Part shown: positions 1-64,000 of the stretch, in pieces
Layout of the letters: the number at the start of each line of letters is the position of its first letter
Position numbering within the stretch: position 1 is the stretch's first letter
Made by a program: the position numbers and the translations under genes
Assembly (NCBI GenBank): GCA_937923625.1
Contig: CALDTV010000007.1
Coordinates: 1-64,000, forward strand
DNA: 64,000 nt
DNA from: an uncultured Alphaproteobacteria bacterium
GTDB taxonomy: Bacteria; Pseudomonadota; Alphaproteobacteria; Micavibrionales; Micavibrionaceae
Direction of reading: 5' to 3'
The notes under the pieces: model-generated
What the model was told of the DNA's origin: nothing
The model's input: the letters and a program-made list of their open reading frames with translations, nothing else
The model's database searches: none

Positions 1-1
1 G

Positions 2-283
2 CACACACAATTTACAGCGGAAGCTTATATCTTGTCTAAAGATGAAGGGGGCCGTCACACGCCATTCTTCGCTAATTACCGTCCACAATTCTACTTTAGA
101 ACAACAGACGTCACAGGCGAAGTGATCCTTCCTGAAGGCACGGAAATGGTGATGCCGGGCGATAACTGTAACTTCTCAGTGAAGTTAATTGCGCCAATCG
201 CGATGAATGAAGGCCTACGCTTCGCTATCCGCGAAGGCGGCCGTACAGTCGGCGCCGGCGTTGTAGCTAAAATTATTGAGTAG
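2..283 (+). CDS. tuf: Elongation factor Tu, C-terminal part (5' end outside window)
   Basis: Only the last 93 codons are present; the reading frame is open to the left edge, so this is a truncation by the window and not a broken gene. The fragment is the third (beta-barrel) domain of EF-Tu, with the stretches [22 protein letters not shown] and [12 protein letters not shown] that are near invariant in the family. EF-Tu carries aminoacyl-tRNA to the ribosome as a GTP complex in the cytoplasm, and this domain contacts tRNA and EF-Ts. A strong terminator follows at once and the next gene is convergent. So this copy closes its transcription unit and is not followed by rpsJ or by secE-nusG as in many genomes. 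An internal TTG at 32 is not the real start. Confidence 0.97.
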
Positions 284-331
284 TAGAATTACTATTTAAG
301 TGTAGTGTTTTTACACGCCTAAATTAATTTT

Positions 332-362
332 AAAAAGGTCGTTAGAAATAACGGCCTTTTTT
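332..362. terminator. Bidirectional rho-independent terminator after tuf
   Basis: An 8-bp stem (337-344 with 349-356, one G-U pair) closes a GAAA loop. It is flanked by A residues on the left and a T run on the right, so it can end tuf on the + strand and the thioredoxin-like gene on the - strand. Confidence 0.85.
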
Positions 363-387
363 ATTTAATGATAATAATTTCAAAGAA

Positions 388-849
388 CTATTGTAGAAAA
401 TTTCTAATTTCTTCTGTTGTCACATGACCTTGCTGCGTAACGTCACCATTCGCATTAATCAATGCGATAAAGGGGATATACCCTGAGAACTCTATACCTA
501 ATTCGTTTAAAGAAGCGCCCATATGATACTCTGTATCCCAGACAATCGGCTCTATCGTTGAATCAGGAAACTTATTCAAAAATCTTTTAAGACGATTTTG
601 GTCTTTGTTCATTGAAATAGCCTTAATTGATTTCGGAAATTCTTTTTCAATTTTGGTTAGCTCAGGATAGATGACCTGACAATGCGGACACCATGACGCG
701 TACACCAACAAAACTCTCTTTTTTCCAGAATTTAAATCTAAAACCTCTGAGAGATTATCAGTATTAATCTCCTTATAATGACTTTGCGCTAGAGCGTTAT
801 TTGAGATCGCTGAGGCGGATAATAAAATGATGAAAAGTAACAGTCGCAT
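388..849 (-). CDS. Exported thioredoxin-fold protein
   Basis: A 153-residue protein with a signal peptide (hydrophobic residues 2-14, likely cleavage after ALA at about 21) and one thioredoxin domain. The active site is WCPHC with cysteines 54 and 57, preceded by the VLLVYAS strand typical of TlpA/thioredoxin-like proteins. A SGYIPFIALI segment supplies the cis-proline loop. It should act in the periplasm, or on its face of the membrane, as a thiol-disulfide reductase or oxidase; the substrate cannot be read from the sequence. It is a single gene convergent with tuf and divergent from the M32-like gene. The CPHC dipeptide resembles DsbA-like oxidases, but the overall size is nearer TlpA/thioredoxin. 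Confidence 0.8.
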   Translation of the reverse strand: MRLLLFIILLSASAISNNALAQSHYKEINTDNLSEVLDLNSGKKRVLLVYASWCPHCQVIYPELTKIEKEFPKSIKAISMNKDQNRLKRFLNKFPDSTIEPIVWDTEYHMGASLNELGIEFSGYIPFIALINANGDVTQQGHVTTEEIRNFLQ

Positions 850-1048
850 AATAATCCTAACTTAGTTTTTCAGATAAATACTATTTTCAGAGGTATTATT
901 CGGCATCATAAGCATAATTGTTACATAATAAGCCCAATTTGTACGCTTCAGACATTTACTTAGTTAAGCTCTTTTTAACCTAATTACGGCACTATATTAT
1001 ATCTTTAACTCATTAATATATAACATAATTATCAAAAGGCGTTTTAAA

Positions 1049-2623
1049 ATGACTGATGCATCTCAAGAAAAAGCTAATCTAAAAACCGTGGCAGAACCAG
1101 CCGAAGGCTATAATGATTTAAAGTTTTACTTTGCCAATTTGAACACCATGTTCAACATTCGTAATACCTTAGCCGTTGATATGATGACCGCCATGCCATC
1201 AGGCAGCTTGAAACGTCGCTTAAATGATATTTCATCTATCACAAAGCGTATATATGCCGAAACGACAACGCCAACAGTTACAAAATTGTTAGACAAAGTA
1301 GAAAACGAAGCCGCAAAGAATCCAGAAAATTGGAATGATTGGGACAAAGCCAACCTTGTTGAAATGCGCCGCATTCATTCACATCTATCGGCATTGCCGC
1401 CAGATCTTTACATTGCGTCAGTTCAAATTGCGAACCAAGGGCGCCGCATGCATGCCGATGCGATGCGCGGCAATGATTGGAAAGCAGCCGAACCCCATAT
1501 TGAAAAAGTCGTAGATTTATATCGCCGTATAGGTGATTTAAAACAAAAGAAATTTGAAACAGCATCACCTTATCGGGCTTTATTAGCAGGCTACGCCAGT
1601 GACATATCCATGCACCAAATGGATGATCTTTATGACTCTTTATTGGGCCCTTTAAATAGTCTTTATCTAAAGGCATTAGAAAAACAAAAAAGCCAACCAG
1701 CGCCAATAGCATTAGAAGGTAGCTTTAGCAAAAAAGACCAAATGTGGTTGAACAAAACTATTTTAGAAATGATTGGTTTTGATTTTGAACGCGGCGGCTT
1801 ATATGTCTCAAACTTGACCCCTATGACAGGCGGGAATGCAGATGATGTAAGGGTTTTGGTACGTTGTGATGACAACACAAACTTCCTTGATTCTTTAGAA
1901 GATACATTATACCAAGGGGCGCGCGGGCTTTATTATCAAAACCTTCCGAACGAATGGAAAACCCAGCCTGTTGGTCAAGACCAAGGCGCAATCATGATGA
2001 ATGCCTTAAGTATTTTGTTTGAAACAATCATCGGTCGTACCCCCCAATTCTTTGATTTTATCTCTGTCCGTGCAGAAGGGGTGTTTAGACAGTTTAAAAA
2101 TAAATCTTTTGAACCAGAGAACTTGTATCAATTAAAAAAGATTATTAATCCAACATTAATTCGTAATGACGCGGATGAGTTAAGTAAGATTTTCCACGAT
2201 ATATTACGTTACCGCATCGAGCGGGATTTAATCAATGAAGGCATGAGCGTCAAAGACATTCCAGAGCGTTGGAACGAAGAAAGCAAAACATTATTAGGCG
2301 GCCAACCGAGCAATATTATGCAAGGTGCGCTTCAAAACCCTGATTGGTTTACAGGGCGATTTGGCTTTATCCCGACAAACACATTATCGCACGTTATGGC
2401 TGCCGAAATGCATGAAAAGATTTACAGCAGCAATAGCGACTTGTCTTCCCAAATACAAAAAGGGCATTTAGAAAATGTCAGTGAATGGGTTAAAGATAAT
2501 GTTTGTTCCGTTGGCCATAAATGTGGCCCCTTAGAAACAATGAAAAATGTCACAGGAAAAGATCTAGCAACGGACGCACTTCTTAAGCATTTAGAACGCC
2601 GTTATCTAAGCGATAAGCGCTAA
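1049..2623 (+). CDS. M32 carboxypeptidase homologue with destroyed active site
   Basis: The 524 residues match the length and much of the C-terminal half of the Taq-type metallocarboxypeptidase family (M32). Recognisable are LPNEWKTQPVG, the IRNDADELS segment, the YRIERDLI helix with SVKDIPERWNE, and the W-x-G-x-FG-x-x-P-T-x-TLS segment. M32 enzymes are cytoplasmic zinc carboxypeptidases using HExGH plus a glutamate in a downstream HES motif. Here residues 288-292 read YQGAR in place of HExGH, and 317-319 read MNA in place of HES, so all zinc and catalytic positions are lost while the scaffold is kept. The frame is intact, so this is a pseudoenzyme and not a pseudogene. It stands alone, about 200 bases from the divergent thioredoxin-like gene. 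Possible roles are peptide binding or a structural or regulatory function. Confidence 0.8.
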   Translation: MTDASQEKANLKTVAEPAEGYNDLKFYFANLNTMFNIRNTLAVDMMTAMPSGSLKRRLNDISSITKRIYAETTTPTVTKLLDKVENEAAKNPENWNDWDKANLVEMRRIHSHLSALPPDLYIASVQIANQGRRMHADAMRGNDWKAAEPHIEKVVDLYRRIGDLKQKKFETASPYRALLAGYASDISMHQMDDLYDSLLGPLNSLYLKALEKQKSQPAPIALEGSFSKKDQMWLNKTILEMIGFDFERGGLYVSNLTPMTGGNADDVRVLVRCDDNTNFLDSLEDTLYQGARGLYYQNLPNEWKTQPVGQDQGAIMMNALSILFETIIGRTPQFFDFISVRAEGVFRQFKNKSFEPENLYQLKKIINPTLIRNDADELSKIFHDILRYRIERDLINEGMSVKDIPERWNEESKTLLGGQPSNIMQGALQNPDWFTGRFGFIPTNTLSHVMAAEMHEKIYSSNSDLSSQIQKGHLENVSEWVKDNVCSVGHKCGPLETMKNVTGKDLATDALLKHLERRYLSDKR

Positions 2624-2698
2624 ACTCTTGTAGAAAATCATTTTTTCTTATATTATCTTGTCGATAAAGTTTCGATTAACATAATTTAAGGATTAATA

Positions 2699-3031
2699 AT
2701 GAAAAAATTTCTAGGATTACTGCTTATCGCAGGTACAGCAGCTACACTATCAGCTTGTAGCGGATTTTCACTACCAGCTTGTAATGATGAGCTTGACGAA
2801 TGTGACCGTGGTGGTGCTTACACTGAAGAGCGTACAGTTCAAGCTGGCACAAGAGCGCCAGTTATGAGACCAGCAGCACCAGTTGTTGTTCAAGCGCCAG
2901 CACCTGCTCCAGCGCCAGCACCTGTTATTACACAAGCGCCAGTGCGTCAGCCTGCTCCAGCACGTGTGATCATTGATGACACACCTGTTATGCGTAGTGC
3001 AGAGCCACAATTTACACACATCACAAAGTAA
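2699..3031 (+). CDS. Small proline/alanine-rich lipoprotein
   Basis: A 110-residue protein with a lipoprotein signal peptide: basic MKK start, hydrophobic stretch, and lipobox LSAC with the lipid-bearing cysteine at 20. After two more cysteines (28 and 34) the chain is low complexity. It is rich in Pro, Ala, Val and Gln with repeated AP pairs around residues 55-85, suggesting an extended linker that crosses the periplasm. No enzyme motif is present. It has its own terminator directly downstream. Function unknown; a membrane-anchored spacer is the most that can be inferred. Confidence 0.75.
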   Translation: MKKFLGLLLIAGTAATLSACSGFSLPACNDELDECDRGGAYTEERTVQAGTRAPVMRPAAPVVVQAPAPAPAPAPVITQAPVRQPAPARVIIDDTPVMRSAEPQFTHITK

Positions 3032-3052
3032 ATTGCGATCAGATATTATTTT

Positions 3053-3084
3053 TAAAGCGGGCTTTTTTTAAGCCCGTTTTTTTG
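3053..3084 (+). terminator. Rho-independent terminator
   Basis: A CGGGCTT/AAGCCCG stem around a short T-rich loop, with A residues before it and a run of T after it, directly downstream of the lipoprotein gene. The following rhodanese gene starts 18 bases beyond it. Confidence 0.85.
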
Positions 3085-3101
3085 TGAAAGGAATATAACC
3101 A

Positions 3102-3503
3102 ATGACTGATTTTATAACCGCCGCTGACTTCGTTGATCTAATCAAATCACAAGATGATTTAAACATATTGGATATCAGAACAAATATTGAATATCAGGCT
3201 TATCACCTTGATTATCCAACAACCCATATTCCGCTACATGAGGTCAACGCGGATAAAATCAACAGCATTTGCGCCCCCAACCAACCTTTATATATTTTAT
3301 GTAAAGCAGGCCCGCGTGCACAAAAAGTAAGTGAGTTTTTAACTGCCCAAAATATCAAAAATTTAATTGTAATTGATGGTGGTATCTTGGGCTGCAATGA
3401 CGTACATGCCCCCATTAAACAAGAAGATACAACAATTACCCCCGATCAAATTGGCACAGCCATACAAGAATCTGTCCAAAAATTTATGATAGATAATAGC
3501 TAA
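3102..3503 (+). CDS. Rhodanese-domain protein (single-domain sulfurtransferase)
   Basis: A 133-residue cytoplasmic protein covering one rhodanese domain. It opens with the LDIR element of the fold (residues 22-25) and carries the active-site loop CKAGPR with the sulfur-accepting cysteine at 67, followed by the typical helix and a VIDGG segment. Such proteins move sulfane sulfur from a donor to a thiol acceptor; the true partners are unknown here. The start ATG follows an AAAGGAA ribosome-binding site. Its 3' end overlaps the convergent transglutaminase-like gene by 4 bases. About 40 residues after the domain carry no recognised motif. Confidence 0.85.
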   Translation: MTDFITAADFVDLIKSQDDLNILDIRTNIEYQAYHLDYPTTHIPLHEVNADKINSICAPNQPLYILCKAGPRAQKVSEFLTAQNIKNLIVIDGGILGCNDVHAPIKQEDTTITPDQIGTAIQESVQKFMIDNS

Positions 3504-3997
3504 GCGATTTCACCAAACCACTTATTAAGCGCCGCCCAACACGAGCCGCCGCGGTCAAAAAAGTCATTTTGGTAGTCTAAATTAAACCATAATTTTTGAT
3601 AATCTATCGCTTCTTCTTGGGTGTAAATTTTAGTGAGCGTAAAGCAGCTTTTACCATTTTCCCATGAGCCGATTGTAAAGCCATGTTTTTCTAATGAAGG
3701 TTGAAAGCTAGGATCAATGATACGCCATACCCCATCTTGCAGAATTTCAGGATAAAAATGCGTACAGAGTAAATCTTTTGGCAACAAATCTTGTATCTCT
3801 TGCGGGATATGATCCTCAAACCACGTTGTTTCCGCGCACCGCCCACGCACGGTATAGCCCAAAACCGCCAGACGTTGTATCAGCTCTGTGCCTTTATAAA
3901 AGCAATTATTACAACTCTGCTCTGGTGTATCAGCCAAACAACTATAAGGCCGCGCCTGAATTTCTTGAAAAATTTCAATCGCCTGAGAATGATCCAT
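3500..3997 (-). CDS. Unknown protein with a transglutaminase/cysteine-protease-like triad
   Basis: A 165-residue cytoplasmic protein. The order of conserved-looking elements is Cys (C29 and C32 in SCNNC), then a helix, then His (H80 in CTHFYPEI), then Asp (D95 in WRIIDPSF). That is the layout of transglutaminase-like and arylamine N-acetyltransferase-like folds, where the triad Cys-His-Asp does acyl transfer or peptide cleavage. The assignment is by pattern only; overall similarity to a named family is not secure. It starts 4 bases after the stop of the upstream gene at 4002-4502, so the two are probably co-transcribed. Confidence 0.55.
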   Translation of the reverse strand: MDHSQAIEIFQEIQARPYSCLADTPEQSCNNCFYKGTELIQRLAVLGYTVRGRCAETTWFEDHIPQEIQDLLPKDLLCTHFYPEILQDGVWRIIDPSFQPSLEKHGFTIGSWENGKSCFTLTKIYTQEEAIDYQKLWFNLDYQNDFFDRGGSCWAALNKWFGEIA

Positions 3998-4001
3998 TGA
4001 G

Positions 4002-4502
4002 TCACCTATTAATGAGAGTCATATTATCTAAATTTATACGGTCGGTTTCAAGGTGAACTGCCAGCCACCAAGCATAGCGATTAAGCTGACGACCATCCAC
4101 TCCCTTGGCCATAATGGAAGATTCGATGCCAAGATCAAGATGCCCCCCTTCCCCTTCACTTTTAGTCGGGACGTTAATGCAAAAAGGAAGGCGGCGCGCT
4201 TTTCCTGCGGTCACATGCCCTACCCTATCAAGTTCACACATCGTCTGCACAACCACAGGCTGAAGCTCCGAAGCCGAAATGTCGCCTTCCGTATCTTCAC
4301 AACGCAATGTAAGTAAGGGGCGATCAGCCCGCATATCTTTGCGGGGCTCTATGATAACAAAACCTTCAACTGTTTCAGGATTAACATTAGTAACATCTAA
4401 TTTAATACGCCCTGTTAAGCGCGGACAGAGTTGTTGAAAAATCACCTTACCTATTACGCAGACGATAACACCAAGCGTCATACTCGTGAACAAATCCATC
4501 AA
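4002..4502 (-). CDS. Unknown protein with one N-terminal membrane segment
   Basis: A 166-residue protein. Residues 5-25 form a hydrophobic helix, then the rest is soluble with alternating hydrophobic residues that suggest a beta-rich domain. I recognise no family. It sits between the FadN-like gene (which ends 19 bases upstream of it) and the transglutaminase-like gene, all leftward, and may be the middle member of a read-through unit from the fatty-acid operon. Confidence 0.6.
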   Translation of the reverse strand: MMDLFTSMTLGVIVCVIGKVIFQQLCPRLTGRIKLDVTNVNPETVEGFVIIEPRKDMRADRPLLTLRCEDTEGDISASELQPVVVQTMCELDRVGHVTAGKARRLPFCINVPTKSEGEGGHLDLGIESSIMAKGVDGRQLNRYAWWLAVHLETDRINLDNMTLINR

Positions 4503-4521
4503 ATCACCTATTCATCGCGCC

Positions 4522-6954
4522 CTAATTTCTTAATGGCTTGCCTTTTTCAAGCATATGCTCAACACGGTTTTGTGTTCCTTCAATGCGGACCAGCTTCATG
4601 AATTCTTCACGCTCTAATTTAAACATATCTTCTTCATGCAAGGGTTGCGTCCAGTCAGCTTTTGCCCCACCGGTCAGCACGCGCGCAACGGATGCAGACA
4701 CTACCGCATCATACGGCGTTGCCTTACCAGATTTACACAAATCTGAGACAGCCATATCCAAAGCCATTTTTCCCGCAGGACCCGGCAAACGAATTTCTTC
4801 GACAGGTTCGGGCGCGGTGTAATTTTTCGCCAATTCCAATGCTTTTTCTTTGGCATCAAATAGCAGTCGATCACGGTTCATGGTGATGCCATCACTGCTC
4901 CGTAAGTACATATATTCTTTTGCTTCTTGCGCAGATTTGGCAACAGTCGCCATCGCAATAAGCTCAAACGCCTTACGCACTGCCCCCATCGGGGTTTCAT
5001 TCGGGGCAAACCAAATTTTCTTCTCACCTGTGACGCCGCCAACATCTTTGCCGTATTTTTGACGCTCCGCATCCTTGTAACGCTTAACCATTTCAACACA
5101 GCCACCCCAAGCAGGAAGCAAACCAACACCCACTTCGACTAAGCCAGTGTATGTTTCAGCGTGTGCTTGAACGTGATCTGCATAAAGGGAGATTTCACAA
5201 CCGCCCCCCAATGCCATACCACTCGGCGCTGTGACAACAGGAAACGGGGCATACTTCAACGCTTTATAAATTTTCTGCCCACCACTTACCAACTCTTCGA
5301 TTTGCGGCCACATCGCAATATTCATCGCAAATAATGCTAAGCCCAAATTCGCACCAGCACAAAAATGTGAGCCTTCGTTGTAAATCACCATCGCTTTATA
5401 TTGATCATCTTTTTCGATCATCTTCATCGCTTGGCTGTACGCAGAGAAAACTTGATCATCAATCGCGTTCATCTTACCCGTAAATTCAACGCATAAAACA
5501 CCATCGCCAATATCCCAAACCGACGCACTTGCGGTTTTGATCACTGGCTTAGCTGATAATTTAATATCACGCAGCAACAACACACCATCGGGGCGTTTAA
5601 CATCATGATATTTTCCATCTGTTCCAAAAGCTTGGAGCTTGCCATCTTCAACGCGATAGAAACTTCCTTTGCCCACAGCATCAAGAAGGGCAGGCACATC
5701 CATGCCTTCTTCACGTAATTTATCAGCTAGCCATTTTGCACCACTGATCTCATCAGAGCCCAGCGCGTCGATCATTTCAAACGGGCCTTTTTTCCAATTC
5801 GTGCCCAGACGCATGGCCTCATCTACACTCGCGATATCATCAGCAATTTGCGGCACAAGCGACGCGGCATAGGCCAACGTTTGGCTTAAGACTTTCCATG
5901 CGTAATGACCGCCTTGGTCATCAGTTTCAACAACGGCGCGCAAGCCCTTCTTACCCGCTTTAACAGACGCTAGTTTTTGTTTGTTGCTGGCGCGGTACTG
6001 ACCTTCATCAAATTTAGAAGGATCAAGCTCTAAGGTTTGTTTTTCTTTTGCACCCTTTGGCGCACCAGGATTTAAGCGGTAAAACCCGCCCTTGCCTTTA
6101 CGGCCATTATATCCTGCCTCGATCATTTGGCTGACAAACGGATAATCTTGATAAATTTCACGGTACTTATCATCTTCGGGTAAGCTGGAGAGCATGCTGT
6201 TCGCCAGATAAGGCATTAAATCAACACCGACCAAATCAATCAGCCCAAACACGGCTGTTTTTGGCACACCAATAGGTTTACCCATCACCGCATCCGCCAC
6301 TTCCAACGGAACATTATCTTCCACCGCGACATTCAGCGCCCTTTGCATCCAAAACACCAAAAGGCGATTCACGATAAAGCCTGGTGTGTCTTTACAATGC
6401 ACCACACCTTTACCTAGACGCACATCGCAAAACTCTTCAATAATTTGCGCAGATTTTTTATCTGTCTGGTCACTGGTGATCATTTCCAACAAGCGCATAT
6501 AGCGCGGCGGGTTAAAGAAATGCGTAATCATAAAATCTTTAACAAATTCTTTTGGCTGTCCTTCAGCCAATTTAGCCAATGGAATAGTCGATGTGTTTGA
6601 CGTTACAATCGAGCCTTTCTTGCGGTGCTTTTGAATTTTTTCATAAGTTGCATGCTTGATTTTTAAATCTTCCAGCACAACTTCAACAATCCAATCACAA
6701 TCACTAATTTTTTCTAGATCATCTTCTAAATTTCCAACCTCAATCAGCTTGGCATTCTTCTTTGACATGAAAGGCGCAGGGTCAGCTTTTAACATTTTTG
6801 CCACCGCCCCTTTAGCAATAACATTCCGATCTTTTGCATCTTTTGGAACAATATCAAGCAAGACGACTGGCACGCCCGCATTGGCAATTTGCGCCGCAAT
6901 GCCACTTCCCATAACACCCGCACCAATAACAGCAACTTTTTTAATTTCGGTCAT
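4522..6954 (-). CDS. fadN: FadN-like bifunctional 3-hydroxyacyl-CoA dehydrogenase / enoyl-CoA hydratase
   Basis: An 810-residue fusion in the order dehydrogenase first, hydratase last, which is the FadN arrangement and the reverse of FadB. Residues 11-18 carry the NAD-binding GAGVMGSG loop; THFFNPP lies near the dehydrogenase active site. The crotonase part in the C-terminal half has HFCAGANL and GMALGGGCE, which form the oxyanion hole and acyl-CoA pocket. It should hydrate enoyl-CoA and oxidise the hydroxyacyl-CoA in the cytoplasmic beta-oxidation cycle. The start ATG follows the stop codon of the small membrane protein with no gap, and the thiolase heads the same operon, so the last three steps of the cycle are made together. 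The acyl-CoA dehydrogenase is not in this window. Confidence 0.93.
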   Translation of the reverse strand: MTEIKKVAVIGAGVMGSGIAAQIANAGVPVVLLDIVPKDAKDRNVIAKGAVAKMLKADPAPFMSKKNAKLIEVGNLEDDLEKISDCDWIVEVVLEDLKIKHATYEKIQKHRKKGSIVTSNTSTIPLAKLAEGQPKEFVKDFMITHFFNPPRYMRLLEMITSDQTDKKSAQIIEEFCDVRLGKGVVHCKDTPGFIVNRLLVFWMQRALNVAVEDNVPLEVADAVMGKPIGVPKTAVFGLIDLVGVDLMPYLANSMLSSLPEDDKYREIYQDYPFVSQMIEAGYNGRKGKGGFYRLNPGAPKGAKEKQTLELDPSKFDEGQYRASNKQKLASVKAGKKGLRAVVETDDQGGHYAWKVLSQTLAYAASLVPQIADDIASVDEAMRLGTNWKKGPFEMIDALGSDEISGAKWLADKLREEGMDVPALLDAVGKGSFYRVEDGKLQAFGTDGKYHDVKRPDGVLLLRDIKLSAKPVIKTASASVWDIGDGVLCVEFTGKMNAIDDQVFSAYSQAMKMIEKDDQYKAMVIYNEGSHFCAGANLGLALFAMNIAMWPQIEELVSGGQKIYKALKYAPFPVVTAPSGMALGGGCEISLYADHVQAHAETYTGLVEVGVGLLPAWGGCVEMVKRYKDAERQKYGKDVGGVTGEKKIWFAPNETPMGAVRKAFELIAMATVAKSAQEAKEYMYLRSSDGITMNRDRLLFDAKEKALELAKNYTAPEPVEEIRLPGPAGKMALDMAVSDLCKSGKATPYDAVVSASVARVLTGGAKADWTQPLHEEDMFKLEREEFMKLVRIEGTQNRVEHMLEKGKPLRN

Positions 6955-7218
6955 TTAAGACTCCTGATTTTGATAAATATTTTTTAGCCAATAATTTTTT
7001 ATGAACAATAAGGACATCGTCGAAAGCAGATATCCACCACTAGGAACAAATGCACCCCAAAACGGATGCGACAATCCAACGATTTGCATGTAAAGCACCG
7101 CAATCCAGTATGTTGCAACCGCAATACATAAACGCCGAGTCCACGATATTTCCCACGCTTTATTACTTTCGACCCGTGCATTGCGTTTTTTTATCGCTTC
7201 TAAATTTTCTTCAAGCAC
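6955..7218 (-). CDS. Conserved small inner-membrane protein
   Basis: An 87-residue protein with a basic amphipathic start and two membrane helices (about residues 30-48 and 55-75). The motif SWTRR before helix 1 and the string VPSGGYLLSTMSLLFIK between and within the helices recall a widespread uncharacterised two-helix family that I know only as hypothetical. The GTG start shares its G with the TAG stop of the preceding gene, and the stop is followed directly by the fadN ATG. It is therefore locked by translational coupling into the fatty-acid operon. A role tied to lipid metabolism is inference from position only. Confidence 0.75.
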   Translation of the reverse strand: MLEENLEAIKKRNARVESNKAWEISWTRRLCIAVATYWIAVLYMQIVGLSHPFWGAFVPSGGYLLSTMSLLFIKNYWLKNIYQNQES

Positions 7219-8015
7219 TAAGCCTTTTCCTCATCAAATTTAATGTCTGCACAAAACCAAAAAATACCAGATACAATGCCATCTTTAACAATTTCTTGAT
7301 CAATCATATCGGGCGCGGCAATCACATCTACTGTACCACCTAAAGTTTTAACTAAAGCCCAGTGATATTCTTTTTTAGTGTCAGGATTAATCATTTTTTT
7401 AGTTTCTAACACCTTACCTGTCAGCATCGCATAAGCTTCAGGTGGCTCACCTTCTTCTTCATTAAACAATCCAACAGGCATTAAGCTCTCAGCCGCCATC
7501 GCCATCGGCGTTTCGTCTGTTATATTATCCAAATCTTCTTCTGTCATTGGAGGGTTTTCTTCTTCATATGCCGCTTCAGATTCATATACATCAATTTCTT
7601 GAGCAAAGGCCGCAACGGAAAATTTTTCGATAAAGGGAAAGCTGATATCATTGTAAATTTTGTAATTCACCATATCAAATAGGCATGGACATACGCCGCT
7701 CTCAGGGTCTTTAGTTTCAGGATCAATCCATCCGTAAATTGAAGCGTCTAATGTTGTTTGAAATTCGTTTTCAACAAGGTTTAATGCGCCAACACGCATT
7801 TCACTCTTACCTCTAAAATAAGGGTGCATACCAACAATTGCATCCCCTTCGGCTTGGACCCAAAGCTCTGGGCCAAAATCTTCATCTTCTTCCCAACATA
7901 GATAAGCCCCCTGATGCGTTTTATATTCAAGCGCTTTGTTGGCTTTTGAAACTGCTAAATCTCCGAATTCATCTTCCGTTTCAACTGGAAAACCAATACA
8001 ACTCATATTAGACAT
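7218..8015 (-). CDS. Conserved hypothetical acidic protein in the fatty-acid operon
   Basis: 265 residues from the ATG at 8015. That start shares one base with the thiolase stop (TAATG) and has a GGAGAG ribosome-binding site inside the end of the thiolase gene, so I prefer it to an in-frame start 16 codons upstream. The protein is soluble and acidic with a Glu/Asp-rich middle (about 155-200). Cysteines occur in CPC near the centre and CWEED near the start; no catalytic motif is recognised. It is placed between thiolase and the FadN-like gene with no gaps, so it is very likely made with them. Function unknown. Confidence 0.75.
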   Translation of the reverse strand: MSNMSCIGFPVETEDEFGDLAVSKANKALEYKTHQGAYLCWEEDEDFGPELWVQAEGDAIVGMHPYFRGKSEMRVGALNLVENEFQTTLDASIYGWIDPETKDPESGVCPCLFDMVNYKIYNDISFPFIEKFSVAAFAQEIDVYESEAAYEEENPPMTEEDLDNITDETPMAMAAESLMPVGLFNEEEGEPPEAYAMLTGKVLETKKMINPDTKKEYHWALVKTLGGTVDVIAAPDMIDQEIVKDGIVSGIFWFCADIKFDEEKA

Positions 8016-9142
8016 TAAACGCTCTCCAATATAATCGCTGTTCCTTGACCGCCGCCAATGCACATGGTTACAAGGCCTGTTTTTAGTTTTTCGCGTTGCA
8101 TAAGCGATGCTAATTTACCCGTGATACGCGCCCCCGACGCGCCCAATGGATGACCCAATGCAATGGCCCCACCATCTAAATTCACTTTTGAGACATCTAA
8201 TTTCAGTTCTTGCAATACAGATAAAGACTGCGCGGAGAAAGCTTCATTCAATTCAGCAACATCAATGTCACCCATGCTTAATCCTGCACGGGTTAATGCT
8301 TTTTGCGTTGCAGGGACAGGGCCAATACCCATAATGGATGCATCACACCCCGCAACACCAACAGATTTAATACGCGCCAAAATTGGCAAGTCATGCTTTT
8401 TGGCATATTCTTCCGAAGCCACCAAAACAGCCGCCGCACCGTCGGTAAGCGGTGACGCCGTGCCAGCCGTGACTGTACCATTTTTATCAAAAGCCAAGTT
8501 TAATCCTGCCAATGCTTCTTTGGTTGTTCCTTCACGGATACAACCATCTTGATTGACATCACCAATGGTGACAATCTCATCTTTAAAATGTCCTGCGGCT
8601 TGGGCAGCGGCAGCTTTGGTTTGGGAATTCACAGCAAATTCTTCTTGGGTATCCCGATCAATTTTATATTTTTTGGCTAAATTCTCTGCGGTCTCTCCCA
8701 TACCGATATAGGCAGCAGGATTGATTTCCATCATTGCAGGATTGGGCATGGGATTAAATCCACCCATAGGAATACGCGACATTGATTCAACGCCCGCGCA
8801 GACAAATAAATCACCCGCACCCATTTGAATATAACCCGCCGCCATTTGAATAGTCGTCATGCTAGAGCCACAAAAACGATTCACGGTTGCGCCCGCAACG
8901 CTATCTGGCAGGCCAGCAAGTTGCGCGACAATTTTGGCTAAGTTAAATCCTTGTTCAGCCTCAGGAAAAGCACAGCCCATCAAGATATCTTCAATATCGT
9001 CCGCATTTGCGCCCGTCTCCGCAATAAGCGATTTTATGACTTCTGACGCCATATCATCAGGACGGGTTTGCGCCAGCGCACCTTTCATGGCGAACGTGAA
9101 AGGGGAGCGTTTGTAACCGCATAAAACGACAGGGGTTTGCAT
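8015..9142 (-). CDS. fadA: Acetyl-CoA acyltransferase (thiolase)
   Basis: A 375-residue thiolase of normal length. The nucleophilic cysteine is C91 in NRFCGSSM, the histidine lies in ALGHPLGASGAR and the second cysteine in MCIGGGQG, the three standard catalytic elements. The enzyme cleaves 3-ketoacyl-CoA with CoA, ending each beta-oxidation round; it could also run in the condensing direction. It is the first gene of a leftward operon (thiolase, two unknowns, FadN-like fusion) with all joints at or near zero spacing. A GAGAGAG-like ribosome-binding site precedes the ATG. Confidence 0.93.
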   Translation of the reverse strand: MQTPVVLCGYKRSPFTFAMKGALAQTRPDDMASEVIKSLIAETGANADDIEDILMGCAFPEAEQGFNLAKIVAQLAGLPDSVAGATVNRFCGSSMTTIQMAAGYIQMGAGDLFVCAGVESMSRIPMGGFNPMPNPAMMEINPAAYIGMGETAENLAKKYKIDRDTQEEFAVNSQTKAAAAQAAGHFKDEIVTIGDVNQDGCIREGTTKEALAGLNLAFDKNGTVTAGTASPLTDGAAAVLVASEEYAKKHDLPILARIKSVGVAGCDASIMGIGPVPATQKALTRAGLSMGDIDVAELNEAFSAQSLSVLQELKLDVSKVNLDGGAIALGHPLGASGARITGKLASLMQREKLKTGLVTMCIGGGQGTAIILESV

Positions 9143-9274
9143 TGAGAGAGCCTCCAGCTATATATAATTATTATTAAAATGCGCAATCATTTTGACTTAC
9201 AGGTGAAAATAAGGCAATGAATGATTTAGAATTTTTGAAATGAATATAACCATCAAAACAAAAGGAACTTCACT
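9143..9274. promoter_or_regulatory. Divergent promoter region between fadA and the FYDLN gene
   Basis: AT-rich gap of 132 bases that must hold promoters for both directions. I see TATATAAT on the fadA side and an AAAAGGAA ribosome-binding site before 9275, but no clear -35 elements. An AATAAGGCAAT string (near 9207) resembles the motif noted upstream of the secretion operons. Confidence 0.45.
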
Positions 9275-9673
9275 ATGTCAAAAGGCCTTAAACGAATTTG
9301 TATGAATTGTGGCATGCGATTTTATGATATGGAGAAAAGCCCCATAATTTGCCCGTCATGCAGCACAGAATTTACAGGTGAGACCAAAGTCAAAGCCCGT
9401 AGAGGTCGCGCCGCCATTGAAGAAGCTAAACCTGTCAAGGAAGCGGAGAATAAAGTAAACGCAGAAGATGATGACATTGATGATATTGATGCAGATGATG
9501 ATGTCGTAAGCTTAGATGATGTTGACGACGATGATGATGATCTAGATGATGACGATGATTCCACACTGACAATTGACTCTGACCCAGATGATCTAGACGG
9601 TAGTCTTGATTCTGTTGATGATGACGAAGAAGATTTAGACGATCTAGATGATGATGAAGACGATAAAAAATAA
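9275..9673 (+). CDS. FYDLN-acid family zinc-ribbon protein
   Basis: A 132-residue protein. The first 40 residues form a rubredoxin/zinc-ribbon-like knuckle with CMNCG and CPSCS pairs and the signature FYDMEKSPIICP, close to the FYDLN(K)SPIVCP core of family TIGR02300. The rest is extremely acidic, mostly Asp, with no fold signal. The family is known mainly from alphaproteobacteria and has no established function; a nucleic-acid-mimicking or RNA-polymerase-associated role is only a guess. It is monocistronic and divergent from the fatty-acid operon. Confidence 0.85.
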   Translation: MSKGLKRICMNCGMRFYDMEKSPIICPSCSTEFTGETKVKARRGRAAIEEAKPVKEAENKVNAEDDDIDDIDADDDVVSLDDVDDDDDDLDDDDDSTLTIDSDPDDLDGSLDSVDDDEEDLDDLDDDEDDKK

Positions 9674-9702
9674 TTTTTTAAATTCGCTCTTTTAAATTCT
9701 CA

Positions 9703-10260
9703 TTACCAGACGCTTTGCTTTTTTTGTGCAGAGCATGCATCGAGAAGCCCACAACGTAAGGAGTCTTGGCGTTGATTATCAGTGTCATACAAGCTGCGTT
9801 GTGATGGATGTATTTTATATAATTTTAGAATACGCCCAACATTTAAGACACCATCACGGTTAATTTGCTTCATCATAAAAATAGCCGCCGAGAGCGCTCT
9901 GTGTGCGGAACGTTGCGTTAATTTTAGGGGCTGACCATTTACTTTAATGTCAAAAATCAGTGGGTCTTTTGGTATTTTCAAATTTACACGGTCCTTTATC
10001 ATAAAAGACAAAATCGAAAGCTCCCTGCTTTCATTTTGAATATTATATTCCCAACCGCGAATACGAAGCTCGTATGTGAAAAATGATTGATGATTTTCAG
10101 TTCTAAAAGTTTGCACTGGTTGAACGTCATAAGAAAATCCTTTGATCAATGCATTGGCAGGATCCTTGAGCATTGTCTGCCCATGGCTCTTATCAATATC
10201 TTCAAAAGCGCGCCAACCAGATGGCGGCCAATGTTCTTCCAATTGATTGGATTGACCCAT
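9703..10260 (-). CDS. Hypothetical protein
   Basis: A 185-residue soluble protein without signal peptide or membrane segment. The middle is beta-rich (FTYELRIRGWEY and ILSFMIKDRVNLKI), the C-terminal third is basic. No family recognised. It is a single gene between the FYDLN gene and glmS; about 190 bases separate it from glmS and hold no clear signal. Confidence 0.55.
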   Translation of the reverse strand: MGQSNQLEEHWPPSGWRAFEDIDKSHGQTMLKDPANALIKGFSYDVQPVQTFRTENHQSFFTYELRIRGWEYNIQNESRELSILSFMIKDRVNLKIPKDPLIFDIKVNGQPLKLTQRSAHRALSAAIFMMKQINRDGVLNVGRILKLYKIHPSQRSLYDTDNQRQDSLRCGLLDACSAQKKQSVW

Positions 10261-10452
10261 AATTTTTGACCCTGTTGTAAGTCAGCCTTCTTTTATGAAA
10301 GCGTATTTATTTCTTTATTGGATAAAGTACAGCCTAAAACCCGCAGAAAATCAAGATTTTATTAATTTCACTGATCTGAAAGACAAAAATAAATGACATA
10401 ATACAAGGAATCGAACGCGCCAAGCTAATGAATTTATCTAAAAATACCTAAA

Positions 10453-12282
10453 CTATTCCACCGTGACGGACTTTGCGAGATTGCGGGGTTGATCGACGTC
10501 TGTGCCTTTTACAACGGCAATATGGTAAGAAAGCAATTGAATGGGAATGGTGTAAAGGATTGGCGCAACAAATGGATGTACGTCCCCCAAAGTGACGGAC
10601 CATGTTGTGATGTCGCTCATTTTCTTTGTACCGTTTTGATCGGAAAAAAGTAAAATTTTACCGCCGCGCGCGACCGTTTCTTGTACGTTCGAAAGAGTCT
10701 TATCAAATAACGGGTCATTCGATGGTGCAACAACAACAACAGGGACATTTTCGTCAATTAAAGCGATTGGACCATGCTTCATTTCGCCTGCGGCGTACCC
10801 TTCGGCATGTATGTACGAAATTTCTTTTAGCTTTAATGCCCCTTCCAGCGCAATGGGGTACATCACACCGCGCCCGATATAAAGCATATCGCGCGATTGA
10901 AAGATATCTTTTGCAATAAATTTTATTTCAGCATCATATTGAAGAATATCTGCCGCCAATTTAGGCAAATGGCGTAAGGTCTCCGCATAAGATTGGCGTT
11001 CTTCTTCTTGGATACGCTCACGTTTAAACGCCAGCGCCAGCGCCAAGCAAGCCAATGTTGTTAATTGCGTTGTAAAAGCTTTGGTCGACGCCACGCCAAT
11101 TTCTGGCCCTGCTAAAGTATGAAGAATTAAATCTGATTCACGCTCAATCGTGCTTTCAATTGTGTTGACAATCGACAGTACCGTTTGCCCTTCACGTTTA
11201 CAATAACGTAGGGCTTCAAGTGTATCGAGCGTTTCACCCGATTGCGAAATAAAGATACAAACGCCATCATCAGGCATCGGCGCTTCGCGATACCTAAATT
11301 CTGAGGCAATATCAATTTCACACGGGATACGGACAATTTGTTCAAACCAATATTTGGCCACCATGCAGGCATAAAAAGCTGTTCCGCAGGCAACCAGCGT
11401 GATCCGTGGCGCTTTATCAACAGCCGCTACAATATGATCAGGCAGGGCAATTTCGCCCGTTGATGGATTGATAAAGCTATTGAGCGTATCGCCAATCACA
11501 GCGGGCTGTTCGTAAATTTCTTTTAGCATAAAGTGAGGATACTCACCTTTGCCTGTTGTTGCGCCCGATTGTGCCGTGATGCGGATGGGGCGTTCAACAT
11601 TATCATTGTCGGCGGTATAAATTCTGACCTTATGACGGGTCATGGTCACGCGATCACCATCTTCCAAAAAACAAATTTTCTTCGTCAAGGGTGCCAGCGC
11701 ATAGGAGTCAGAAGCCAAAAACATTTCCCCCTCACCATATCCAACTGCCAGTGGCGTGCCGTGACGCGCCCCGATCATTAAGTCGTGTTCCCCAGAGAAA
11801 ATAATAGCCAGCGCATACGCACCTTCTAATCTCTCCAAGGCTTTATCCGCCGCGTCTTGCGGGCTCAAGCCTTGGGTTAAATAATGGGTAATTAAATGAG
11901 CAATCACTTCGGTATCTGTTTCGGTTTCAAAACGATATTGAAGTTGTTGAAGTTCTTCTTTGATCTCAACGTAATTCTCGATAATACCATTATGCACCAC
12001 AGCAACTTTATCTGTTGCGTGGGGATGTGCATTATTTGTTGTTGGCCTTCCGTGGGTCGCCCATCTTGTATGGCCAATACCAACTGTACCTTTTAATTCT
12101 TGTTTATCTAATAAATTTTGAAGATTAAACAGCTTGCCTTCTGCACGGCGGCGGTCGATATTTCCGTTACTTAAAGTCGCCACACCCGCAGAGTCATACC
12201 CCCTATATTCCAGCCTTTTCAAACCTTCTAACAATTGGGGAGCAGCTTCTTGGTCGCCGATAATGCCAATTATACCACACAT
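10453..12282 (-). CDS. glmS: Glutamine-fructose-6-phosphate aminotransferase
   Basis: A full-length 609-residue enzyme starting MCGIIG, where cysteine 2 becomes the N-terminal nucleophile of the glutaminase domain after Met removal. The glutaminase half includes RWATHG and HNGIIENY. Two SIS sugar isomerase domains follow, with CGTAFYAC and FISQSGET, and the protein ends in the usual KSVTVE. It makes glucosamine-6-phosphate from fructose-6-phosphate and glutamine, the entry to UDP-GlcNAc for peptidoglycan and lipid A. The ATG is 2 bases after the glmU stop, so the two enzymes are co-translated. No glmS ribozyme-like leader is possible at this spacing. Confidence 0.98.
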   Translation of the reverse strand: MCGIIGIIGDQEAAPQLLEGLKRLEYRGYDSAGVATLSNGNIDRRRAEGKLFNLQNLLDKQELKGTVGIGHTRWATHGRPTTNNAHPHATDKVAVVHNGIIENYVEIKEELQQLQYRFETETDTEVIAHLITHYLTQGLSPQDAADKALERLEGAYALAIIFSGEHDLMIGARHGTPLAVGYGEGEMFLASDSYALAPLTKKICFLEDGDRVTMTRHKVRIYTADNDNVERPIRITAQSGATTGKGEYPHFMLKEIYEQPAVIGDTLNSFINPSTGEIALPDHIVAAVDKAPRITLVACGTAFYACMVAKYWFEQIVRIPCEIDIASEFRYREAPMPDDGVCIFISQSGETLDTLEALRYCKREGQTVLSIVNTIESTIERESDLILHTLAGPEIGVASTKAFTTQLTTLACLALALAFKRERIQEEERQSYAETLRHLPKLAADILQYDAEIKFIAKDIFQSRDMLYIGRGVMYPIALEGALKLKEISYIHAEGYAAGEMKHGPIALIDENVPVVVVAPSNDPLFDKTLSNVQETVARGGKILLFSDQNGTKKMSDITTWSVTLGDVHPFVAPILYTIPIQLLSYHIAVVKGTDVDQPRNLAKSVTVE

Positions 12283-12284
12283 GG

Positions 12285-13628
12285 TTAATCATCTTCCTGT
12301 TGCTTTTTTTGTACGCGTTTCATACTGCGATATTGACTTGCCCAGCCTTCGTGATTTTCTTGGCGTGTCCGCGCAATGGCCATCGCATTGCCTGGAACAT
12401 TTTTATTTATCGTTGAATTCGCCGCCAAAATAGCTTTATCCCCTACAGTAACGGGTGCAAGGATAGTTGAATTTGACCCCACAAAAACACCATCGCCAAT
12501 TATTGTTTGATGTTTTAAAAAGCCATCATAATTGGCAATAATAGTGCCTGCACCAATATTGGTTTTTTCACCAATAATCGCATCACCAATATAAGAGACA
12601 TGTTTTGCTTTCGCCCCCTCTTTCAACGTAGAGCGATTAACTTCCGTAAAATTGCCCACACTTGCCGCTTTGCCAATGACTGATTTTGGGCGTATCCGTG
12701 CAAATGGGCCAATTTCGGCATTTTGTTCAATAATCGCGCCTTCAATATGCGAAAATGCATGAATGGTCACATTATCTTCGATACAAGTCAAAGGGCCAAT
12801 CACCACATTTGGCGCTATCACAACATCTTCACCAAATTCCGTATCCCAAGACAAATACACTGTGGCAGGATCGACCATGGAAACGCCTGCTTCCATTGCT
12901 TGTTGGCGCAAAATCGATTGGGCGGCATATTCATGTTCCGCCAATTCAAGCCGTGTGTTTACACCCCAGCGGCAAATCGATTGCCCTTCGATAACCGCTG
13001 TTTTAAAGCCATCTTCTTCGGCAATTTTAGGCAAATCGGTTAAGTAATATTCGCTTTGCGCATTATCGTTGCTTAATTTTCCCAGCCATTTTGATAAATG
13101 CTTTGCGGGTAAACAATAATTTCCTGCATTACAAAGATTAATTTTGCGCTCTTGCTCCGTACAATCTTTGTCTTCTACAATATGGCTTAAATAGCCATCA
13201 TCATGGGTAATCACCCGCCCTAATCCTGCGGGGTCTTCTTCTTTAATCGCCATAACAGAAAGGCCATCATGGTCAATCATGGTTTCCAATACACCCATAT
13301 CCACAAAAGGCTCATCGCCCATTAAAATAAGGACTTGTCCGTCAAAATCTTTCAAAGCCTCCGCAGCAGGCTTTACCGCGTCACCCGTTCCGTTTTGTTG
13401 TTTTTGAATCATGCATTGGTGCGGCGCGACAGCGTCCTGTACGTCATCCATATTGGGAGCCGTCACAACGATAATTCTCTCAGGTGCAAGACATTCAGCC
13501 GTTTCAATCAGCCAATTAATCATGGGGCGTCCCGCCACCTTATGCATCACTTTTGGCTTGGCAGAGCGCATGCGCGACCCTTTACCAGCGGCAAGAATAA
13601 TAATAGCGAGAGGAGTGTTATCTTCCAT
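12285..13628 (-). CDS. glmU: Bifunctional UDP-N-acetylglucosamine pyrophosphorylase / glucosamine-1-phosphate acetyltransferase
   Basis: A 447-residue protein with both GlmU domains. The N-terminal nucleotidyltransferase opens with LAAGKGSRM and PKVMHKVAGRPM. The C-terminal left-handed beta-helix has the hexad repeats ending in NYDG, IGDGVFVGSNSTILAPV. It acetylates GlcN-1-P and then couples it to UTP, giving UDP-GlcNAc in the cytoplasm. It is the first gene of the glmU-glmS operon, with about 180 bases of leader between it and the convergent end of the DUF3108 operon side. Confidence 0.97.
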   Translation of the reverse strand: MEDNTPLAIIILAAGKGSRMRSAKPKVMHKVAGRPMINWLIETAECLAPERIIVVTAPNMDDVQDAVAPHQCMIQKQQNGTGDAVKPAAEALKDFDGQVLILMGDEPFVDMGVLETMIDHDGLSVMAIKEEDPAGLGRVITHDDGYLSHIVEDKDCTEQERKINLCNAGNYCLPAKHLSKWLGKLSNDNAQSEYYLTDLPKIAEEDGFKTAVIEGQSICRWGVNTRLELAEHEYAAQSILRQQAMEAGVSMVDPATVYLSWDTEFGEDVVIAPNVVIGPLTCIEDNVTIHAFSHIEGAIIEQNAEIGPFARIRPKSVIGKAASVGNFTEVNRSTLKEGAKAKHVSYIGDAIIGEKTNIGAGTIIANYDGFLKHQTIIGDGVFVGSNSTILAPVTVGDKAILAANSTINKNVPGNAMAIARTRQENHEGWASQYRSMKRVQKKQQEDD

Positions 13629-13810
13629 GATGATTTTCTACACGAAATTAAGCAGAGAGACAAACTCACATCATGTTTCATAAAGTTGCATTAGACGCAT
13701 CAAGCCACGCAACTGTCACTCACATATTTGCCCGCCCTTAAGAAAGTAGGGAGTATCAGAGATAAATTCCGCCTTTGCCAATATGTGAAGGATTATTAGA
13801 CTTTAAAAAT
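13629..13810. other. Non-coding gap with an inverted repeat, upstream of glmU
   Basis: An 8-bp pair of arms, CACATATT near 13720 and AATATGTG near 13781, brackets about 50 bases, and GTTGC/GCAAC arms lie closer to glmU. This may be the glmU leader on the - strand or the terminator zone of no known gene. No consensus promoter is evident to me. Confidence 0.35.
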
Positions 13811-14662
13811 TTATTTCTTCGCAAGGGTTAAATGCTTATTACCATCGCGATAGCTGGTCATATGCATGAATAAAGTACCGTACGCTGTTTTCACACGTAC
13901 TTTCACGGGGACGGCTGGCTGGCCTTCGCTTACTTTGGCAAACCAAATTGTCGGCAATGTCCCTTTTTCACGGCCTTGTTCCTGAATAGACATCCAACCA
14001 CGCGGCTTTTCACGCCATTTTCCCGCAATAGGTTTTACTTCCGCCGTACATTCAACCGCAAGCCCTTTATAAACATTCCAGCGCGAGCTATCCAAATAAA
14101 CCTGCTTCTTTTGCTTAAACACCAATGTATAGCGACGCTTTCCATCAAAAACATCTTTTTCGCCCGAACATTGTCCCGTTTCACCGATTTTTTTCATCGT
14201 GTTTAAGGTCGCGGTTAAAACGTCTGTTGTCTGCTCAACCAGTTTTGGATCTACTTTTTTGGGTTTACCATCATTTGATTTATCCTTGATGGTATATTGA
14301 GCAAAAGAGCCGTCCTTATTGTATTTATATGTCTTGATCTCTTCGCTTTTGCGCCACGTCGTGGTTGCTTTATGTTCGCTAGGTTGGTCAATTTTACCTC
14401 TCCATCCTGTGCTCTCAAACTTACCCTCCCAAGGTGCCATTTTGCCCAATAAGCCGTATGTCTTTGCTTCGAGTGAGAGGCTATATTTATCTGGCACCGA
14501 TTGATCAATATCAAGATTGGCTTTAAGCGCATGAACACCGCCTGCATAAACATCATATTGCGCCTGCTGTTGCCCATTGGGCAAAGTTTGCGCAAAAGCC
14601 GAAGCTGACATGATCCACACACCCATCGTGATGAAAAGTAACATTCTAAAATTTCTATGCAT
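13811..14662 (-). CDS. DUF3108 exported protein
   Basis: 283 residues from the ATG at 14662. That start overlaps the FemAB-like stop by 8 bases and gives a proper signal peptide (MHRNFRMLL, hydrophobic core, cleavage near ASAFAQ). A longer frame starting at 14749 would add 29 unlikely residues. The mature protein is beta-rich and matches the DUF3108 pattern (YDVYAGGVHALKAN, AKTYGLLGKMAPWEG). DUF3108 proteins are periplasmic with no settled function. Co-transcription with the FemAB-like gene suggests an envelope role. Confidence 0.75.
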   Translation of the reverse strand: MHRNFRMLLFITMGVWIMSASAFAQTLPNGQQQAQYDVYAGGVHALKANLDIDQSVPDKYSLSLEAKTYGLLGKMAPWEGKFESTGWRGKIDQPSEHKATTTWRKSEEIKTYKYNKDGSFAQYTIKDKSNDGKPKKVDPKLVEQTTDVLTATLNTMKKIGETGQCSGEKDVFDGKRRYTLVFKQKKQVYLDSSRWNVYKGLAVECTAEVKPIAGKWREKPRGWMSIQEQGREKGTLPTIWFAKVSEGQPAVPVKVRVKTAYGTLFMHMTSYRDGNKHLTLAKK

Positions 14663-15617
14663 AATGACCCAAGAGCTGGACAAAGCTTGCGCCTGTACCT
14701 GTTTTAAATTTTTTAATGCCTTCTGCTGCGTCATCATTGATACCCCCAAGATCTATTTGTTTAATATTATACTCTTTTAACACATCCCGCGCCCGCCATA
14801 GCAATAAATGATGCGCGCAATATTTTCGCCCTAAATCTGACGAACAGCCAATTTGATAGGTCGCACTTTGACCATGTAATAAAAATAATACACCCGCGAT
14901 ATCCTCGCCTTTGTGACTTACTTTCCCTATCACCATAAAAGGCTGGTTTGTCGAAAAAGAGGCTAGATTATCCAGTAATTGGGGCGATATTCCCCGATAT
15001 CCTCGCATTGCCTTATCCACGGCACATTCGCATTTCAACCAAGAATAGAATTTCCCTTGGGTATCCCATTCCACCGTAATCTCTTCATTTTCTAACGAAT
15101 TCTCTGCTTTTTGCAAACTACCGCGCCAATTTGGGCGTAAATTTTTGCGGGCTTCTTGATTTTGTGTTTCTAAATCCCACCATAATGTTTGATAGGGGAT
15201 ATCATCCGCACCTTTCTTAAAACCCGCTTGTAACATAATTTGATGCGCCGCTTGACCATAATCTATTTCAGGCAAAATCCGGCGTTTACGTCCCAAACGG
15301 GCGGGAAGCTGTTTATTTAATTGCTCGAAAAATAATTTTACGTGAACCGCATTGCCAAACCCGTCAAACCACAATGGCCCCCGATCCAATATAACCGCGT
15401 GACACAACCGCCATAAAATACTGGCTTCCATTAACTGCACCAGCCCTGCTTCAACGCCATCAATAACAATTAAACCCCAACGCGCTTTTTGGCGGTGGGT
15501 TGCAGCGGCAGCCTTGGCGTAATCATAACTTTGCAAAATATTAGAGCGGGCAACGCTGTTAAACCGCGCCTCCCATTCCTTTAAACTCAAAATATTCCAT
15601 TTAATTTCACAGATCAT
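14655..15617 (-). CDS. FemAB/GNAT-like acyltransferase
   Basis: A 320-residue cytoplasmic protein with features of FemAB-type peptidyl transferases and related GNAT proteins. These are NWRGSLQKAE (as in the LRPxxRxxIrKA helix), AGVLFLLHGQSATYQIGCS, and near the end IDLGGINDD followed by GIKKFKTGTG. The last block is the typical (D)(L/W)GG..........(F)K..FG signature. Such enzymes transfer aminoacyl groups to lipid-linked peptidoglycan precursors or acyl groups to other acceptors; the real donor and acceptor are unknown. It heads a two-gene operon with DUF3108 and is divergent from yihY with only 28 bases between the start codons, so the promoters must overlap the coding ends. Confidence 0.75.
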   Translation of the reverse strand: MICEIKWNILSLKEWEARFNSVARSNILQSYDYAKAAAATHRQKARWGLIVIDGVEAGLVQLMEASILWRLCHAVILDRGPLWFDGFGNAVHVKLFFEQLNKQLPARLGRKRRILPEIDYGQAAHQIMLQAGFKKGADDIPYQTLWWDLETQNQEARKNLRPNWRGSLQKAENSLENEEITVEWDTQGKFYSWLKCECAVDKAMRGYRGISPQLLDNLASFSTNQPFMVIGKVSHKGEDIAGVLFLLHGQSATYQIGCSSDLGRKYCAHHLLLWRARDVLKEYNIKQIDLGGINDDAAEGIKKFKTGTGASFVQLLGHYA

Positions 15618-15645
15618 AGGTTCTTTTTACGCTTGAAATCATGCT

Positions 15646-16503
15646 ATGAATAGCATCATGTTTTTAAATCTTATTAAAAAAACCGCGTCACCTTTTATTT
15701 TTGCCGCTCAACGCATGATGGCAGAAGACGGCATGATGGCGGCGGGGCATATCGCCTTTACAGCATTTTTGTCGCTTTTTCCTTTTTTGATTTTCTTGGC
15801 CGCCTTGGCTGGCTTCATCAGCTCCCCTGAAGATGTGCCCAAAATGGTGGATTTGATGTTTCAATTTATGCCCAAGGAAGTCGCTGAAGCCATGGCACCA
15901 GCAGTCACAGAGGTCATTAGTGTGAAACCCAAAGGGCTGTTAACAATCGGCTTTATTGGCACGTTATGGGCAGCCTCTAGCGGGGTTGAATCTTTACGTA
16001 TTGCCCTTAACCGCGCCTATCACGTCAGCCAAAAACGTCCTATTTGGCAAAGGCGCTTACAAGGCGTTCTGTTTGTTATCTTGGCCGCCTTCCTGATCTT
16101 TTTCATGTCGCTGATGGTATTATTTGGCCCTGTCATTTGGAACCTTGCAGAACCGCTCTTACATTTTAGCTTCTTACAAGAAATTGTTTTCGACGTCAGC
16201 CGCTATGGATCGGCTTTTCTGGTTTTAATCGGTGCTTTGCTTATTCTCCATCGTTTCTTACCGCACATTACCCAAGATGCCACAGCCTTACTGCCGGGTG
16301 TATGTTTTACGGCCTTTGTCTTTTTATTGGGCGGTACGGCTTTTTCGATCTACCTTGCAAATTTTGGTAATTATAACGTCACCTATGGCTCTCTGGGCAG
16401 TATTGTTATTGCCCTAATTTTCTTTTATGTTACAGCCATCTTATTTATCTATGGTGCATATTTGAACAATGCTTTAAATCAAGCGCCCAACAAGAAGGAC
16501 TAA
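15646..16503 (+). CDS. YihY/BrkB family inner-membrane protein
   Basis: 285 residues with about six membrane helices and the family's typical N-terminal sequence of a soluble helix followed by GHIAFTAFLSLFPFLIFLAAL. The central IGTLWAASSGVESLRIALNRAY block matches the conserved core of the YihY family, and YGSLGSIVIALIFFYVTAILFIYGAYLN is the last helix pair. The family was once called ribonuclease BN by mistake; its true function, perhaps transport, is not settled. It is followed 6 bases later by dapD. Confidence 0.9.
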   Translation: MNSIMFLNLIKKTASPFIFAAQRMMAEDGMMAAGHIAFTAFLSLFPFLIFLAALAGFISSPEDVPKMVDLMFQFMPKEVAEAMAPAVTEVISVKPKGLLTIGFIGTLWAASSGVESLRIALNRAYHVSQKRPIWQRRLQGVLFVILAAFLIFFMSLMVLFGPVIWNLAEPLLHFSFLQEIVFDVSRYGSAFLVLIGALLILHRFLPHITQDATALLPGVCFTAFVFLLGGTAFSIYLANFGNYNVTYGSLGSIVIALIFFYVTAILFIYGAYLNNALNQAPNKKD

Positions 16504-16509
16504 CAAACG

Positions 16510-17325
16510 ATGGAACAAATCATTAACGATGCATGGGATAATCGCGATAACGTCAACGCCCAAACCACTGGTGAAATCCGTGATGCTGTTGAAACTGCGT
16601 TAAATGATCTTGATGCAGGAAAATCACGCATCGCAGAAAAAAATAACGGCGAATGGCACGTGAATCAATGGCTGAAAAAAGCCGTTCTGTTGTCTTTTCG
16701 TTTAAATGACATGGAAGCCATGAGCGGCGGGCCGCAGGGCGGTAGCTGGTGGGATAAAGTGCCATCGAAATTTAATAACTGGGGCGAAGCCGACTTTAAA
16801 GCGGCAGGTTTTCGCGCTGTGCCTAATTGTATTGTCCGTCATTCTGCCTATATCGCGCAAAATGTTGTGTTAATGCCTAGCTTTGTTAATCTGGGCGCCT
16901 ATGTTGATGAAGGCACAATGGTTGACACATGGGCGACCATTGGCTCATGCGCGCAAATTGGCAAAAACTGCCATATTTCTGGTGGAACAGGTATCGGCGG
17001 CGTATTAGAGCCCCTGCAAGCTGGCCCTGTCATCATTGAAGACAATGTTTTCATCGGCGCACGATCAGAAGTCGCTGAAGGTGTTGTGGTGGAAGAAGGT
17101 TCCGTCATCTCCATGGGTGTCTTTCTTGGGGCGTCGACTAAAATTGTTGATCGTGAAAGCGGTGAGATATTTTTTGGTCGCGTGCCTGCTTATTCTGTTG
17201 TCGTTCCTGGTACGTTGCCAGGCAAAACACCCGAAGCACCCCAGCTTGCTTGCGCGGTGATTGTAAAACGTGTTGATGAAAAAACACGCTCCAAAACATC
17301 TATCAATGAATTGCTTCGTGATTAA
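16510..17325 (+). CDS. dapD: Tetrahydrodipicolinate N-succinyltransferase
   Basis: A 271-residue trimeric left-handed beta-helix enzyme of standard length. Seen are the N-terminal helical part, [11 protein letters not shown], then [34 protein letters not shown] and the C-terminal [19 protein letters not shown]. It adds succinate from succinyl-CoA to tetrahydrodipicolinate in the lysine/meso-diaminopimelate route in the cytoplasm. The stop overlaps the dapE start by one base (TAATG), coupling the consecutive pathway enzymes. Confidence 0.97.
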
Positions 17326-18479
17326 TGATTGACGTCATTGACCTCACGCAAAAACTTGTGCGCTGTGCGTCCGTTACGCCAGCCGATGACGGCGCACAAG
17401 AGGTTTTAAAAAAGCCGTTACGTGATATGGGATTCGAAATTTTTAATCTTCCTTTTGAAGGGGATGGATCATATCCCGTTCAAAATTTCTTCGCGCGATT
17501 AGATGGTCGTAAAAACAGTCCAAACGCCCCCCATATTGGCTATTGTGGGCACACCGATGTTGTCCCCGCAGGCGACGAAAGCGCATGGACGCACCCGCCT
17601 TTTGATGCCGTCATTGATGGGGGCATCATGTATGGGCGTGGCACGTCCGATATGAAAGGCGGCAATGCCGCCTATGTTAGCGCTATTTCTAAATTTCTTA
17701 AAACCAATCCCAACTTTGATGGTTCGATCAGCTTACTGATCATTGGCGATGAAGAAAGCGATAGAATTAATGGCGCTGTCAAAGCGATTGAATGGTTAAA
17801 AGAAAAAGAGCAATTACCTGACTTCTTTTTAGTCGGTGAGCCATCAAATAGCGAAAAATTAGGAGAAGCGGTAAAAATAGGCCGTCGCGGCACATTATCT
17901 GGAAAAGTTATTGCCCATGGTCAGCAAGGCCATTCAGCCTATCCAGACTCATTTGATAACCCTATCCCTAAATTGGCAAAAATTGTAGCAGCAATGAGTG
18001 ATTATAATTTTGATGAGGGGACTGAATTTTTTTCTAAAACTAATTTAGAGGTCACATCAATTGATGTTGGGAATCCCGCTGATAATGTTATCCCCGCTTT
18101 GGCGACTTTATCTTTTAATATCCGCTTTAACACCCACTGGACAGCCGAAGATATTGATAAAAAATTAGAAGAAATAATTTCTAATCATGCTGATAAATAT
18201 GAGTATCTTTCCCATTCCAGCACACCGCCATTTATGACAGAGCCAAATATTTGGACGGATAAAATTGTCTCTGTTATTCAAAGACACACAAACCTTGTTC
18301 CTGAATTATCGACGGCTGGCGGCACATCTGATGCGCCATTTTTGGCAAAATATTGCCCTGCGCTGGAGTTTGGCCTAACAAATAAAACCATCCATCAAGT
18401 CGATGAGAATTTAAAAATCAGTGATCTTGAGAAATTGGTCGATATTTACGCTGATATTATAGAAAAACTATTGTCGTAA
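17325..18479 (+). CDS. dapE: Succinyl-diaminopimelate desuccinylase
   Basis: A 384-residue M20 metallohydrolase with all zinc-site elements: GHTDVVPAGD, GRGTSDMKGG, GDEESD, EPS and TAGGTSDAPF. It removes succinate from N-succinyl-LL-DAP, giving LL-DAP for peptidoglycan and lysine. Start and stop fit the family length. Translational coupling to dapD is clear from the shared base. The aminotransferase and epimerase of the route are elsewhere. Confidence 0.97.
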   Translation: MIDVIDLTQKLVRCASVTPADDGAQEVLKKPLRDMGFEIFNLPFEGDGSYPVQNFFARLDGRKNSPNAPHIGYCGHTDVVPAGDESAWTHPPFDAVIDGGIMYGRGTSDMKGGNAAYVSAISKFLKTNPNFDGSISLLIIGDEESDRINGAVKAIEWLKEKEQLPDFFLVGEPSNSEKLGEAVKIGRRGTLSGKVIAHGQQGHSAYPDSFDNPIPKLAKIVAAMSDYNFDEGTEFFSKTNLEVTSIDVGNPADNVIPALATLSFNIRFNTHWTAEDIDKKLEEIISNHADKYEYLSHSSTPPFMTEPNIWTDKIVSVIQRHTNLVPELSTAGGTSDAPFLAKYCPALEFGLTNKTIHQVDENLKISDLEKLVDIYADIIEKLLS

Positions 18480-18645
18480 TTCTTACGGGCTCTTTTCTGC
18501 CATAAAATTTCAAAAAAAGACCTTATTGCCGAACCAATTTTGTAACAAATCACCCCCATCATACGAAGTGTTAGATGAGTTGGTTAGGTTCGTTTTTATT
18601 AACCCTTTAAACGAATGAGCACTCTCTCTTTTGGACCCCAACTGA

Positions 18646-18691
18646 CCCGCGTGTGGCTTTCCCCCCTTAAAAGCCACCGCGGGTTTTTTTA
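18646..18691 (+). terminator. Terminator of the yihY-dapD-dapE unit
   Basis: A long stem, about 14 bp with one bulged T (18646-18660 with 18671-18683), with a C/T-rich loop and a seven-T tail. The tail touches the stop codon of the convergent truA gene. Confidence 0.85.
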
Positions 18692-19468
18692 TGTGTAATT
18701 AATTGAAACCAAATATAATCCATCAGCAGGGGCAGTCGGCCCACCCGCTTTACGGTCTTTGGCGTCTAATGCTTTTTGCACGTCGTCTACGCTCCATTTT
18801 CCCTCTCCCACCAATGTCAACGTACCCACCATGTTGCGGACTTGATGGTGCAAAAAAGACATGCCAAAGAAATGAAAAATAATTTCTTGGCCGTTTAATA
18901 TTTCTTTGACCTCAATCTGAATATCATCAACGGTGCGTATCGGTGATTTTGCTTGGCATTCAGCATCCCTAAAGGTCGTGAAATCATGACGACCAATAAA
19001 AACTTTAGCGGCTTCTTGCATTGTCTCCACATCTAAATGCGTTTTACGCCACCATGCGCGCCCCTGATCTAAAGCCAAGCCATAAGGGCGATTAATAATG
19101 CGATACGTATATTGTTTTTCTTTTGCGCCAAAGCGAGCGTGAAAATCATCGTCCACTTCTTGCGCGTCAATAATTGAAATAGGTTGTGGCATTAAATGTG
19201 CGTTGATGGCTTTGGCCAAATCAAAACCATTGATCAAACGCGCGCCGCCATCGGCATGACGGTAATCTAAATCAAAATGAGCAATTTGGGCCTGCGCATG
19301 CACCCCAGAATCCGTGCGCCCCGCCACCGTGATACGAATGTCTTGTTGGCAAAATGCCTTTATCGCGCGTTCAATTTCACCCTGTACCGTCGCAATATCA
19401 GGTTGTTTTTGAAAACCCGCATAAGAACGTCCATCATATTCAATCGTAATTTTCCAGCGTTTCGTCAT
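18689..19468 (-). CDS. truA: tRNA pseudouridine(38-40) synthase
   Basis: A 259-residue enzyme of normal size. The catalytic aspartate is in GRTDSGVHAQAQ, preceded by EYDGRSYAGFQKQ; later DFTTFRDAEC and SFLHHQVRNMVGTL are family signatures. It converts uridines at 38-40 of the tRNA anticodon arm. It follows fmt by 1 base and is the last gene of a leftward unit def-fmt-truA. Confidence 0.97.
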   Translation of the reverse strand: MTKRWKITIEYDGRSYAGFQKQPDIATVQGEIERAIKAFCQQDIRITVAGRTDSGVHAQAQIAHFDLDYRHADGGARLINGFDLAKAINAHLMPQPISIIDAQEVDDDFHARFGAKEKQYTYRIINRPYGLALDQGRAWWRKTHLDVETMQEAAKVFIGRHDFTTFRDAECQAKSPIRTVDDIQIEVKEILNGQEIIFHFFGMSFLHHQVRNMVGTLTLVGEGKWSVDDVQKALDAKDRKAGGPTAPADGLYLVSINYT

Positions 19469-19469
19469 A

Positions 19470-20417
19470 TCATTTTAAAACACACTCTTGCTGTAAATAG
19501 CCGCCATTTATTGCCGCCATCACATCCATCGGTTTTTTATTTTCTGGTTGAATTATTTTCAGCTGCAAAATCGTATTCTCACCGCAAATAATTCTGCCAT
19601 CTTGTAAAATTTTTCCAACATCGCCTTGTGCTGTTTCATCCAAAACAACTGCCTCTAAAACTTTTACGCGCTTATCATCACTGCCCAAACACCACGTGCC
19701 CGGCCACGGGTTCAGGCCACGAATTTGGCAATCAATCTCAATGGCTGTTTGCGCCCAATTAATTTTGCCATCTTCTTTGGTCAATAATTTACAATAGGTC
19801 GCGGCAGCATGATCTTGCGCTGTTGGTTTTAACGCTCCTGTTTTGCTTAACGCGGCCAAAATAGTCATTAAAGATTGCGTGCCTTTTACCCAAAGATCTT
19901 TATTCAAATCAGTAAAATTTTTACCGTCAATATCCATTTTCTCTTGCGTTAAAATTGGTCCTGCATCCATTTTCTTTTCTAATGACATCACAGAAACGCC
20001 CGTTGAGAGATCCCCCTTCCAAACCGCATATTGAATTGGTGACGGTCCCCGCCAACGCGGAAGAAGCGATGGGTGAATGTTAATACAACCATGTTTAGGG
20101 GCATCCAAAATATCTTGAGGCAACAACAAACCATAAGCCGCAACAATAGCCACATCCAAATTTAAGTTTTGAAAATCCCGCACATCGTCCCTATTTTTAA
20201 AATTAGCAGGGTGATGAATTTGAATATTTTTGTCTTCAGCATATTGATGCGCGGGTGTACGCTCCAGCAAACGTTTGCGGCCTTTTTCGCGGGGCGGTTG
20301 TGTGTATATTGCCACCAGATTGTGATCGCTATTATGAAGGGCCGCTATTGTTGGAAGGACAAAATCAGGCGTACCCATAAAAGCAATACGTAGCGGCCTA
20401 TTCATTTTTTCGGTCAT
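19470..20417 (-). CDS. fmt: Methionyl-tRNA formyltransferase
   Basis: 315 residues from the ATG at 20417, which lies 4 bases after the def stop; a longer frame from 20438 would overlap def and adds nothing conserved. The N-terminal formyltransferase domain begins RIAFMGTPDFVLP and contains NIHPSLLPRWRGPSPIQ; the C-terminal domain binds tRNA. It formylates Met-tRNAi using 10-formyl-THF. The def-fmt pairing is the standard arrangement, with synthesis and removal of the formyl group encoded together. Confidence 0.95.
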   Translation of the reverse strand: MTEKMNRPLRIAFMGTPDFVLPTIAALHNSDHNLVAIYTQPPREKGRKRLLERTPAHQYAEDKNIQIHHPANFKNRDDVRDFQNLNLDVAIVAAYGLLLPQDILDAPKHGCINIHPSLLPRWRGPSPIQYAVWKGDLSTGVSVMSLEKKMDAGPILTQEKMDIDGKNFTDLNKDLWVKGTQSLMTILAALSKTGALKPTAQDHAAATYCKLLTKEDGKINWAQTAIEIDCQIRGLNPWPGTWCLGSDDKRVKVLEAVVLDETAQGDVGKILQDGRIICGENTILQLKIIQPENKKPMDVMAAINGGYLQQECVLK

Positions 20418-20421
20418 CACG

Positions 20422-21021
20422 TTACAGCGCCGCCGCATCTTTGTTGAGTTTTTTCATTTTGCGCAAAATCATATTGCGTTTTAGCGATGAAAGATAATCA
20501 ATAAATAACACGCCGTTTAAATGATCTATTTCGTGCTGTACGCAATGTGAATCTAACCCATCAAATTTTTCTTCATGTCTATCACCATTTTCATCCAACC
20601 ATTCTACTTGCACTTGGGCGGGGCGTACCACCTCACCATATTGGTGAGGAATAGACAGGCATCCCTCATCATAAACAGAACGTTGTTCTGATTCCCAAAC
20701 GACTTTTGGATTTATAAAGGCGCGCGGCTTTCGTATAATTTCTTCTTCACGCTCCCCGCTTCTATAACCTGCGTCAATTGTTAAAACGCCGTTGGCTTCT
20801 GGACCATGCGTCCAAGATCCTTCGGGTAGATCCATGACAAAAATACGGTTCAACAAGCCAACTTGGTTAGCCGCCAAGCCAATGCCAGCACCGTGATACA
20901 TGGTATTTATCATCCTATCAACTTGGGTTTTTACATCCGTATCAATATTTTGCACCTCTGTCGCTGTTTCTTTTAAAACCGCATCGGGCACGCGCACAAT
21001 TTCATATACATCATCCATCAT
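20422..21021 (-). CDS. def: Peptide deformylase
   Basis: A 199-residue metalloenzyme with all three motifs in order: GIGLAANQVG, EGCLSIP (metal cysteine) and HEIDHLNG (metal histidines and catalytic glutamate). It removes the N-formyl group from nascent proteins. The start ATG overlaps the rmuC stop (ATGA), so it is coupled to rmuC. The chain is somewhat longer than the common 170 residues, with an insertion between the first two motifs. Confidence 0.96.
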   Translation of the reverse strand: MMDDVYEIVRVPDAVLKETATEVQNIDTDVKTQVDRMINTMYHGAGIGLAANQVGLLNRIFVMDLPEGSWTHGPEANGVLTIDAGYRSGEREEEIIRKPRAFINPKVVWESEQRSVYDEGCLSIPHQYGEVVRPAQVQVEWLDENGDRHEEKFDGLDSHCVQHEIDHLNGVLFIDYLSSLKRNMILRKMKKLNKDAAAL

Positions 21022-22316
21022 GCCGCCTCATCTTCTGATGAAAAATTACCTTCTTTTTTTATTAATTGCGCGGGTAAAGATTTAGAAGTTTTTGCACCCA
21101 TTTCTTTTAACCCTTCAGCTTGACGCAGTAAATTACCACGCCCTTCTGATAATTTATTCATTGCCGCCCCGTATGTTTTTTCAAGCGTTGTAATATTTTT
21201 TCCAATACCTTCCATATCGCTGACGAAGCCATGAAATTTATCATATAGCGCGCCACCTTTACGGGCGATTTCTTCGGCATTTTGATTTTGCAAAGCCAGC
21301 TTCCACAACGAAGCAATCGTGCTTAAAGATGAAAATAATGTTGATGGACAAACAATAGCCACGCCTTTATTCCAAGCAAATTCGTGCAAACTGCGATCCT
21401 CTTGCAAAGCTAACATATAGGCGCTTTCAATTGGGATAAACATCAAAACAAAATCAGGTGTACCAAGCCCTTCAGTATCTTGGTAACGGCGCTGCTCTAA
21501 CTCTTTCACGCGCTCTTTAACAGCGTTTAAGTGGGACTTTAAATGTGATGTCCTTGCGACCTCATCCTCGCGTTCATTGAAAAATCGTTCATAAGCTGTT
21601 AGAGAAACTTTTGAGTCAATCACCACATGTTTTGCATCGGGTAAATTCACTATGACATCTGGTTTTTGGTGTTTGCCGTTGGCGTCTTTTAAACCCATGC
21701 CGCCGCCTTGCAAAATATAATCCTGGCCTTTGCGCAAGCCAACATCTTCCAAGATTTTCTCTAACATTACTTCGCCCCAATCCCCTTGGACTTTGCTGTC
21801 GCCTTTTAACGCATTTGTTAGCCCTTCGGCTTGTAAGGTGATTTTATCGTTTGCCGCCACAATCATTTTAATTTGTTCTTTGAGCGCAAATTGTTCTTTG
21901 GCTTGCTGGCCAAAAGAATCTGTTACCTTTTTTTCAAAATCCACCAGCTTGTCTTTTAGGGGGGATAAAATGACATCTAAATTTTCTTTAGATTGGCGTT
22001 TAAAAACCGTGTTCTTCTCATCAAAAATGCGGTGGGCTAAATTTTCGAATTGGGCTTCAAATTTTTTACCCGTATCGCCAATAGTTTCTTTTTCGGCTTG
22101 TAGGCGGATAATATTTTTTTCCAAAGAATGATTTTCCTCCAGCAAATTATCAACCCGCCCTATCAAAACTTTGCGTTTACGCGCCGCATTTAGCAAAGCT
22201 ACCGCAATAAAAATCAGCGCAAAAACAAGCCCTAAAGCGCCGCCTACCGCTAAAGAGAGGGGCTCTAGCGTTACATCAGTGAGACCTAAAAAGGATAAAT
22301 CTATTTTCTTTTCCAT
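21018..22316 (-). CDS. rmuC: DNA recombination protein RmuC
   Basis: 432 residues from the ATG at 22316, which gives a short N-terminus then a membrane helix (about 18-40) as usual in RmuC; a TTG 13 codons earlier is also possible. A coiled coil follows (to about 150), then the nuclease-like RmuC core with VQGDWGEVMLEKILE, KPDVIVNLPD and VIDSKVSL. RmuC proteins limit inversions at short repeats; the biochemical activity is presumed nuclease. It leads the rmuC-def-fmt-truA string and lies 15 bases or so past engB. Confidence 0.93.
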   Translation of the reverse strand: MEKKIDLSFLGLTDVTLEPLSLAVGGALGLVFALIFIAVALLNAARKRKVLIGRVDNLLEENHSLEKNIIRLQAEKETIGDTGKKFEAQFENLAHRIFDEKNTVFKRQSKENLDVILSPLKDKLVDFEKKVTDSFGQQAKEQFALKEQIKMIVAANDKITLQAEGLTNALKGDSKVQGDWGEVMLEKILEDVGLRKGQDYILQGGGMGLKDANGKHQKPDVIVNLPDAKHVVIDSKVSLTAYERFFNEREDEVARTSHLKSHLNAVKERVKELEQRRYQDTEGLGTPDFVLMFIPIESAYMLALQEDRSLHEFAWNKGVAIVCPSTLFSSLSTIASLWKLALQNQNAEEIARKGGALYDKFHGFVSDMEGIGKNITTLEKTYGAAMNKLSEGRGNLLRQAEGLKEMGAKTSKSLPAQLIKKEGNFSSEDEAA

Positions 22317-22370
22317 GATGAATGAAGAATAGACCAAGATAACCGCCAGATACAAACAATAATGATAATA

Positions 22371-23003
22371 TTATTTAAAGGCGGCCAAGGCGGCGCGCAT
22401 CTCAGCAATGCCTATATCTTTTAGGGCGCTTGTCCGTAAAAATTCTGGGTAAGCGGCAACATGTTTTTTCAAGCTGGCTTCTAGCGTTGATTCAATTTTT
22501 TCAATCTCTGCTTTTTTTGATTTATCACATTTGGTCAAAATAATCCGATAAGACACCGCTGCTTCATCAAGCATAGTCATAAGATGCTCATCGCTTTCTT
22601 TTAGGCCGTGACGCCCATCCACCAATATATAGACCATGCGAAGATTAGGACGCCCGCGCAAATAGCCTTTAATCAATTTATCCCATTCCGCCCGCTGTGT
22701 TTTTGATACTTTTGCATAGCCATAACCCGGCATATCAACCAAATAAAGGACGCCCCCTAAATCAAAAAAGTTTAGCTGTTGCGTACGTCCTGGCGTATTC
22801 GATGTACGTGCCAATGAATTACGCCCCGTTAAAGCATTAATCAGCGATGATTTTCCAACGTTTGAACGCCCCGCAAAAGCCACTTCGCTTCGATCCGCAG
22901 GCGGTAATTGCTCTAAACCCGCAACACCTAGCACAAAATCACAAGAGCCTTTAAAAAGCTTCCGCGCCTCATCTAATTCTTTTTTAGTGAATGTCTCACT
23001 CAT
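22371..23003 (-). CDS. engB: Ribosome biogenesis GTPase YsxC/YihA
   Basis: A 210-residue single-domain GTPase. G1 is GRSNVGKSS, G2 region TSNTPGRTQ, G3 DMPGYGYAK, G4 TKCDK, all intact. EngB helps late assembly of the large ribosomal subunit. It sits 14 bases downstream of yidC in the rpmH-rnpA-yidD-yidC-engB order that is common in alphaproteobacteria. Confidence 0.96.
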   Translation of the reverse strand: MSETFTKKELDEARKLFKGSCDFVLGVAGLEQLPPADRSEVAFAGRSNVGKSSLINALTGRNSLARTSNTPGRTQQLNFFDLGGVLYLVDMPGYGYAKVSKTQRAEWDKLIKGYLRGRPNLRMVYILVDGRHGLKESDEHLMTMLDEAAVSYRIILTKCDKSKKAEIEKIESTLEASLKKHVAAYPEFLRTSALKDIGIAEMRAALAAFK

Positions 23004-23017
23004 AAGGGATTATGCGC

Positions 23018-24934
23018 CTATTTCTTTTTCTTCTTCGTGGGGTTTTTCTTTTTAGGTTTTGGGCTACTTATTGGTTTAACGGGCTTTTCAGCTTCGTCAT
23101 TGTGCAACGCCTCTTCAATTTTTTCTTCAACAACGGCGGCTTCGGCGTTCACCCCTTCAATCGGTGTTGGCTCTTTATTTTTACCCAAAATATTGCCAAT
23201 CAAATCCACCTCAACCCCCATGCGGCGCATGATAATATATTGTTGAATGACGGAGAATAAGTTGTTGAACGTCCAGTAAATAACCAACCCAGCGGCAAAT
23301 TGCGCCAAAATAAAAGTCATAAACCACGGCATCGCGGCAATAATTTTTGCCTGCATCTTATCCGTCGGCGGCGGGCTTAATTTTCGTTGCACAATCATGG
23401 TAAGCAACATCAAGCAGGGCCACGCGCCAATCATTAAAAATCCAGGTGGTGTAAAAGGCAGCAAACCAAACAAATTGAAAACGCTTGTTGGATCAGGGGC
23501 GGACAAATCTTGAATCCAGCCAAAAAATGGCGCATGGCGCATTTCAATGGTGTTTGACAACACTTTAAACAAAGAAAAGAAAATAGGAATTTGAATCAAA
23601 ATTGGCAAACACCCCGCCATTGGATTCACTTTTTCTTTTTGATACAGCTTCACCAATTCTTTTTGCATTTGCTGTTTATCGTCTTTGTATTTCTCCCGCA
23701 TCTCGGTCATTTGCGGGCCAATTTGCCGCATTTTTGCAAAGGATTTGAACGACGTATTAGCAAGTGGAAACACACAAATACGCAAGACAACTGTAAAGAG
23801 AATAATCGCCACGCCAAAATTCCCAACAAAACCATAAAAGAAATTAATGATGGCAAAAAATGGTCTGGTGAGGAAATAGAACAAGCCAAAATCAACAGCG
23901 AGATCAAAATGCGGAACGTTCCATTGATCTTCATATTTAGTTAGCAAGCTTAACTTCTTTGCCCCTGCAAAAAAGTTTGTCTCATAGGTTGAGGTCGCGC
24001 CTGTTTTCACAAGTTGGGCGGGGCCTGTATAATCTGTTTGATAACGGTCTTTAACGCCTTCCGCTGCGCCTTTTGTATAAGTCATGCGGAATTTATTTTC
24101 TGCCTCTTGGTTTGGCACCAAAGCGGTAAACCAATCTTTAGAGGTGAGGCCAATCCAGCCTTGGTTCGCGGTTTTAACAATGCGCGATTCTTTATCCATT
24201 TTATTATATGTTTTTTCGATCAGCTCATCTTCGAAATATCCAATAGGGCCTTCATGTACAATCCAACGACCTAAAAAATCTTCGGGGATACCGCGGCGCA
24301 TGATGAGCGCATAAGGATATAAAGTTATATCTGACCCACTATTGTTAATAACACTTTGGACAACTTTAAAGCCGTAATCATCGTTTAACGATATGGCTTG
24401 CTCAAACGTTAAGCCTTGATCATTTTTCCATTGAATTTTAATTTCTTGATTGGCTGATAATTGGCCTTCACCAACCAAAGACCACATGGAATCTTTAGTA
24501 GGGACTTTTATGGACTTATCAAGCGGCACCCAGCCATGTTCAATATATTTTGGCGACAAAGAGCCAGAAGGCGATAAAATTGATACGTTCTCTATGCGCT
24601 CAACCGTCTTGTGATATTTCTTTAAAGATAAATCATCTAAACGCGCGCCTTTTAAATTAAACGATCCAAAAACCAAATCTGTATCGACGGTGATACGCGA
24701 TTGTGACGTTTCACTGATAACATCTTCACGCGGGCGTTCGGCTTCCGCAACCATACCTTCTTGGGTTTGTAATTCGACCGCTTTTTGCGCAGACATTTCC
24801 TGCGCTGCCTTTATCGCCTCAACTTTTGGTTTTAATATAAAATGATCATAAGACAGCCACAAAATAACGGATAATATTCCGAAAATAATGAGGTTTCGCA
24901 TATCATCGGGATGCATTTTATCTTTGTCTTGCAT
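23018..24934 (-). CDS. yidC: Membrane protein insertase YidC (Oxa1 family)
   Basis: A 638-residue protein. It has an N-terminal membrane anchor (about 13-30), a large periplasmic domain (to about 340), then the Oxa1 core of five helices with NPMAGCLPILIQIPIFFSLFKVL and the final FAAGLVIYWTFNNLFSVIQQY. The C-terminus is a long cytoplasmic tail ending in a lysine-rich string that may contact the ribosome. YidC inserts membrane proteins alone or with SecYEG. It lies 4 bases after yidD. Confidence 0.97.
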   Translation of the reverse strand: MQDKDKMHPDDMRNLIIFGILSVILWLSYDHFILKPKVEAIKAAQEMSAQKAVELQTQEGMVAEAERPREDVISETSQSRITVDTDLVFGSFNLKGARLDDLSLKKYHKTVERIENVSILSPSGSLSPKYIEHGWVPLDKSIKVPTKDSMWSLVGEGQLSANQEIKIQWKNDQGLTFEQAISLNDDYGFKVVQSVINNSGSDITLYPYALIMRRGIPEDFLGRWIVHEGPIGYFEDELIEKTYNKMDKESRIVKTANQGWIGLTSKDWFTALVPNQEAENKFRMTYTKGAAEGVKDRYQTDYTGPAQLVKTGATSTYETNFFAGAKKLSLLTKYEDQWNVPHFDLAVDFGLFYFLTRPFFAIINFFYGFVGNFGVAIILFTVVLRICVFPLANTSFKSFAKMRQIGPQMTEMREKYKDDKQQMQKELVKLYQKEKVNPMAGCLPILIQIPIFFSLFKVLSNTIEMRHAPFFGWIQDLSAPDPTSVFNLFGLLPFTPPGFLMIGAWPCLMLLTMIVQRKLSPPPTDKMQAKIIAAMPWFMTFILAQFAAGLVIYWTFNNLFSVIQQYIIMRRMGVEVDLIGNILGKNKEPTPIEGVNAEAAVVEEKIEEALHNDEAEKPVKPISSPKPKKKNPTKKKKK

Positions 24935-24938
24935 GATC

Positions 24939-25223
24939 TTATTTCTTAATGATTTTATTTTCTTTTGAACTGAAGGATTTATATCTGATTAAATCACGCC
25001 ACGCAACGGTCTCTGGCACATCATCCATGGCATTGCCATGATAATAAGGGTGGCACTTTAACAGCCGTTTGCTCCCTAGCCATAATCCTTTTAAAACACC
25101 ATGTTTTTGAATGGCTTTTTGCATATAGCTTGAACAGCTGGGGTAAAAACGACAGTTACGCCCCAATATTGGCGATAAAAGAAAGCTATATATTTTAACC
25201 AGATGAATAAAAATATATCTCAC
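24939..25223 (-). CDS. yidD: YidD membrane protein insertion efficiency factor
   Basis: A 94-residue protein with the family core CRFYPSCSSYMQKAIQKHG and CHPYYHG, both near invariant cysteine regions. It is amphipathic and peripheral at the inner membrane and supports YidC function. Its ATG overlaps the rnpA stop by 4 bases (25220-25223). Confidence 0.95.
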   Translation of the reverse strand: MRYIFIHLVKIYSFLLSPILGRNCRFYPSCSSYMQKAIQKHGVLKGLWLGSKRLLKCHPYYHGNAMDDVPETVAWRDLIRYKSFSSKENKIIKK

Positions 25224-25609
25224 GATTTAACATCCAGCTTCTGAACACCCATTTTTTTAAGGCACCAGCGTAAATCTTGGCATAAATCTTTGTAATCACG
25301 TTCTTCGTCTTTGCGGCGACCAATCAAAACGACGTCAAGATTTTGCGAAGAATAATCCGGCAAAACATCACAGGCCGCGGCTTTTAAACGGCGTTTATAA
25401 CGATTGCGTAGAACAGCTAATTTACTGACTTTCTTGCTCACTGTTAAGCCATAGCGAAGGCCCAAATTTTCACCCAGCCCATCATTTTCACAAATTTCAA
25501 GCACTAGCCCTTTGGCGACCCATTTACGGCCATTGCGTTGAACACATAAAAAATCAGACCGCTTTTTCAAGCGGCCTATTTTTTGAATATCATCTTTTTT
25601 TGAAAACAT
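25220..25609 (-). CDS. rnpA: Ribonuclease P protein component
   Basis: A 129-residue basic protein with the RNase P protein signature RYGLTVSKKVSKLAVLRNRYKRRLK, here given as its two halves RYGLTVSKKV and RNRYKRRLK, the RNR motif that contacts the catalytic RNA. It aids tRNA 5' maturation. It lies 62 bases beyond rpmH in the usual order. Confidence 0.95.
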   Translation of the reverse strand: MFSKKDDIQKIGRLKKRSDFLCVQRNGRKWVAKGLVLEICENDGLGENLGLRYGLTVSKKVSKLAVLRNRYKRRLKAAACDVLPDYSSQNLDVVLIGRRKDEERDYKDLCQDLRWCLKKMGVQKLDVKS

Positions 25610-25671
25610 GGCTCTTTAACATCGCCTGTAAATTATCCAACCCATCTTAAGACGGATTAGAAGCGCGCTAT

Positions 25672-25806
25672 TTATGCACTTAAGCGCTTACGGCCTTTCG
25701 CGCGGCGCGCAGAGATAATGTTACGGCCGTTTTTGGTTGCCATACGTGAACGAAAACCGTGACGACGGGCGCGAACTTTTTTACTAGGTTGGAATGTACG
25801 TTTCAT
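25672..25806 (-). CDS. rpmH: 50S ribosomal protein L34
   Basis: A 44-codon gene read directly from the - strand: it begins [18 protein letters not shown], continues [10 protein letters not shown] and ends GRKRLSA, the classic very basic L34 sequence. It is the first gene of the leftward rpmH-rnpA-yidD-yidC-engB block and lies just downstream of a near-consensus promoter at 25853-25881. A GGAGAG ribosome-binding site lies about 10 bases before the ATG. Confidence 0.98.
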
Positions 25807-25852
25807 GGCGCTCTCCGCTAAAAATAATAGGTATTTTGTTAATTATGGCGTT

Positions 25853-25881
25853 GTTATACACAGACTGATTGAAGCTGTCAA
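25853..25881 (-). promoter_or_regulatory. rpmH promoter with a DnaA-box sequence over the -10
   Basis: On the - strand TTGACA (25876-25881) and TATAAC (25853-25858) are separated by exactly 17 bp, a near-perfect housekeeping promoter. The + strand sequence 25854-25862 is TTATACACA, which fits the DnaA box consensus TTATNCACA and overlaps the -10. Confidence 0.8.
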
Positions 25882-26188
25882 ACATCTTATCCCATAACGT
25901 ATTATGTCGCTTAAAGCTCTAAAAGATTTGACGGAAAATAATAAAACTGGCAAAGGAAAACAGAAATATAGCCTTCTTGATGCAAACTGGATCGTGGATA
26001 TCATCATTTTGCGACCCTATTCTTCAGCCTCATGCATTAAAACTTGCGATTTAGGCACAAAATGGCATTATAGGGTGAAATTTACGCTTCCTTAAGGAGT
26101 TTACATCAATATAATATTTTTTTGCCGTAGCGATTCTTCTCGCCTGAGGCAATCAAAAAAGTCTAATTTTCTTTTAGAGGTACTTTAA
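25882..26188. other. Non-coding gap between rpmH promoter and the next gene
   Basis: About 300 bases. A 63-codon frame at 25904-26095 has no ribosome-binding site or recognisable content and I do not call it a gene. A hairpin with TTGCC/GGCAA and GCGA/TCGC paired arms lies at about 26122-26152, without a T tail. Only one DnaA-like box is present, so an origin is not supported. Confidence 0.4.
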
Positions 26189-26809
26189 ATGTATATGGAT
26201 AATAACTGGAATCCTGTTCAAGGTGAAGAATTGGCAGGTTTCTTAGAGCAAGTTAATCCGATTGGCGATAAATATAGCGTTAATCCAGCCACAACGCAGG
26301 TGGATTGGCGCCCAATGCCATTTTACGACCAAGTCGCGCTTATTCGCGTTAAAGATCCCGCTTGGACGCCGCGTAATTTGTTCATTTATTACCTCACAGA
26401 CCAAGGTAACCTTTATTGGCTAAACGGCACATCCCCACCAATTCATGAGGTGAATGCCAAGGCCCCTATTAAAATAACAGATGATAATGTCTTGGATTAC
26501 TTACGCTTTTTCTGTTTCTTCGTTCGCGGGGAAGAAGGCCCCTTCCTGATTGCTGAAAGCATGGAAGACACCTATGTGCCGAAACAATTGGACGATAAGA
26601 CCCGCATGGTCATCGAAGGCACTGTTCGTGAGGCTACCTATGAAGGCAAAGATGATGCCGGTAATTGGATGTGTGATGCGGTGGTTTATTACTCAAACGC
26701 GCTTTTTATCGCTAATTTCTCCGTTCAACCTGGCGGAATGATCGAAATGTTGGATGATGAGCCAATTGCCGCCGATTTACCTGTAAAGATTGACGCCCCA
26801 GTCGCCTAA
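26189..26809 (+). CDS. Conserved hypothetical protein (alphaproteobacterial type)
   Basis: A 206-residue soluble protein. The blocks WRPMPFYDQ, LFIYYLTDQGNLYWLNGTSPPIHEVN and DNVLDYLRFFCFFVRGEEGPF have the look of strongly conserved sequence, and I recall similar uncharacterised proteins in other alphaproteobacteria. No membrane segment or catalytic motif. An AGAGGTA ribosome-binding site precedes the ATG. It is a single gene ahead of the secretion region; function unknown. Confidence 0.7.
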   Translation: MYMDNNWNPVQGEELAGFLEQVNPIGDKYSVNPATTQVDWRPMPFYDQVALIRVKDPAWTPRNLFIYYLTDQGNLYWLNGTSPPIHEVNAKAPIKITDDNVLDYLRFFCFFVRGEEGPFLIAESMEDTYVPKQLDDKTRMVIEGTVREATYEGKDDAGNWMCDAVVYYSNALFIANFSVQPGGMIEMLDDEPIAADLPVKIDAPVA

Positions 26810-26963
26810 AAAATTATTTTTCATAAACTTTTGATTTTAAACGTATTTTTAACTGTTTCTTGCTACTATATTATGGATATAAAGGGCACATAGAGCGTCA
26901 AATTTCCATTCAAAGAACGCCCTGTGATAGAATAAGATATAAGAAAAAATTGGGGTGCGTGCA

Positions 26964-28769
26964 ATGGTACAAGTAATGAACTATAATCTAAATTTGAAAG
27001 TATTTTTATTTTCATCTTTTGTGTTTTTGGCAGGGCTTTTGTTTTTTGCCAACACGGCAAAAGCTGTTGTTGTGGGCGCTACGGCGCAGCCAGTAACGCC
27101 TAGCTTTGTCATCGTGAATCCACCCATTACTGAAATTCAATATGATCTTGTCAGGGCAATTGATGAGGACAACGCGGCAGCAGCAACAGATGCATTAGGA
27201 AGATTAGTTAATGAATTTAAAATAGCAGGCATTGAAGATCCTTTTGGTTTAATGGCAAACCTTGAGCCTGGACAAGCCTCTGCTATTGGTCATGTTGGGG
27301 GCCATCTTGCGCAAGCTATAGACGATAAAGATCCTGCCGCTATCGCTGATGCCATTGGCGAGCTTGCTGCCTTCACAGGCTGGACAATCAACAAAAACAG
27401 TACTGCAGGACTCGGCTATATAAGTGGCGATCTTATCAGCGCGATCGATAATGAAGACCCAGCCGCAGCTGTTGATGCAGTTCGCGAGCTTTTTGATTAT
27501 TTTAATCTTACTGACAATGCCAATGGTACCATCGTTGGTGGAATCTCTGGCGACTTGATAAATGCCATTAATTCAAAGGATCCAGCAGCAGCAGCACGTG
27601 CCGCTTCTCAACTGGCTATTGCGTTACAAGGTTTGAATGCTGGCATTCCGCTTGTGGAAGCTTATCCTTACTATATAACGGGCTACAGCTATGGTGGCGG
27701 CATCCCAAAACCTCATTATAATTTAGCGAATCCTCATTATAATTTAGCTAGCCCTCACTACAATTTGGCTAAACCAAATTATAATCCAACAACTAAGCCA
27801 TATTATAACCAGCCGAAACTTAATTATAATGCACAAAATGTTGCTATGACGCCTCCTACACGAACCAGTTCTAAAAAGGCTGGCGATACACTAGGCGGCG
27901 TTATTACGAATACTTTAGAATCACTTCAAACAACCCCAGGAATAATCTCTGTTATAGCTTATATTATGGGATTGATTTTAGGATTCATGGGCATTATCAA
28001 GCTTAAAGAGCATGTTGAAAACCCTAACCAGACACAAATTTGGGATCCCATTAAGCGGTTTGTAGCGGGTGGATTTTTCTTTGCCCTACCTTACGTTATT
28101 GGCGTTGTTACAAATACAGTGGCTGATGGCGGCAGAAATCTGGCGGGAACCAACTATAATACTACTGGTGCCATTGGTAACGGATTAGATGCAAAATTAG
28201 TGAACCTTATGGCCGACATATGGGTACCGATGCAAGGAGCCTTTATCGTATTTGCTTACCTTGCTGGATTGGTTTTATTACTTATTGGTATCTCACGCCT
28301 GTTAAAAACAGAACAAGAAGGCGCCCGTGGTCCTTTAGGCATCGGAACAGTTATGACCTTTCTAGTTGCGGGTGTTTTACTCTCCTTAAACAAAATTTTA
28401 GGCGCAACAAACACATCAATTTTTGAAACTGATGTGATGGGCACCGCAAGCTTGGCAACAGCATATGTGACAGCAATGGGGACACCCGCAGCAGGTCATG
28501 CAAATGCGGTTATTGGTGCAATCATGGCTTTTGTGGCTATCTTAGGCTGGATAAGCTTTATACGCGGTTTCTTTATCATGCGTGGCGTTGCAGAAGGCAA
28601 CCAGCAATCATCAGCCATGGCAGGCATAACACATATCTTAGGTGGCGCTGTAGCCGTTAACTTAGGCGCATTCATAAATGCCGTCCAAAATACGTTGGGC
28701 ATATCCAATTTAGGGTTGCAATTAAGCGCTGCTGAACCGTATTTAACAAGCGTGACGATGATAGTCTAA
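26964..28769 (+). CDS. DotP/DotE-like membrane protein with three tandem modules and an N-terminal repeat domain
   Basis: 601 residues from the ATG at 26964, which has a GGGG ribosome-binding site; a GTG three codons earlier is possible. After a signal-like helix (about 8-32) come four repeats of 40-56 residues, each with a D/H-L-x-x-AI-x-x-x-DPAA-type core. Next is a linker with repeated PHYNLA units (residues ~250-290), then three two-helix modules. Module 1 (FMGIIKLKEHVENP ... AGGFFFALP) aligns clearly with the small IcmD/DotP protein at 34435 (LGILKIKDHVENP ... AGGALFALP); modules 2 and 3 are more distant copies. It is thus likely an inner-membrane part of the Dot/Icm machine, perhaps a fused DotP-DotE or a pilin-like subunit. 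DotA is larger and does not look like this. Confidence 0.65.
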   Translation: MVQVMNYNLNLKVFLFSSFVFLAGLLFFANTAKAVVVGATAQPVTPSFVIVNPPITEIQYDLVRAIDEDNAAAATDALGRLVNEFKIAGIEDPFGLMANLEPGQASAIGHVGGHLAQAIDDKDPAAIADAIGELAAFTGWTINKNSTAGLGYISGDLISAIDNEDPAAAVDAVRELFDYFNLTDNANGTIVGGISGDLINAINSKDPAAAARAASQLAIALQGLNAGIPLVEAYPYYITGYSYGGGIPKPHYNLANPHYNLASPHYNLAKPNYNPTTKPYYNQPKLNYNAQNVAMTPPTRTSSKKAGDTLGGVITNTLESLQTTPGIISVIAYIMGLILGFMGIIKLKEHVENPNQTQIWDPIKRFVAGGFFFALPYVIGVVTNTVADGGRNLAGTNYNTTGAIGNGLDAKLVNLMADIWVPMQGAFIVFAYLAGLVLLLIGISRLLKTEQEGARGPLGIGTVMTFLVAGVLLSLNKILGATNTSIFETDVMGTASLATAYVTAMGTPAAGHANAVIGAIMAFVAILGWISFIRGFFIMRGVAEGNQQSSAMAGITHILGGAVAVNLGAFINAVQNTLGISNLGLQLSAAEPYLTSVTMIV

Positions 28770-28771
28770 TT

Positions 28772-28792
28772 TTACTTTTCATCGAAAAGTAA
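28772..28792 (+). terminator. Weak hairpin after the DotP/DotE-like gene
   Basis: Perfect 9-bp arms TTACTTTTC and GAAAAGTAA around an ATC loop, starting 3 bases after the stop codon. There is no long T tail, so termination is plausible but not certain. Confidence 0.45.
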
Positions 28793-28850
28793 TCCTTAAA
28801 TTTTCAAAAACAATCTCGCACTTTGCTTTGTTGCATGATAAAAATTATCC

Positions 28851-30092
28851 ATGTCAAAAAGCAACTCTTTAACAACAGATATTCTTGTCGCTGGCGCTGG
28901 CCTTGCAGGTCTTATACAAACACTGCATTTAGCGCAAAATGGCTTTAATGTTATTTGTGTTGATCAAGGAGATATATCAGCCAAAAATGCAACGCAGCAT
29001 GATATGCGCACGACTGCCATCTCATATGGCTCACATATACTTCTAAAAGAGATTAGCATTTGGAAGGATCTATTGCCGCACGCTTGTCCAATAAGTAATA
29101 TACAAATATTAGATGGAAATTCTGACTGCCTGTTAGATTTTAATATTGACGAAGTTCAGAATGATATCGCAAACGATAATCCTGCTTTTGGTTGGATCAT
29201 TGAAAATTACATGCTCCGTCAGGCTTTATATGATGCCATTGAAAAAGACAGCAACGCTGATTATCAACCAAATAGTAAAATTAAAGATTATGAGTATACT
29301 GAAAATTCAATCACGGCAATTTTAGAAAAAAACACGATTACCGCAAAGCTTGTTATTGGCGCTGATGGTCGTCGCTCCTTTACAAGAGACTGGATGAATG
29401 TTGGCACAAAAGAATGGTCCTACAACCAAGAAGCCATCGTATCCATCATTCAACATGAAAACCCTCACAATAATATAGCTGTTGAGCATTTCAGACATGA
29501 AGGCCCTTTCGCGGTTTTACCAATGATATCTGATAAACAAGGAAATCACAGGTCTTCAATCGTTTGGACAGAGCATAAAAAGAAAAAATCCAGCGTTAAT
29601 TTTGACGAGCCTGTATTTTTAAATGCCATCAATGCCCGCTTACCTGAATTCTATGGTCGCGCATCAAAAGCTCAAAAAATTGCGGCTTATCCTTTAACGT
29701 TTAATCATGCCTACAGCTATATTATATCGCGTATCGCGCTCATCGGGGATGCCGCCCATGGAATCCACCCTATTGCAGGACAAGGGCTAAATTTAGGGTT
29801 ACGGGATGTAATGGCCTTAACCACGACACTAACAAAGGCGAGAGAAGCAGATCAAGATATCGGAGACGAAGAAGTTTTAAAAAAATATCAACGCGAAAGA
29901 AAACCTGACAATATAAAGATGGCGGCGGCGACTGATACCTTAAACAAGTTATTTTCTAACAATATCGCACCCGTCAAAAAAATGCGCCAAGTGGGCTTGA
30001 AAATTATTGGCCGTATAAAACCTGCGAAGACGTTCTTTATGAAACAAGCAATGGGTTTACATACACAAAGTAGCAATAATAAGAAAATATGA
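28851..30092 (+). CDS. UbiH/COQ6-family FAD-dependent monooxygenase
   Basis: A 413-residue flavoprotein of the ubiquinone-hydroxylase family. It has the Rossmann start VAGAGLAGLIQTLHLA (about 13-28), the ATG-like DMRTTAISYG region, VIGADGRRS (the DG motif), and ALIGDAAHGIHPIAGQGLNLGLRD (GD motif). These enzymes hydroxylate the ring of ubiquinone precursors at the inner membrane. Which ring position is served cannot be told (UbiH, UbiF, UbiL and UbiM look alike), so no symbol is given. It stands alone between secretion genes and is convergent with the 30100 gene. Confidence 0.88.
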   Translation: MSKSNSLTTDILVAGAGLAGLIQTLHLAQNGFNVICVDQGDISAKNATQHDMRTTAISYGSHILLKEISIWKDLLPHACPISNIQILDGNSDCLLDFNIDEVQNDIANDNPAFGWIIENYMLRQALYDAIEKDSNADYQPNSKIKDYEYTENSITAILEKNTITAKLVIGADGRRSFTRDWMNVGTKEWSYNQEAIVSIIQHENPHNNIAVEHFRHEGPFAVLPMISDKQGNHRSSIVWTEHKKKKSSVNFDEPVFLNAINARLPEFYGRASKAQKIAAYPLTFNHAYSYIISRIALIGDAAHGIHPIAGQGLNLGLRDVMALTTTLTKAREADQDIGDEEVLKKYQRERKPDNIKMAAATDTLNKLFSNNIAPVKKMRQVGLKIIGRIKPAKTFFMKQAMGLHTQSSNNKKI

Positions 30093-30099
30093 TTTGCTG

Positions 30100-30579
30100 C
30101 TAAGGCAAACTCAGATCAGGATCCTGAGACATTATAGCGGCGGGCGATCCAGATTTATTATACAAATCTATATATTTTTTCTGCACCTCATAAAGCCGCC
30201 CTTTACCTTTAGAACGCTCTTTTTGGGTTATATCTTTAATATGATCAAAAAAGGCGCGATCCATCTGCACACCCAATGTCGGATCTTGACGGAACGTGCA
30301 TTCGATCATTTCAATTTGATACTCACCGAATGCATCAATATGGTTATAATGAATTCTGACAGCTGTGGGATATTGCTCCACATAAGAATGATTCATACTC
30401 TGCGGAAAAGGCACTTGTAGTTCTAAAAAAGATTGGCAAAGGCCATACAAAATAGAGCCCTTACGCGGCGTGCATGATTGCACAATAATGACAATCAAAA
30501 AAATACTAAAAAAAAGTCCAGCACCAACGACAATGCCTTTTGTACCAAACAATTTTTCTTTTAATTTTTTGAAATCCAC
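30100..30579 (-). CDS. Unknown membrane-anchored protein in the dotO operon
   Basis: A 159-residue protein with a basic cytoplasmic start, one membrane helix (about 17-36) ending in SCTP, and a periplasmic remainder of about 120 residues. The cysteine after the helix is not in a good lipobox. No family recognised. It follows dotO by 16 bases and is the last gene of the icmD-icmJ-dotO operon, so it is probably a lineage-specific part of the secretion apparatus, possibly in the place of IncI TraV; that is inference from order only. Confidence 0.6.
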   Translation of the reverse strand: MDFKKLKEKLFGTKGIVVGAGLFFSIFLIVIIVQSCTPRKGSILYGLCQSFLELQVPFPQSMNHSYVEQYPTAVRIHYNHIDAFGEYQIEMIECTFRQDPTLGVQMDRAFFDHIKDITQKERSKGKGRLYEVQKKYIDLYNKSGSPAAIMSQDPDLSLP

Positions 30580-30595
30580 TATCTTATTTTACCCA

Positions 30596-33595
30596 TCATT
30601 CAGCAGGGGCTTGCTTTAAAGAAGGCTTATCAAAGGCCTCATTACTTGCCTCCACCAGCTCTTCAACAATTTTATCAATAACCGCACTTTGTGCCGCAGA
30701 TTTGGTTTCGCCTTTTTCGGCTAAGCTAATGATGCGGCGTTTGATTTCACCGCGCGCACTTCCACCGGGGAAATTCGCCGCCAGCATTTGACGGGCGCGG
30801 CCTGCACCAAGCTTATCATATAAGCGCGTACGGATAGCCACATCTTCAGACGATGTCGATAACGCCCATAATTCAATAGGGCCTAGAGTGTTGTAAAGAT
30901 GTTGTTCATAACGCCCATCAGTCGTTCCCAATACAAATAAAACTGGCGCGCCGCCAGCTTTAGGGCCTGTTAGCTTGTGACGAATAACATTTTTAGCCGT
31001 TGTTGATAGGCCAAATCGATCAACAATATTATCAACTGCCTGATCAGAAATAGCCGTACCGAGAACCCATATTCCCGTTGCAAGGTCAATCATGCTATCA
31101 TCAAAATCATCTAATAATTGTGACGTTAGAGCAATCTGTACCCCCCGTTTACGCCCTTCCCGAACATCACGAATAACCTGATTTCTGACTGATTTTGACT
31201 TATTGGTCCGATGGAATTCATCATAACAAAGACGTTTTGGTGTCTCCATAATATCTTGAAGCCGCATCTCATGCCAATGTCTAAACTTTTCAGGAATAGC
31301 GCTTAACATCTCAGGACCCATCCACCAAGCGCGCACAAGAACATGTCTTGCCAGCATGTACATAATAGCCGTTTGACGATCTGCTGTGTCATCACCTTGG
31401 GGGGACACATCCATTAAATCCAACGAACAAACACGCGCACCTGATAAATCAAATCGCGTAATACCTGATAAAATAGGAAACTCCCGAATAGCAGAAGTGA
31501 TCATCCGCTCAAACGCGTTAATAATGTTTTCTGTCGTAGAACCGACAGAGGTTTGTTCCAATAAGTCGCGAATTTGCGGGCGGCGTGAAGCTGTAACAGC
31601 ATCTGATAAGGTTGGTGCAGCATGGCGTTGGGCTTTTTTCGCCAATTCATACTCTTCCGCATCATACAAGCGCTCCACAATGTCCCACCAATAAGGATCG
31701 GCAGGTAAATGGATATCATATTTTTGAATAGCCTCATCAATATCGGCTTCAAGGCGCGATAAATAGGGGCGTGGCTCTGCGTTTGCGGCAGCATCATCGC
31801 GCCAGCGGAACATTTCATCAACAACCAGTCCTGCCAATTGCTGTATCCCATCATAAGCTGTTTCTGCACCAGGCGGCGTACATAACAATGTCATCAGCTC
31901 AACAAGATAGCTTCGCTCATCTAATAATGGATAGCGACAGCCTAACTGCGTATCAAATGGATTCACCGCATAATCTTGAGTCATTCTCAGGCGGAAATAC
32001 TCGGCTTCATGCTGTCGCTCTGCTGGCATTGCTTCTTTAATCATTGAGATCATACCCGAAGATGACGGCCCAATATCAATCACGGCGATAAATGGCAGCT
32101 TTGAAATTCCAGGACTTAGAATACAAGCCATATTTAAAGAGTTTAAAAGGACAGACTTACCCGCGCCCGGTTGCGCAAACATGAGATCAAACCACGTCGT
32201 TGTTAAATTTGTCCCTGTTTGATAGGGCCATACTTTCCCATCAGGCGTTCGAAAGAGCATCGCCCCTTTATCAAAAGGGGAAGAAGGACGCTGCCACGGC
32301 ATTAATTTCATCACTTCATACATTGGCGCAATCGCCGAAGGCGCTGTCCCAGCGCAATGAATACCCAATGCAGACGACATCACGCAATCAAGCGGATCAC
32401 CAGAAAACTCACTTACTTGGCAATACCCCCAACTCTCCAATGATTGCACCAAATTAGACAAGCGGTTTTGTAATAATTTTACTTCCCCCTGCGGCGCCCA
32501 AGTCGCGACTGAAACACGCATACGAACAACTGGCTCTTTTCGGGCCATACGTTGCAATCCTTCGAGGGAGTATTTTATTTGCTTATTAACGGCATTCGTC
32601 ACGCCCAACAATGTCGACAAAAAAGCACGCATGCCAATTGTATAGACTCCGCCCCCTTCAATAAGAAAAGAAATACGATAAGGAACTTTTGCATCAAACA
32701 GACGATTGAGTAGCATCGGAAAAGGGCTAGGGTCCATAGGAGCGAGAGTCATATCCGCGCCCCCCCAAAGCTGGTTACCAATACGGACAATAGATTCATT
32801 TATGACTTGAGCATCCGCAAGCGCCAATTGCTGTCGCAATGGCGGCCATAAAATTTCTGACATATCCGTTTTGTTTGTTGGGGCACGCGGACGAATTTCA
32901 TCCCCCGGCAAACTTGCTTTCCAATCTTCATGGGCCTTATCTGGATAAAGATTATTTTTAACAGCTTTTAAGCCATCATGGACATTCATAACTGACGCAG
33001 AAATAGCAAGCTCATCTAAAGATGACATGACAGAGGCCACGTAACTTTTATGCCTTGTTTTTAAAGCATCCAATGCAGCATGCGGATTTTGCGATTGGCC
33101 AGCATTTACCCATTTTTTCTTACGTGATTCACTCACCACACGTTTAACTTCATTTTTAGTTAAAACTGATGGGCGCGTCCATAAAACATAGTAACATTCC
33201 TCATAGGATAAATAGCGAGATAAATGACGCACACGCTCTGTAAAAAGATCCTCAACTTTAAGACCGACATCTTTGGCTGTTTGGCGTGATGCCTTCATTA
33301 AATCATTTAAATTTGATTGAATCCGCTGAGGATCGCGCACAAAATAAACTTGCAAGGCATGCCCTACACGGTCAAAACGCGCCCCAATTTTTAATGTAGC
33401 TCCTTCAATAAGGTGATTATACTCCTCTTGGCCAACCAACTGACGGCTCCCTTGAATTTTGATATAGGTCAGTAGCGATCCATCCGAGGACACCATTGTT
33501 TGGTCATCATCTGATATTTCAAGGCGGATATAGCTTTCCAGCGTTTGTTTCATCGCTGTTTGATAAGGCGCTAAAATTTTATCTAGAAATTTCAT
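30596..33595 (-). CDS. dotO: Dot/Icm type IVB secretion ATPase DotO/IcmB
   Basis: A 999-residue VirB4-like ATPase, matching the length of IcmB/DotO and IncI TraU. The Walker A loop is AQPGAGKSVLLNS (about residues 474-486), the Walker B region is RLCYDEFHRTNKS, and a downstream TSQLLDDFDD fits the arginine-finger/sensor area of this family. It sits at the cytoplasmic face and powers assembly or transport together with DotB. Upstream neighbours are icmJ/dotN and icmD/dotP, the same order as TraR/Q-TraT-TraU in IncI plasmids. About 130 bases separate it from icmJ, enough for an internal promoter. Confidence 0.92.
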   Translation of the reverse strand: MKFLDKILAPYQTAMKQTLESYIRLEISDDDQTMVSSDGSLLTYIKIQGSRQLVGQEEYNHLIEGATLKIGARFDRVGHALQVYFVRDPQRIQSNLNDLMKASRQTAKDVGLKVEDLFTERVRHLSRYLSYEECYYVLWTRPSVLTKNEVKRVVSESRKKKWVNAGQSQNPHAALDALKTRHKSYVASVMSSLDELAISASVMNVHDGLKAVKNNLYPDKAHEDWKASLPGDEIRPRAPTNKTDMSEILWPPLRQQLALADAQVINESIVRIGNQLWGGADMTLAPMDPSPFPMLLNRLFDAKVPYRISFLIEGGGVYTIGMRAFLSTLLGVTNAVNKQIKYSLEGLQRMARKEPVVRMRVSVATWAPQGEVKLLQNRLSNLVQSLESWGYCQVSEFSGDPLDCVMSSALGIHCAGTAPSAIAPMYEVMKLMPWQRPSSPFDKGAMLFRTPDGKVWPYQTGTNLTTTWFDLMFAQPGAGKSVLLNSLNMACILSPGISKLPFIAVIDIGPSSSGMISMIKEAMPAERQHEAEYFRLRMTQDYAVNPFDTQLGCRYPLLDERSYLVELMTLLCTPPGAETAYDGIQQLAGLVVDEMFRWRDDAAANAEPRPYLSRLEADIDEAIQKYDIHLPADPYWWDIVERLYDAEEYELAKKAQRHAAPTLSDAVTASRRPQIRDLLEQTSVGSTTENIINAFERMITSAIREFPILSGITRFDLSGARVCSLDLMDVSPQGDDTADRQTAIMYMLARHVLVRAWWMGPEMLSAIPEKFRHWHEMRLQDIMETPKRLCYDEFHRTNKSKSVRNQVIRDVREGRKRGVQIALTSQLLDDFDDSMIDLATGIWVLGTAISDQAVDNIVDRFGLSTTAKNVIRHKLTGPKAGGAPVLFVLGTTDGRYEQHLYNTLGPIELWALSTSSEDVAIRTRLYDKLGAGRARQMLAANFPGGSARGEIKRRIISLAEKGETKSAAQSAVIDKIVEELVEASNEAFDKPSLKQAPAE

Positions 33596-33728
33596 TTTGA
33601 ATAGATTTTGATGCCATTAAATCGAATTATAAAGATATTATATATTGTCTTAATAACATAGAAAAAACACGCCTTTAGTCCCTCATTAACCTGTATTGAA
33701 ATTCATAAAGGAAAAAGAGGCTAATGTT

Positions 33729-34433
33729 TCACGCAATATCTGCCAGCTTAGCGTAGAAATTTTTCCATTGGTTGGGCACTTTATTGCCAAAAGGGCCATC
33801 TTTCGACCGCCAATAAGCAAGAATTTGGGGGAATTGGTTAAACTCCAAATCACCTTCTTTAATAATACGGCGGTCTAATGGAAAAAGCCGCACGCCTTCA
33901 AGCTTTTGATCGCGCATAGCGTAATGCTTTGGCAAAAGAAAATCCTGCATCACCAGCGCTAAAACACGTGGATCATCAGTATGCAACCTTGCTTTTGCTT
34001 CTTCACGTCGGTTCATGAGCGTTTCTAAGGCTTTCTTTGCTGTCTCTGACATTGACCCTTGTGAGATCCGTGCCACATAGATAGCGCGCGCAATATGATG
34101 TAATTCAGTTTGTGATATCTCAGGCAGCCACACCAATACGCCCGAACGCATTTGGTCAACCTTATCTAAATCAAAGCATTGATGGCAAAAAATACAAGCT
34201 GTGATTAAATTTTCTATTTTGTGATTATGATGATCATTATCCAAAAAATGTACATCTTGATATTTTTTAGATTCAAATCCGCAGATTTGACAGATATTTT
34301 TGTCGCGCATTAATATTTTTTGACGAATTTCAGGCGGCAAAACGCCTGTAGCGTCCTGAGGGGCGCTAGAAGAATTTTGAGCACCGCGCTTTTTCTGCGC
34401 GATGCCCAATGAAATAGGATAGGTATTATTCAA
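33729..34433 (-). CDS. dotN: Dot/Icm protein DotN/IcmJ (HNH-like zinc protein)
   Basis: 234 residues from a TTG start one base after the icmD stop; the next Met would cut off the conserved SLGIAQKKRG, so the TTG is preferred. The core is a zinc-binding HNH-like fold: CQICGF, then HFLDNDHHNHKIENL and CIFCHQC. In Legionella DotN (IcmJ) binds the coupling-protein complex of DotL and DotM and is not a working nuclease. After the zinc part, VWLPEISQTELHHIARAIYVAR matches my memory of the IcmJ/TraT C-terminal half. A free-standing HNH endonuclease is the alternative, but operon position favours DotN. Confidence 0.85.
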   Translation of the reverse strand: MNNTYPISLGIAQKKRGAQNSSSAPQDATGVLPPEIRQKILMRDKNICQICGFESKKYQDVHFLDNDHHNHKIENLITACIFCHQCFDLDKVDQMRSGVLVWLPEISQTELHHIARAIYVARISQGSMSETAKKALETLMNRREEAKARLHTDDPRVLALVMQDFLLPKHYAMRDQKLEGVRLFPLDRRIIKEGDLEFNQFPQILAYWRSKDGPFGNKVPNQWKNFYAKLADIA

Positions 34434-34434
34434 T

Positions 34435-34857
34435 TTATGGCGTCACAACACCAAACTGAACAGCGTTTAGACCTGGGCCTTGAACACCCTGACTGACACC
34501 AATTGTATTTTGCATTGCTTCGTAAACCATTGGTAGGGCAAATAGTGCTCCCCCTGCGGCCAAACGAATCGCACCATGCGATAATGGAGCATTTGAAGGG
34601 TTTTCAACGTGATCTTTAATCTTCAAGATCCCCAATACCCCAAGCAAAATACCAAACATATAAGCCAAGCCAGATAAAAGACCTGGTAGGTTTGCAATGG
34701 ATTCTGTCATATTTGCAGCAATATCACTAAAGTCTTGGTTACCTGTGGTACCAGTTCCAATAGCAACCTGCGCTGCGGCATCTTCTGCGCCACTCATAAT
34801 CCCGATTGTTACGGCAGCAGAAAGCTTTAATCCTTGTTTTTTAATAAATGTCATCAT
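34435..34857 (-). CDS. icmD: Dot/Icm inner-membrane protein DotP/IcmD
   Basis: A 140-residue protein with a signal-like N-terminus (residues 9-29) and two further helices (about 57-78 and 93-112). The loop GILKIKDHVENPSNAPL and the AGGALFALP start of the last helix are the signature of the IcmD/DotP and IncI TraQ/TraR family. It is the first gene of the leftward icmD-icmJ-dotO-unknown operon. The ATG has a strong AAAGGAG ribosome-binding site. The same module occurs three times in the protein at 26964-28769. Confidence 0.85.
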   Translation of the reverse strand: MMTFIKKQGLKLSAAVTIGIMSGAEDAAAQVAIGTGTTGNQDFSDIAANMTESIANLPGLLSGLAYMFGILLGVLGILKIKDHVENPSNAPLSHGAIRLAAGGALFALPMVYEAMQNTIGVSQGVQGPGLNAVQFGVVTP

Positions 34858-35150
34858 TTTTAGTCTCCTTTTTAAATATACACTAAGTAAATAAATTTTC
34901 TCTCATCCGCTTAATGTTAAATCCATTATAGCGGATTTAACTTTTAAATGCGATTTTGTCGATATTCACTGAATTAAGTTATCAAAAATATCTTACATCT
35001 TTATTAAAACACATTTTGACGAAATAAGGCAAATTTGAGGCGTTAAAAATGGCAAAAAAATCATAAGCAATTGATTTTAAATAAGAAAAATTGCCTTTTT
35101 TGCGCCTTATTTAAGATCACGTAATATTAATTTTTTCATAAAAATGCGCT
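34858..35150 (-). promoter_or_regulatory. icmD operon promoter region with an inverted repeat around the -10
   Basis: On the - strand a TATAAT (34925-34930) lies exactly between 9-bp arms GTTAAATCC (34916-34924) and GGATTTAAC (34933-34941), an operator-like palindrome; no good -35 is seen. Farther up are AATAAGGCAAA (35023-35033) and a hairpin with arms TTAAATAAG (35077-35085) and CTTATTTAA (35106-35114) that may end dotF transcription. Confidence 0.6.
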
Positions 35151-36494
35151 TTATTGCCGAATTTTACCTGTCGTTCCTTGAACGATCCATTTATTTGATT
35201 GATACGAAATAGCGGTAATTCTTCCTATTCCATCCAAAGAATCGCCCACAATAACTGGTTTTAATGATTGTTGACCCTTTTTAGAAACCCACGCCTTCCC
35301 AGGCTGTGCCGCACGCAACTCCCAAGAAACGTTAGAAGCGCTGCGAACATTCGCTTTTTTTCTAGCCACAGGCTGAGAGAGTTGTCGCTCTTTTGGAGGG
35401 GCGGTCACAATCGCATTCGAGGCAGATCGCGTAGACTTTATTGATTGCAGCTGACGTTCGAGAGCCTGCACGCGATTCTGCGCGGCGCTATTCACACGTG
35501 ATATTTCATTTTCCATGTTATTCAAACGCCCCATGATTGTTTCTAATCTTTGCAAGATCAGCTCATCAGTGGCTGAAGAAACAACCTCAACCTCAGGCGC
35601 AAATGTGACCTCTTCCATCACTTCTGAGGTGACGAGAGGAATTTCTTCTAAAGATACGATCTCTGGAACGATCTCTGGGACAATCTCTGGCGCGCTTTCA
35701 ATCATAGTTGTTTGAACGTCCATCTCATCATCAATAAGTAAACTAGACTGATCTTGCGCATCGAACAGAACGACTTCTTCTGCCAGAGACTCACTTACAA
35801 CCACCTCTTCAGTAACGCTCTCTTCTTGCACAGGCGGACGCGGGATTTCTATATTGGAAAGGGTGGGCAATTCTTCCTGTGCAACAGGCATTTCAGCAGA
35901 AACAACAGGCGCTGGCATTGGTGGCGCATCATCTAATTCTACCTTAACAGCATCAAGAGCATCCGTTTCATACAAAAAGCCTTGGCTTGTTGCCGTGTCA
36001 TTTTGGGGTATATTTGCATCAGAATTATTGGGTTGCGCCGTATTTTCAGCTTCTGCTTCCCCAAAAATAGTGCCCTCTGTTGCCCCTTGCAAACTTAAAG
36101 AGGATTGATAACGATTGCTTGGGGCATTTGTCGGCTGAGATTTCGTTAGCTGAAACCCAAAAATGCCAAGACCTAATAAAACAGCCAATCCAATAACAAT
36201 TGTATTAAAACTTAAATTAAATTTTGATTGCTTCTCACCGCCAGCAAGTGGCACTTCGTCATCGTTGAAACTATCTTCGTCCCAATTCTCATCGGCATCG
36301 GCGTTTAATTCATCTTCCGAATAAAAATCATCTTCAACAAAGCCCTCTTCAGACGGTTCTTCTGTGAACTCGGGCTCATTGAAATTCTCATCCTCAAAAT
36401 CATTATCATCGACAAAGTCAGCATCGAAGTCATCTTCAAAACTATCTTCGAGGATTTCGTCGTAAAAATCATCATTTTGCTTATTATCGCTCAT
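35151..36494 (-). CDS. dotF: DotF/IcmG-like Dot/Icm core protein
   Basis: 447 residues: an extremely acidic cytoplasmic tail (1-85), one membrane helix (about 97-116), a long Pro/Glu/Val-rich periplasmic linker, a coiled coil (about 300-345), and a compact C-terminal domain (WELRAAQPGKAWVSKKG, VGDSLDGIGRITAIS). That ending resembles the IcmG/DotF and IncI TraP C-terminus. DotF is an inner-membrane component that contacts DotG in the core complex. Legionella IcmG is about 269 residues, so the linker and tail are enlarged here. It is the last gene of dotI-dotH-dotG-dotF, the TraM-N-O-P order. Confidence 0.7.
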   Translation of the reverse strand: MSDNKQNDDFYDEILEDSFEDDFDADFVDDNDFEDENFNEPEFTEEPSEEGFVEDDFYSEDELNADADENWDEDSFNDDEVPLAGGEKQSKFNLSFNTIVIGLAVLLGLGIFGFQLTKSQPTNAPSNRYQSSLSLQGATEGTIFGEAEAENTAQPNNSDANIPQNDTATSQGFLYETDALDAVKVELDDAPPMPAPVVSAEMPVAQEELPTLSNIEIPRPPVQEESVTEEVVVSESLAEEVVLFDAQDQSSLLIDDEMDVQTTMIESAPEIVPEIVPEIVSLEEIPLVTSEVMEEVTFAPEVEVVSSATDELILQRLETIMGRLNNMENEISRVNSAAQNRVQALERQLQSIKSTRSASNAIVTAPPKERQLSQPVARKKANVRSASNVSWELRAAQPGKAWVSKKGQQSLKPVIVGDSLDGIGRITAISYQSNKWIVQGTTGKIRQ

Positions 36495-36505
36495 AAATAT
36501 TACCT

Positions 36506-37888
36506 TTACTGTCTTAATGGCAAGCTAGTGTTTATACCTTGTCCCGTAAAGGGTAATTGACGCTGCTCTTCTTCACGCTCTTCTAAAAGACGCGGCGTTG
36601 CCGTCACGGCATCTACAAACAAAATACCTAAAGGTGTTCCGGGGGCAACACGTAACATAGGTCTTGTATCATCTACAATCTCATCTAAAATTTCTCCAAC
36701 TTCGGTGGCGGCCTCTTCTAAACCAAGAGCCACTTCTTGATCATCGCTAAGATCATCATTATCCGTCGTTTGTGAGACACTATCCCCTTCAATTGTAATA
36801 GTTGTTCTACCGCTCGTGGCCACGGCTCCCGCAAGCCCTTCAATAAAAGCAGCGGCGGCAGGTAAGGCTATACGGCGCAAATAACGCCTATCAATTTCAG
36901 TGATAACACCCGGCAAACTTGTCGCAGGGTCAATCGCAATTGCACTAATGCTATAATCAATGCCTTCAAGGACAATTGTGTTGAAATCCAACGTTAAGAA
37001 ATTGTAATTTTCTGAAAAACTGCCAATCAAGCGCGCGCCTTTTAAAGGGCCCGTCGCAATTTCAGCCAGTACAGGCCCAGGCGCATCTGTATTCGCTTCT
37101 ATCAAAAGTTGTGCATATTCGATTGTACCTGCCGGCAACAAAATATTGAGATTTTGATTACGGCGCGACGTATTATTTATCCCTAAAGCTTGAGATTGCA
37201 CTTGTGCCTGCGCCAATCTTTCTTCTTCTTGCTGTGCCAGTACTTCAAGGTAATTAATAGGCGTCACACTCTGAACTGAAGGGCCATTAAATGATTGATT
37301 ACCCAAAATTGACTGCATTTGAGTAGACATTGCCTGCGCCATCGCATTCACAGCAATTTCTTTTGGATCAGGGGGCGGGGGCTGTTGTGGTTGTTGCACT
37401 TCGACGCGTTGCGGCTGCTGAGTTTGCTGCTCTTCAATGCGCTGCTCTTGCATCCGACGCCAACGCTCTAATGGGTCTTCTTCTTCTGGCTCTTCAAACT
37501 GTGCTTCAATAGTACCTTTGGAAACGCCCGTTGGAATTGGTAAAACGCTATCGGCGGTGCGAACAGCATCTTCTGTGCGGCGAACATTTTCTTCTTCTAT
37601 ACGTTCAAGATATTCTTGAGATACTTCTGCGCTTCCAGGCGCTTCGGTGACATCACTTCCCCCACTCACGCGCGAGATTGTCTTTTGTTCTTTTTCCCCA
37701 CCGAATAAAATGATCCCGCCAATAAGCAAAGCAAGACCCAAAAGAATGATTCCTATTTTTAAAAAAGGGTTGTTACGCCATAGATCACCAAGCGTTCCCT
37801 TTTCGCTCTCCATATCGCCAAAGCCGTCATCTTCAAAATCTAAATCGGCATCAAAATCATCGTCGAAATCATTATTGTTATCGCTCAT
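36506..37888 (-). CDS. dotG: Dot/Icm core protein DotG/IcmE (VirB10-like)
   Basis: 460 residues: acidic cytoplasmic tail (1-35), membrane helix (about 43-63), a coiled-coil and Gln/Pro-rich linker, and a C-terminal VirB10-like domain. That domain includes LPAGTIEYAQLLIEANTDAPGP, GPLKGARLIGSF and LDFNTIVLEGIDY. DotG spans both membranes and forms the central channel with DotH. Legionella DotG is about 1050 residues because of a large pentapeptide repeat region; this protein lacks it and is near the size of IncI TraO. The start has a GGGAGG site and overlaps dotH by 11 bases. The tail shares the MSDN start and DDFDAD motif with the neighbouring DotF. Confidence 0.88.
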   Translation of the reverse strand: MSDNNNDFDDDFDADLDFEDDGFGDMESEKGTLGDLWRNNPFLKIGIILLGLALLIGGIILFGGEKEQKTISRVSGGSDVTEAPGSAEVSQEYLERIEEENVRRTEDAVRTADSVLPIPTGVSKGTIEAQFEEPEEEDPLERWRRMQEQRIEEQQTQQPQRVEVQQPQQPPPPDPKEIAVNAMAQAMSTQMQSILGNQSFNGPSVQSVTPINYLEVLAQQEEERLAQAQVQSQALGINNTSRRNQNLNILLPAGTIEYAQLLIEANTDAPGPVLAEIATGPLKGARLIGSFSENYNFLTLDFNTIVLEGIDYSISAIAIDPATSLPGVITEIDRRYLRRIALPAAAAFIEGLAGAVATSGRTTITIEGDSVSQTTDNDDLSDDQEVALGLEEAATEVGEILDEIVDDTRPMLRVAPGTPLGILFVDAVTATPRLLEEREEEQRQLPFTGQGINTSLPLRQ

Positions 37889-39059
37889 TTGAAAAATCCC
37901 TCCCAGCTTTCAAATTTGCCCGAACGAAACGGCCATTGTCAGATAAAAGTAAAACAGGCGTTTCTTCTAAAACATAGACATTCATGCCATCCGCAGAAGC
38001 CACAGATTGACTCCACCCTGGGGACAAAAGCGTCAAAGGCGTCCGCACATAAGTTTGTGACCCGATTTTATAAGCGCTTGTCCGCCCATCTGTTCCACCG
38101 ACTTGTAATTTTTCTGCACCATTGGGAACAACACCGTCCAACACACCCATCACAGAAACATTTCCAGCAACAAGCGCGTTACTACTGCTGCCCGTATCAA
38201 TAATTGACGCTTCGGCAAAAGGGCCATATTCAGGAACAATCGCATCAACGCGATATTGCACTTCGTCTTTACTGGTTGAAAGCATGACTGTCACAGGCGT
38301 CTTCAAATTAAGCAGTCGAATAGACATATTCCCGTAAGCGGCAATTGACATCGGTGTAATACGCATAATATTTCCGCCTTCTTCTGGCTCAACCACTTCA
38401 AAATCACCCGCCCAACTAATATCTTGTATTGGCCAAGGCGCGCCTGTCACGTCCAGCATGCTGACTGTCGTAATATGGCCTGTTGCCGTTATCAGTTTTA
38501 TCGGCGCCACGCCAGGATCAAGGGAAATGTTCGCAACGTTAATCTTTGGTGTAGGGACGCCATATGCAGGAGTTTCAGTCGCGCGCTGTGTCTTATCATA
38601 TTCTTGCAATAAAGCTTGAATTTGATCGGGGGTGAGGGGGAAAAGCCCTGTAATGGCCGCATCAAAAGATTCTTGGCGAATTTCCTCCGCCAACTCTTCA
38701 GGCGATTTTTGCTCTAGGTTTTGATTTATTTGGGGCAAATTCAACCCTGCCGCATCTTCATTCACGAAACCAGAATTATAATTTTCTGGGGCACTACGAA
38801 TATTTTCAGAAGGGATTGTCGGCAGAGCATCACTTTCGTTATAAATCACATCTTCTTGGGCTGTTGGCAGCTGCTGTTGCGAAGGCTCTTCTTCCAAAAA
38901 ACTCTCAAGAGTAACCTCTTGTTGCGCCGCAACTTTTTCTATTGGCATAGAAATTAAAAAAGAAGCCACAAAAACCACTGCCGCGATGCAGTGTGTGGTC
39001 CAAAAATTCTCTTTAGTATGAAGACGCAATTTCATCAAAAATAAATACCTTAAAAACAC
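37878..39059 (-). CDS. dotH: Dot/Icm outer-membrane core protein DotH/IcmK
   Basis: 393 residues with an N-terminal export signal (hydrophobic about 25-40, cleavage near VAAQ). The start may instead be the second Met at 39035. After a Gln/Pro-rich region the C-terminal half has the DotH pattern: PIKLITATGHITTVSMLDVTG, PWPIQDISWAG, MSIRLLNLKTPVTVML and a final LSPGW segment. DotH is the VirB9-like protein of type IVB systems, reaching the outer membrane with DotC and DotD and joining DotG. Its place between dotI and dotG is the standard order. Confidence 0.88.
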   Translation of the reverse strand: MFLRYLFLMKLRLHTKENFWTTHCIAAVVFVASFLISMPIEKVAAQQEVTLESFLEEEPSQQQLPTAQEDVIYNESDALPTIPSENIRSAPENYNSGFVNEDAAGLNLPQINQNLEQKSPEELAEEIRQESFDAAITGLFPLTPDQIQALLQEYDKTQRATETPAYGVPTPKINVANISLDPGVAPIKLITATGHITTVSMLDVTGAPWPIQDISWAGDFEVVEPEEGGNIMRITPMSIAAYGNMSIRLLNLKTPVTVMLSTSKDEVQYRVDAIVPEYGPFAEASIIDTGSSSNALVAGNVSVMGVLDGVVPNGAEKLQVGGTDGRTSAYKIGSQTYVRTPLTLLSPGWSQSVASADGMNVYVLEETPVLLLSDNGRFVRANLKAGRDFSNER

Positions 39060-39074
39060 ATAACCATTAAAAAT

Positions 39075-39812
39075 CTAACCTGGGACCGCAATCCATTGTG
39101 CAATTCCAACACCATTCGGGCTCTCTAATCGGGGGACACGAACAATCACAAGCGTTACAATCCATTGATCAGAGCGTTTTTGTGACCCTGATTGATAAGA
39201 CAGCACCAATGGCACCTGAACAACCCATTGATATTGACCATTTTCAACCGATTGAGATTGTAAAACAGGCGCGCCCCTTGGAGCCGCAGAAATAACCTGA
39301 GAATTAGCTTCAATCGATTCAAGGATACGCGCAGATTGTAATGCGCCCGTAAAACTTTCCCAGCCTCTTCGTGTAAAGAAACGTGAAGATTCCTGCAATC
39401 GACGACGATAATCATTAAAACCAAATGTCATAACTTCTGTTGCCGCTTGTGCGACCCAAGACATTAACGCTGGATTACTTAAATTTGGTTGATTAAGCGA
39501 TACCATGGGGATCAGGCGACCATCTTCAGTTGTCGCAAAATAGCGATTCTCTGGCTGATGCACCTTAATAAGGAAAAACATGGCGGCAATTAAGCCAACA
39601 ATGATAAAGCTTTGTATGACTGAGACGCGCAACGCCATGCGATAACCGTCACGATAATATTCATTACGTAGCTGAACTTTACCAAGACCACCCATTTCTT
39701 GGCCGTCAGCCTTTGTTTGCATCACTTTTTTGGGCTTACCACGCGTTGGTTTACGCGGTGCGGGCCTTAAGCTACGTGGTTTTTTTGCCATATCGGAAGA
39801 TGCGTCAGACAT
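39075..39812 (-). CDS. dotI: Dot/Icm inner-membrane protein DotI/IcmL
   Basis: 245 residues: a strongly basic cytoplasmic tail (10-35), a membrane helix (about 62-83) after NEYYRDGYR, and a periplasmic VirB8-like domain with FATTEDGRLIPMVSL and SWVAQAATEVMTFGFNDYR. DotI forms ring-like assemblies at the inner membrane. The NxxYRDxYR string before the helix is typical of IcmL/TraM. It is the first gene of the dotI-dotH-dotG-dotF operon and is divergent from the five-paralogue operon across 283 bases. An AAAAGG ribosome-binding site precedes the ATG. Confidence 0.9.
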   Translation of the reverse strand: MSDASSDMAKKPRSLRPAPRKPTRGKPKKVMQTKADGQEMGGLGKVQLRNEYYRDGYRMALRVSVIQSFIIVGLIAAMFFLIKVHQPENRYFATTEDGRLIPMVSLNQPNLSNPALMSWVAQAATEVMTFGFNDYRRRLQESSRFFTRRGWESFTGALQSARILESIEANSQVISAAPRGAPVLQSQSVENGQYQWVVQVPLVLSYQSGSQKRSDQWIVTLVIVRVPRLESPNGVGIAQWIAVPG

Positions 39813-40095
39813 ATTTATAAAAAGCCTTTTAACAAGCGTTGTTGTATAACAAGTTATAAGATAAACACTTTATAGCGATTTATCAAAATAATCCCATAAA
39901 AACTATCATCTATTGCCAGTTGACCACAAGCCAAGACAATAAGACAAATTCTAACCGATAAAAGAGAAAAATTAAGATCAAATAGCGCTCTTTCTATTTC
40001 GTAATGTGCTTTTTACTGTCAGAATATGATAAAATTTTAAGGATATAGTTTTTTAGGCTATTTTAAAAAGAGTACTTTAAGCAAGAAATTACATT
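39813..40095. promoter_or_regulatory. Divergent control region between dotI and the five-paralogue operon
   Basis: AT-rich gap serving both directions. On the dotI side, GATAAA/TTTATC arms flank a TATAAA (about 39859-39883), similar in design to the icmD promoter palindrome. AATAAGACAAATT lies at 39938-39950, matching the motif upstream of the icmD and dotD operons with one change. Promoters for the rightward operon are not clear. Confidence 0.5.
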
Positions 40096-41871
40096 ATGGC
40101 GTACAGAGCAAACAAACAAACCATTGATATAAAAGCATTTTTATGCTTTTTATTTGTTTTTTGTATTCTATCAACGCCCGTGCATGCGCAACGCGATGAA
40201 GATCAACAAACACAAGATTTGACCCTCACAACTGCGCTCACCAAAGCGCAAGGCCTTGGTAATGCAACATCTATTGATCAAGTTGATGCCTTTAGAGACC
40301 CTAATATTATTCGTGCGTTTCAATATGAGCTAAGAACAAGCACACAGGATGATTATAACCCGAACCGTAACAGTCGTTATGCCGCTGATATGGTTTTACG
40401 CGTCGTAAAAGCGGATATGACGCCGGAAGCTTATGAAGAATTCTTACGGAACGAATATTTTGATTATAATCCTTACCTAAAAATATTTGAGGTGTTGCAG
40501 AACACAAATAGCAGCCTTGCAAGCCTGGTCAGCAATATAGACAGCGATCGTCTAGATTCCCTGATTAGGGAGCTTCGCAATAATGCTGAAGCGGCTAATA
40601 TCGCAACCACAACCGTCCCTATTGGCACCATAGGATCAGGCACATCATGTTCGGCTAGTTGCCCAGCCACTTGTGGTCAATGCCCCACAAAAATTAGGAA
40701 CAACCACGTTGATATTCGCAACCACACATCACAAGAATTTGCAGAACATCGTGATTGGATACGAAAAGAATTTTTCTTAGAAAATATTTTACCCGCGCTG
40801 CAGCTTATGACCGTTCAATTATCAACAACAGCGATGCAGCAAACACAAATTATTGGAACGTTTTTTGATGCCAAGCATCAATTAGAAACACAGCGTATTT
40901 TTCAACAGCTTACAACAAAGGCGCATAAAGATTACCACCCCAGCGAGGGCCTCTGCACAATTGGTACAAATATTCGTTCCTTAGCCGCATCAGAGCGTAA
41001 ATCTAACCTAGTCCATCAAACAATTGCCCAGCGCATGATGGATCGCCAGCTTTTATCTGGAGATGGCTTATCCACCTCTGGCGCTACAAGCGATAGACGA
41101 AGCCGCCTTAAGATGTTTATTGAAAATTTTTGTAATAAAAATGATGGTGGAGGAAGCCTTTTCGCCCTTTGTGAAAATGGCACTGCCGACCCCAAACAAG
41201 TTAATATGGATGTTAATTTTACCGGCGCCGTTGAAGATAAGCTTACGTTAGATATTAATTTTAGCAATAATGGTATCAACCAACTAACACCCGATGAAAA
41301 AAATATATTTTCTCTTGGCGCTAATCTTTTTGCCAACGAAGTTCTACCCAATAATTTAACGGAGGCCGTTTTAGCGAATAGATCTTTACGGCCAACCAGC
41401 ATGGCAAATTATTATTTAGACATCCGCGCCGTGGCTGCAAAAAGAAGCGTAGCGCAAAATTCATTTGCGGCTATCACATCCTTAAAAGCGCAAGGCGACG
41501 ATAGTTCAGCGCCTTTTTTAAAAGCCATCCTGAGGGAAACAGGTATTAACCCCAATGACATTGAAGATCGACTAGGCAAAAAACCAAGTTACTTTGCCCA
41601 AATGGAAGTTTTGACAAAAGACCTTTACCAAAACCCAACTTTTTACGCCAATCTTTACGACAAACCTGTAAATGTCGAACGCAAAGGCGTGGCATTGCAG
41701 GCGATTGAATTAATGCAAGATCGTGATTTATACAAAAGCTTATTAAGAAGCGAAGCGGTTTTAGCAACCCTAGTTGAAACCTTGCTAAGAAGTGAGCACG
41801 ATAGAATATCAAACGAAATAAACGGATTAGACCTAGATGGTGAACGCATTAACACAGCGGGGTCACGATGA
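40096..41871 (+). CDS. Secretion-linked exported paralogue 1 (with extra N-terminal domain)
   Basis: 591 residues with a signal peptide (about 12-31, VHAQ). Residues 35-180 are a helical region found in this member only. A cysteine cluster follows (C185, C189, C193, C196), then the shared core. The core has F-x-x-H-x-x-W at about 215-221, a long helix LQLMTVQLSTTAMQQTQ, the near-invariant IGTFFDAKHQLETQR (253-267) and AHKDYHPSE with C287. In its second half are KPSYFAQMEVLTKDLYQNP and NLYDKPVNVERKGV. No known family is recognised and there are no membrane helices beyond the signal, so it is periplasmic or exported. It begins an operon divergent from dotI and ends in a 4-base overlap (ATGA) with the next paralogue. 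Confidence 0.8.
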   Translation: MAYRANKQTIDIKAFLCFLFVFCILSTPVHAQRDEDQQTQDLTLTTALTKAQGLGNATSIDQVDAFRDPNIIRAFQYELRTSTQDDYNPNRNSRYAADMVLRVVKADMTPEAYEEFLRNEYFDYNPYLKIFEVLQNTNSSLASLVSNIDSDRLDSLIRELRNNAEAANIATTTVPIGTIGSGTSCSASCPATCGQCPTKIRNNHVDIRNHTSQEFAEHRDWIRKEFFLENILPALQLMTVQLSTTAMQQTQIIGTFFDAKHQLETQRIFQQLTTKAHKDYHPSEGLCTIGTNIRSLAASERKSNLVHQTIAQRMMDRQLLSGDGLSTSGATSDRRSRLKMFIENFCNKNDGGGSLFALCENGTADPKQVNMDVNFTGAVEDKLTLDINFSNNGINQLTPDEKNIFSLGANLFANEVLPNNLTEAVLANRSLRPTSMANYYLDIRAVAAKRSVAQNSFAAITSLKAQGDDSSAPFLKAILRETGINPNDIEDRLGKKPSYFAQMEVLTKDLYQNPTFYANLYDKPVNVERKGVALQAIELMQDRDLYKSLLRSEAVLATLVETLLRSEHDRISNEINGLDLDGERINTAGSR

Positions 41872-43169
41872 TGAAAAGATTATTTATTATTTCACTCTTG
41901 CTGGTTTGTTTTTCCGTCACTTTGGGTACGCCCTCCATCTCTTATGCGCAATCATCATGTGGCTCGGCCTGTAATTGTCCGTGTAAGGCAGGTATCGAAA
42001 GCAATCATGAGGATATACGCGAGCGCGCCACAGAAGAATTTGTGCGGCATAAAACATGGATGATTGATGAATTTTTTATTAAACATGTTCAGCCCGCTCT
42101 GGCATTAATGACAGCACAGTTATCTGCATTATCGATGCAGCAAACCCAAATTATTGGAACATTTTTTGATGCAAAGCATCAATTAGAAACCCAGCGTATT
42201 TTTCAAAAACTAATGGCTGATACGCATAAAGATTATCAACCCAGTGAAGGACTTTGTGAGATTGGGACAAATATTCGCTCCTTAGCCGCTTCTGAAAAAA
42301 ATACGGATCTCACCCATGAAGTCTTTGCGGCGTGGATCATGGCGCGGCAAACATTAAACAGCGATGCCGTTGCGGCAGCAGGGCCAGAGTCTGATTTATT
42401 AAGCAGGGTCGATTTGTTCCGCACGACACATTGCCGCAGCGAGGATAATAATGGTGGCTTAGGTTTTCTTTGCGATAAGAAAAATGGCAAAGCTATTCCC
42501 TATAATGCAGCGCGACACAATAAAGATACAGATTTCACCCGAACACTTGAAGCCCAACTGACATTGGATATTGATTTTTCAGGCGCATCCGTCAATACAG
42601 CCACCACTGACACGCAAGATATCTTTGCCCTGACCGCTAATTTATACGGACATACGCCGCCGCCTGTTATACCTGCAAGAGTTTTAGCCACCAAAGAAGG
42701 GTTTCCGCGCGAAGCGGCAACTGATTACATGAATCTGCGGTCTATCATGGCCAAAAGAAGCGTAGCACAAAATTCAATGACCGCCCTCGCGGCTTTAAGA
42801 ACATCAGGTGACCCTGAAGTAGCGCGTTATTTAAAAAAGATTGTCACAGAATTAGGGATCGCAGATAACGAAGTAGAAGATATCTTGGGTGAAAAGCCGA
42901 GCTATTTCGCGCAGATGGAAGTTTTAACAAAGGATCTATACCAAAATCCTACTTTTTATACGGAGCTGTATGACAAGCCAGCGAATGTCACCCGAAAAGG
43001 CACAATGTTAAAAGCCATTCATTTAATGCAAGATCGCGATTTCTTTGAAAGTCAGCTTCGCAGTGAAGCTGTCTTGGCAGTCATCTTAGAGCAAATGCTT
43101 AATGATGAAAATAACCGCGTGAGCAGTGAATTAATAAATCTTCGCCCTGGCGGGGAGGCCGCACAATGA
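41868..43169 (+). CDS. Secretion-linked exported paralogue 2
   Basis: 433 residues: signal peptide (about 4-27, SYAQ), short cysteine cluster (C31, C35, C37, C39), then the shared core directly. The core has F-x-x-H-x-x-W at 58-64, IGTFFDAKHQLETQR at 96-110, HKDYQPSE with C130, and the C-terminal PSYFAQMEVLTKDLYQNPTF and ELYDKPANVTRKG. It is closest to paralogue 1 in the core and lacks its extra domain. Three core cysteines (LC-EIGT, HC-RSED, LC-DKK) are kept as in all five. It overlaps both neighbours by 4 bases, so the genes are translated as a chain. Confidence 0.8.
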   Translation: MMKRLFIISLLLVCFSVTLGTPSISYAQSSCGSACNCPCKAGIESNHEDIRERATEEFVRHKTWMIDEFFIKHVQPALALMTAQLSALSMQQTQIIGTFFDAKHQLETQRIFQKLMADTHKDYQPSEGLCEIGTNIRSLAASEKNTDLTHEVFAAWIMARQTLNSDAVAAAGPESDLLSRVDLFRTTHCRSEDNNGGLGFLCDKKNGKAIPYNAARHNKDTDFTRTLEAQLTLDIDFSGASVNTATTDTQDIFALTANLYGHTPPPVIPARVLATKEGFPREAATDYMNLRSIMAKRSVAQNSMTALAALRTSGDPEVARYLKKIVTELGIADNEVEDILGEKPSYFAQMEVLTKDLYQNPTFYTELYDKPANVTRKGTMLKAIHLMQDRDFFESQLRSEAVLAVILEQMLNDENNRVSSELINLRPGGEAAQ

Positions 43170-44554
43170 TAAGACAATTCTTCACAAGTTTTGCTGTAAT
43201 TATACTTATTAGTTTTTCTTTTGTGAGTGTCCCCACGAGCCAAAGCCATGCCGCATCATGCTCTTCAAACTGTGGTTGTTGTGCACAGGGAATAACCCAA
43301 TGCCAAAGTTTTTGTATTTGCACATCTAATAATCAAACAGGTGATAAAGATACGCCGAGCACGACAATAGGGCATATAACAAAAGAATTTGTTGATCATC
43401 GCGATTGGATGGCAAACACTTTTTTTAAAGATAATACGGCAGGAAACGAGAGAGGCTTACTGGCTTCTTTGCAGTTAATGACGGCGCAGCTTGCCACAAA
43501 TGCCATGCAACAAACCCAAATTATTGGGACGTTTTTTGATGCAAAACATCAATTAGAAACACAACGATTATTTCAACAACTAACGGTTCGCGCACATAAA
43601 GATTATCACCCCAGCGAAGCATTATGCGAGTTTGGGACAATGACTCGCTCCTTAGCCTCTTCATCTAGAAATACTGATTTGTCTTCTTCAATATTTGCCA
43701 AACGCGCGATTGATCGGCAATTATTATCTGGCGGAGGCCTATCGGTAGACGGACGTGAAAGTGACCAAAAAAGCAGATTGGTTCAATTTGTTAAAAAATA
43801 TTGCAACCCCGCCGATAACGCCCGTAACTTAAACTTACTATGTTTAAAATCGGATAATGATAGCGCATTATTTAATAAAGATATTAGCTATACATCAACA
43901 TTAGAAACGCCCAAAACATTAGACGTGGATTTCACATCAACTGGCGCCAATACTAAAACGCCCAAAGAAGAAGCGTTATTTGCCCTTACGGCCAATTTGT
44001 TTGCGCATAATACTTTCCCTTTTGTTTCTAAGGCAAAGTTTTTAACCAATGATGGAAAACCCAATTTAGAAGCAGGCGCCAAAGATTATATGGATGCACG
44101 GGCTGTTATAGCCAAGCGCAGTGTTGCGATGAATAGTATAGCGGCGATTGCGGCGATGAAATCCCAAGGGGATACAGAATCAAGGCCGTTTATTTATGCA
44201 CTCATTGAAGAAATGGGGGGCGATAAAATGACATTGGCGGAGATTGAAAGAGCCATCGGCAAAAAACCTAGCTATTTTGCACAAATGGATGTTTTGACGA
44301 AAAAGCTTTATCAAATGCCCAGCTTTTACGCTGAGCTTTATGATAAGCCAGCGAATGTACTGCGAAAAGATGTGGCGCTTCAAGCCGCCACCTTGATGCA
44401 AAAACGCGACAGCTACCGTAGCTTTTTGCGCAGTGAGATGACTTTAGCAACAATGTTAGAAACGGCATTAATGGTGGAGCAAGAACGCGTCACCAACGAA
44501 GTGCGTAAAGCCCGCCAAATAGGGGGATCAAGAAATTTAGGTGTTGTGAAATGA
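43166..44554 (+). CDS. Secretion-linked exported paralogue 3
   Basis: 462 residues with a signal peptide (about 5-30) and the richest cysteine cluster: C32, C36, C38, C39, C46, C50 and C52. The core carries F-x-x-H-x-x-W at 75-81, IGTFFDAKHQLETQR at 120-134 and AHKDYHPSE with its cysteine at 154. Near the end are KPSYFAQMDVLTKKLYQMPSF and ELYDKPANVLRKD. A small insertion (TAGNERG) precedes the LQLMTAQL helix. The ATG overlaps the previous stop and its own stop overlaps the next start. The even cysteine spacing suggests disulfides or a metal site; function is unknown. Confidence 0.8.
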   Translation: MIRQFFTSFAVIILISFSFVSVPTSQSHAASCSSNCGCCAQGITQCQSFCICTSNNQTGDKDTPSTTIGHITKEFVDHRDWMANTFFKDNTAGNERGLLASLQLMTAQLATNAMQQTQIIGTFFDAKHQLETQRLFQQLTVRAHKDYHPSEALCEFGTMTRSLASSSRNTDLSSSIFAKRAIDRQLLSGGGLSVDGRESDQKSRLVQFVKKYCNPADNARNLNLLCLKSDNDSALFNKDISYTSTLETPKTLDVDFTSTGANTKTPKEEALFALTANLFAHNTFPFVSKAKFLTNDGKPNLEAGAKDYMDARAVIAKRSVAMNSIAAIAAMKSQGDTESRPFIYALIEEMGGDKMTLAEIERAIGKKPSYFAQMDVLTKKLYQMPSFYAELYDKPANVLRKDVALQAATLMQKRDSYRSFLRSEMTLATMLETALMVEQERVTNEVRKARQIGGSRNLGVVK

Positions 44555-45888
44555 TAATAGTCAAAAATAAACAACATAAACTGAAAATCAGGCTGATATT
44601 TTTAAGCTTCTTTATTGCACTCGCCTGCATTTTAACAACGATCCCCAAAACAGCAAACGCAGGCTGTTGCAATCCTTGTGGTAGTAAGTGCTCCTCAAAA
44701 GTAGAAAGCTGTGCCGAAGACGGCTGTGAATGCCAATCAAATGCTGAAACGCCCGTTACAGTCAAACATATTACAAAACAGTTTCTTGATCATCGCGGCT
44801 GGATCATAAATGTTTTTTGGGAAGGCCACGTCTTACCATCAATGATGTTAATGTCAGAGCAAATTACTGCCACCGCCATGCAACAAATGCTTATACTGGG
44901 CACGTTATTTGACGCAAAACATCAATTAGAAACCCAGCGCTTGTTACAAACAATGCAGGCGCAAGCGCATAAGGATTACCACCCCAGCGAAGGCATGTGC
45001 CAGTTTGGAACAACAATACGTTCCCTAGCGGCGTCTGAGCGCAATAGTGACTTAACCCAAATTGGCTTGGCGGCGCGCCACACCCAAAGGCAATTATTAA
45101 GTGGTGACGGAATCAGTAGCGCCGATACTTTTAGCCGCTTGCAGCAATATCGCTCAACATATTGCAACAAAAATGATTTAAGCGGTGGGGCAGCAAATCT
45201 TTGCCAAAATAACGGTGAGGTTAGGATCAACAAAGATGTCAATTACACCGAAACAATTTATAACCAAGGAACACTGGATTTAGATTTTACGGATAACCTC
45301 GTGGAAGGGGATGAGGAAGACGCCCTCTCACTCGCTATTAATCTATATGGTGAACGTCTTGTTGATCCTGTCCTTGAATATAGGCTTGCTGATGAAGATG
45401 GCAGGGTAAACACAATAGGATCAAACGCTTATATGCTAGTGCGTTCGCATGCCGCAAAACGAAGCGTTGCCTATGCTGCTTATGCCGCACAAACGGCGAT
45501 GAAAGCCAAAGGCGAAGAGAATGTAAAGCCCTACCTAGAAGCGATTCTAAAGGAAATGGGCATCAGAGAAAGTGACATTACAGACATGATTGGCGAGCGC
45601 CCAAGCTATTATTCACAAATGGATTTACTAACAAAGAAGCTCTATCAAACACCTAATTTTTACTCTGATCTTTACGATAAGCCCGTCAATATTGATCGTA
45701 AAAATGTCTCTATGCAGGCGATTGGTTTAATGCAAAAACGTGACACATATAGAAGCCAGCTGCGTAGCGAAGCAATCATGTCAGTCTGGCTGGAGACAGC
45801 CTTAAGCGATCAAGAAGCGCTTTACATTAATGAAATTAACAAATTGCAAGATAATACAACTATCCTTCAATTGGAGGGATTAAAGTAG
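44551..45888 (+). CDS. Secretion-linked exported paralogue 4
   Basis: 445 residues: basic start, signal peptide (about 12-37, ANAG), cysteine cluster (C39, C40, C43, C47, C54, C59, C61), then the core. It is the most diverged of the cysteine-bearing members. FF in the motif is changed to LF (LGTLFDAKHQLETQR), the motif F-x-x-H-x-x-W is kept at 78-84, and the end reads RPSYYSQMDLLTKKLYQTPNF and DLYDKPVNIDRKN. It is followed after one base by a small unrelated gene, then the fifth paralogue. Confidence 0.8.
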   Translation: MIIVKNKQHKLKIRLIFLSFFIALACILTTIPKTANAGCCNPCGSKCSSKVESCAEDGCECQSNAETPVTVKHITKQFLDHRGWIINVFWEGHVLPSMMLMSEQITATAMQQMLILGTLFDAKHQLETQRLLQTMQAQAHKDYHPSEGMCQFGTTIRSLAASERNSDLTQIGLAARHTQRQLLSGDGISSADTFSRLQQYRSTYCNKNDLSGGAANLCQNNGEVRINKDVNYTETIYNQGTLDLDFTDNLVEGDEEDALSLAINLYGERLVDPVLEYRLADEDGRVNTIGSNAYMLVRSHAAKRSVAYAAYAAQTAMKAKGEENVKPYLEAILKEMGIRESDITDMIGERPSYYSQMDLLTKKLYQTPNFYSDLYDKPVNIDRKNVSMQAIGLMQKRDTYRSQLRSEAIMSVWLETALSDQEALYINEINKLQDNTTILQLEGLK

Positions 45889-45889
45889 A

Positions 45890-46312
45890 ATGAAAAATAC
45901 AAAAATTATTATCTCCTTGGCATGCCTTATCATCTTATGTGGTGGTTTTTATTTTTTATCTGTGCCCAGTGAAGAGGCACCAAATAAAAAAAGCAAAAAC
46001 TTAACAACCATTAACGCCCAAAGCGATATCAAAGGACAATATCGTTTTTCTTTTGAAGACAATAAAATTATTGACGCTATTTTTACTATTGGAAAAGAAA
46101 ATATTGTTATCAAATTATCAGGCTTAAAATCTCGGCAACCGCTTGGCATCATAACAGGTGGCCGCACGATTCTCTCACCAGTTCCAGCTGATTGGGCAGG
46201 CCGCATTATATTCACATTGCCAAAGGCCACGATTGTTGCTCCCATTTGCCTGTTCTTTAATGATAAAAGCCAAAAATTATGCCACTCTTTTGAAAATAAG
46301 GAGGGCCTATGA
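45890..46312 (+). CDS. Small unknown membrane-anchored protein within the paralogue operon
   Basis: 140 residues with an N-terminal helix (about 5-24) ending in the periplasm, no lipobox, and a beta-rich remainder (QYRFSFED, ENIVIKLSGL, RIIFTLPKATIV) with cysteines at 118 and 129 or so, able to pair. It shows no resemblance to the flanking paralogues and no family I know. One base separates it from paralogue 4 and it overlaps paralogue 5 by 4 bases, so it belongs to the same translated chain. Confidence 0.65.
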   Translation: MKNTKIIISLACLIILCGGFYFLSVPSEEAPNKKSKNLTTINAQSDIKGQYRFSFEDNKIIDAIFTIGKENIVIKLSGLKSRQPLGIITGGRTILSPVPADWAGRIIFTLPKATIVAPICLFFNDKSQKLCHSFENKEGL

Positions 46313-47472
46313 GATTTTTTATAACATTTATTTTATGCCTAACTATTCTTGTTATGCCTTCACGCGCCCATGCCGAGGATGAAACAAATACAAAAATAAA
46401 TTGGGTTGGTGGCTTACAGTTAATGACCACGCAATTGACATCAACCATGTTGCAACAAATGCAAGCCATTGGGACTTTTTTTGATGCAAAGCACCAGTTA
46501 GAAACTCAAAGATTATTTCAAGAAAAAACAGCGCAGGCGCATAAGGATTACCACCCATCTGAGCAAATGTGTGAAATAGGAACATTTGTACGTAACCTTG
46601 CGGAAAGTGAACAACGCGCAAAACTAAGTCACAGCACAATGACACAAGGTATGATCCAACGTGCCTTAAAAACTGGCGGTGCAAAAACATCAGGAATTGG
46701 TATGGATGATGATACGCGCCTGCGGGGATATATTGAAAAATTTTGTAGCGTTAAAGATAACGCCCAGCAGAATAAACGTCTTTGTAAAAGCTCAGTCCCC
46801 GCAGATAAGCAGAATGCTGATATTAACTTCACAAAAACCATCGATCTGCCTTTGACGCTTGATGTCAATATGACAGACAGCATTGTTGATAACGATGAAG
46901 AAAATATTTTTGCGTTTTTGGATTATATTTTTATGCATGACTCGTTTCCATGGATTGCAAAGGATAAAACAACACTCGCAAAATTTATTGAGCCCTATCA
47001 AGATATGCGCTCCCTTATCGCCATGCGCTCCGTTGCACAAAATAGCTTTGCTTATATTATATCGGAAAAAACGCGTAGCACAGATGTCAGCGACGCAAGC
47101 AACGCTCCTTATATTAAGGCATTAATGCGTGAGTTAGGCGTCGGTGATGATGAAATTAAAGATATGCTCGGGGATAACCCAAGTTACTACGCGCAAATGG
47201 AAATGCTGACGAAAAAGATTTATCAGCACCCTGAATTTATTAGTAATCTTTATGATAAGCCCGCCAACGTGAAACGTATCAAAGCAGCCCTAACAGCCAT
47301 TAAAACCATGCAAGATCGCGACATACACCAAGCCATGCTCCGCCGTGAGATGCTGATGTCGATGGTTTTAGAGCTTAATTTACGTAAGAAGCAAACGGAT
47401 GTGGATCAAAGAGTCCTTTCAGCCAATATTGGCGAGATAAATAGTGGCGCAACCTCAAATAATGGTTTTTAG
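46309..47472 (+). CDS. Secretion-linked exported paralogue 5 (no cysteine cluster)
   Basis: 387 residues, the shortest member: signal peptide (about 3-22, AHAE) and then almost at once the core helix LQLMTTQLTSTMLQQMQ, IGTFFDAKHQLETQR (54-68) and AHKDYHPSE with C88. Both the cysteine cluster and the F-x-x-H-x-x-W motif are missing, so the core can stand alone. The end has NPSYYAQMEMLTKKIYQHPEF and NLYDKPANVKRIK. It closes the operon; flgK follows after 114 bases with its own promoter. Confidence 0.8.
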   Translation: MRFFITFILCLTILVMPSRAHAEDETNTKINWVGGLQLMTTQLTSTMLQQMQAIGTFFDAKHQLETQRLFQEKTAQAHKDYHPSEQMCEIGTFVRNLAESEQRAKLSHSTMTQGMIQRALKTGGAKTSGIGMDDDTRLRGYIEKFCSVKDNAQQNKRLCKSSVPADKQNADINFTKTIDLPLTLDVNMTDSIVDNDEENIFAFLDYIFMHDSFPWIAKDKTTLAKFIEPYQDMRSLIAMRSVAQNSFAYIISEKTRSTDVSDASNAPYIKALMRELGVGDDEIKDMLGDNPSYYAQMEMLTKKIYQHPEFISNLYDKPANVKRIKAALTAIKTMQDRDIHQAMLRREMLMSMVLELNLRKKQTDVDQRVLSANIGEINSGATSNNGF

Positions 47473-47498
47473 GCTTCTGCGCTAATTTTTATATAAAC

Positions 47499-47514
47499 TG
47501 GCATTATCTTTGCA
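47499..47514 (+). promoter_or_regulatory. Sigma-54 (-24/-12) promoter of flgK
   Basis: TGGCATTATCTTTGCA matches the sigma-54 pattern: GG (47500-47501) and GC (47512-47513) are exactly 10 bases apart, and TTGCA is perfect. It is 72 bases before the flgK ATG. Sigma-54 control of late flagellar genes is well known in Caulobacter and relatives. Confidence 0.8.
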
Positions 47515-47586
47515 ACGTATCCTCTTGAAATAATTTGTTTTTAGCCCTTCCTACTTTATGGGCATAACAAGACAAGAGGAAAAACA

Positions 47587-50058
47587 ATGACATATCAGGC
47601 ACTTACGACAGCTATTTCGGGATTACGCGCGGCGCAGGCACAGTTGAGCGTTATTTCTAACAATGTCACAAATGCCACAACCCCTGGTTATAATCGGCAA
47701 ATTTTACCGCAAAGCACGCAAGTTTTGCGCGAAAGCGGCCAAACAGTTGGTGTTTTAACCGAAAAAGCCGTGCGTGTCGTTGATATGAACTTACAGCGCG
47801 ATCTTTGGACGCAAGTAAGCGCAAGCAGCATGCAAAGTGTTCAATTAGATTACTTGCAACAGGTACAAAATTTTAATGGCCCACCCGATAAGGAATTTTC
47901 TGTGGCGGCTAAAATTGCCGAATTACGTGATTCTTTTAGCGCACTATCCGATATTCCTGATGATCCACAAGCCTTAGAAGCAACAGTAAACCAAGCACAA
48001 GTTGTTGCTGACAAATTTAATGACTACGCCAAACTGATTACAACCTTGCGGAATGATACGCAAGGAGATCTTCAAAGCTCGGTAAATGATGTAAACAACC
48101 TGCTACAAGAAATTAACAGTATTAATACGCAAATTCGCGGTGCAGAAAATTTTGGGAACTCTGTCGCAGGTTTGCAAGATCAGCGGGATCTTGCGATCAA
48201 ATCATTAACAGAACAAATTGATATAACTTTCTTTGAACGTTCTGACGGAGTTCTTGTTGTTCAAACGCGTGAAGGCCATGAGCTTGTTGGCGACGTTGCC
48301 CAAAAATTAGAATTTAACGCTGAGCCAATTTCCGCACAGCAATACTACCCCGAAACAGCGAGTGGTTTATTGTTGGTCAGCACTGCAAATAACAACCGCA
48401 CAGTCATTGATATTACAGACCGTGTTGTTGGCGGGCGCGTTGGCGGGTTATTAGAATTGAGAGATGAGGTGCTTCCTTCTTATCATGCGCAACTGGATGA
48501 GCTAGCGTATCAAATGGCCTCCCGTTTTGATGCGCAAGGCCTGACATTATTTACCGACCAAACAGGTAACCTACCGCTTAATACCGCGCCTGATCCGACA
48601 ACATCACCATTGCCGACGCCTGTTCCTTATGTCGATTTTGCCCGCACAATACAGGTTAATTCCAACATTGTGAACGACCCCAGTTTATTGCAACGCGGCA
48701 CTTATAACGCTGATGCCCCAAGCCCAACAGGCGATAACGAAGTTGTCCGCCGCGTTTTAGAATTTACTTTTGGCGATGTCGCCTATCAAGAGGCAGTGGG
48801 CACAACTGATTTAGTCAATGTAACAGGTGGTGTTGATTTACAATCATGGCTTGGTCTAAGTTCCAAAAACCAAGTTGTCGTAGGAACTGACTTAAGCAAT
48901 TACACTGAAATTGATGATGGCGACCCCCTAACAGTTGATGAAACAGAAGTAATCGATACATTGCAGGAATTATTCCCCGGTTATCCAAATAATGATCAAT
49001 TCACTGTGACTTTTGAAGAGCCACGCGCCGGAAGCGCAAACTTTGGCCCAACAACAATTACCGTTGATCTTAGTGAAGCCGCAATAAACAATCCAATTGG
49101 CGGGGGCATCAACAATGCCCTTGATCAACTCGTTGCCGAAATTGGCACCCAAATCACCGCCGCAGGCTTAACAGCAGAACAAGCCAATATTCAAACCAAT
49201 GTTTACGGTCAGATGGTTTTTGGCAGCACAGGCAACATCACCATTAGCGGCAGTGGATTCCCTGACGCTATGGGTGAAGAAGCCATGGGCGCCTTAGGTA
49301 TTCAAGAAGGCGTTTTTACAACCGAAGATCCAAGCTTCACGATCCAAGTTGGTAATGAACAACCTTACGTGATTACATTAGAGCCAGGCGATGGCGCAAT
49401 AGAATTAGAAGCAAAGCTAACCTATAATCCCGCCACTCAAACAGGCATCCCTGGGTTATCCGTTGATATTGACGCCACAACAGGCGCGCTCACCCTTCGT
49501 CCAGGTGTTGATGATAGTAACTTTGGCCCTTTAGACACAGCCCCATTGTTTGGCGGTGACATCACCATCACATCCAGCGCGTTTGAGACCAATTTAGGCG
49601 CCAATAGTAACCCAGCCCTCGCCAATAATATTAATATTGTGAGCGCGATTTTTGGAAGCTATGACCCAACGTCACTCAATAATAATTCACCAATTAACAA
49701 TGTGGGCTATAACTCTGAAATATTAAGTGGATCAAACACTTTTACATCGTTCAGAAATGATTATTTAGGCCCCAATGCCGCAGTTTCAACTGGGATTTTC
49801 AGCTCAAGTAATTTGCTTGATTATTCGCAAAAGATCATTGATGAAACATCGCAGGATTACTTACAGGCGCAATCAACTTTTGAAAATGAAGACACATTAC
49901 GCGGTATTTTACAGCGTGAATTTAGCGATGAATCTGGCGTTAATATTGACGAAGAAATGTCCAATTTAATCGTGGTGCAAACGGCCTATGCCGCTGCGGC
50001 ACGAACAATTACCGCCGCCGACGAAATGTTTCAAGAATTAATTAATTCAATAAGATAA
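47587..50058 (+). CDS. flgK: Flagellar hook-associated protein 1
   Basis: An 823-residue FlgK. The N-terminus ALTTAISGLRAAQAQLSVISNNVTNATTPGY is the rod/hook/HAP signature (parts ISGLRAAQ and NNVTNATTPGY), and the C-terminus ANLIVVQTAYAAAARTITAADEMFQELI-like helix (VQTAYAAAARTI, ADEMF) completes the D0/D1 pair. The middle is enlarged relative to E. coli FlgK (about 547), with beta-rich surface domains. It joins hook to filament after export through the flagellar type III system. An AAGAGGAAAAA site precedes the ATG, and flgL follows by 33 bases. Confidence 0.95.
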   Translation: MTYQALTTAISGLRAAQAQLSVISNNVTNATTPGYNRQILPQSTQVLRESGQTVGVLTEKAVRVVDMNLQRDLWTQVSASSMQSVQLDYLQQVQNFNGPPDKEFSVAAKIAELRDSFSALSDIPDDPQALEATVNQAQVVADKFNDYAKLITTLRNDTQGDLQSSVNDVNNLLQEINSINTQIRGAENFGNSVAGLQDQRDLAIKSLTEQIDITFFERSDGVLVVQTREGHELVGDVAQKLEFNAEPISAQQYYPETASGLLLVSTANNNRTVIDITDRVVGGRVGGLLELRDEVLPSYHAQLDELAYQMASRFDAQGLTLFTDQTGNLPLNTAPDPTTSPLPTPVPYVDFARTIQVNSNIVNDPSLLQRGTYNADAPSPTGDNEVVRRVLEFTFGDVAYQEAVGTTDLVNVTGGVDLQSWLGLSSKNQVVVGTDLSNYTEIDDGDPLTVDETEVIDTLQELFPGYPNNDQFTVTFEEPRAGSANFGPTTITVDLSEAAINNPIGGGINNALDQLVAEIGTQITAAGLTAEQANIQTNVYGQMVFGSTGNITISGSGFPDAMGEEAMGALGIQEGVFTTEDPSFTIQVGNEQPYVITLEPGDGAIELEAKLTYNPATQTGIPGLSVDIDATTGALTLRPGVDDSNFGPLDTAPLFGGDITITSSAFETNLGANSNPALANNINIVSAIFGSYDPTSLNNNSPINNVGYNSEILSGSNTFTSFRNDYLGPNAAVSTGIFSSSNLLDYSQKIIDETSQDYLQAQSTFENEDTLRGILQREFSDESGVNIDEEMSNLIVVQTAYAAAARTITAADEMFQELINSIR

Positions 50059-50091
50059 TAATTTAGGGCTTAAACCAAGGAGACCCAGACA

Positions 50092-51216
50092 ATGACAGGT
50101 ATTTCACAATTAGGACGCGCAGTCGATATGATCGCCCGCTTAAAAACCCAGCAAAATTCGTTGGATACCCTCAGCACACAAATTGCGACAGGGAAGAAAA
50201 CCCAGCAATTTTCTGGTCTTGATACCGACATTTTACGAACCCAGCGGGCGCGTGCAGATATTAATAAACTGGATCAGTACACCACCAACATATCAAACGG
50301 TCAACGCCGCATCCAACTCATGACAGGCGCGTTAGAGCAAATTAAAGCACAAGCCAATAATCTTTATAACGGGCTAGCTGCCGCGCCGCAGGGGGGAGAT
50401 TATCCAGAATTTGAAGGCACAAAACAGCTCGCAGGTGACATCTATGATTTTATTATTGATCTAGCAAACACCAAAGATGGAGATCGTTATCTTTTTGCAG
50501 GATCAGACTCCAGCATTAAACCAATCGAAGATGATAATCTTTTTGGTAGTTTTTTAGGGACGTTCCGTTATGACGATACCGATTTAGAAACGCCTTCCGA
50601 AGTTTCTGGCTTCTTAGGTGAATGGGGCTCGGGCAATATTACAACAGAAGAATTTATTGCTTCTTATAACAACGTTGATGAAAATGTTTTGGGCTATTCC
50701 GAAAGCTTGGTCAGTGGCACGGCAGGAGAAGTCCGTATCCGTGTCGATGAAAATTCTGACTTTGACTACACCTTGCTTGCAAACACCGAAGGCATAAAAG
50801 ATTTAATTACGGCGATTGGTGTCCTAAAAGACATGCCGCCGCCTGAACATGCGCCAGGTGCTTTAAATGATCCGAACGCTCCGTTAACCTCATTGGAAAC
50901 ACCGCCTTTCCCTTCGAAGGAACGTCAGGATAATTTTTACGCCGTGATTAATGATTTAACCGCCACAATCGTGAATGCTGTTGATAAATTAGAAGTGGAT
51001 CAATACCGCTTATCCTTGGTAGAGGCACAAACAGAAAGCATTCAAGAACAATATGTTTATCAAACGAATGCTCTGCAAAATACGATTGGTGAAATTGAAG
51101 ATGTCGATCTTACCGAAGCTATCGGCCAACTTCAACAAGTGCAGTTAGGGCTTGAGGCTTCTTTTAGTGTGACGGCCTTGATTGCTGATTTATCGTTGGT
51201 GAACTTCTTAAGATAA
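50092..51216 (+). CDS. flgL: Flagellar hook-associated protein 3 (flagellin-like)
   Basis: A 374-residue FlgL. It has an N-terminal helix with QQNSLDTLSTQIATGKKTQQFSGLD (parts TLSTQIATGKK and FSGLD), the DRYLFAGSDS segment, and a C-terminal helix ending in FSVTALIADLSLVNFLR. It forms the second hook-filament junction ring. It shares the sigma-54 promoter with flgK through a GGAGA-containing gap. Confidence 0.93.
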   Translation: MTGISQLGRAVDMIARLKTQQNSLDTLSTQIATGKKTQQFSGLDTDILRTQRARADINKLDQYTTNISNGQRRIQLMTGALEQIKAQANNLYNGLAAAPQGGDYPEFEGTKQLAGDIYDFIIDLANTKDGDRYLFAGSDSSIKPIEDDNLFGSFLGTFRYDDTDLETPSEVSGFLGEWGSGNITTEEFIASYNNVDENVLGYSESLVSGTAGEVRIRVDENSDFDYTLLANTEGIKDLITAIGVLKDMPPPEHAPGALNDPNAPLTSLETPPFPSKERQDNFYAVINDLTATIVNAVDKLEVDQYRLSLVEAQTESIQEQYVYQTNALQNTIGEIEDVDLTEAIGQLQQVQLGLEASFSVTALIADLSLVNFLR

Positions 51217-51256
51217 ACTTGACGAATTAGGAATAATTTCATATAATTAAATTATT

Positions 51257-51445
51257 GTCCGCTATCATAAAGCGGCATCGCTGACGGGAAAAATCGTCAC
51301 GCGGCCCTTTCGCTGGGCTTTGCGTATTTTGTACGCTGATTATTGAAGGCCCCCCACCCCCCATAAAATAACGAACAAACTGGGTTGGCGGATAAGCCAA
51401 TAAAAACAGCTACTTAGAAATATACCGCCCGCTTAATGAGGCGGT
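51257..51445. other. Cluster of six hairpins between convergent flgL and the TcpQ-like gene
   Basis: Successive short perfect stems: CCGCT/AGCGG (51259-51275), TGACG/CGTCA (51282-51299), GCCC/GGGC (51304-51318), GCGTA/TACGC (51322-51336), TTGGC/GCCAA (51385-51400) and ACCGCC/GGCGGT (51424-51445). The last one touches the stop of the leftward gene and is probably its terminator. A C-rich tract lies at 51350-51362. The first four may form a small structured RNA or the flgL 3' end. Confidence 0.5.
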
Positions 51446-52233
51446 TATTGAATGATAACTTGTCTGCCTTGGATCGTTGCACGCATATTTTTTGAGCGCA
51501 ACATATCATTCAAGGCCTGGTCCCATGGCTTCCCCCCTTGCCACGAAACGATAGTGCCTGCATCAATGTTTCCCGAAAAGCTATGACTATAATCATTTGG
51601 GATGATCTGCGATAAGGCCAATGCCAATGGTAAATCCCGACCAAAACCAACAGCTTCGGCATAAGAATTTTTCGTAGGCAAACCAGCTCTATTTAATGGG
51701 GCTGGCTCTCCCCCCTGCATCGGCGTCATCGACGAAGGACGCAATGAAGCTGGCGATCGTGGCTGTAGGACAGATGGGCTTTTATTGCTTAAAAAAGGAG
51801 CAGGAGGGCTAATTTTTGCACTCGATGCCATACCGTTCCCCAATTTAACGGGGTTCATAATACCCGCGCTCTCAATCATTGCTTGATCAATCGAAGCGGC
51901 GTTCATTTGTCTGTAAACTTTTTCAGGATTGGGGTTTCTTAAAGGATAGGGATTTATATAAAGCCCAGAACCAGTTGGTCGTTTCATTTGCATTTGAGGA
52001 CTGGCGGCTGAGGGTGCATTTAATGGAGCCGGCATAGAAGCAATGGGGGGCACAACAGGCGTACGTGTTACGGGCGCTAAAGGAACGCGGGCGACAGGGG
52101 GCGGCGCCATAACAGCGCGCTGCGGCGTGATGGTTGGCGCAGGCATATTTTTTGGAGGCACCCACTCGAACCCAGCGTAAGATACTGAAATAAAACTAAA
52201 AAATACTGTTAAGGCGACAAATAATATGCGCAT
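51445..52233 (-). CDS. TcpQ-like exported protein in the dotDCB operon
   Basis: 262 residues from the ATG at 52233, which gives a clean signal peptide (MRILFVAL to SVSYAG); an ATG six codons upstream lacks a ribosome-binding site. The middle is Pro/Ala/Arg-rich and disordered. The last 75 residues (LPLALALSQIIPNDYSHSF, GTIVSWQGGKPWDQALNDML, then MRATIQGRQVIIQ) resemble the TcpQ/PilL C-terminal domain, which in pilus and secretion systems steadies an outer-membrane ring. DotD has a related secretin-N0-like fold, so this could be a second DotD-like subunit. It is the last gene after icmT, 80 bases downstream. Confidence 0.65.
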   Translation of the reverse strand: MRILFVALTVFFSFISVSYAGFEWVPPKNMPAPTITPQRAVMAPPPVARVPLAPVTRTPVVPPIASMPAPLNAPSAASPQMQMKRPTGSGLYINPYPLRNPNPEKVYRQMNAASIDQAMIESAGIMNPVKLGNGMASSAKISPPAPFLSNKSPSVLQPRSPASLRPSSMTPMQGGEPAPLNRAGLPTKNSYAEAVGFGRDLPLALALSQIIPNDYSHSFSGNIDAGTIVSWQGGKPWDQALNDMLRSKNMRATIQGRQVIIQ

Positions 52234-52312
52234 AAGCTTTCTTTCGATCATTAAATATGTGATTTAAAGCAAATTATCGCGATATTTGATAAAAAACAAG
52301 GAAGATATTAAA

Positions 52313-52612
52313 TCAACCATAATCAACAAAACGGCGGCGGCGGCCAGATATCCAAGCAGGACGTTTAGGACCAACCAGCCATGAGCGAAAATTTCTTAAA
52401 GCCGAGGGAAATGTTAATCCACGTTTTTCTAAAGCAATAAACAACACCGTGCTAACGATTGTTAAAAAAATCGTGATCGGGCGGAAGTAAACTAATAAGA
52501 ACAAAAACGGAAGAGCCCCGCGCGCATCCATACCAAAGAAACGGGCGGGCCGCATTGAATTGCGCCAATGCCAATTAGCCTGTTCTTCGATATTATCTTC
52601 AATTTGTCCCAT
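52313..52612 (-). CDS. icmT: Dot/Icm protein IcmT
   Basis: A 99-residue protein with the IcmT/TraK pattern: NWHWRNSMRPARFFGMDARGALPFLFLL (parts HWRNSMRPARFFG and DARGALPF), two close hydrophobic helices (about 33-60), then FPSALRNFRSWLVGPKRPAW with a basic end. IcmT is a small inner-membrane protein of type IVB systems. It is placed 22 bases after dotB, as TraK follows TraJ in IncI plasmids. Confidence 0.88.
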   Translation of the reverse strand: MGQIEDNIEEQANWHWRNSMRPARFFGMDARGALPFLFLLVYFRPITIFLTIVSTVLFIALEKRGLTFPSALRNFRSWLVGPKRPAWISGRRRRFVDYG

Positions 52613-52634
52613 ATAATATTATACCCTATTTTTA

Positions 52635-53795
52635 TCAACCACTGCCAGTAGAGTTTGATAGTAAAATATACGTACGGCGGTCAATATCGCCGCGATCAAA
52701 CGCTAACTCCGCACTTTTTGCCATGCTCTGCCCATAAAAAGGCAACATACGTTGGATTTCGACCTGCCATTCTTTGAAATCCATATCCATTAGCTTATCA
52801 CGTACCTCATCGCTAAAAATCATCCATTCGCGAACGCCCAAACGTCCACCAGAGACTTTAGAAACCAAATTTTGGGTTACGACCATGCGTAATGTTTCCA
52901 TTAAAGCATAAGCACGCTCTGATCTTTCATTTGGATTAAAGGCTGAGACCATGCGTTGAATTGTCGCTGCAACTCCCGTTGTGTGCGTTGTTGTATAAAC
53001 CGTATGACCCGTTTGCGAAGCTTCAATGGTTGAAGAGATTGTTTCTTTATCGCGTGATTCACCGACCAAAATCACATTTGGCTTGCGCCGCAAAGCATTT
53101 CGTACGCCTTGCGCAAAGTCAGGTAGATGGCGCGGAATTTCCGTTTGCGAAATTAGCGAGCGCGGGGATTTGATCACATCATAAACATATTCGATTGGCG
53201 CTTCGTAGGTGACTAATTTGCCGCAACCACGTTTTTGTTCCATCATCATGCGAATTCCTGCGGCCAATAAAGTCGTTTTACCCGACCCTGTTGGCCCCGT
53301 AATCACGACCAAGCCCTGACGCGGATTCCATGAATTTATAATTTCTTCTTCAATATTTAAATCTGCCATTGTTGGCGGCTCGTTTGGCAAAACCCGCATG
53401 GTAATTTGCGCTGAATCCCGACCGCGTGACAAAATTGCTGTAATATTCACACGAAAACGAATACGGGTATAACGATCAGGGCGCACTTCATAAGACAAAT
53501 CTAAATCATTGGCAGAAGCCAAGCGTGCGGATGCTTCAGGGCCATAAATCTTGGTTAAAAAGACATTCATATCTGCCGCATCTAGAGGGCGATAAGTACC
53601 GGGATAAAGCGTTCCATGAATTTCATTGTAAACTGGCCTGTCAGTTTGGATAGAAATATCAGAAGCATTTTTTTTGACACACCAAAGCAGAAAGTCATCG
53701 ACAAGGTCATCGGTAAAACGTGCGGGCTCATGAGGCCACGTTTCTGCAGTATTGTCTTTACCTTTTAAAAGGCTTACCGGTTTGCGGGCTGCCAT
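52635..53795 (-). CDS. dotB: Dot/Icm secretion ATPase DotB
   Basis: A 386-residue PilT/VirB11-like hexameric ATPase. Walker A is GPTGSGKTTL (about 165-174), followed by the Asp-box region YEAPIEYVYD, the VGESRDKETI Walker B, and the histidine box TTHTTGVAATIQRM. It powers substrate transport at the cytoplasmic base of the machine. Its first codons overlap the end of dotC by 22 bases. Confidence 0.95.
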   Translation of the reverse strand: MAARKPVSLLKGKDNTAETWPHEPARFTDDLVDDFLLWCVKKNASDISIQTDRPVYNEIHGTLYPGTYRPLDAADMNVFLTKIYGPEASARLASANDLDLSYEVRPDRYTRIRFRVNITAILSRGRDSAQITMRVLPNEPPTMADLNIEEEIINSWNPRQGLVVITGPTGSGKTTLLAAGIRMMMEQKRGCGKLVTYEAPIEYVYDVIKSPRSLISQTEIPRHLPDFAQGVRNALRRKPNVILVGESRDKETISSTIEASQTGHTVYTTTHTTGVAATIQRMVSAFNPNERSERAYALMETLRMVVTQNLVSKVSGGRLGVREWMIFSDEVRDKLMDMDFKEWQVEIQRMLPFYGQSMAKSAELAFDRGDIDRRTYILLSNSTGSG

Positions 53796-54601
53796 TCTTC
53801 ATATCCAGTTTGAAGTTTAGAAAGATCTGTGAGTGTTAAAGCACGGTCACCAATACGCATTTGATCCCCACCACCTGTTACACCACGGTCAACTTGCATT
53901 GCGAATGGAGGAGAAACCATGTTTTGTGCAAGTAAAGAGCGGTAACGGATCATTCCTTGGTAATCAGCAACTAATTTGTTTAAATCAGCTTGAAAAATTT
54001 CGTCGGCTTGATTAATGCCTTCTTGCCAGCCTTCTTTAATCCACTTAGCCCAGCGTTGGCGCTCTTCTTTATTCTCTGGTCGCAAGACATCAGGTGGTGG
54101 TTCTACAGTGCCCCATTCACGCTCTAGATAGGCACGCCATGTCCGCGGCGCACTGACAATACGGGCATTTTTATTAATGTTCAAAACACGATCTGCGACT
54201 GCTGCATCCATGCCGCGACCATTGATAACCATCGCATCCTCAGCCTCAGAAATAATGGGTGGCTCAATAAGCAAACCAGAGGTGGCAGGGATTAGTAACT
54301 CCCTAAAATTAAAAACTTTATCCATGTAGCGCGCGCGTGTTTCCATTTCCGCACGAATATAATATGTACGCCAAGCCAAACCGCCACGCGCGCCATAAGA
54401 AAAAGCGGCTTCTTTTTGCGCATTTAATTTTATATCCAAGGGAAGAGGGGAAGCGCCATCTATAAATTTATTTTCTTTAGGGATATCAATCAGGTCATCT
54501 ACATTTTTGGGTGGTGGCAAATCAGATACGCTAACCTGTGCCTGCGCAGAAAAAGACATGAGAAAAATAAGAGTAAATGATAAGATAATGTAACGCCGCA
54601 T
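53774..54601 (-). CDS. dotC: Dot/Icm protein DotC
   Basis: 275 residues from the ATG at 54601, preceded by a GGAAGG site within the end of dotD; a longer frame overlapping dotD is unlikely. A signal peptide (RRYIILSFTLIFLMSFSAQAQ) is present. The mature protein has the DotC/TraI content: REAAF-like KEAAFSYGARGGLAWRTYYI (parts SYGARGGLAWR), FNFRELLIP, NGLLIEPPII-like SGLLIEPPII, then WRAYLEREWG and the WKEGWQEGINQADEIF-type helix. In Legionella DotC is a lipoprotein. Here there is no cysteine at the cleavage site, so it should be a soluble periplasmic or differently anchored protein. Confidence 0.9.
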   Translation of the reverse strand: MRRYIILSFTLIFLMSFSAQAQVSVSDLPPPKNVDDLIDIPKENKFIDGASPLPLDIKLNAQKEAAFSYGARGGLAWRTYYIRAEMETRARYMDKVFNFRELLIPATSGLLIEPPIISEAEDAMVINGRGMDAAVADRVLNINKNARIVSAPRTWRAYLEREWGTVEPPPDVLRPENKEERQRWAKWIKEGWQEGINQADEIFQADLNKLVADYQGMIRYRSLLAQNMVSPPFAMQVDRGVTGGGDQMRIGDRALTLTDLSKLQTGYEEWQPANR

Positions 54602-54608
54602 AAAAATG

Positions 54609-55112
54609 TTACCTTCCAACACCCGTAATGGGTGCATAGTGGAGCTCAACCAGACGGCGTTCGCTGTCAACTTTCACATCAGCACGTAAGCCGAGCTGTA
54701 AACCGATATCACGCAGAATATCAATAACAGGCTTGTTCTCAGCATCAATATTAACACTTAAAGGAACTGGCGGCGCATCACCAACAGCCAAGAAAGTATA
54801 GCTAGCGCGGCTGGCTGCTTGACGCAGTAATTGTTCTGGCGGGCCAACCCACGTTATTGTCATGGCGCGCCTTAATTCAGATGGCGCATTGCGAATAGGC
54901 TGAACCGCAATTGATGGCGCACGCGATTGCTCTACGGTTGCAAGTGTTTGTAAAGCGTTGGACGCTTTATCAGCGGCTTCCGCCAACATTAAGGAAACTT
55001 TATCTGGCGATGTCAAAACCTGTGGATCACGTTCTATCCGGTTATGCTCACACGCCGTAAGGCTGGGCAATACCAACAAGAGAGCGAATAAAAAAGAAAT
55101 TTGTTTTTTCAT
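54609..55112 (-). CDS. dotD: Dot/Icm outer-membrane lipoprotein DotD
   Basis: A 167-residue lipoprotein with lipobox LTAC (lipid cysteine at about 21). The C-terminal half, WVGPPEQLLRQAASRASYTFL, PVPLSVNIDAENKPVIDILRDIGLQLG (parts WVGPPEQLL and ILRDIGLQLG) and VELHYAP, matches the DotD/TraH domain, which has the N0 fold of secretins. It sits in the outer membrane with DotC and DotH. It heads the dotD-dotC-dotB-icmT-TcpQ operon. Confidence 0.9.
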   Translation of the reverse strand: MKKQISFLFALLLVLPSLTACEHNRIERDPQVLTSPDKVSLMLAEAADKASNALQTLATVEQSRAPSIAVQPIRNAPSELRRAMTITWVGPPEQLLRQAASRASYTFLAVGDAPPVPLSVNIDAENKPVIDILRDIGLQLGLRADVKVDSERRLVELHYAPITGVGR

Positions 55113-55282
55113 GCGTGAATTTTACAATCAGATTATTAATCAAAATACAGCTTAGCTTTTTGCGCCCCGATCAGCAAGAGATCATAGCCCTTTATCAGCA
55201 TGCTTATATCACACTCTAGCCTAGTAAGAAGATTATATGCAAATAAGGCAAAGGCTCAAATTTACGACGCGCTGTTTTAGCA
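55113..55282 (-). promoter_or_regulatory. dotD operon promoter region
   Basis: On the - strand a TATAAT (about 55233-55238) has TTGAGC 16 bp upstream (about 55255-55260), a fair housekeeping promoter. The + strand string AATAAGGCAAA (55242-55252) sits between the two boxes and is shared with the icmD and dotI operon leaders. Confidence 0.6.
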
Positions 55283-55708
55283 CTATTTAGTTGCTTCATT
55301 TCTGAGCAAGCCCTTTGTTTTCATTGCTTCTATGACCTTACCCTTATATTTCATGCCATATTTAGGCGTACGAGAGTGATAATGCGCGATAGCTTGGGAT
55401 AAATTACCTGTTTCGTTCATGTGATTGCGCAAAATCCATGCCGCCACACCCATGTTGGTGCAAGGATCATCCTTTATCCATTGAAGCGCGGTATTGTTAC
55501 TAACGCCCCATTTTTCAGATAATTCAGGCACCCATAAGGTGTTGATTTGCATAGGCCCAAGGTCGTATGTGCCATTTTTATTTGGCCCAACGGCCTGTCC
55601 CGGCTTTCCGCCTTCGACCTGATATATGCCCACCAACACAGCAGGGGGCACAGAATAAGTTTGAGAGGCAAGCATTAAGCACGCCGCGATTACCTGACTC
55701 ATCGCCAT
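55283..55708 (-). CDS. VirB1-like lytic transglycosylase
   Basis: A 141-residue SLT-domain protein: signal-like start (AMSQVIAACLMLA), catalytic glutamate in GIYQVEGG, GPMQINTLW, and the AAWILRNHM ... AIAHYHSRTP end of the fold. Such enzymes open peptidoglycan so that a secretion channel can be built. Its ATG shares one base with the stop of the upstream unknown gene (TAATG). A general housekeeping transglycosylase is less likely given the small size and location. Confidence 0.88.
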   Translation of the reverse strand: MAMSQVIAACLMLASQTYSVPPAVLVGIYQVEGGKPGQAVGPNKNGTYDLGPMQINTLWVPELSEKWGVSNNTALQWIKDDPCTNMGVAAWILRNHMNETGNLSQAIAHYHSRTPKYGMKYKGKVIEAMKTKGLLRNEATK

Positions 55709-56865
55709 TAACTCTCCCCCTCTTCTGGCTTTTTCTTTGCAAAGAAGCCCATAGGGCTTCCACTGGCTGCGGCGGGTGCATTTCCATCACTTGCTGGCGG
55801 GGGAGTGGCAGGTGTTTGCGTAAAGGTTGTTGTTTGTTCAGTGGGAGCGACGGGCGCAGCAGGAGTAGATGCCACAGGCGCGGCCTCAGCCGGTGGTGCA
55901 GCAGGAGCGCCAGTATCGGCCGTTTTGGCACCAGGCTTGAAAAAGCCCATAGGGCTAGACGAAGCAGCAGGAGCAGCGGCTTGAGGCACAGCCTCAGCTG
56001 GTTGTGGTGGCGCCACTGAAGGCGACTCAAGAGGTGGCGGTGCTGGCGGCGCGGCATTTCCCACAGCTTGTTGTGGTGCAACAGCGGAAGATGTTGATGA
56101 TACCGCCGGGCTCGTTTGAATACCCGCCAAAACTTTGACCATTTCCAAACGCGTGGCAAAATCTTCCCAAACGGGATCAAGCGATAATTCTCCCCGTTCT
56201 TCATCATTAGATTGGGATAGACGCGCCGTTTCTGCCCTATGGCATTCAGCATAAATATTGGCGAGTGATTTAAAAACCATTAACTCACCTAGCTTATCAT
56301 CACCATTTATTTCTGCCGCGTGTTGACGCAATCTTACGGCAACATCTTGTATCAATTTTGTTTCACTTTGGCCAAAAGGAAACTCAGCAATAGCATTCAT
56401 CACAGGCGTCAATGTTTGCATGACGATTAAAGATGGTTGGGTTTCATCCAGAAGGGGGGCATCATGATCAATCGTTGTTAAACGTGACTGGCTGATAGCC
56501 AAAGGCGTAAAGTTATCAGAAAAAGCCAGCACAGCTTCTAACGATTTAATAATACGTTGAATATCTTGATCTGCGGGGACGCGCTTATTTTCTTTATAAA
56601 AATTACCCAACATTGGCGCGGCAATTGCTGCCAAGGCAAGGCGCGTTGAGTCTGCCTGCTCCTCACTTTCGCTTAAACCTAAAGAACTATTAAGCGTAAT
56701 GCTGATTTGAACAGCTTGCCCCAAAAGTTGCGCCATGATTTTGGCGGCCTCAACATCGCTATCTTCTGGCTTGTTATCAAGAGCGGTTGCGGATTCAATA
56801 GCTGCAGCCAATGGCGCGCCAATTTTTTCAAGCAACTGAATAGAAAATTTTGAGTTTAAAGACAT
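55708..56865 (-). CDS. Unknown cytoplasmic protein with a Pro/Ala tail and duplicated SPMGFF motif
   Basis: 385 residues without signal or membrane segments. Residues 1-245 are helical (LLEKIGAPLAAAIESA, LGQAVQISITLNSS, IAAPMLGNFYKEN). The rest is low-complexity Pro/Ala/Thr and holds two copies of S-P-M-G-F-F-x-K/P, one at about 300 and one at 371-378 just before the acidic C-terminal EEGES. I recognise no family. It lies between the DsbC/G-like gene and the transglycosylase and overlaps the latter by one base, so it belongs to the secretion region. It could be a cytoplasmic adaptor or a substrate with a terminal signal; this is inference. Confidence 0.6.
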   Translation of the reverse strand: MSLNSKFSIQLLEKIGAPLAAAIESATALDNKPEDSDVEAAKIMAQLLGQAVQISITLNSSLGLSESEEQADSTRLALAAIAAPMLGNFYKENKRVPADQDIQRIIKSLEAVLAFSDNFTPLAISQSRLTTIDHDAPLLDETQPSLIVMQTLTPVMNAIAEFPFGQSETKLIQDVAVRLRQHAAEINGDDKLGELMVFKSLANIYAECHRAETARLSQSNDEERGELSLDPVWEDFATRLEMVKVLAGIQTSPAVSSTSSAVAPQQAVGNAAPPAPPPLESPSVAPPQPAEAVPQAAAPAASSSPMGFFKPGAKTADTGAPAAPPAEAAPVASTPAAPVAPTEQTTTFTQTPATPPPASDGNAPAAASGSPMGFFAKKKPEEGES

Positions 56866-56945
56866 TTAACAATCATAATTTATTAATATGAAACATCATA
56901 ATCACTGCCATATTATAGAATTTTATTCTAAAGGCTTCATTAAAA

Positions 56946-57794
56946 TTATGAAGAAGGTAATTCAGCCAGAATATCGTTAATATTTCCTGCCCGTCCGCGC
57001 ATAATTTTTACTTTACCATCTTTGCCCCGATAGACAGTCATAGGGGTCACAGTGAATTTCCAAGCCTGCATCAGCGCTAAGTTTTTCTCTATTGCTTTTG
57101 TATTTGTATTGGTTTTTGCGGGGAGGGCGTTTTTGTCACCATCTAAGTGATTGAAAAACCTTGTTTCTGCATCTGGCGCGGCCATTAAAAAGGCGGCTTG
57201 CGAGAGTGTTTCCTCACTAAAGCCAACAGGCACCATGCGTACTTGCACCAACCCTTTGGCGATGTAGCTATCCTTTAAATCTTTCATGAAATCATGGCAA
57301 TGGGGGCATTGTGGATCCATGAAAGAGTAAATTACGGGCGCATCATCTTCCCCGAATTGTATCCAATTACTGTTCTCGACCTCTGCAAACATGCGCTCAG
57401 CGGGGGTTTTATACTCAAATGCTTTATTTGTAATATCTTTTGCTTCGCTTAATTTTTCTTCTTTGGGCTTATCAACCGCTAGAAAATCTAGCACGTCGTC
57501 GCTTTGCGCTTGTAAATCGCGGACTTGTTCCATTGTGACCATTTTGCCGTCCTTATCAAACATCAAACCCATAAGAAAGCCTTCGCCATTTGGCGTGACG
57601 TAATAATATTGCTCTTGTCCTTGAAATATCGTGACCCAGCCATCCATGCCATGGCGTTTACCTAAATAACGTGCCTGCGCACCGCGTTCCGTCAAGACTT
57701 CCAGCGCTTCGGGCAAGGCGGGTATCTTATCCTGCGCCTTAACGCTCAACGGCATTAAAAACGAAAAAGAGAGTAAAACAATAAAAAGGCGCAT
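56946..57794 (-). CDS. DsbC/DsbG-like periplasmic thiol-disulfide isomerase
   Basis: 282 residues: signal peptide (RLFIVLLSFSFLMPLSVKAQ), an N-terminal dimerisation-like region (about 25-90), a linker, then a thioredoxin fold with active site CPHC in DPQCPHCHDF and the cis-proline in VTPMTVYRG. The CPHC and the two-part layout resemble DsbG/DsbC, which repair or isomerise disulfides in exported proteins. A dedicated isomerase is common in F- and IncI-like conjugation systems. It is the first gene of a leftward set with the unknown protein and the transglycosylase. Confidence 0.85.
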   Translation of the reverse strand: MRLFIVLLSFSFLMPLSVKAQDKIPALPEALEVLTERGAQARYLGKRHGMDGWVTIFQGQEQYYYVTPNGEGFLMGLMFDKDGKMVTMEQVRDLQAQSDDVLDFLAVDKPKEEKLSEAKDITNKAFEYKTPAERMFAEVENSNWIQFGEDDAPVIYSFMDPQCPHCHDFMKDLKDSYIAKGLVQVRMVPVGFSEETLSQAAFLMAAPDAETRFFNHLDGDKNALPAKTNTNTKAIEKNLALMQAWKFTVTPMTVYRGKDGKVKIMRGRAGNINDILAELPSS

Positions 57795-57900
57795 CGGGGC
57801 ACTCCGTTTGAAATCAAATAATAACAGTATCTTATATAAGTCTATATTATCATACCAGCCAAAATCAAAAGCCTGTATTTTTAGATATTTTGCACGCTCA

Positions 57901-57929
57901 TTGTCATGGCTTCTTATTTTCGTTAATAT
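57901..57929 (+). promoter_or_regulatory. Promoter of the lemA-htpX pair
   Basis: TTGTCA (57901-57906) and TAATAT (57924-57929) with 17 bp spacing, 37 bases before the lemA ATG. An AAAAGGAA ribosome-binding site follows. Confidence 0.65.
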
Positions 57930-57965
57930 GCCTTTGCTTAATTATCATAAAAAAGGAATTTGATC

Positions 57966-58532
57966 ATGGAATGGCTCATACCACTCGGCATCGTTTTAGC
58001 AATTATTGCGGCAATTGCGGCAATCTATAACCGCCTTGTTGCGCTCAGGCAGAACCGTAATAACGCCTATGCTGATATTGACGTACAGCTAAAGCAACGC
58101 TTTGACCTTATTCCTAATTTGGTTGAAACAGTAAAAGGATATGCCGCGCATGAAAAAGGCGTTTTTGAAGAAGTCACAAAGCTTCGGGCCAAAGTGCAAG
58201 ATGCCGACACACCAGCGGATCGCTTAAACGCAGAAAAAGCCCTTGGCAAAGCCATGCTGAATGTTTTTGCCGTGGCGGAAGCCTATCCTGAACTAAAAGC
58301 TGATCAAAATTTTCAAAAGTTAATGGCTGAATTGGCCGATATTGAAAATAAATTGGCTGCGGCACGGCGCTTCTTTAACAATGCCACCAGCGAGCTTAAT
58401 ACCGCCGTCGAGCAGTTCCCTGCCAATCTTATTGCAGGTGCATTTGGCTTTAAAACTGAAGAGTTTTACGAGGTTGAAGAAGAAGAGCGCGAAGTCATGG
58501 AACAAGCGCCTGACGTTAAATTTGGTACGTAG
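57966..58532 (+). CDS. lemA: LemA family protein
   Basis: 188 residues from the ATG at 57966 (a TTG two codons earlier is less likely). A short periplasmic start leads into one membrane helix (about 3-22), then a long helical hairpin domain with the family strings YNRLVALRQNRNNAYADIDVQLKQR (parts NRLVALRQN and NAYADIDVQLKQR), DLIPNLVETVKGYA, and ARRFFNNATSELNTAVEQFP. LemA function is unsettled; it is often paired with an M48 protease as here (58567), 34 bases downstream, suggesting a membrane quality-control module. Confidence 0.93.
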   Translation: MEWLIPLGIVLAIIAAIAAIYNRLVALRQNRNNAYADIDVQLKQRFDLIPNLVETVKGYAAHEKGVFEEVTKLRAKVQDADTPADRLNAEKALGKAMLNVFAVAEAYPELKADQNFQKLMAELADIENKLAAARRFFNNATSELNTAVEQFPANLIAGAFGFKTEEFYEVEEEEREVMEQAPDVKFGT

Positions 58533-58566
58533 ATAAAAGAACGCAAAGCGTAATAAAGATAATCCA

Positions 58567-59739
58567 ATGGCGGGCAAAGGCTTACAAAGCGATATATGGA
58601 ACAATAACCTTAAATCAATTGGGTTATTGAGTTTATATCCCTTCTTGATAATGGGAATTGTATGGGCGTGCGTTGCCGCTTTTTATCAATTAACTGGCGC
58701 AAGCACAGGGATGGGGCAAAGCTTTCAAGGTTATAACGCCACAAACATCAATAGAATGAATGGCCTCAACGTAAATTCAGGCCAGACCAATTTTAATTCA
58801 GTCACATCTGCCAAAAATTTTATTTTTAATTACTGGCCTATCATTTTGACCGTTATTAGCGGCTGGTTCGCCGTTTCTTATCTTTTTCATACAAAGATGA
58901 TCCGCAAAATGTCGCACTCCCATCCCGTAACACGTAAAGAAGAGCCAGAGCTTTATAACTTGCTTGAGAATTTATGTATTTCGGTTGGTATGAAAATGCC
59001 ACGGCTGGAAATTATAGAAAGTCACGCACGTAATGCTTTTGCGAGTGGCATCAATGATAAGACTTTCACCGTCACTGTAACCCGCGGCTTGCTTCAATCA
59101 CTCTCCAAAGATGAAGTTGAGGGGGTCTTGGCGCATGAATTAACCCATATTCGCAATAGGGATGTACGTCTTTTGATTATTACAATTATCTTTACGGGGA
59201 TGATTGGTTTTGCGGCACAATTAATGTGGTCCAATGTGCGCTATGGCATATGGGCAGGACGCAGACGATCAGCAGGAAGCAATAAAAATAACAGCATTAT
59301 TATTCTTTTCGCCATCTTGGCTATTTTATGGATTGGATATTTTGCCACCTTGTTCACACGTTTTGCTATTTCGCGCCGCCGCGAATTTATGGCAGATGCA
59401 GGGGCAGTGCAAATGACCAAAAACCCCGATGGGATGATGCGTGCCCTTATGCGTATTGCGGGAAAAGATCAAATCCCAAAAATGCCTGGTGACATAAACA
59501 TGATGTGCATTGAAAACCGTGTTCCTTTCATGGGACTTTTTGCGACACACCCGCCGATTGAAAACCGCATAGAGTCTTTATCCCAAAATACAGGTTTTGC
59601 TGTACCCAATTTGCCCCAGCTAAAACCATTTCATGCAACACGTGTAGAGCGTGACGAAGCCGTATCGAAACCTATCAAACGCCGTGATAATTGGGTTACG
59701 CGTCAGCGCTTTAAAGCGCGCCGTGGCGGCAATCTATAA
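58567..59739 (+). CDS. M48 (HtpX-like) membrane metalloprotease
   Basis: 390 residues. Two membrane helices come first (about 16-40 and 85-105), then the peptidase domain with the zinc motif HELTH in VLAHELTHIRNRD, a further helix pair (about 195-215 and 235-260), and the third ligand region SRRREFMADAGAV. The C-terminal FATHPPIENRI block is typical of M48B. The enzyme faces the cytoplasm in HtpX and degrades damaged membrane proteins. It is co-transcribed with lemA. The unusually long, Asn/Gly-rich loop between helices 1 and 2 departs from E. coli HtpX (293 residues). Confidence 0.9.
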   Translation: MAGKGLQSDIWNNNLKSIGLLSLYPFLIMGIVWACVAAFYQLTGASTGMGQSFQGYNATNINRMNGLNVNSGQTNFNSVTSAKNFIFNYWPIILTVISGWFAVSYLFHTKMIRKMSHSHPVTRKEEPELYNLLENLCISVGMKMPRLEIIESHARNAFASGINDKTFTVTVTRGLLQSLSKDEVEGVLAHELTHIRNRDVRLLIITIIFTGMIGFAAQLMWSNVRYGIWAGRRRSAGSNKNNSIIILFAILAILWIGYFATLFTRFAISRRREFMADAGAVQMTKNPDGMMRALMRIAGKDQIPKMPGDINMMCIENRVPFMGLFATHPPIENRIESLSQNTGFAVPNLPQLKPFHATRVERDEAVSKPIKRRDNWVTRQRFKARRGGNL

Positions 59740-59876
59740 ATATCACGGCTGAATTATGGCGCAAATGTAAAATCAGACTATATTAGTCCTGTTTTTGTTG
59801 ATTTTTACGTTCATATGGTAGAATATCCGCGGTAGATAATTATTTAATTTTTCAACAAGTAAGGAGTTTGAAAAAA

Positions 59877-60596
59877 ATGGAACCTAATCAATTTGGCTCA
59901 ACTATGCGGGAATCCAGCGCCACTAAAATGGATGTTGGTCTGCGTAAACATATGAACAAAATATACAGCCGCATGGCGGGTGGTGTTTTGGTCACAGCCT
60001 TGGCGGCTTTAATTGTTGGTTCTTCACCAACATTATTAAATTTATTTTTAGGTGGACCGCAAAAATATATCGTCATGTTCGCCCCCCTTGCCATCATCTG
60101 GTTTGGTTTTCGCCCAGAAAAAATGAGCTCGGGTCAGCTTATGGCGGCCTTTTATGGTGTTGCCGTTGTATATGGCATTAGCTTCGCCTCCATAGCGGCG
60201 GTCGCAACAAATGATGCGGCGTTTGCCATATCGGTTGCTAAAGCTTTCTTCATTGCGACATCAATGTTTGCAGGTATGAGTATCCTTGGTTACACAACCA
60301 AAAAAGACTTAAGCGGCATGAAAACATTTTTGAGCATGGGTATCATTGGCTTGGTCGTTTTAAGCGTGATTAACATCTTTACCCAAAGCACGATGATGTC
60401 GAACCTAATTGCGGGCGCTGGTATCCTACTGTTCTCTGGTTTGACTGTCTGGCAAACGCAAGACATGAAGCGTATGTACCACCCCAATAATCCTGCTGAA
60501 TTGGCCAGTCGTTATGCGTGGGCGGCAGCGTTGAACCTTTATATTAGCTTCATCGCAATGTTCCAATATGTGTTGCATTTCATGCAACAGCGTTAA
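59877..60596 (+). CDS. Bax inhibitor-1/YccA family membrane protein
   Basis: 239 residues from the ATG at 59877, which has an AAGGAG site at good distance (a TTG at 59868 is too close to it). Seven hydrophobic helices follow an N-terminal soluble stretch. The family start LRKHMNKIYSRMAGGVLVTALAAL, here parts LRKHMNKIYSRMAGG, and the end YAWAAALNLYISFIAMFQYVLHF are typical, as is the FAGMSILGYTTKKDLSGM core. BI-1 proteins are putative calcium-leak channels and FtsH-linked in E. coli. It is monocistronic with its own terminator. Confidence 0.9.
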   Translation: MEPNQFGSTMRESSATKMDVGLRKHMNKIYSRMAGGVLVTALAALIVGSSPTLLNLFLGGPQKYIVMFAPLAIIWFGFRPEKMSSGQLMAAFYGVAVVYGISFASIAAVATNDAAFAISVAKAFFIATSMFAGMSILGYTTKKDLSGMKTFLSMGIIGLVVLSVINIFTQSTMMSNLIAGAGILLFSGLTVWQTQDMKRMYHPNNPAELASRYAWAAALNLYISFIAMFQYVLHFMQQR

Positions 60597-60623
60597 AACG
60601 CCTTAAATTTAAAAGTTCTTTTA

Positions 60624-60656
60624 AACCTCCGCACGTTAATAAATGCGGGGGTTTTT
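60624..60656 (+). terminator. Rho-independent terminator
   Basis: AACCTCCGCA pairs with TGCGGGGGTT (one wobble) around a 10-base loop, followed by TTTTTT. Confidence 0.88.
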
Positions 60657-60726
60657 TGTTACCGCAAGCTTAATCTTCTGATCCCCAACGATGAAACAAC
60701 AACTATAAACAGCCAAAAGAATACAC

Positions 60727-60770
60727 ATGTAATACATTATGTAAATAAAAGCAATTTAGTGTATAATACA
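60727..60770 (+). promoter_or_regulatory. Two palindromes at the promoter of the sigma-54 activator gene
   Basis: ATGTAATACAT (60727-60737) and TGTATAATACA (60760-60770) are each near-perfect dyads, with centres 33 bp apart (about three helix turns). The second contains TATAAT (60762-60767), the likely -10. This looks like a pair of operators for one repressor or activator dimer, perhaps the gene's own regulator. Confidence 0.6.
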
Positions 60771-60794
60771 TAGAGGGAAAAAGAGGCAAAATAT

Positions 60795-61760
60795 ATGACA
60801 ACGGAACAGAAACATTCTGATTCCTTCGGGCAGTTTATAGGGACATCTTCGGCGATGAAGAAAGTTTATCGCCAGATCATGAATTATGCCCCATTAGATA
60901 ATTGTGTTTTTATCACAGGCGAGTCAGGCACAGGAAAAGAAATTTGCGCCCAATCCCTGCATAGTTATTCGGACCGGCATAACAAATCTTTTATTGCGTT
61001 AAATTGCGCAGGCCTAACAGAAACACTTGCCGATTCAGCCTTATTTGGACACGTCAAAGGTGGTTTCACTGGTGCGCATCAAAGCCGCGATGGTGCAATA
61101 AAGAGAGCTGAAGGGGGCACACTCTTCTTAGATGAGATTTGTGACATGCCGTTAAGCTTACAAGCAAAGCTTTTAAGATTTTGTCAGGACAAAACTTATT
61201 ATAAAGTTGGCTGCGATCAACTGAAAAAAGCAGATATCAGGATAATTTGCGCGACAAATAAAGATCCGTTAACCGAGGTTGCAGAGCAAAAATTTCGTGA
61301 AGATTTATATTACAGGTTGTATGAAACCCCGATTGAGATGCCACCCATAAGAGAGCGTGGTGACGATGCCATCACAATTGCGGAACATTTTTTTCACATA
61401 TATTCTTTAGAACAAAATAAACCCACGCCTGAATTCTCCCATAACGCCTTAAAGCTTTTTAAACAATATGATTGGCTTGGAAATGTCAGGGAGATTCAAA
61501 ATATTGCAAAAAAAATTATATCTGATCACACAGTAAACGTTGTGACCGCCAACATGCTTCCTGATCATATTCAAAAAATAGTCTTTAAAAATCAGCCACA
61601 ACAGAAAACTGACATTATTATGCCGCTGTGGAAAACTGAAAAATCTGTTATTGAACACGCTATTGCTTATTGTGATGGAAATATTGTCAAAGCCGCGGCT
61701 ATGCTAGATATTTCGCCTTCAACCATCTATCGCAAGCGACAAAACTGGCATGGCAATTAG
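60795..61760 (+). CDS. Sigma-54-dependent transcriptional activator, no receiver domain
   Basis: 321 residues. The AAA+ domain starts almost at the N-terminus: Walker A GESGTGKE (about 43-50), the sigma-54 contact loop GGFTGA (in GHVKGGFTGAHQ, the usual form is GAFTGA), Walker B GGTLFLDEI, and the arginine-finger region FREDLYYRL. A C-terminal Fis-like helix-turn-helix ends IVKAAAMLDISPSTIYRK. There is no response-regulator or sensor domain, as in PspF. It likely drives -24/-12 promoters such as that of flgK in this window. The downstream gene mscL has its own start region. Confidence 0.92.
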   Translation: MTTEQKHSDSFGQFIGTSSAMKKVYRQIMNYAPLDNCVFITGESGTGKEICAQSLHSYSDRHNKSFIALNCAGLTETLADSALFGHVKGGFTGAHQSRDGAIKRAEGGTLFLDEICDMPLSLQAKLLRFCQDKTYYKVGCDQLKKADIRIICATNKDPLTEVAEQKFREDLYYRLYETPIEMPPIRERGDDAITIAEHFFHIYSLEQNKPTPEFSHNALKLFKQYDWLGNVREIQNIAKKIISDHTVNVVTANMLPDHIQKIVFKNQPQQKTDIIMPLWKTEKSVIEHAIAYCDGNIVKAAAMLDISPSTIYRKRQNWHGN

Positions 61761-61855
61761 ACATATTCATGTTTTTTATCGCCTTGACTATGTTTTATAT
61801 CAAATGTTAGTTTCCCACGATTATTTACAAATTTTAATAAAAAGAAGGTCCTATT

Positions 61856-62260
61856 ATGTTGAATGAATTTAAAGATTTTATTGCCAAAGGTAATGTCATG
61901 GATATGGCGGTTGGTATCATTATTGGTGCAGCGTTTACCGCGATTGTTACATCTATGGTTGGTGACTTGCTTATGCCTGTTATTGGCATGATCACAAACG
62001 GTGTTGATTTCTCAAATCTATTTATCGCCCTTGACGGTAATACTTATGACAGCTTGAAAGCTGCTGAAGAAGCGGGCGCGCCTGTGATGAAGCACGGTTT
62101 GTTCATTAATGCTGTAATTAACTTCTTAATTGTTGCTTTCGTAATTTTCTTGGTTGTGAAAAAAGTGAACAGCATGAAGAAAAAAGAAGAAGAAGCGCCA
62201 GCAGCACCTGCAGAAGATATTGTTCTTTTGACTGAAATTCGCGATTCTTTGAAAAAATAA
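61856..62260 (+). CDS. mscL: Large-conductance mechanosensitive channel
   Basis: A 134-residue protein with the MscL signature [27 protein letters not shown] (parts [16 protein letters not shown]), [17 protein letters not shown], a periplasmic loop, the second helix [18 protein letters not shown] and a charged C-terminal bundle. It opens under membrane tension to release solutes at osmotic down-shock. An AGAAGG site precedes the ATG; a terminator follows. Confidence 0.97.
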
Positions 62261-62283
62261 TCTTTAGTAAGATATACGAATTT

Positions 62284-62313
62284 GAAAGGGCGTCTTTAGA
62301 TGCCCTTTTTTAA
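62284..62313 (+). terminator. Rho-independent terminator of mscL
   Basis: AAAGGGC pairs with GCCCTTT through a short imperfect loop region, ending in TTTTTT. Confidence 0.8.
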
Positions 62314-62382
62314 TAGTTACTATTTATATTGAAATACCAACGAGCGCTTTAAATAATGCTTTAAGCCCAGAAATTTTGATAA

Positions 62383-62458
62383 TGGTGGAGCCGATCGGAA
62401 TCGAACCGACGACCTCTTCACTGCCAGCGAAGCGCTCTACCAATTGAGCTACGGCCCC
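62383..62458 (-). tRNA. tRNA-Ala (anticodon GGC)
   Basis: Read on the - strand: acceptor GGGGCCG with CGGCTCC including the G3-U70 pair that marks alanine tRNAs, D arm GCTC/GAGC, anticodon loop CTGGCAG with anticodon GGC, T loop TTCGATT, and an encoded CCA (62383-62385). All arms pair. 76 bases in total. Confidence 0.96.
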
Positions 62459-62537
62459 AAACAAGATAAAGAAGGTTTAACGGACTTGATTTTCTTTTTC
62501 AAGTTTTAATAAAGATTAAAAAAGAAGGCTAAATACA

Positions 62538-62864
62538 GTGGTACGTTTCATATTTAGTTGCATGATGATCGTCCCTTTATCTTTTATGGTGGTGCCTATC
62601 TATTTTGGTGTTTCTGCTGAACGTCAAATCATCCTCAAAAAATCAGTTAATTTGGAGAAAACTGACCCCTCCCTTAGTTTTGAGGAAATTTATGATATTG
62701 CGAATAAATCAGAATTTGACCAAGGTTTTGATCCACAATCGCTCAATAAAATAAAAGGGCCGAATAGAAACAATCAGGTTTCAAAAAAGTCTTTTGCTTT
62801 GGGCTTTCGAAGCATAGAAATTCCAGCCTTACCTGAAGCTACCCAGCACGTAAAAAATCTTTAA
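62538..62864 (+). CDS. Small unknown exported or membrane-anchored protein
   Basis: 108 residues from a GTG start with an AAGAAGG site nine bases upstream. The first 25 residues form a signal-like helix (FIFSCMMIVPLSFMVVPIYFG), the rest is soluble and partly polar with no motif. It overlaps the convergent mltA by 4 bases. No family recognised. Confidence 0.55.
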   Translation: MVRFIFSCMMIVPLSFMVVPIYFGVSAERQIILKKSVNLEKTDPSLSFEEIYDIANKSEFDQGFDPQSLNKIKGPNRNNQVSKKSFALGFRSIEIPALPEATQHVKNL

Positions 62865-64000
62865 AGATTTTTTGGTATCAAAAACCAATAACGCCCGCGC
62901 GATTTCATCTCGCCCGCCATTCGCTCGGCTTGTGCGCCATAACCCCAGAAGAAATCTCCGCGCACAGGGCCGCGTATTGCACCGCCCGTGTCTTGCGTCA
63001 CCATTAAACGATTAAGAGGCGCTTCTGCCGTAAGAGGATGTTCCACATTCAAAAAAACTGGCATGCCATATGGAATAATTGAACGATCAATTGCGAGCGA
63101 GCGCATAGGCGTTAACGCAATACCTTCACCGCCTTTTGGCCCCGCTGTTTTGAGCTCTGTGAAAAAGACATATGATTTATTTGTCTCCATGACTGATTGC
63201 GCTTGATCAGGATTATTAGCCAGCCAATCACGAATAGATTGCATAGAAACTTCGTCTTTGCTTAACGCACCATTTTTGACCAATTCACGACCAATCGCGT
63301 AATAAGGGTGGCCATTTTGCCCCGCATAACCCACGCGCATGAGTGATCCATCATCAAGCGTTACGACACCAGAGCCTTGTATCTGGACAAAAAATGCATC
63401 AATAGGGCTATCAAGCCATACCAAAGCTTTATCCTGACCTGCTGGTAATTTGCCTGCGGTAATATCAGCGTGGGTTTCATATGGCCGTAACTTGCCATTC
63501 ACAACACGCCCCGCGATGCGGCGGCCTTTTAAATCATCACGAAAGTCCCCCAGCTGCACCATCACCAAATCATCAGGGCGGGCGCGAAGTGGGTATTGAT
63601 AACGCCCTTGGCGCGTTCTTGAGCCCTTTAGGGAAGCTTCGTAATAGCCTGTGAAAAGACCTTGCGTGTTCGTGTCAGCATAGACCGCACGAGGCGTGAA
63701 ATATGTTTCAAAAAACTGACGTATTTCTAATGGGTTTGTTTGATCAATCCCGTCAAAACGGCGACAAGCAATTTGCCATTCCTGCGCCTTGCCAAATTTT
63801 TCATCTACACCAAATAAGGCTTGAGGGTTCTTCTTAAGAATCCGTGAACAGCTACGCTTATAAGCTTGGCCAAAATTTTGAAAATTATCCTCGTTCCAGC
63901 CTTTAAGCGCAGAAAATGAATCCTCAGCCAGCACCAAAGATGGTTTTGCATTTTCTAATTGTTTTAAAGAGTCTGTTGCTGGGCGCGGCGCAGAAACATT
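62861..64000 (-). CDS. mltA: Membrane-bound lytic murein transglycosylase A (5' end outside window)
   Basis: The frame is open to the right edge, so the true start and the signal or lipobox are outside; 379 codons are visible. The MltA barrel has FTGYYEASLKGSRTRQGRYQYPL (parts TGYYEASLKGSR and GRYQYPL), the LDSPIDAFFVQIQGSG region and the 3D domain ending VTQDTGGAIRGPVRGDFFWG (parts VTQDTGGAI and GDFFWGYG) with the catalytic aspartate in this area. It cleaves peptidoglycan glycan strands at the outer membrane. Confidence 0.95.
   Translation of the reverse strand, partial: NVSAPRPATDSLKQLENAKPSLVLAEDSFSALKGWNEDNFQNFGQAYKRSCSRILKKNPQALFGVDEKFGKAQEWQIACRRFDGIDQTNPLEIRQFFETYFTPRAVYADTNTQGLFTGYYEASLKGSRTRQGRYQYPLRARPDDLVMVQLGDFRDDLKGRRIAGRVVNGKLRPYETHADITAGKLPAGQDKALVWLDSPIDAFFVQIQGSGVVTLDDGSLMRVGYAGQNGHPYYAIGRELVKNGALSKDEVSMQSIRDWLANNPDQAQSVMETNKSYVFFTELKTAGPKGGEGIALTPMRSLAIDRSIIPYGMPVFLNVEHPLTAEAPLNRLMVTQDTGGAIRGPVRGDFFWGYGAQAERMAGEMKSRGRYWFLIPKNL

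Follow-up and report, generated by a model that had tools for sequence, protein, structure and literature searches.

IcmX of Legionella corresponds to plasmid TraW and to VirB5, and DotA to TraY and to VirB6; both form pentamers (PMC12624023, PMC12857230). In Legionella, five IcmX and five DotA subunits form a central protochannel that gates transport, and the DotA–IcmX protochannel is described as rearranging on activation (PMC12981334). Subunits of these classes are amplified in two type IVA systems. In the Trw system of Bartonella, the VirB5 protein TrwJ and the pilin TrwL are amplified, which has been proposed to serve different targets (PMC2883598). In Rickettsia, five VirB6-like central-channel paralogues, RvhB6a-e, have been kept long-term and carry divergent extra regions (PMC2653234).

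Here we describe an array of five tandem paralogues at positions 40096-47472 of a 64,000-nt stretch of DNA (the window) from a member of the Micavibrionaceae (Micavibrionales; GCA_937923625.1, contig CALDTV010000007.1). We consider it likely, as the best explanation, that these are divergent, tandemly amplified IcmX/TraW (VirB5-class) periplasmic stalk subunits of a type IVB system, working with DotA paralogues; their family and their place in the machine are well supported.

Similarly to Legionella IcmX (PDB: 9ngy), the paralogues are probably exported, have an all-helical core with a matching fold, and belong to the same type of system, with DotA encoded in the genome. Unlike in Legionella, where one IcmX and one DotA are found, there are five and three here; identity to Legionella IcmX is 12%, four of the copies have a Cys-rich N-terminus, and relatives carry additional domains at the N-terminus. 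TraW of IncI1 (R64) and other MPF_I plasmids shares with the array 300 columns of profile homology, three cysteines, and the same neighbours (DotI/DotH or DotA/TraY, with IcmW in some), whereas it serves conjugation on a plasmid while the system here is chromosomal, and the NCBIfam TraW model finds no match here. R64 has one annotated TraW copy; some Pseudomonas, Acidovorax, Xanthomonas, and Yersinia plasmids have further adjoining TraW-like genes. The likeness to VirB5/TrwJ of Bartonella consists in the B5 stalk/tip structural class and the evolutionary pattern of tandem amplification (PMC2883598). There, in a type IVA system, TrwJ and TrwI/TrwH are amplified together as a single block; the amplification of DotA here, in contrast, is at a separate locus. 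RvhB6a-e are B6 proteins of a type IVA system, whereas B5 and B6 are both amplified here in a type IVB system. In a limited literature search, no type IVB system on a chromosome came up with tandem IcmX/TraW paralogues (up to five or six) alongside tandem DotA ones. The protein class itself is known, and the closest precedents that the search returned are TrwJ of Bartonella and RvhB6a-e of Rickettsia.

Layout of the array and its type IVB neighbourhood

An earlier note on this DNA had described five tandem exported-type paralogues of 591, 433, 462, 445, and 387 residues. The corresponding open reading frames are all present on the plus strand, and their cores align:

39813..40095, no strand: divergent intergenic region, 283 bp, from dotI to the array (from sequence)
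40096..41871, plus: IcmX/TraW-family paralogue 1, 591 aa; signal-peptide-like N-terminus, extra N-terminal segment of about 160 aa, Cys cluster, core
41868..43169, plus: IcmX/TraW-family paralogue 2, 433 aa; the copy with a predicted structure; core Cys130, Cys189, Cys202
43166..44554, plus: IcmX/TraW-family paralogue 3, 462 aa; sequence alignment, TraW profile match
44551..45888, plus: IcmX/TraW-family paralogue 4, 445 aa; sequence alignment, TraW profile match
45890..46312, plus: 140-aa exported or anchored ORF within the operon, no assigned family; in some related loci only
46309..47472, plus: IcmX/TraW-family paralogue 5, 387 aa, 'last-copy' orthologous class; without the Cys cluster

The strict core motif claimed for all five stands. 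The core alignment has about 80 invariant columns, with copies 1, 2, 4, and 5 sharing 43-50% identity with copy 3, and the motif FDAKHQLETQR occurs five times at the DNA level against zero expected by chance. By inspection, all five proteins have signal-peptide-like N-termini (n-region, hydrophobic stretch, and AxA-like site). The Cys cluster reported before the core in four copies and absent in the fifth was seen in the same way, lying right after the signal-peptide-like N-terminus in three copies and after the extension in copy 1. This extension, noted earlier as an extra domain, comprises about 160 residues before the core and has no detectable relative across 22 related loci. No sixth copy was found in the window's genome at the sensitivity used.

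Two of the earlier claims held in part. The 4-base stop/start overlaps that had been taken to mark one translated chain are present, as ATGA, between copies 1-2, 2-3, and 3-4. Copies 4 and 5, in contrast, are separated by the 140-aa ORF, which had been overlooked; it is unrelated to the five paralogues, follows copy 4 after a 1-base gap, and overlaps copy 5 by 4 bases, again with ATGA. Likewise, the claimed control region shared with dotI corresponds to a divergent region of 283 bp, but a promoter scan of this region gave no excess over shuffled sequence, and common control of the two is thus only putative.

On both sides, the array is flanked by type IVB genes, all on the minus strand:

30596..33595, minus: DotO/IcmB (TraU)-like ATPase; position, length, weak VirB4 match
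33729..34433, minus: IcmJ/DotN; NF038221 above cut-off
34435..34857, minus: IcmD-like small membrane protein; DUF6750, below cut-off
35151..36494, minus: 447-aa membrane protein in the TraP/DotF position, between DotG and the IcmD-like gene; gene order versus R64 only
36506..37888, minus: DotG/IcmE (TraO); NF033900, E 1e-46
37878..39059, minus: DotH/IcmK (TraN); PF12293, E 9e-75
39075..39812, minus: DotI/IcmL (TraM); PF11393, E 4e-63, and NF038072
51445..52251, minus: exported protein bearing an STN domain at its C-terminus; synteny, and PF07660 below cut-off (E 2e-4)
52635..53795, minus: DotB (TraJ) ATPase; best match TIGR02524 DotB, E 5e-115
53774..54670, minus: DotC (TraI) lipoprotein; PF16932, E 1e-77
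54609..55112, minus: DotD (TraH) lipoprotein; PF16816, E 1e-32, and NF033882
56946..57794, minus: DsbG/DsbC-like disulfide isomerase; NF008657 above cut-off; synteny

The 447-aa membrane protein has no family match in Pfam or NCBIfam. Downstream, the array is followed by flgK, flgL, the STN-domain gene, DotB, DotC, DotD, a transglycosylase, and the DsbG-like gene. In other families of the order, the STN-domain gene lies between dotB and the array. The gene for the DsbG/DsbC-like isomerase is linked to dotDCB across the order, and its product is a candidate folding factor for the cysteine-bearing paralogues.

Relationship of the paralogues to TraW and IcmX

Searches of Pfam, NCBIfam, and PDB sequences with the single proteins or a five-row profile returned no family, and the five-row profile had no match outside the Micavibrionales. 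Pfam matches to GATase_2 and DNA_topoisoIV, in one paralogue each, fell below cut-off and were rejected. A deeper profile did match one protein, adjoining a type IVB locus, in an alphaproteobacterium outside the order (L152). This protein has a weak NCBIfam TraW match (E 3e-5) and also matches Pseudomonas MPF_I plasmid proteins encoded beside DotA/TraY and IcmW. Because a chain of weak links had to be excluded, the bridging protein was left out of both sets: 149 Micavibrionales sequences on one side and, on the other, 13 TraW-family proteins of plasmids, R64 TraW among them.

This comparison with hhalign gave a probability of 99.6 and an E-value of 1.9e-23 over 300 columns at 20% identity, while the controls (18 further families encoded at the same loci, DotA itself, and TraW in permuted or reversed form) all gave E >= 0.058 and probabilities below 1. 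In the profile HMM searches, TraW matched all five window proteins (2e-9 to 1e-14), and the paralogue profile matched most plasmid TraW proteins (1e-9 to 4e-24). Cys130, Cys189, and Cys202, conserved in 95-98% of the rows having the position, align with TraW Cys122 (13/13), Cys175 (10/13), and Cys185 (8/13). The motif AHKDYHPSE plus cysteine is the counterpart of 'Y.LSP..C' in the TraW of pND6-2. We note that the TraW profile picks up some M23 peptidases on these plasmids, too, through their C-terminal part; from the alignments, this looks like a true shared C-terminal domain and not noise. NCBIfam NF033888 (conj_TraW), at its cut-off of 100 bits, has no match among the five proteins or in the whole genome. 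The paralogues are not TraW equivalogs but distant members of a wider family, and computation shows them to be, at the level of sequence, homologues of TraW.

Structure prediction of single proteins, which the earlier note had proposed as a check, led to IcmX as first match for both proteins modelled. The AF2 model of paralogue 2 has a pLDDT of 90, and a Foldseek search of 350,542 PDB chains returned a sole match below E 0.001, chain AP1 of 9ngy (E 6.2e-5, prob 1.00), the DotA–IcmX protochannel of Legionella. DotA is chain FP1 of this entry, and chain AP1 was therefore taken as IcmX. With VIA-align, paralogue 2 and IcmX (9ngy AP1) superimpose over 242 residues with a Z of 13.1, the next match reaching 6.2; since a Z of 13 is near the chance range for helical proteins, we rely mainly on how far the next match falls behind and on the sequence comparison. 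A separate model of a last-type copy from a relative (pLDDT 74) again has IcmX first, with a Z of 11.0. A long N-terminal helix (residues 39-123) lies mostly outside the fold match. Computation on these models shows the predicted paralogue core to have the IcmX fold.

Owing to the TraW profile match, the IcmX fold, and the common core cysteines, we find that the five paralogues represent the IcmX/TraW stalk subunit, amplified. The earlier note had regarded the core as one of unknown family, found in no named Dot/Icm or conjugation protein, and this part of its account does not survive. Its further suggestion, that the array might be the equivalent of an otherwise missing IcmX/TraW, is borne out by profile, cysteine pattern, and fold; no match to a known family unrelated to secretion appeared, and the core matches TraW instead. 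A new family, with no relation to the named proteins of conjugation or Dot/Icm systems, would fit the failure of single-sequence and small-profile searches to find a Pfam, NCBIfam, or PDB match, yet this reading is exceedingly improbable given a profile-profile E of 2e-23 to TraW, IcmX as the sole significant structural match, and the cysteines in common. What appeared to be an unknown five-gene family would turn out to be the central-channel subunit that a type IVB system kept throughout the Micavibrionales had seemed to lack; this is an order that includes epibiotic bacterial predators.

Distribution, copy number, and the DotA partner

Of 58 genomes of the order that were searched, among them the window's own, 49 have relatives by the five-protein profile, which also matched another 64 loci, almost all under the label Micavibrio or Alphaproteobacteria. 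DotH is present in 53 of these 58 genomes, in one copy each. Most loci have the order dotO..dotI (minus strand), array (plus), flgK, flgL, STN, and dotB-dotC-dotD (minus). In other families of the order (loci L115, L118, L122, and L124), the array lies directly behind DsbC-LT-dotD-dotC-dotB-STN on the same strand, and in locus L098 it is placed between two dot blocks. Across the Micavibrionales, the array thus stays by type IVB genes in at least two arrangements. Flagellar or surface proteins merely near type IVB genes could be suspected from flgK/flgL, which directly follow the array in most Micavibrionaceae. We find this scarcely credible, since in L115, L118, L120, L122, and L124 the array sits by dot genes, with no flagellar neighbour found, and in L098 flgK/flgL likewise do not adjoin it.

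The linkage supports the earlier note's proposal of a periplasmic component with several paralogues that belongs to the type IVB system. An HMM and neighbourhood check set beforehand found the homologues staying by type IVB genes, and this extends beyond the order: the deep profile matches in 5 of 286 genomes of the class outside it, namely in 5 of the 10 with DotH and in none of the 276 without (p 1.6e-8). Dot genes and the array occur in a MAG that bears the label M. aeruginosavorus (L062); for strain ARL-13 of M. aeruginosavorus, the published genome paper reported that it had seen no sign of a type IV system (PMC3189940).

Among 48 intact loci, five copies are found in 29, three in 12, four in 5, two in 1, and six in 1 (L098, in which one gene looks split). 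The idea that there are exactly five because the ring is five-fold is not borne out; five is commonest (29/48), but 2, 3, 4, and 6 occur. In Micavibrionaceae, the last copy forms one clade, in 63 of 64 loci and with a support of 98, apart from the other copies; as judged from this clade, it is one ancient orthologous group. The earlier copies are partly lineage-specific duplications. Families f3 and f5 have their own orthologous groups in common (four tandem and one dispersed), families f2, f4, and f6 have two copies each, and some families of the order have one long-extension copy far from the others. In the cross-family tree (FastTree), in which branches are long and the deep ones uncertain, the dispersed copies of other families are placed apart from the Micavibrionaceae last copy. 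Tandem copies also occur outside the order, four in genome G158 and two beside DotA in G274. According to these phylogenies, amplification is independent in several lineages, and the resulting sets have been kept.

The DotA partner is multiple as well. A DotA/TraY alignment identified, on a separate contig of the window's genome (G000:C11 62335-70516), three homologues in tandem (921, 899, and 905 aa); copy 1 scores 272.6 bits against TIGR04346 (cut-off 100), and copies 2 and 3 were recognized by profile. The Pfam DotA model, which is short, has no match in this genome. In the DotA tree, every Micavibrionaceae genome has three copies except for two with four, and copies in equivalent positions are mostly orthologues. 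The outgroup families f2, f6, and f7 each have a single copy, and separate duplications occur elsewhere. One Micavibrionaceae genome (G033) gave no DotA match. A strict one-to-one copy number of IcmX and DotA was rejected, with 2 paralogues and 3 DotA in G031 and 5 paralogues and 1 DotA in G040.

Proposed stalk and its subunit composition

By analogy with described systems, the paralogues would (I) be exported by Sec, as in Legionella, (II) form disulfides, perhaps with the help of the linked DsbG-like protein, (III) sit atop the DotA paralogues along the axis of the cage formed by DotG and DotH, again as in Legionella, and (IV) close the conduit at rest and, on activation, extend it towards the contacted cell.

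Several features of the array favour a hetero-oligomer but do not prove it. From the translational coupling, the long-kept distinct classes, the common strict core, and the triplicated partner, we infer that the paralogues may form mixed rings, in which at least one obligatory 'last-type' subunit joins one or more Cys-cluster subunits in a ratio kept by translational coupling. A tentative extension of this is a heteromeric channel, in contrast to the homomeric, five-fold DotA–IcmX protochannel of Legionella: three DotA paralogues would carry a set of several specialised IcmX paralogues, most often five. It would have been reached independently in several Micavibrionales lineages, and its ring positions may be chemically distinct. 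If the ring is mixed, each stalk subunit could be separately removed or labelled, offering a direct route to channel opening and target contact.

A serious rival, although on the unlikely side, is that each paralogue builds its own homomeric stalk or tip, together giving a repertoire for different target cells, as proposed for the Bartonella Trw system, where trwJ/trwL amplification is tied to host-specific adhesion (PMC2883598). The copies are, however, translationally coupled and held as stable orthologous sets, and the near-constant presence of the last copy (63/64 loci) would not be required of a loose repertoire. Variable copy number and lineage-specific duplication of the early copies speak for such a repertoire, as do the fast-changing N-terminal extensions, including the one without detectable relatives on copy 1; the cores, in contrast, evolve at about the same rate as DotG or DotH and no faster.

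The distinctness of the last-type class, which lacks the Cys cluster and often has a beta-sandwich domain, might also reflect a division of labour in which no mixed ring exists. The true IcmX stalk would then be a single paralogue, probably of the last type, and the others soluble or surface-bound apparatus proteins (chaperones, plugs, anchors, or exported adhesins), a picture to which the distant long-extension copy in some families of the order could be fitted. We regard this as quite improbable, because the strict core motifs and the cysteines have been retained alike in all five copies, suggesting one common binding surface, and the dispersed copies elsewhere do not group with the Micavibrionaceae last copy.

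In the mixed ring, as we propose it, the N-terminal extensions of some copies would act as fast-changing contact modules. Pfam searches with the extensions gave nothing convincing. In the predicted model of the last-type relative, the extension is an Ig/C2-like beta-sandwich, as on many last-type copies; against the PDB it has general Ig/C2-like matches only, and no ligand was inferred. Paralogue 5 of the window itself is without this N-terminal domain, which most of its relatives have.

Partner genes of the stalk subunit

The genome carries, on another contig, three tandem homologues of DotA/TraY, the partner of the stalk subunit IcmX/TraW, which overlap one another by 1 base:
G000:C11:62335-70516 (loci L181/L182, not part of the window), DotA/TraY homologues of 921, 899 and 905 aa

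This triplication is ancient within Micavibrionaceae.

TraW-like genes and domains on plasmids

Tandem TraW duplication also occurs outside Micavibrionales, since second and third TraW-like genes adjoin traW in Pseudomonas and Acidovorax plasmids:
L165:6790-7884, L166:12267-13361, L173:3624-4799, L175:1687-2460 and 3659-4903, second or third TraW-like genes

Some M23 metallopeptidases on MPF_I plasmids have a C-terminal domain that is a homologue of the C-terminus of TraW, as though this cell-wall hydrolase and the stalk subunit shared one docking site:
L176:5377-6381, L170:7261-8424, L173:4796-5935, L175:5658-6524, M23 metallopeptidases

Variant loci and other genes of the window

Four tandem IcmX/TraW copies are present in G158, from another alphaproteobacterial lineage, which has four consecutive DotI-like genes (L147:10730-13647). 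In two close relatives, copy 2 of the array carries a large insert mid-core (L036:8321-10558, L051:7921-10008).

The window itself includes:
26955-28769, membrane protein of 604 aa with a TraQ-like C-terminus
51445-52251, exported protein with an STN domain

The N-terminal half of the former contains repeated HYNLA-type motifs, and the TraQ-like gene of relatives lies within the dot cluster. In other families the STN-domain gene sits between dotB and the IcmX/TraW array.
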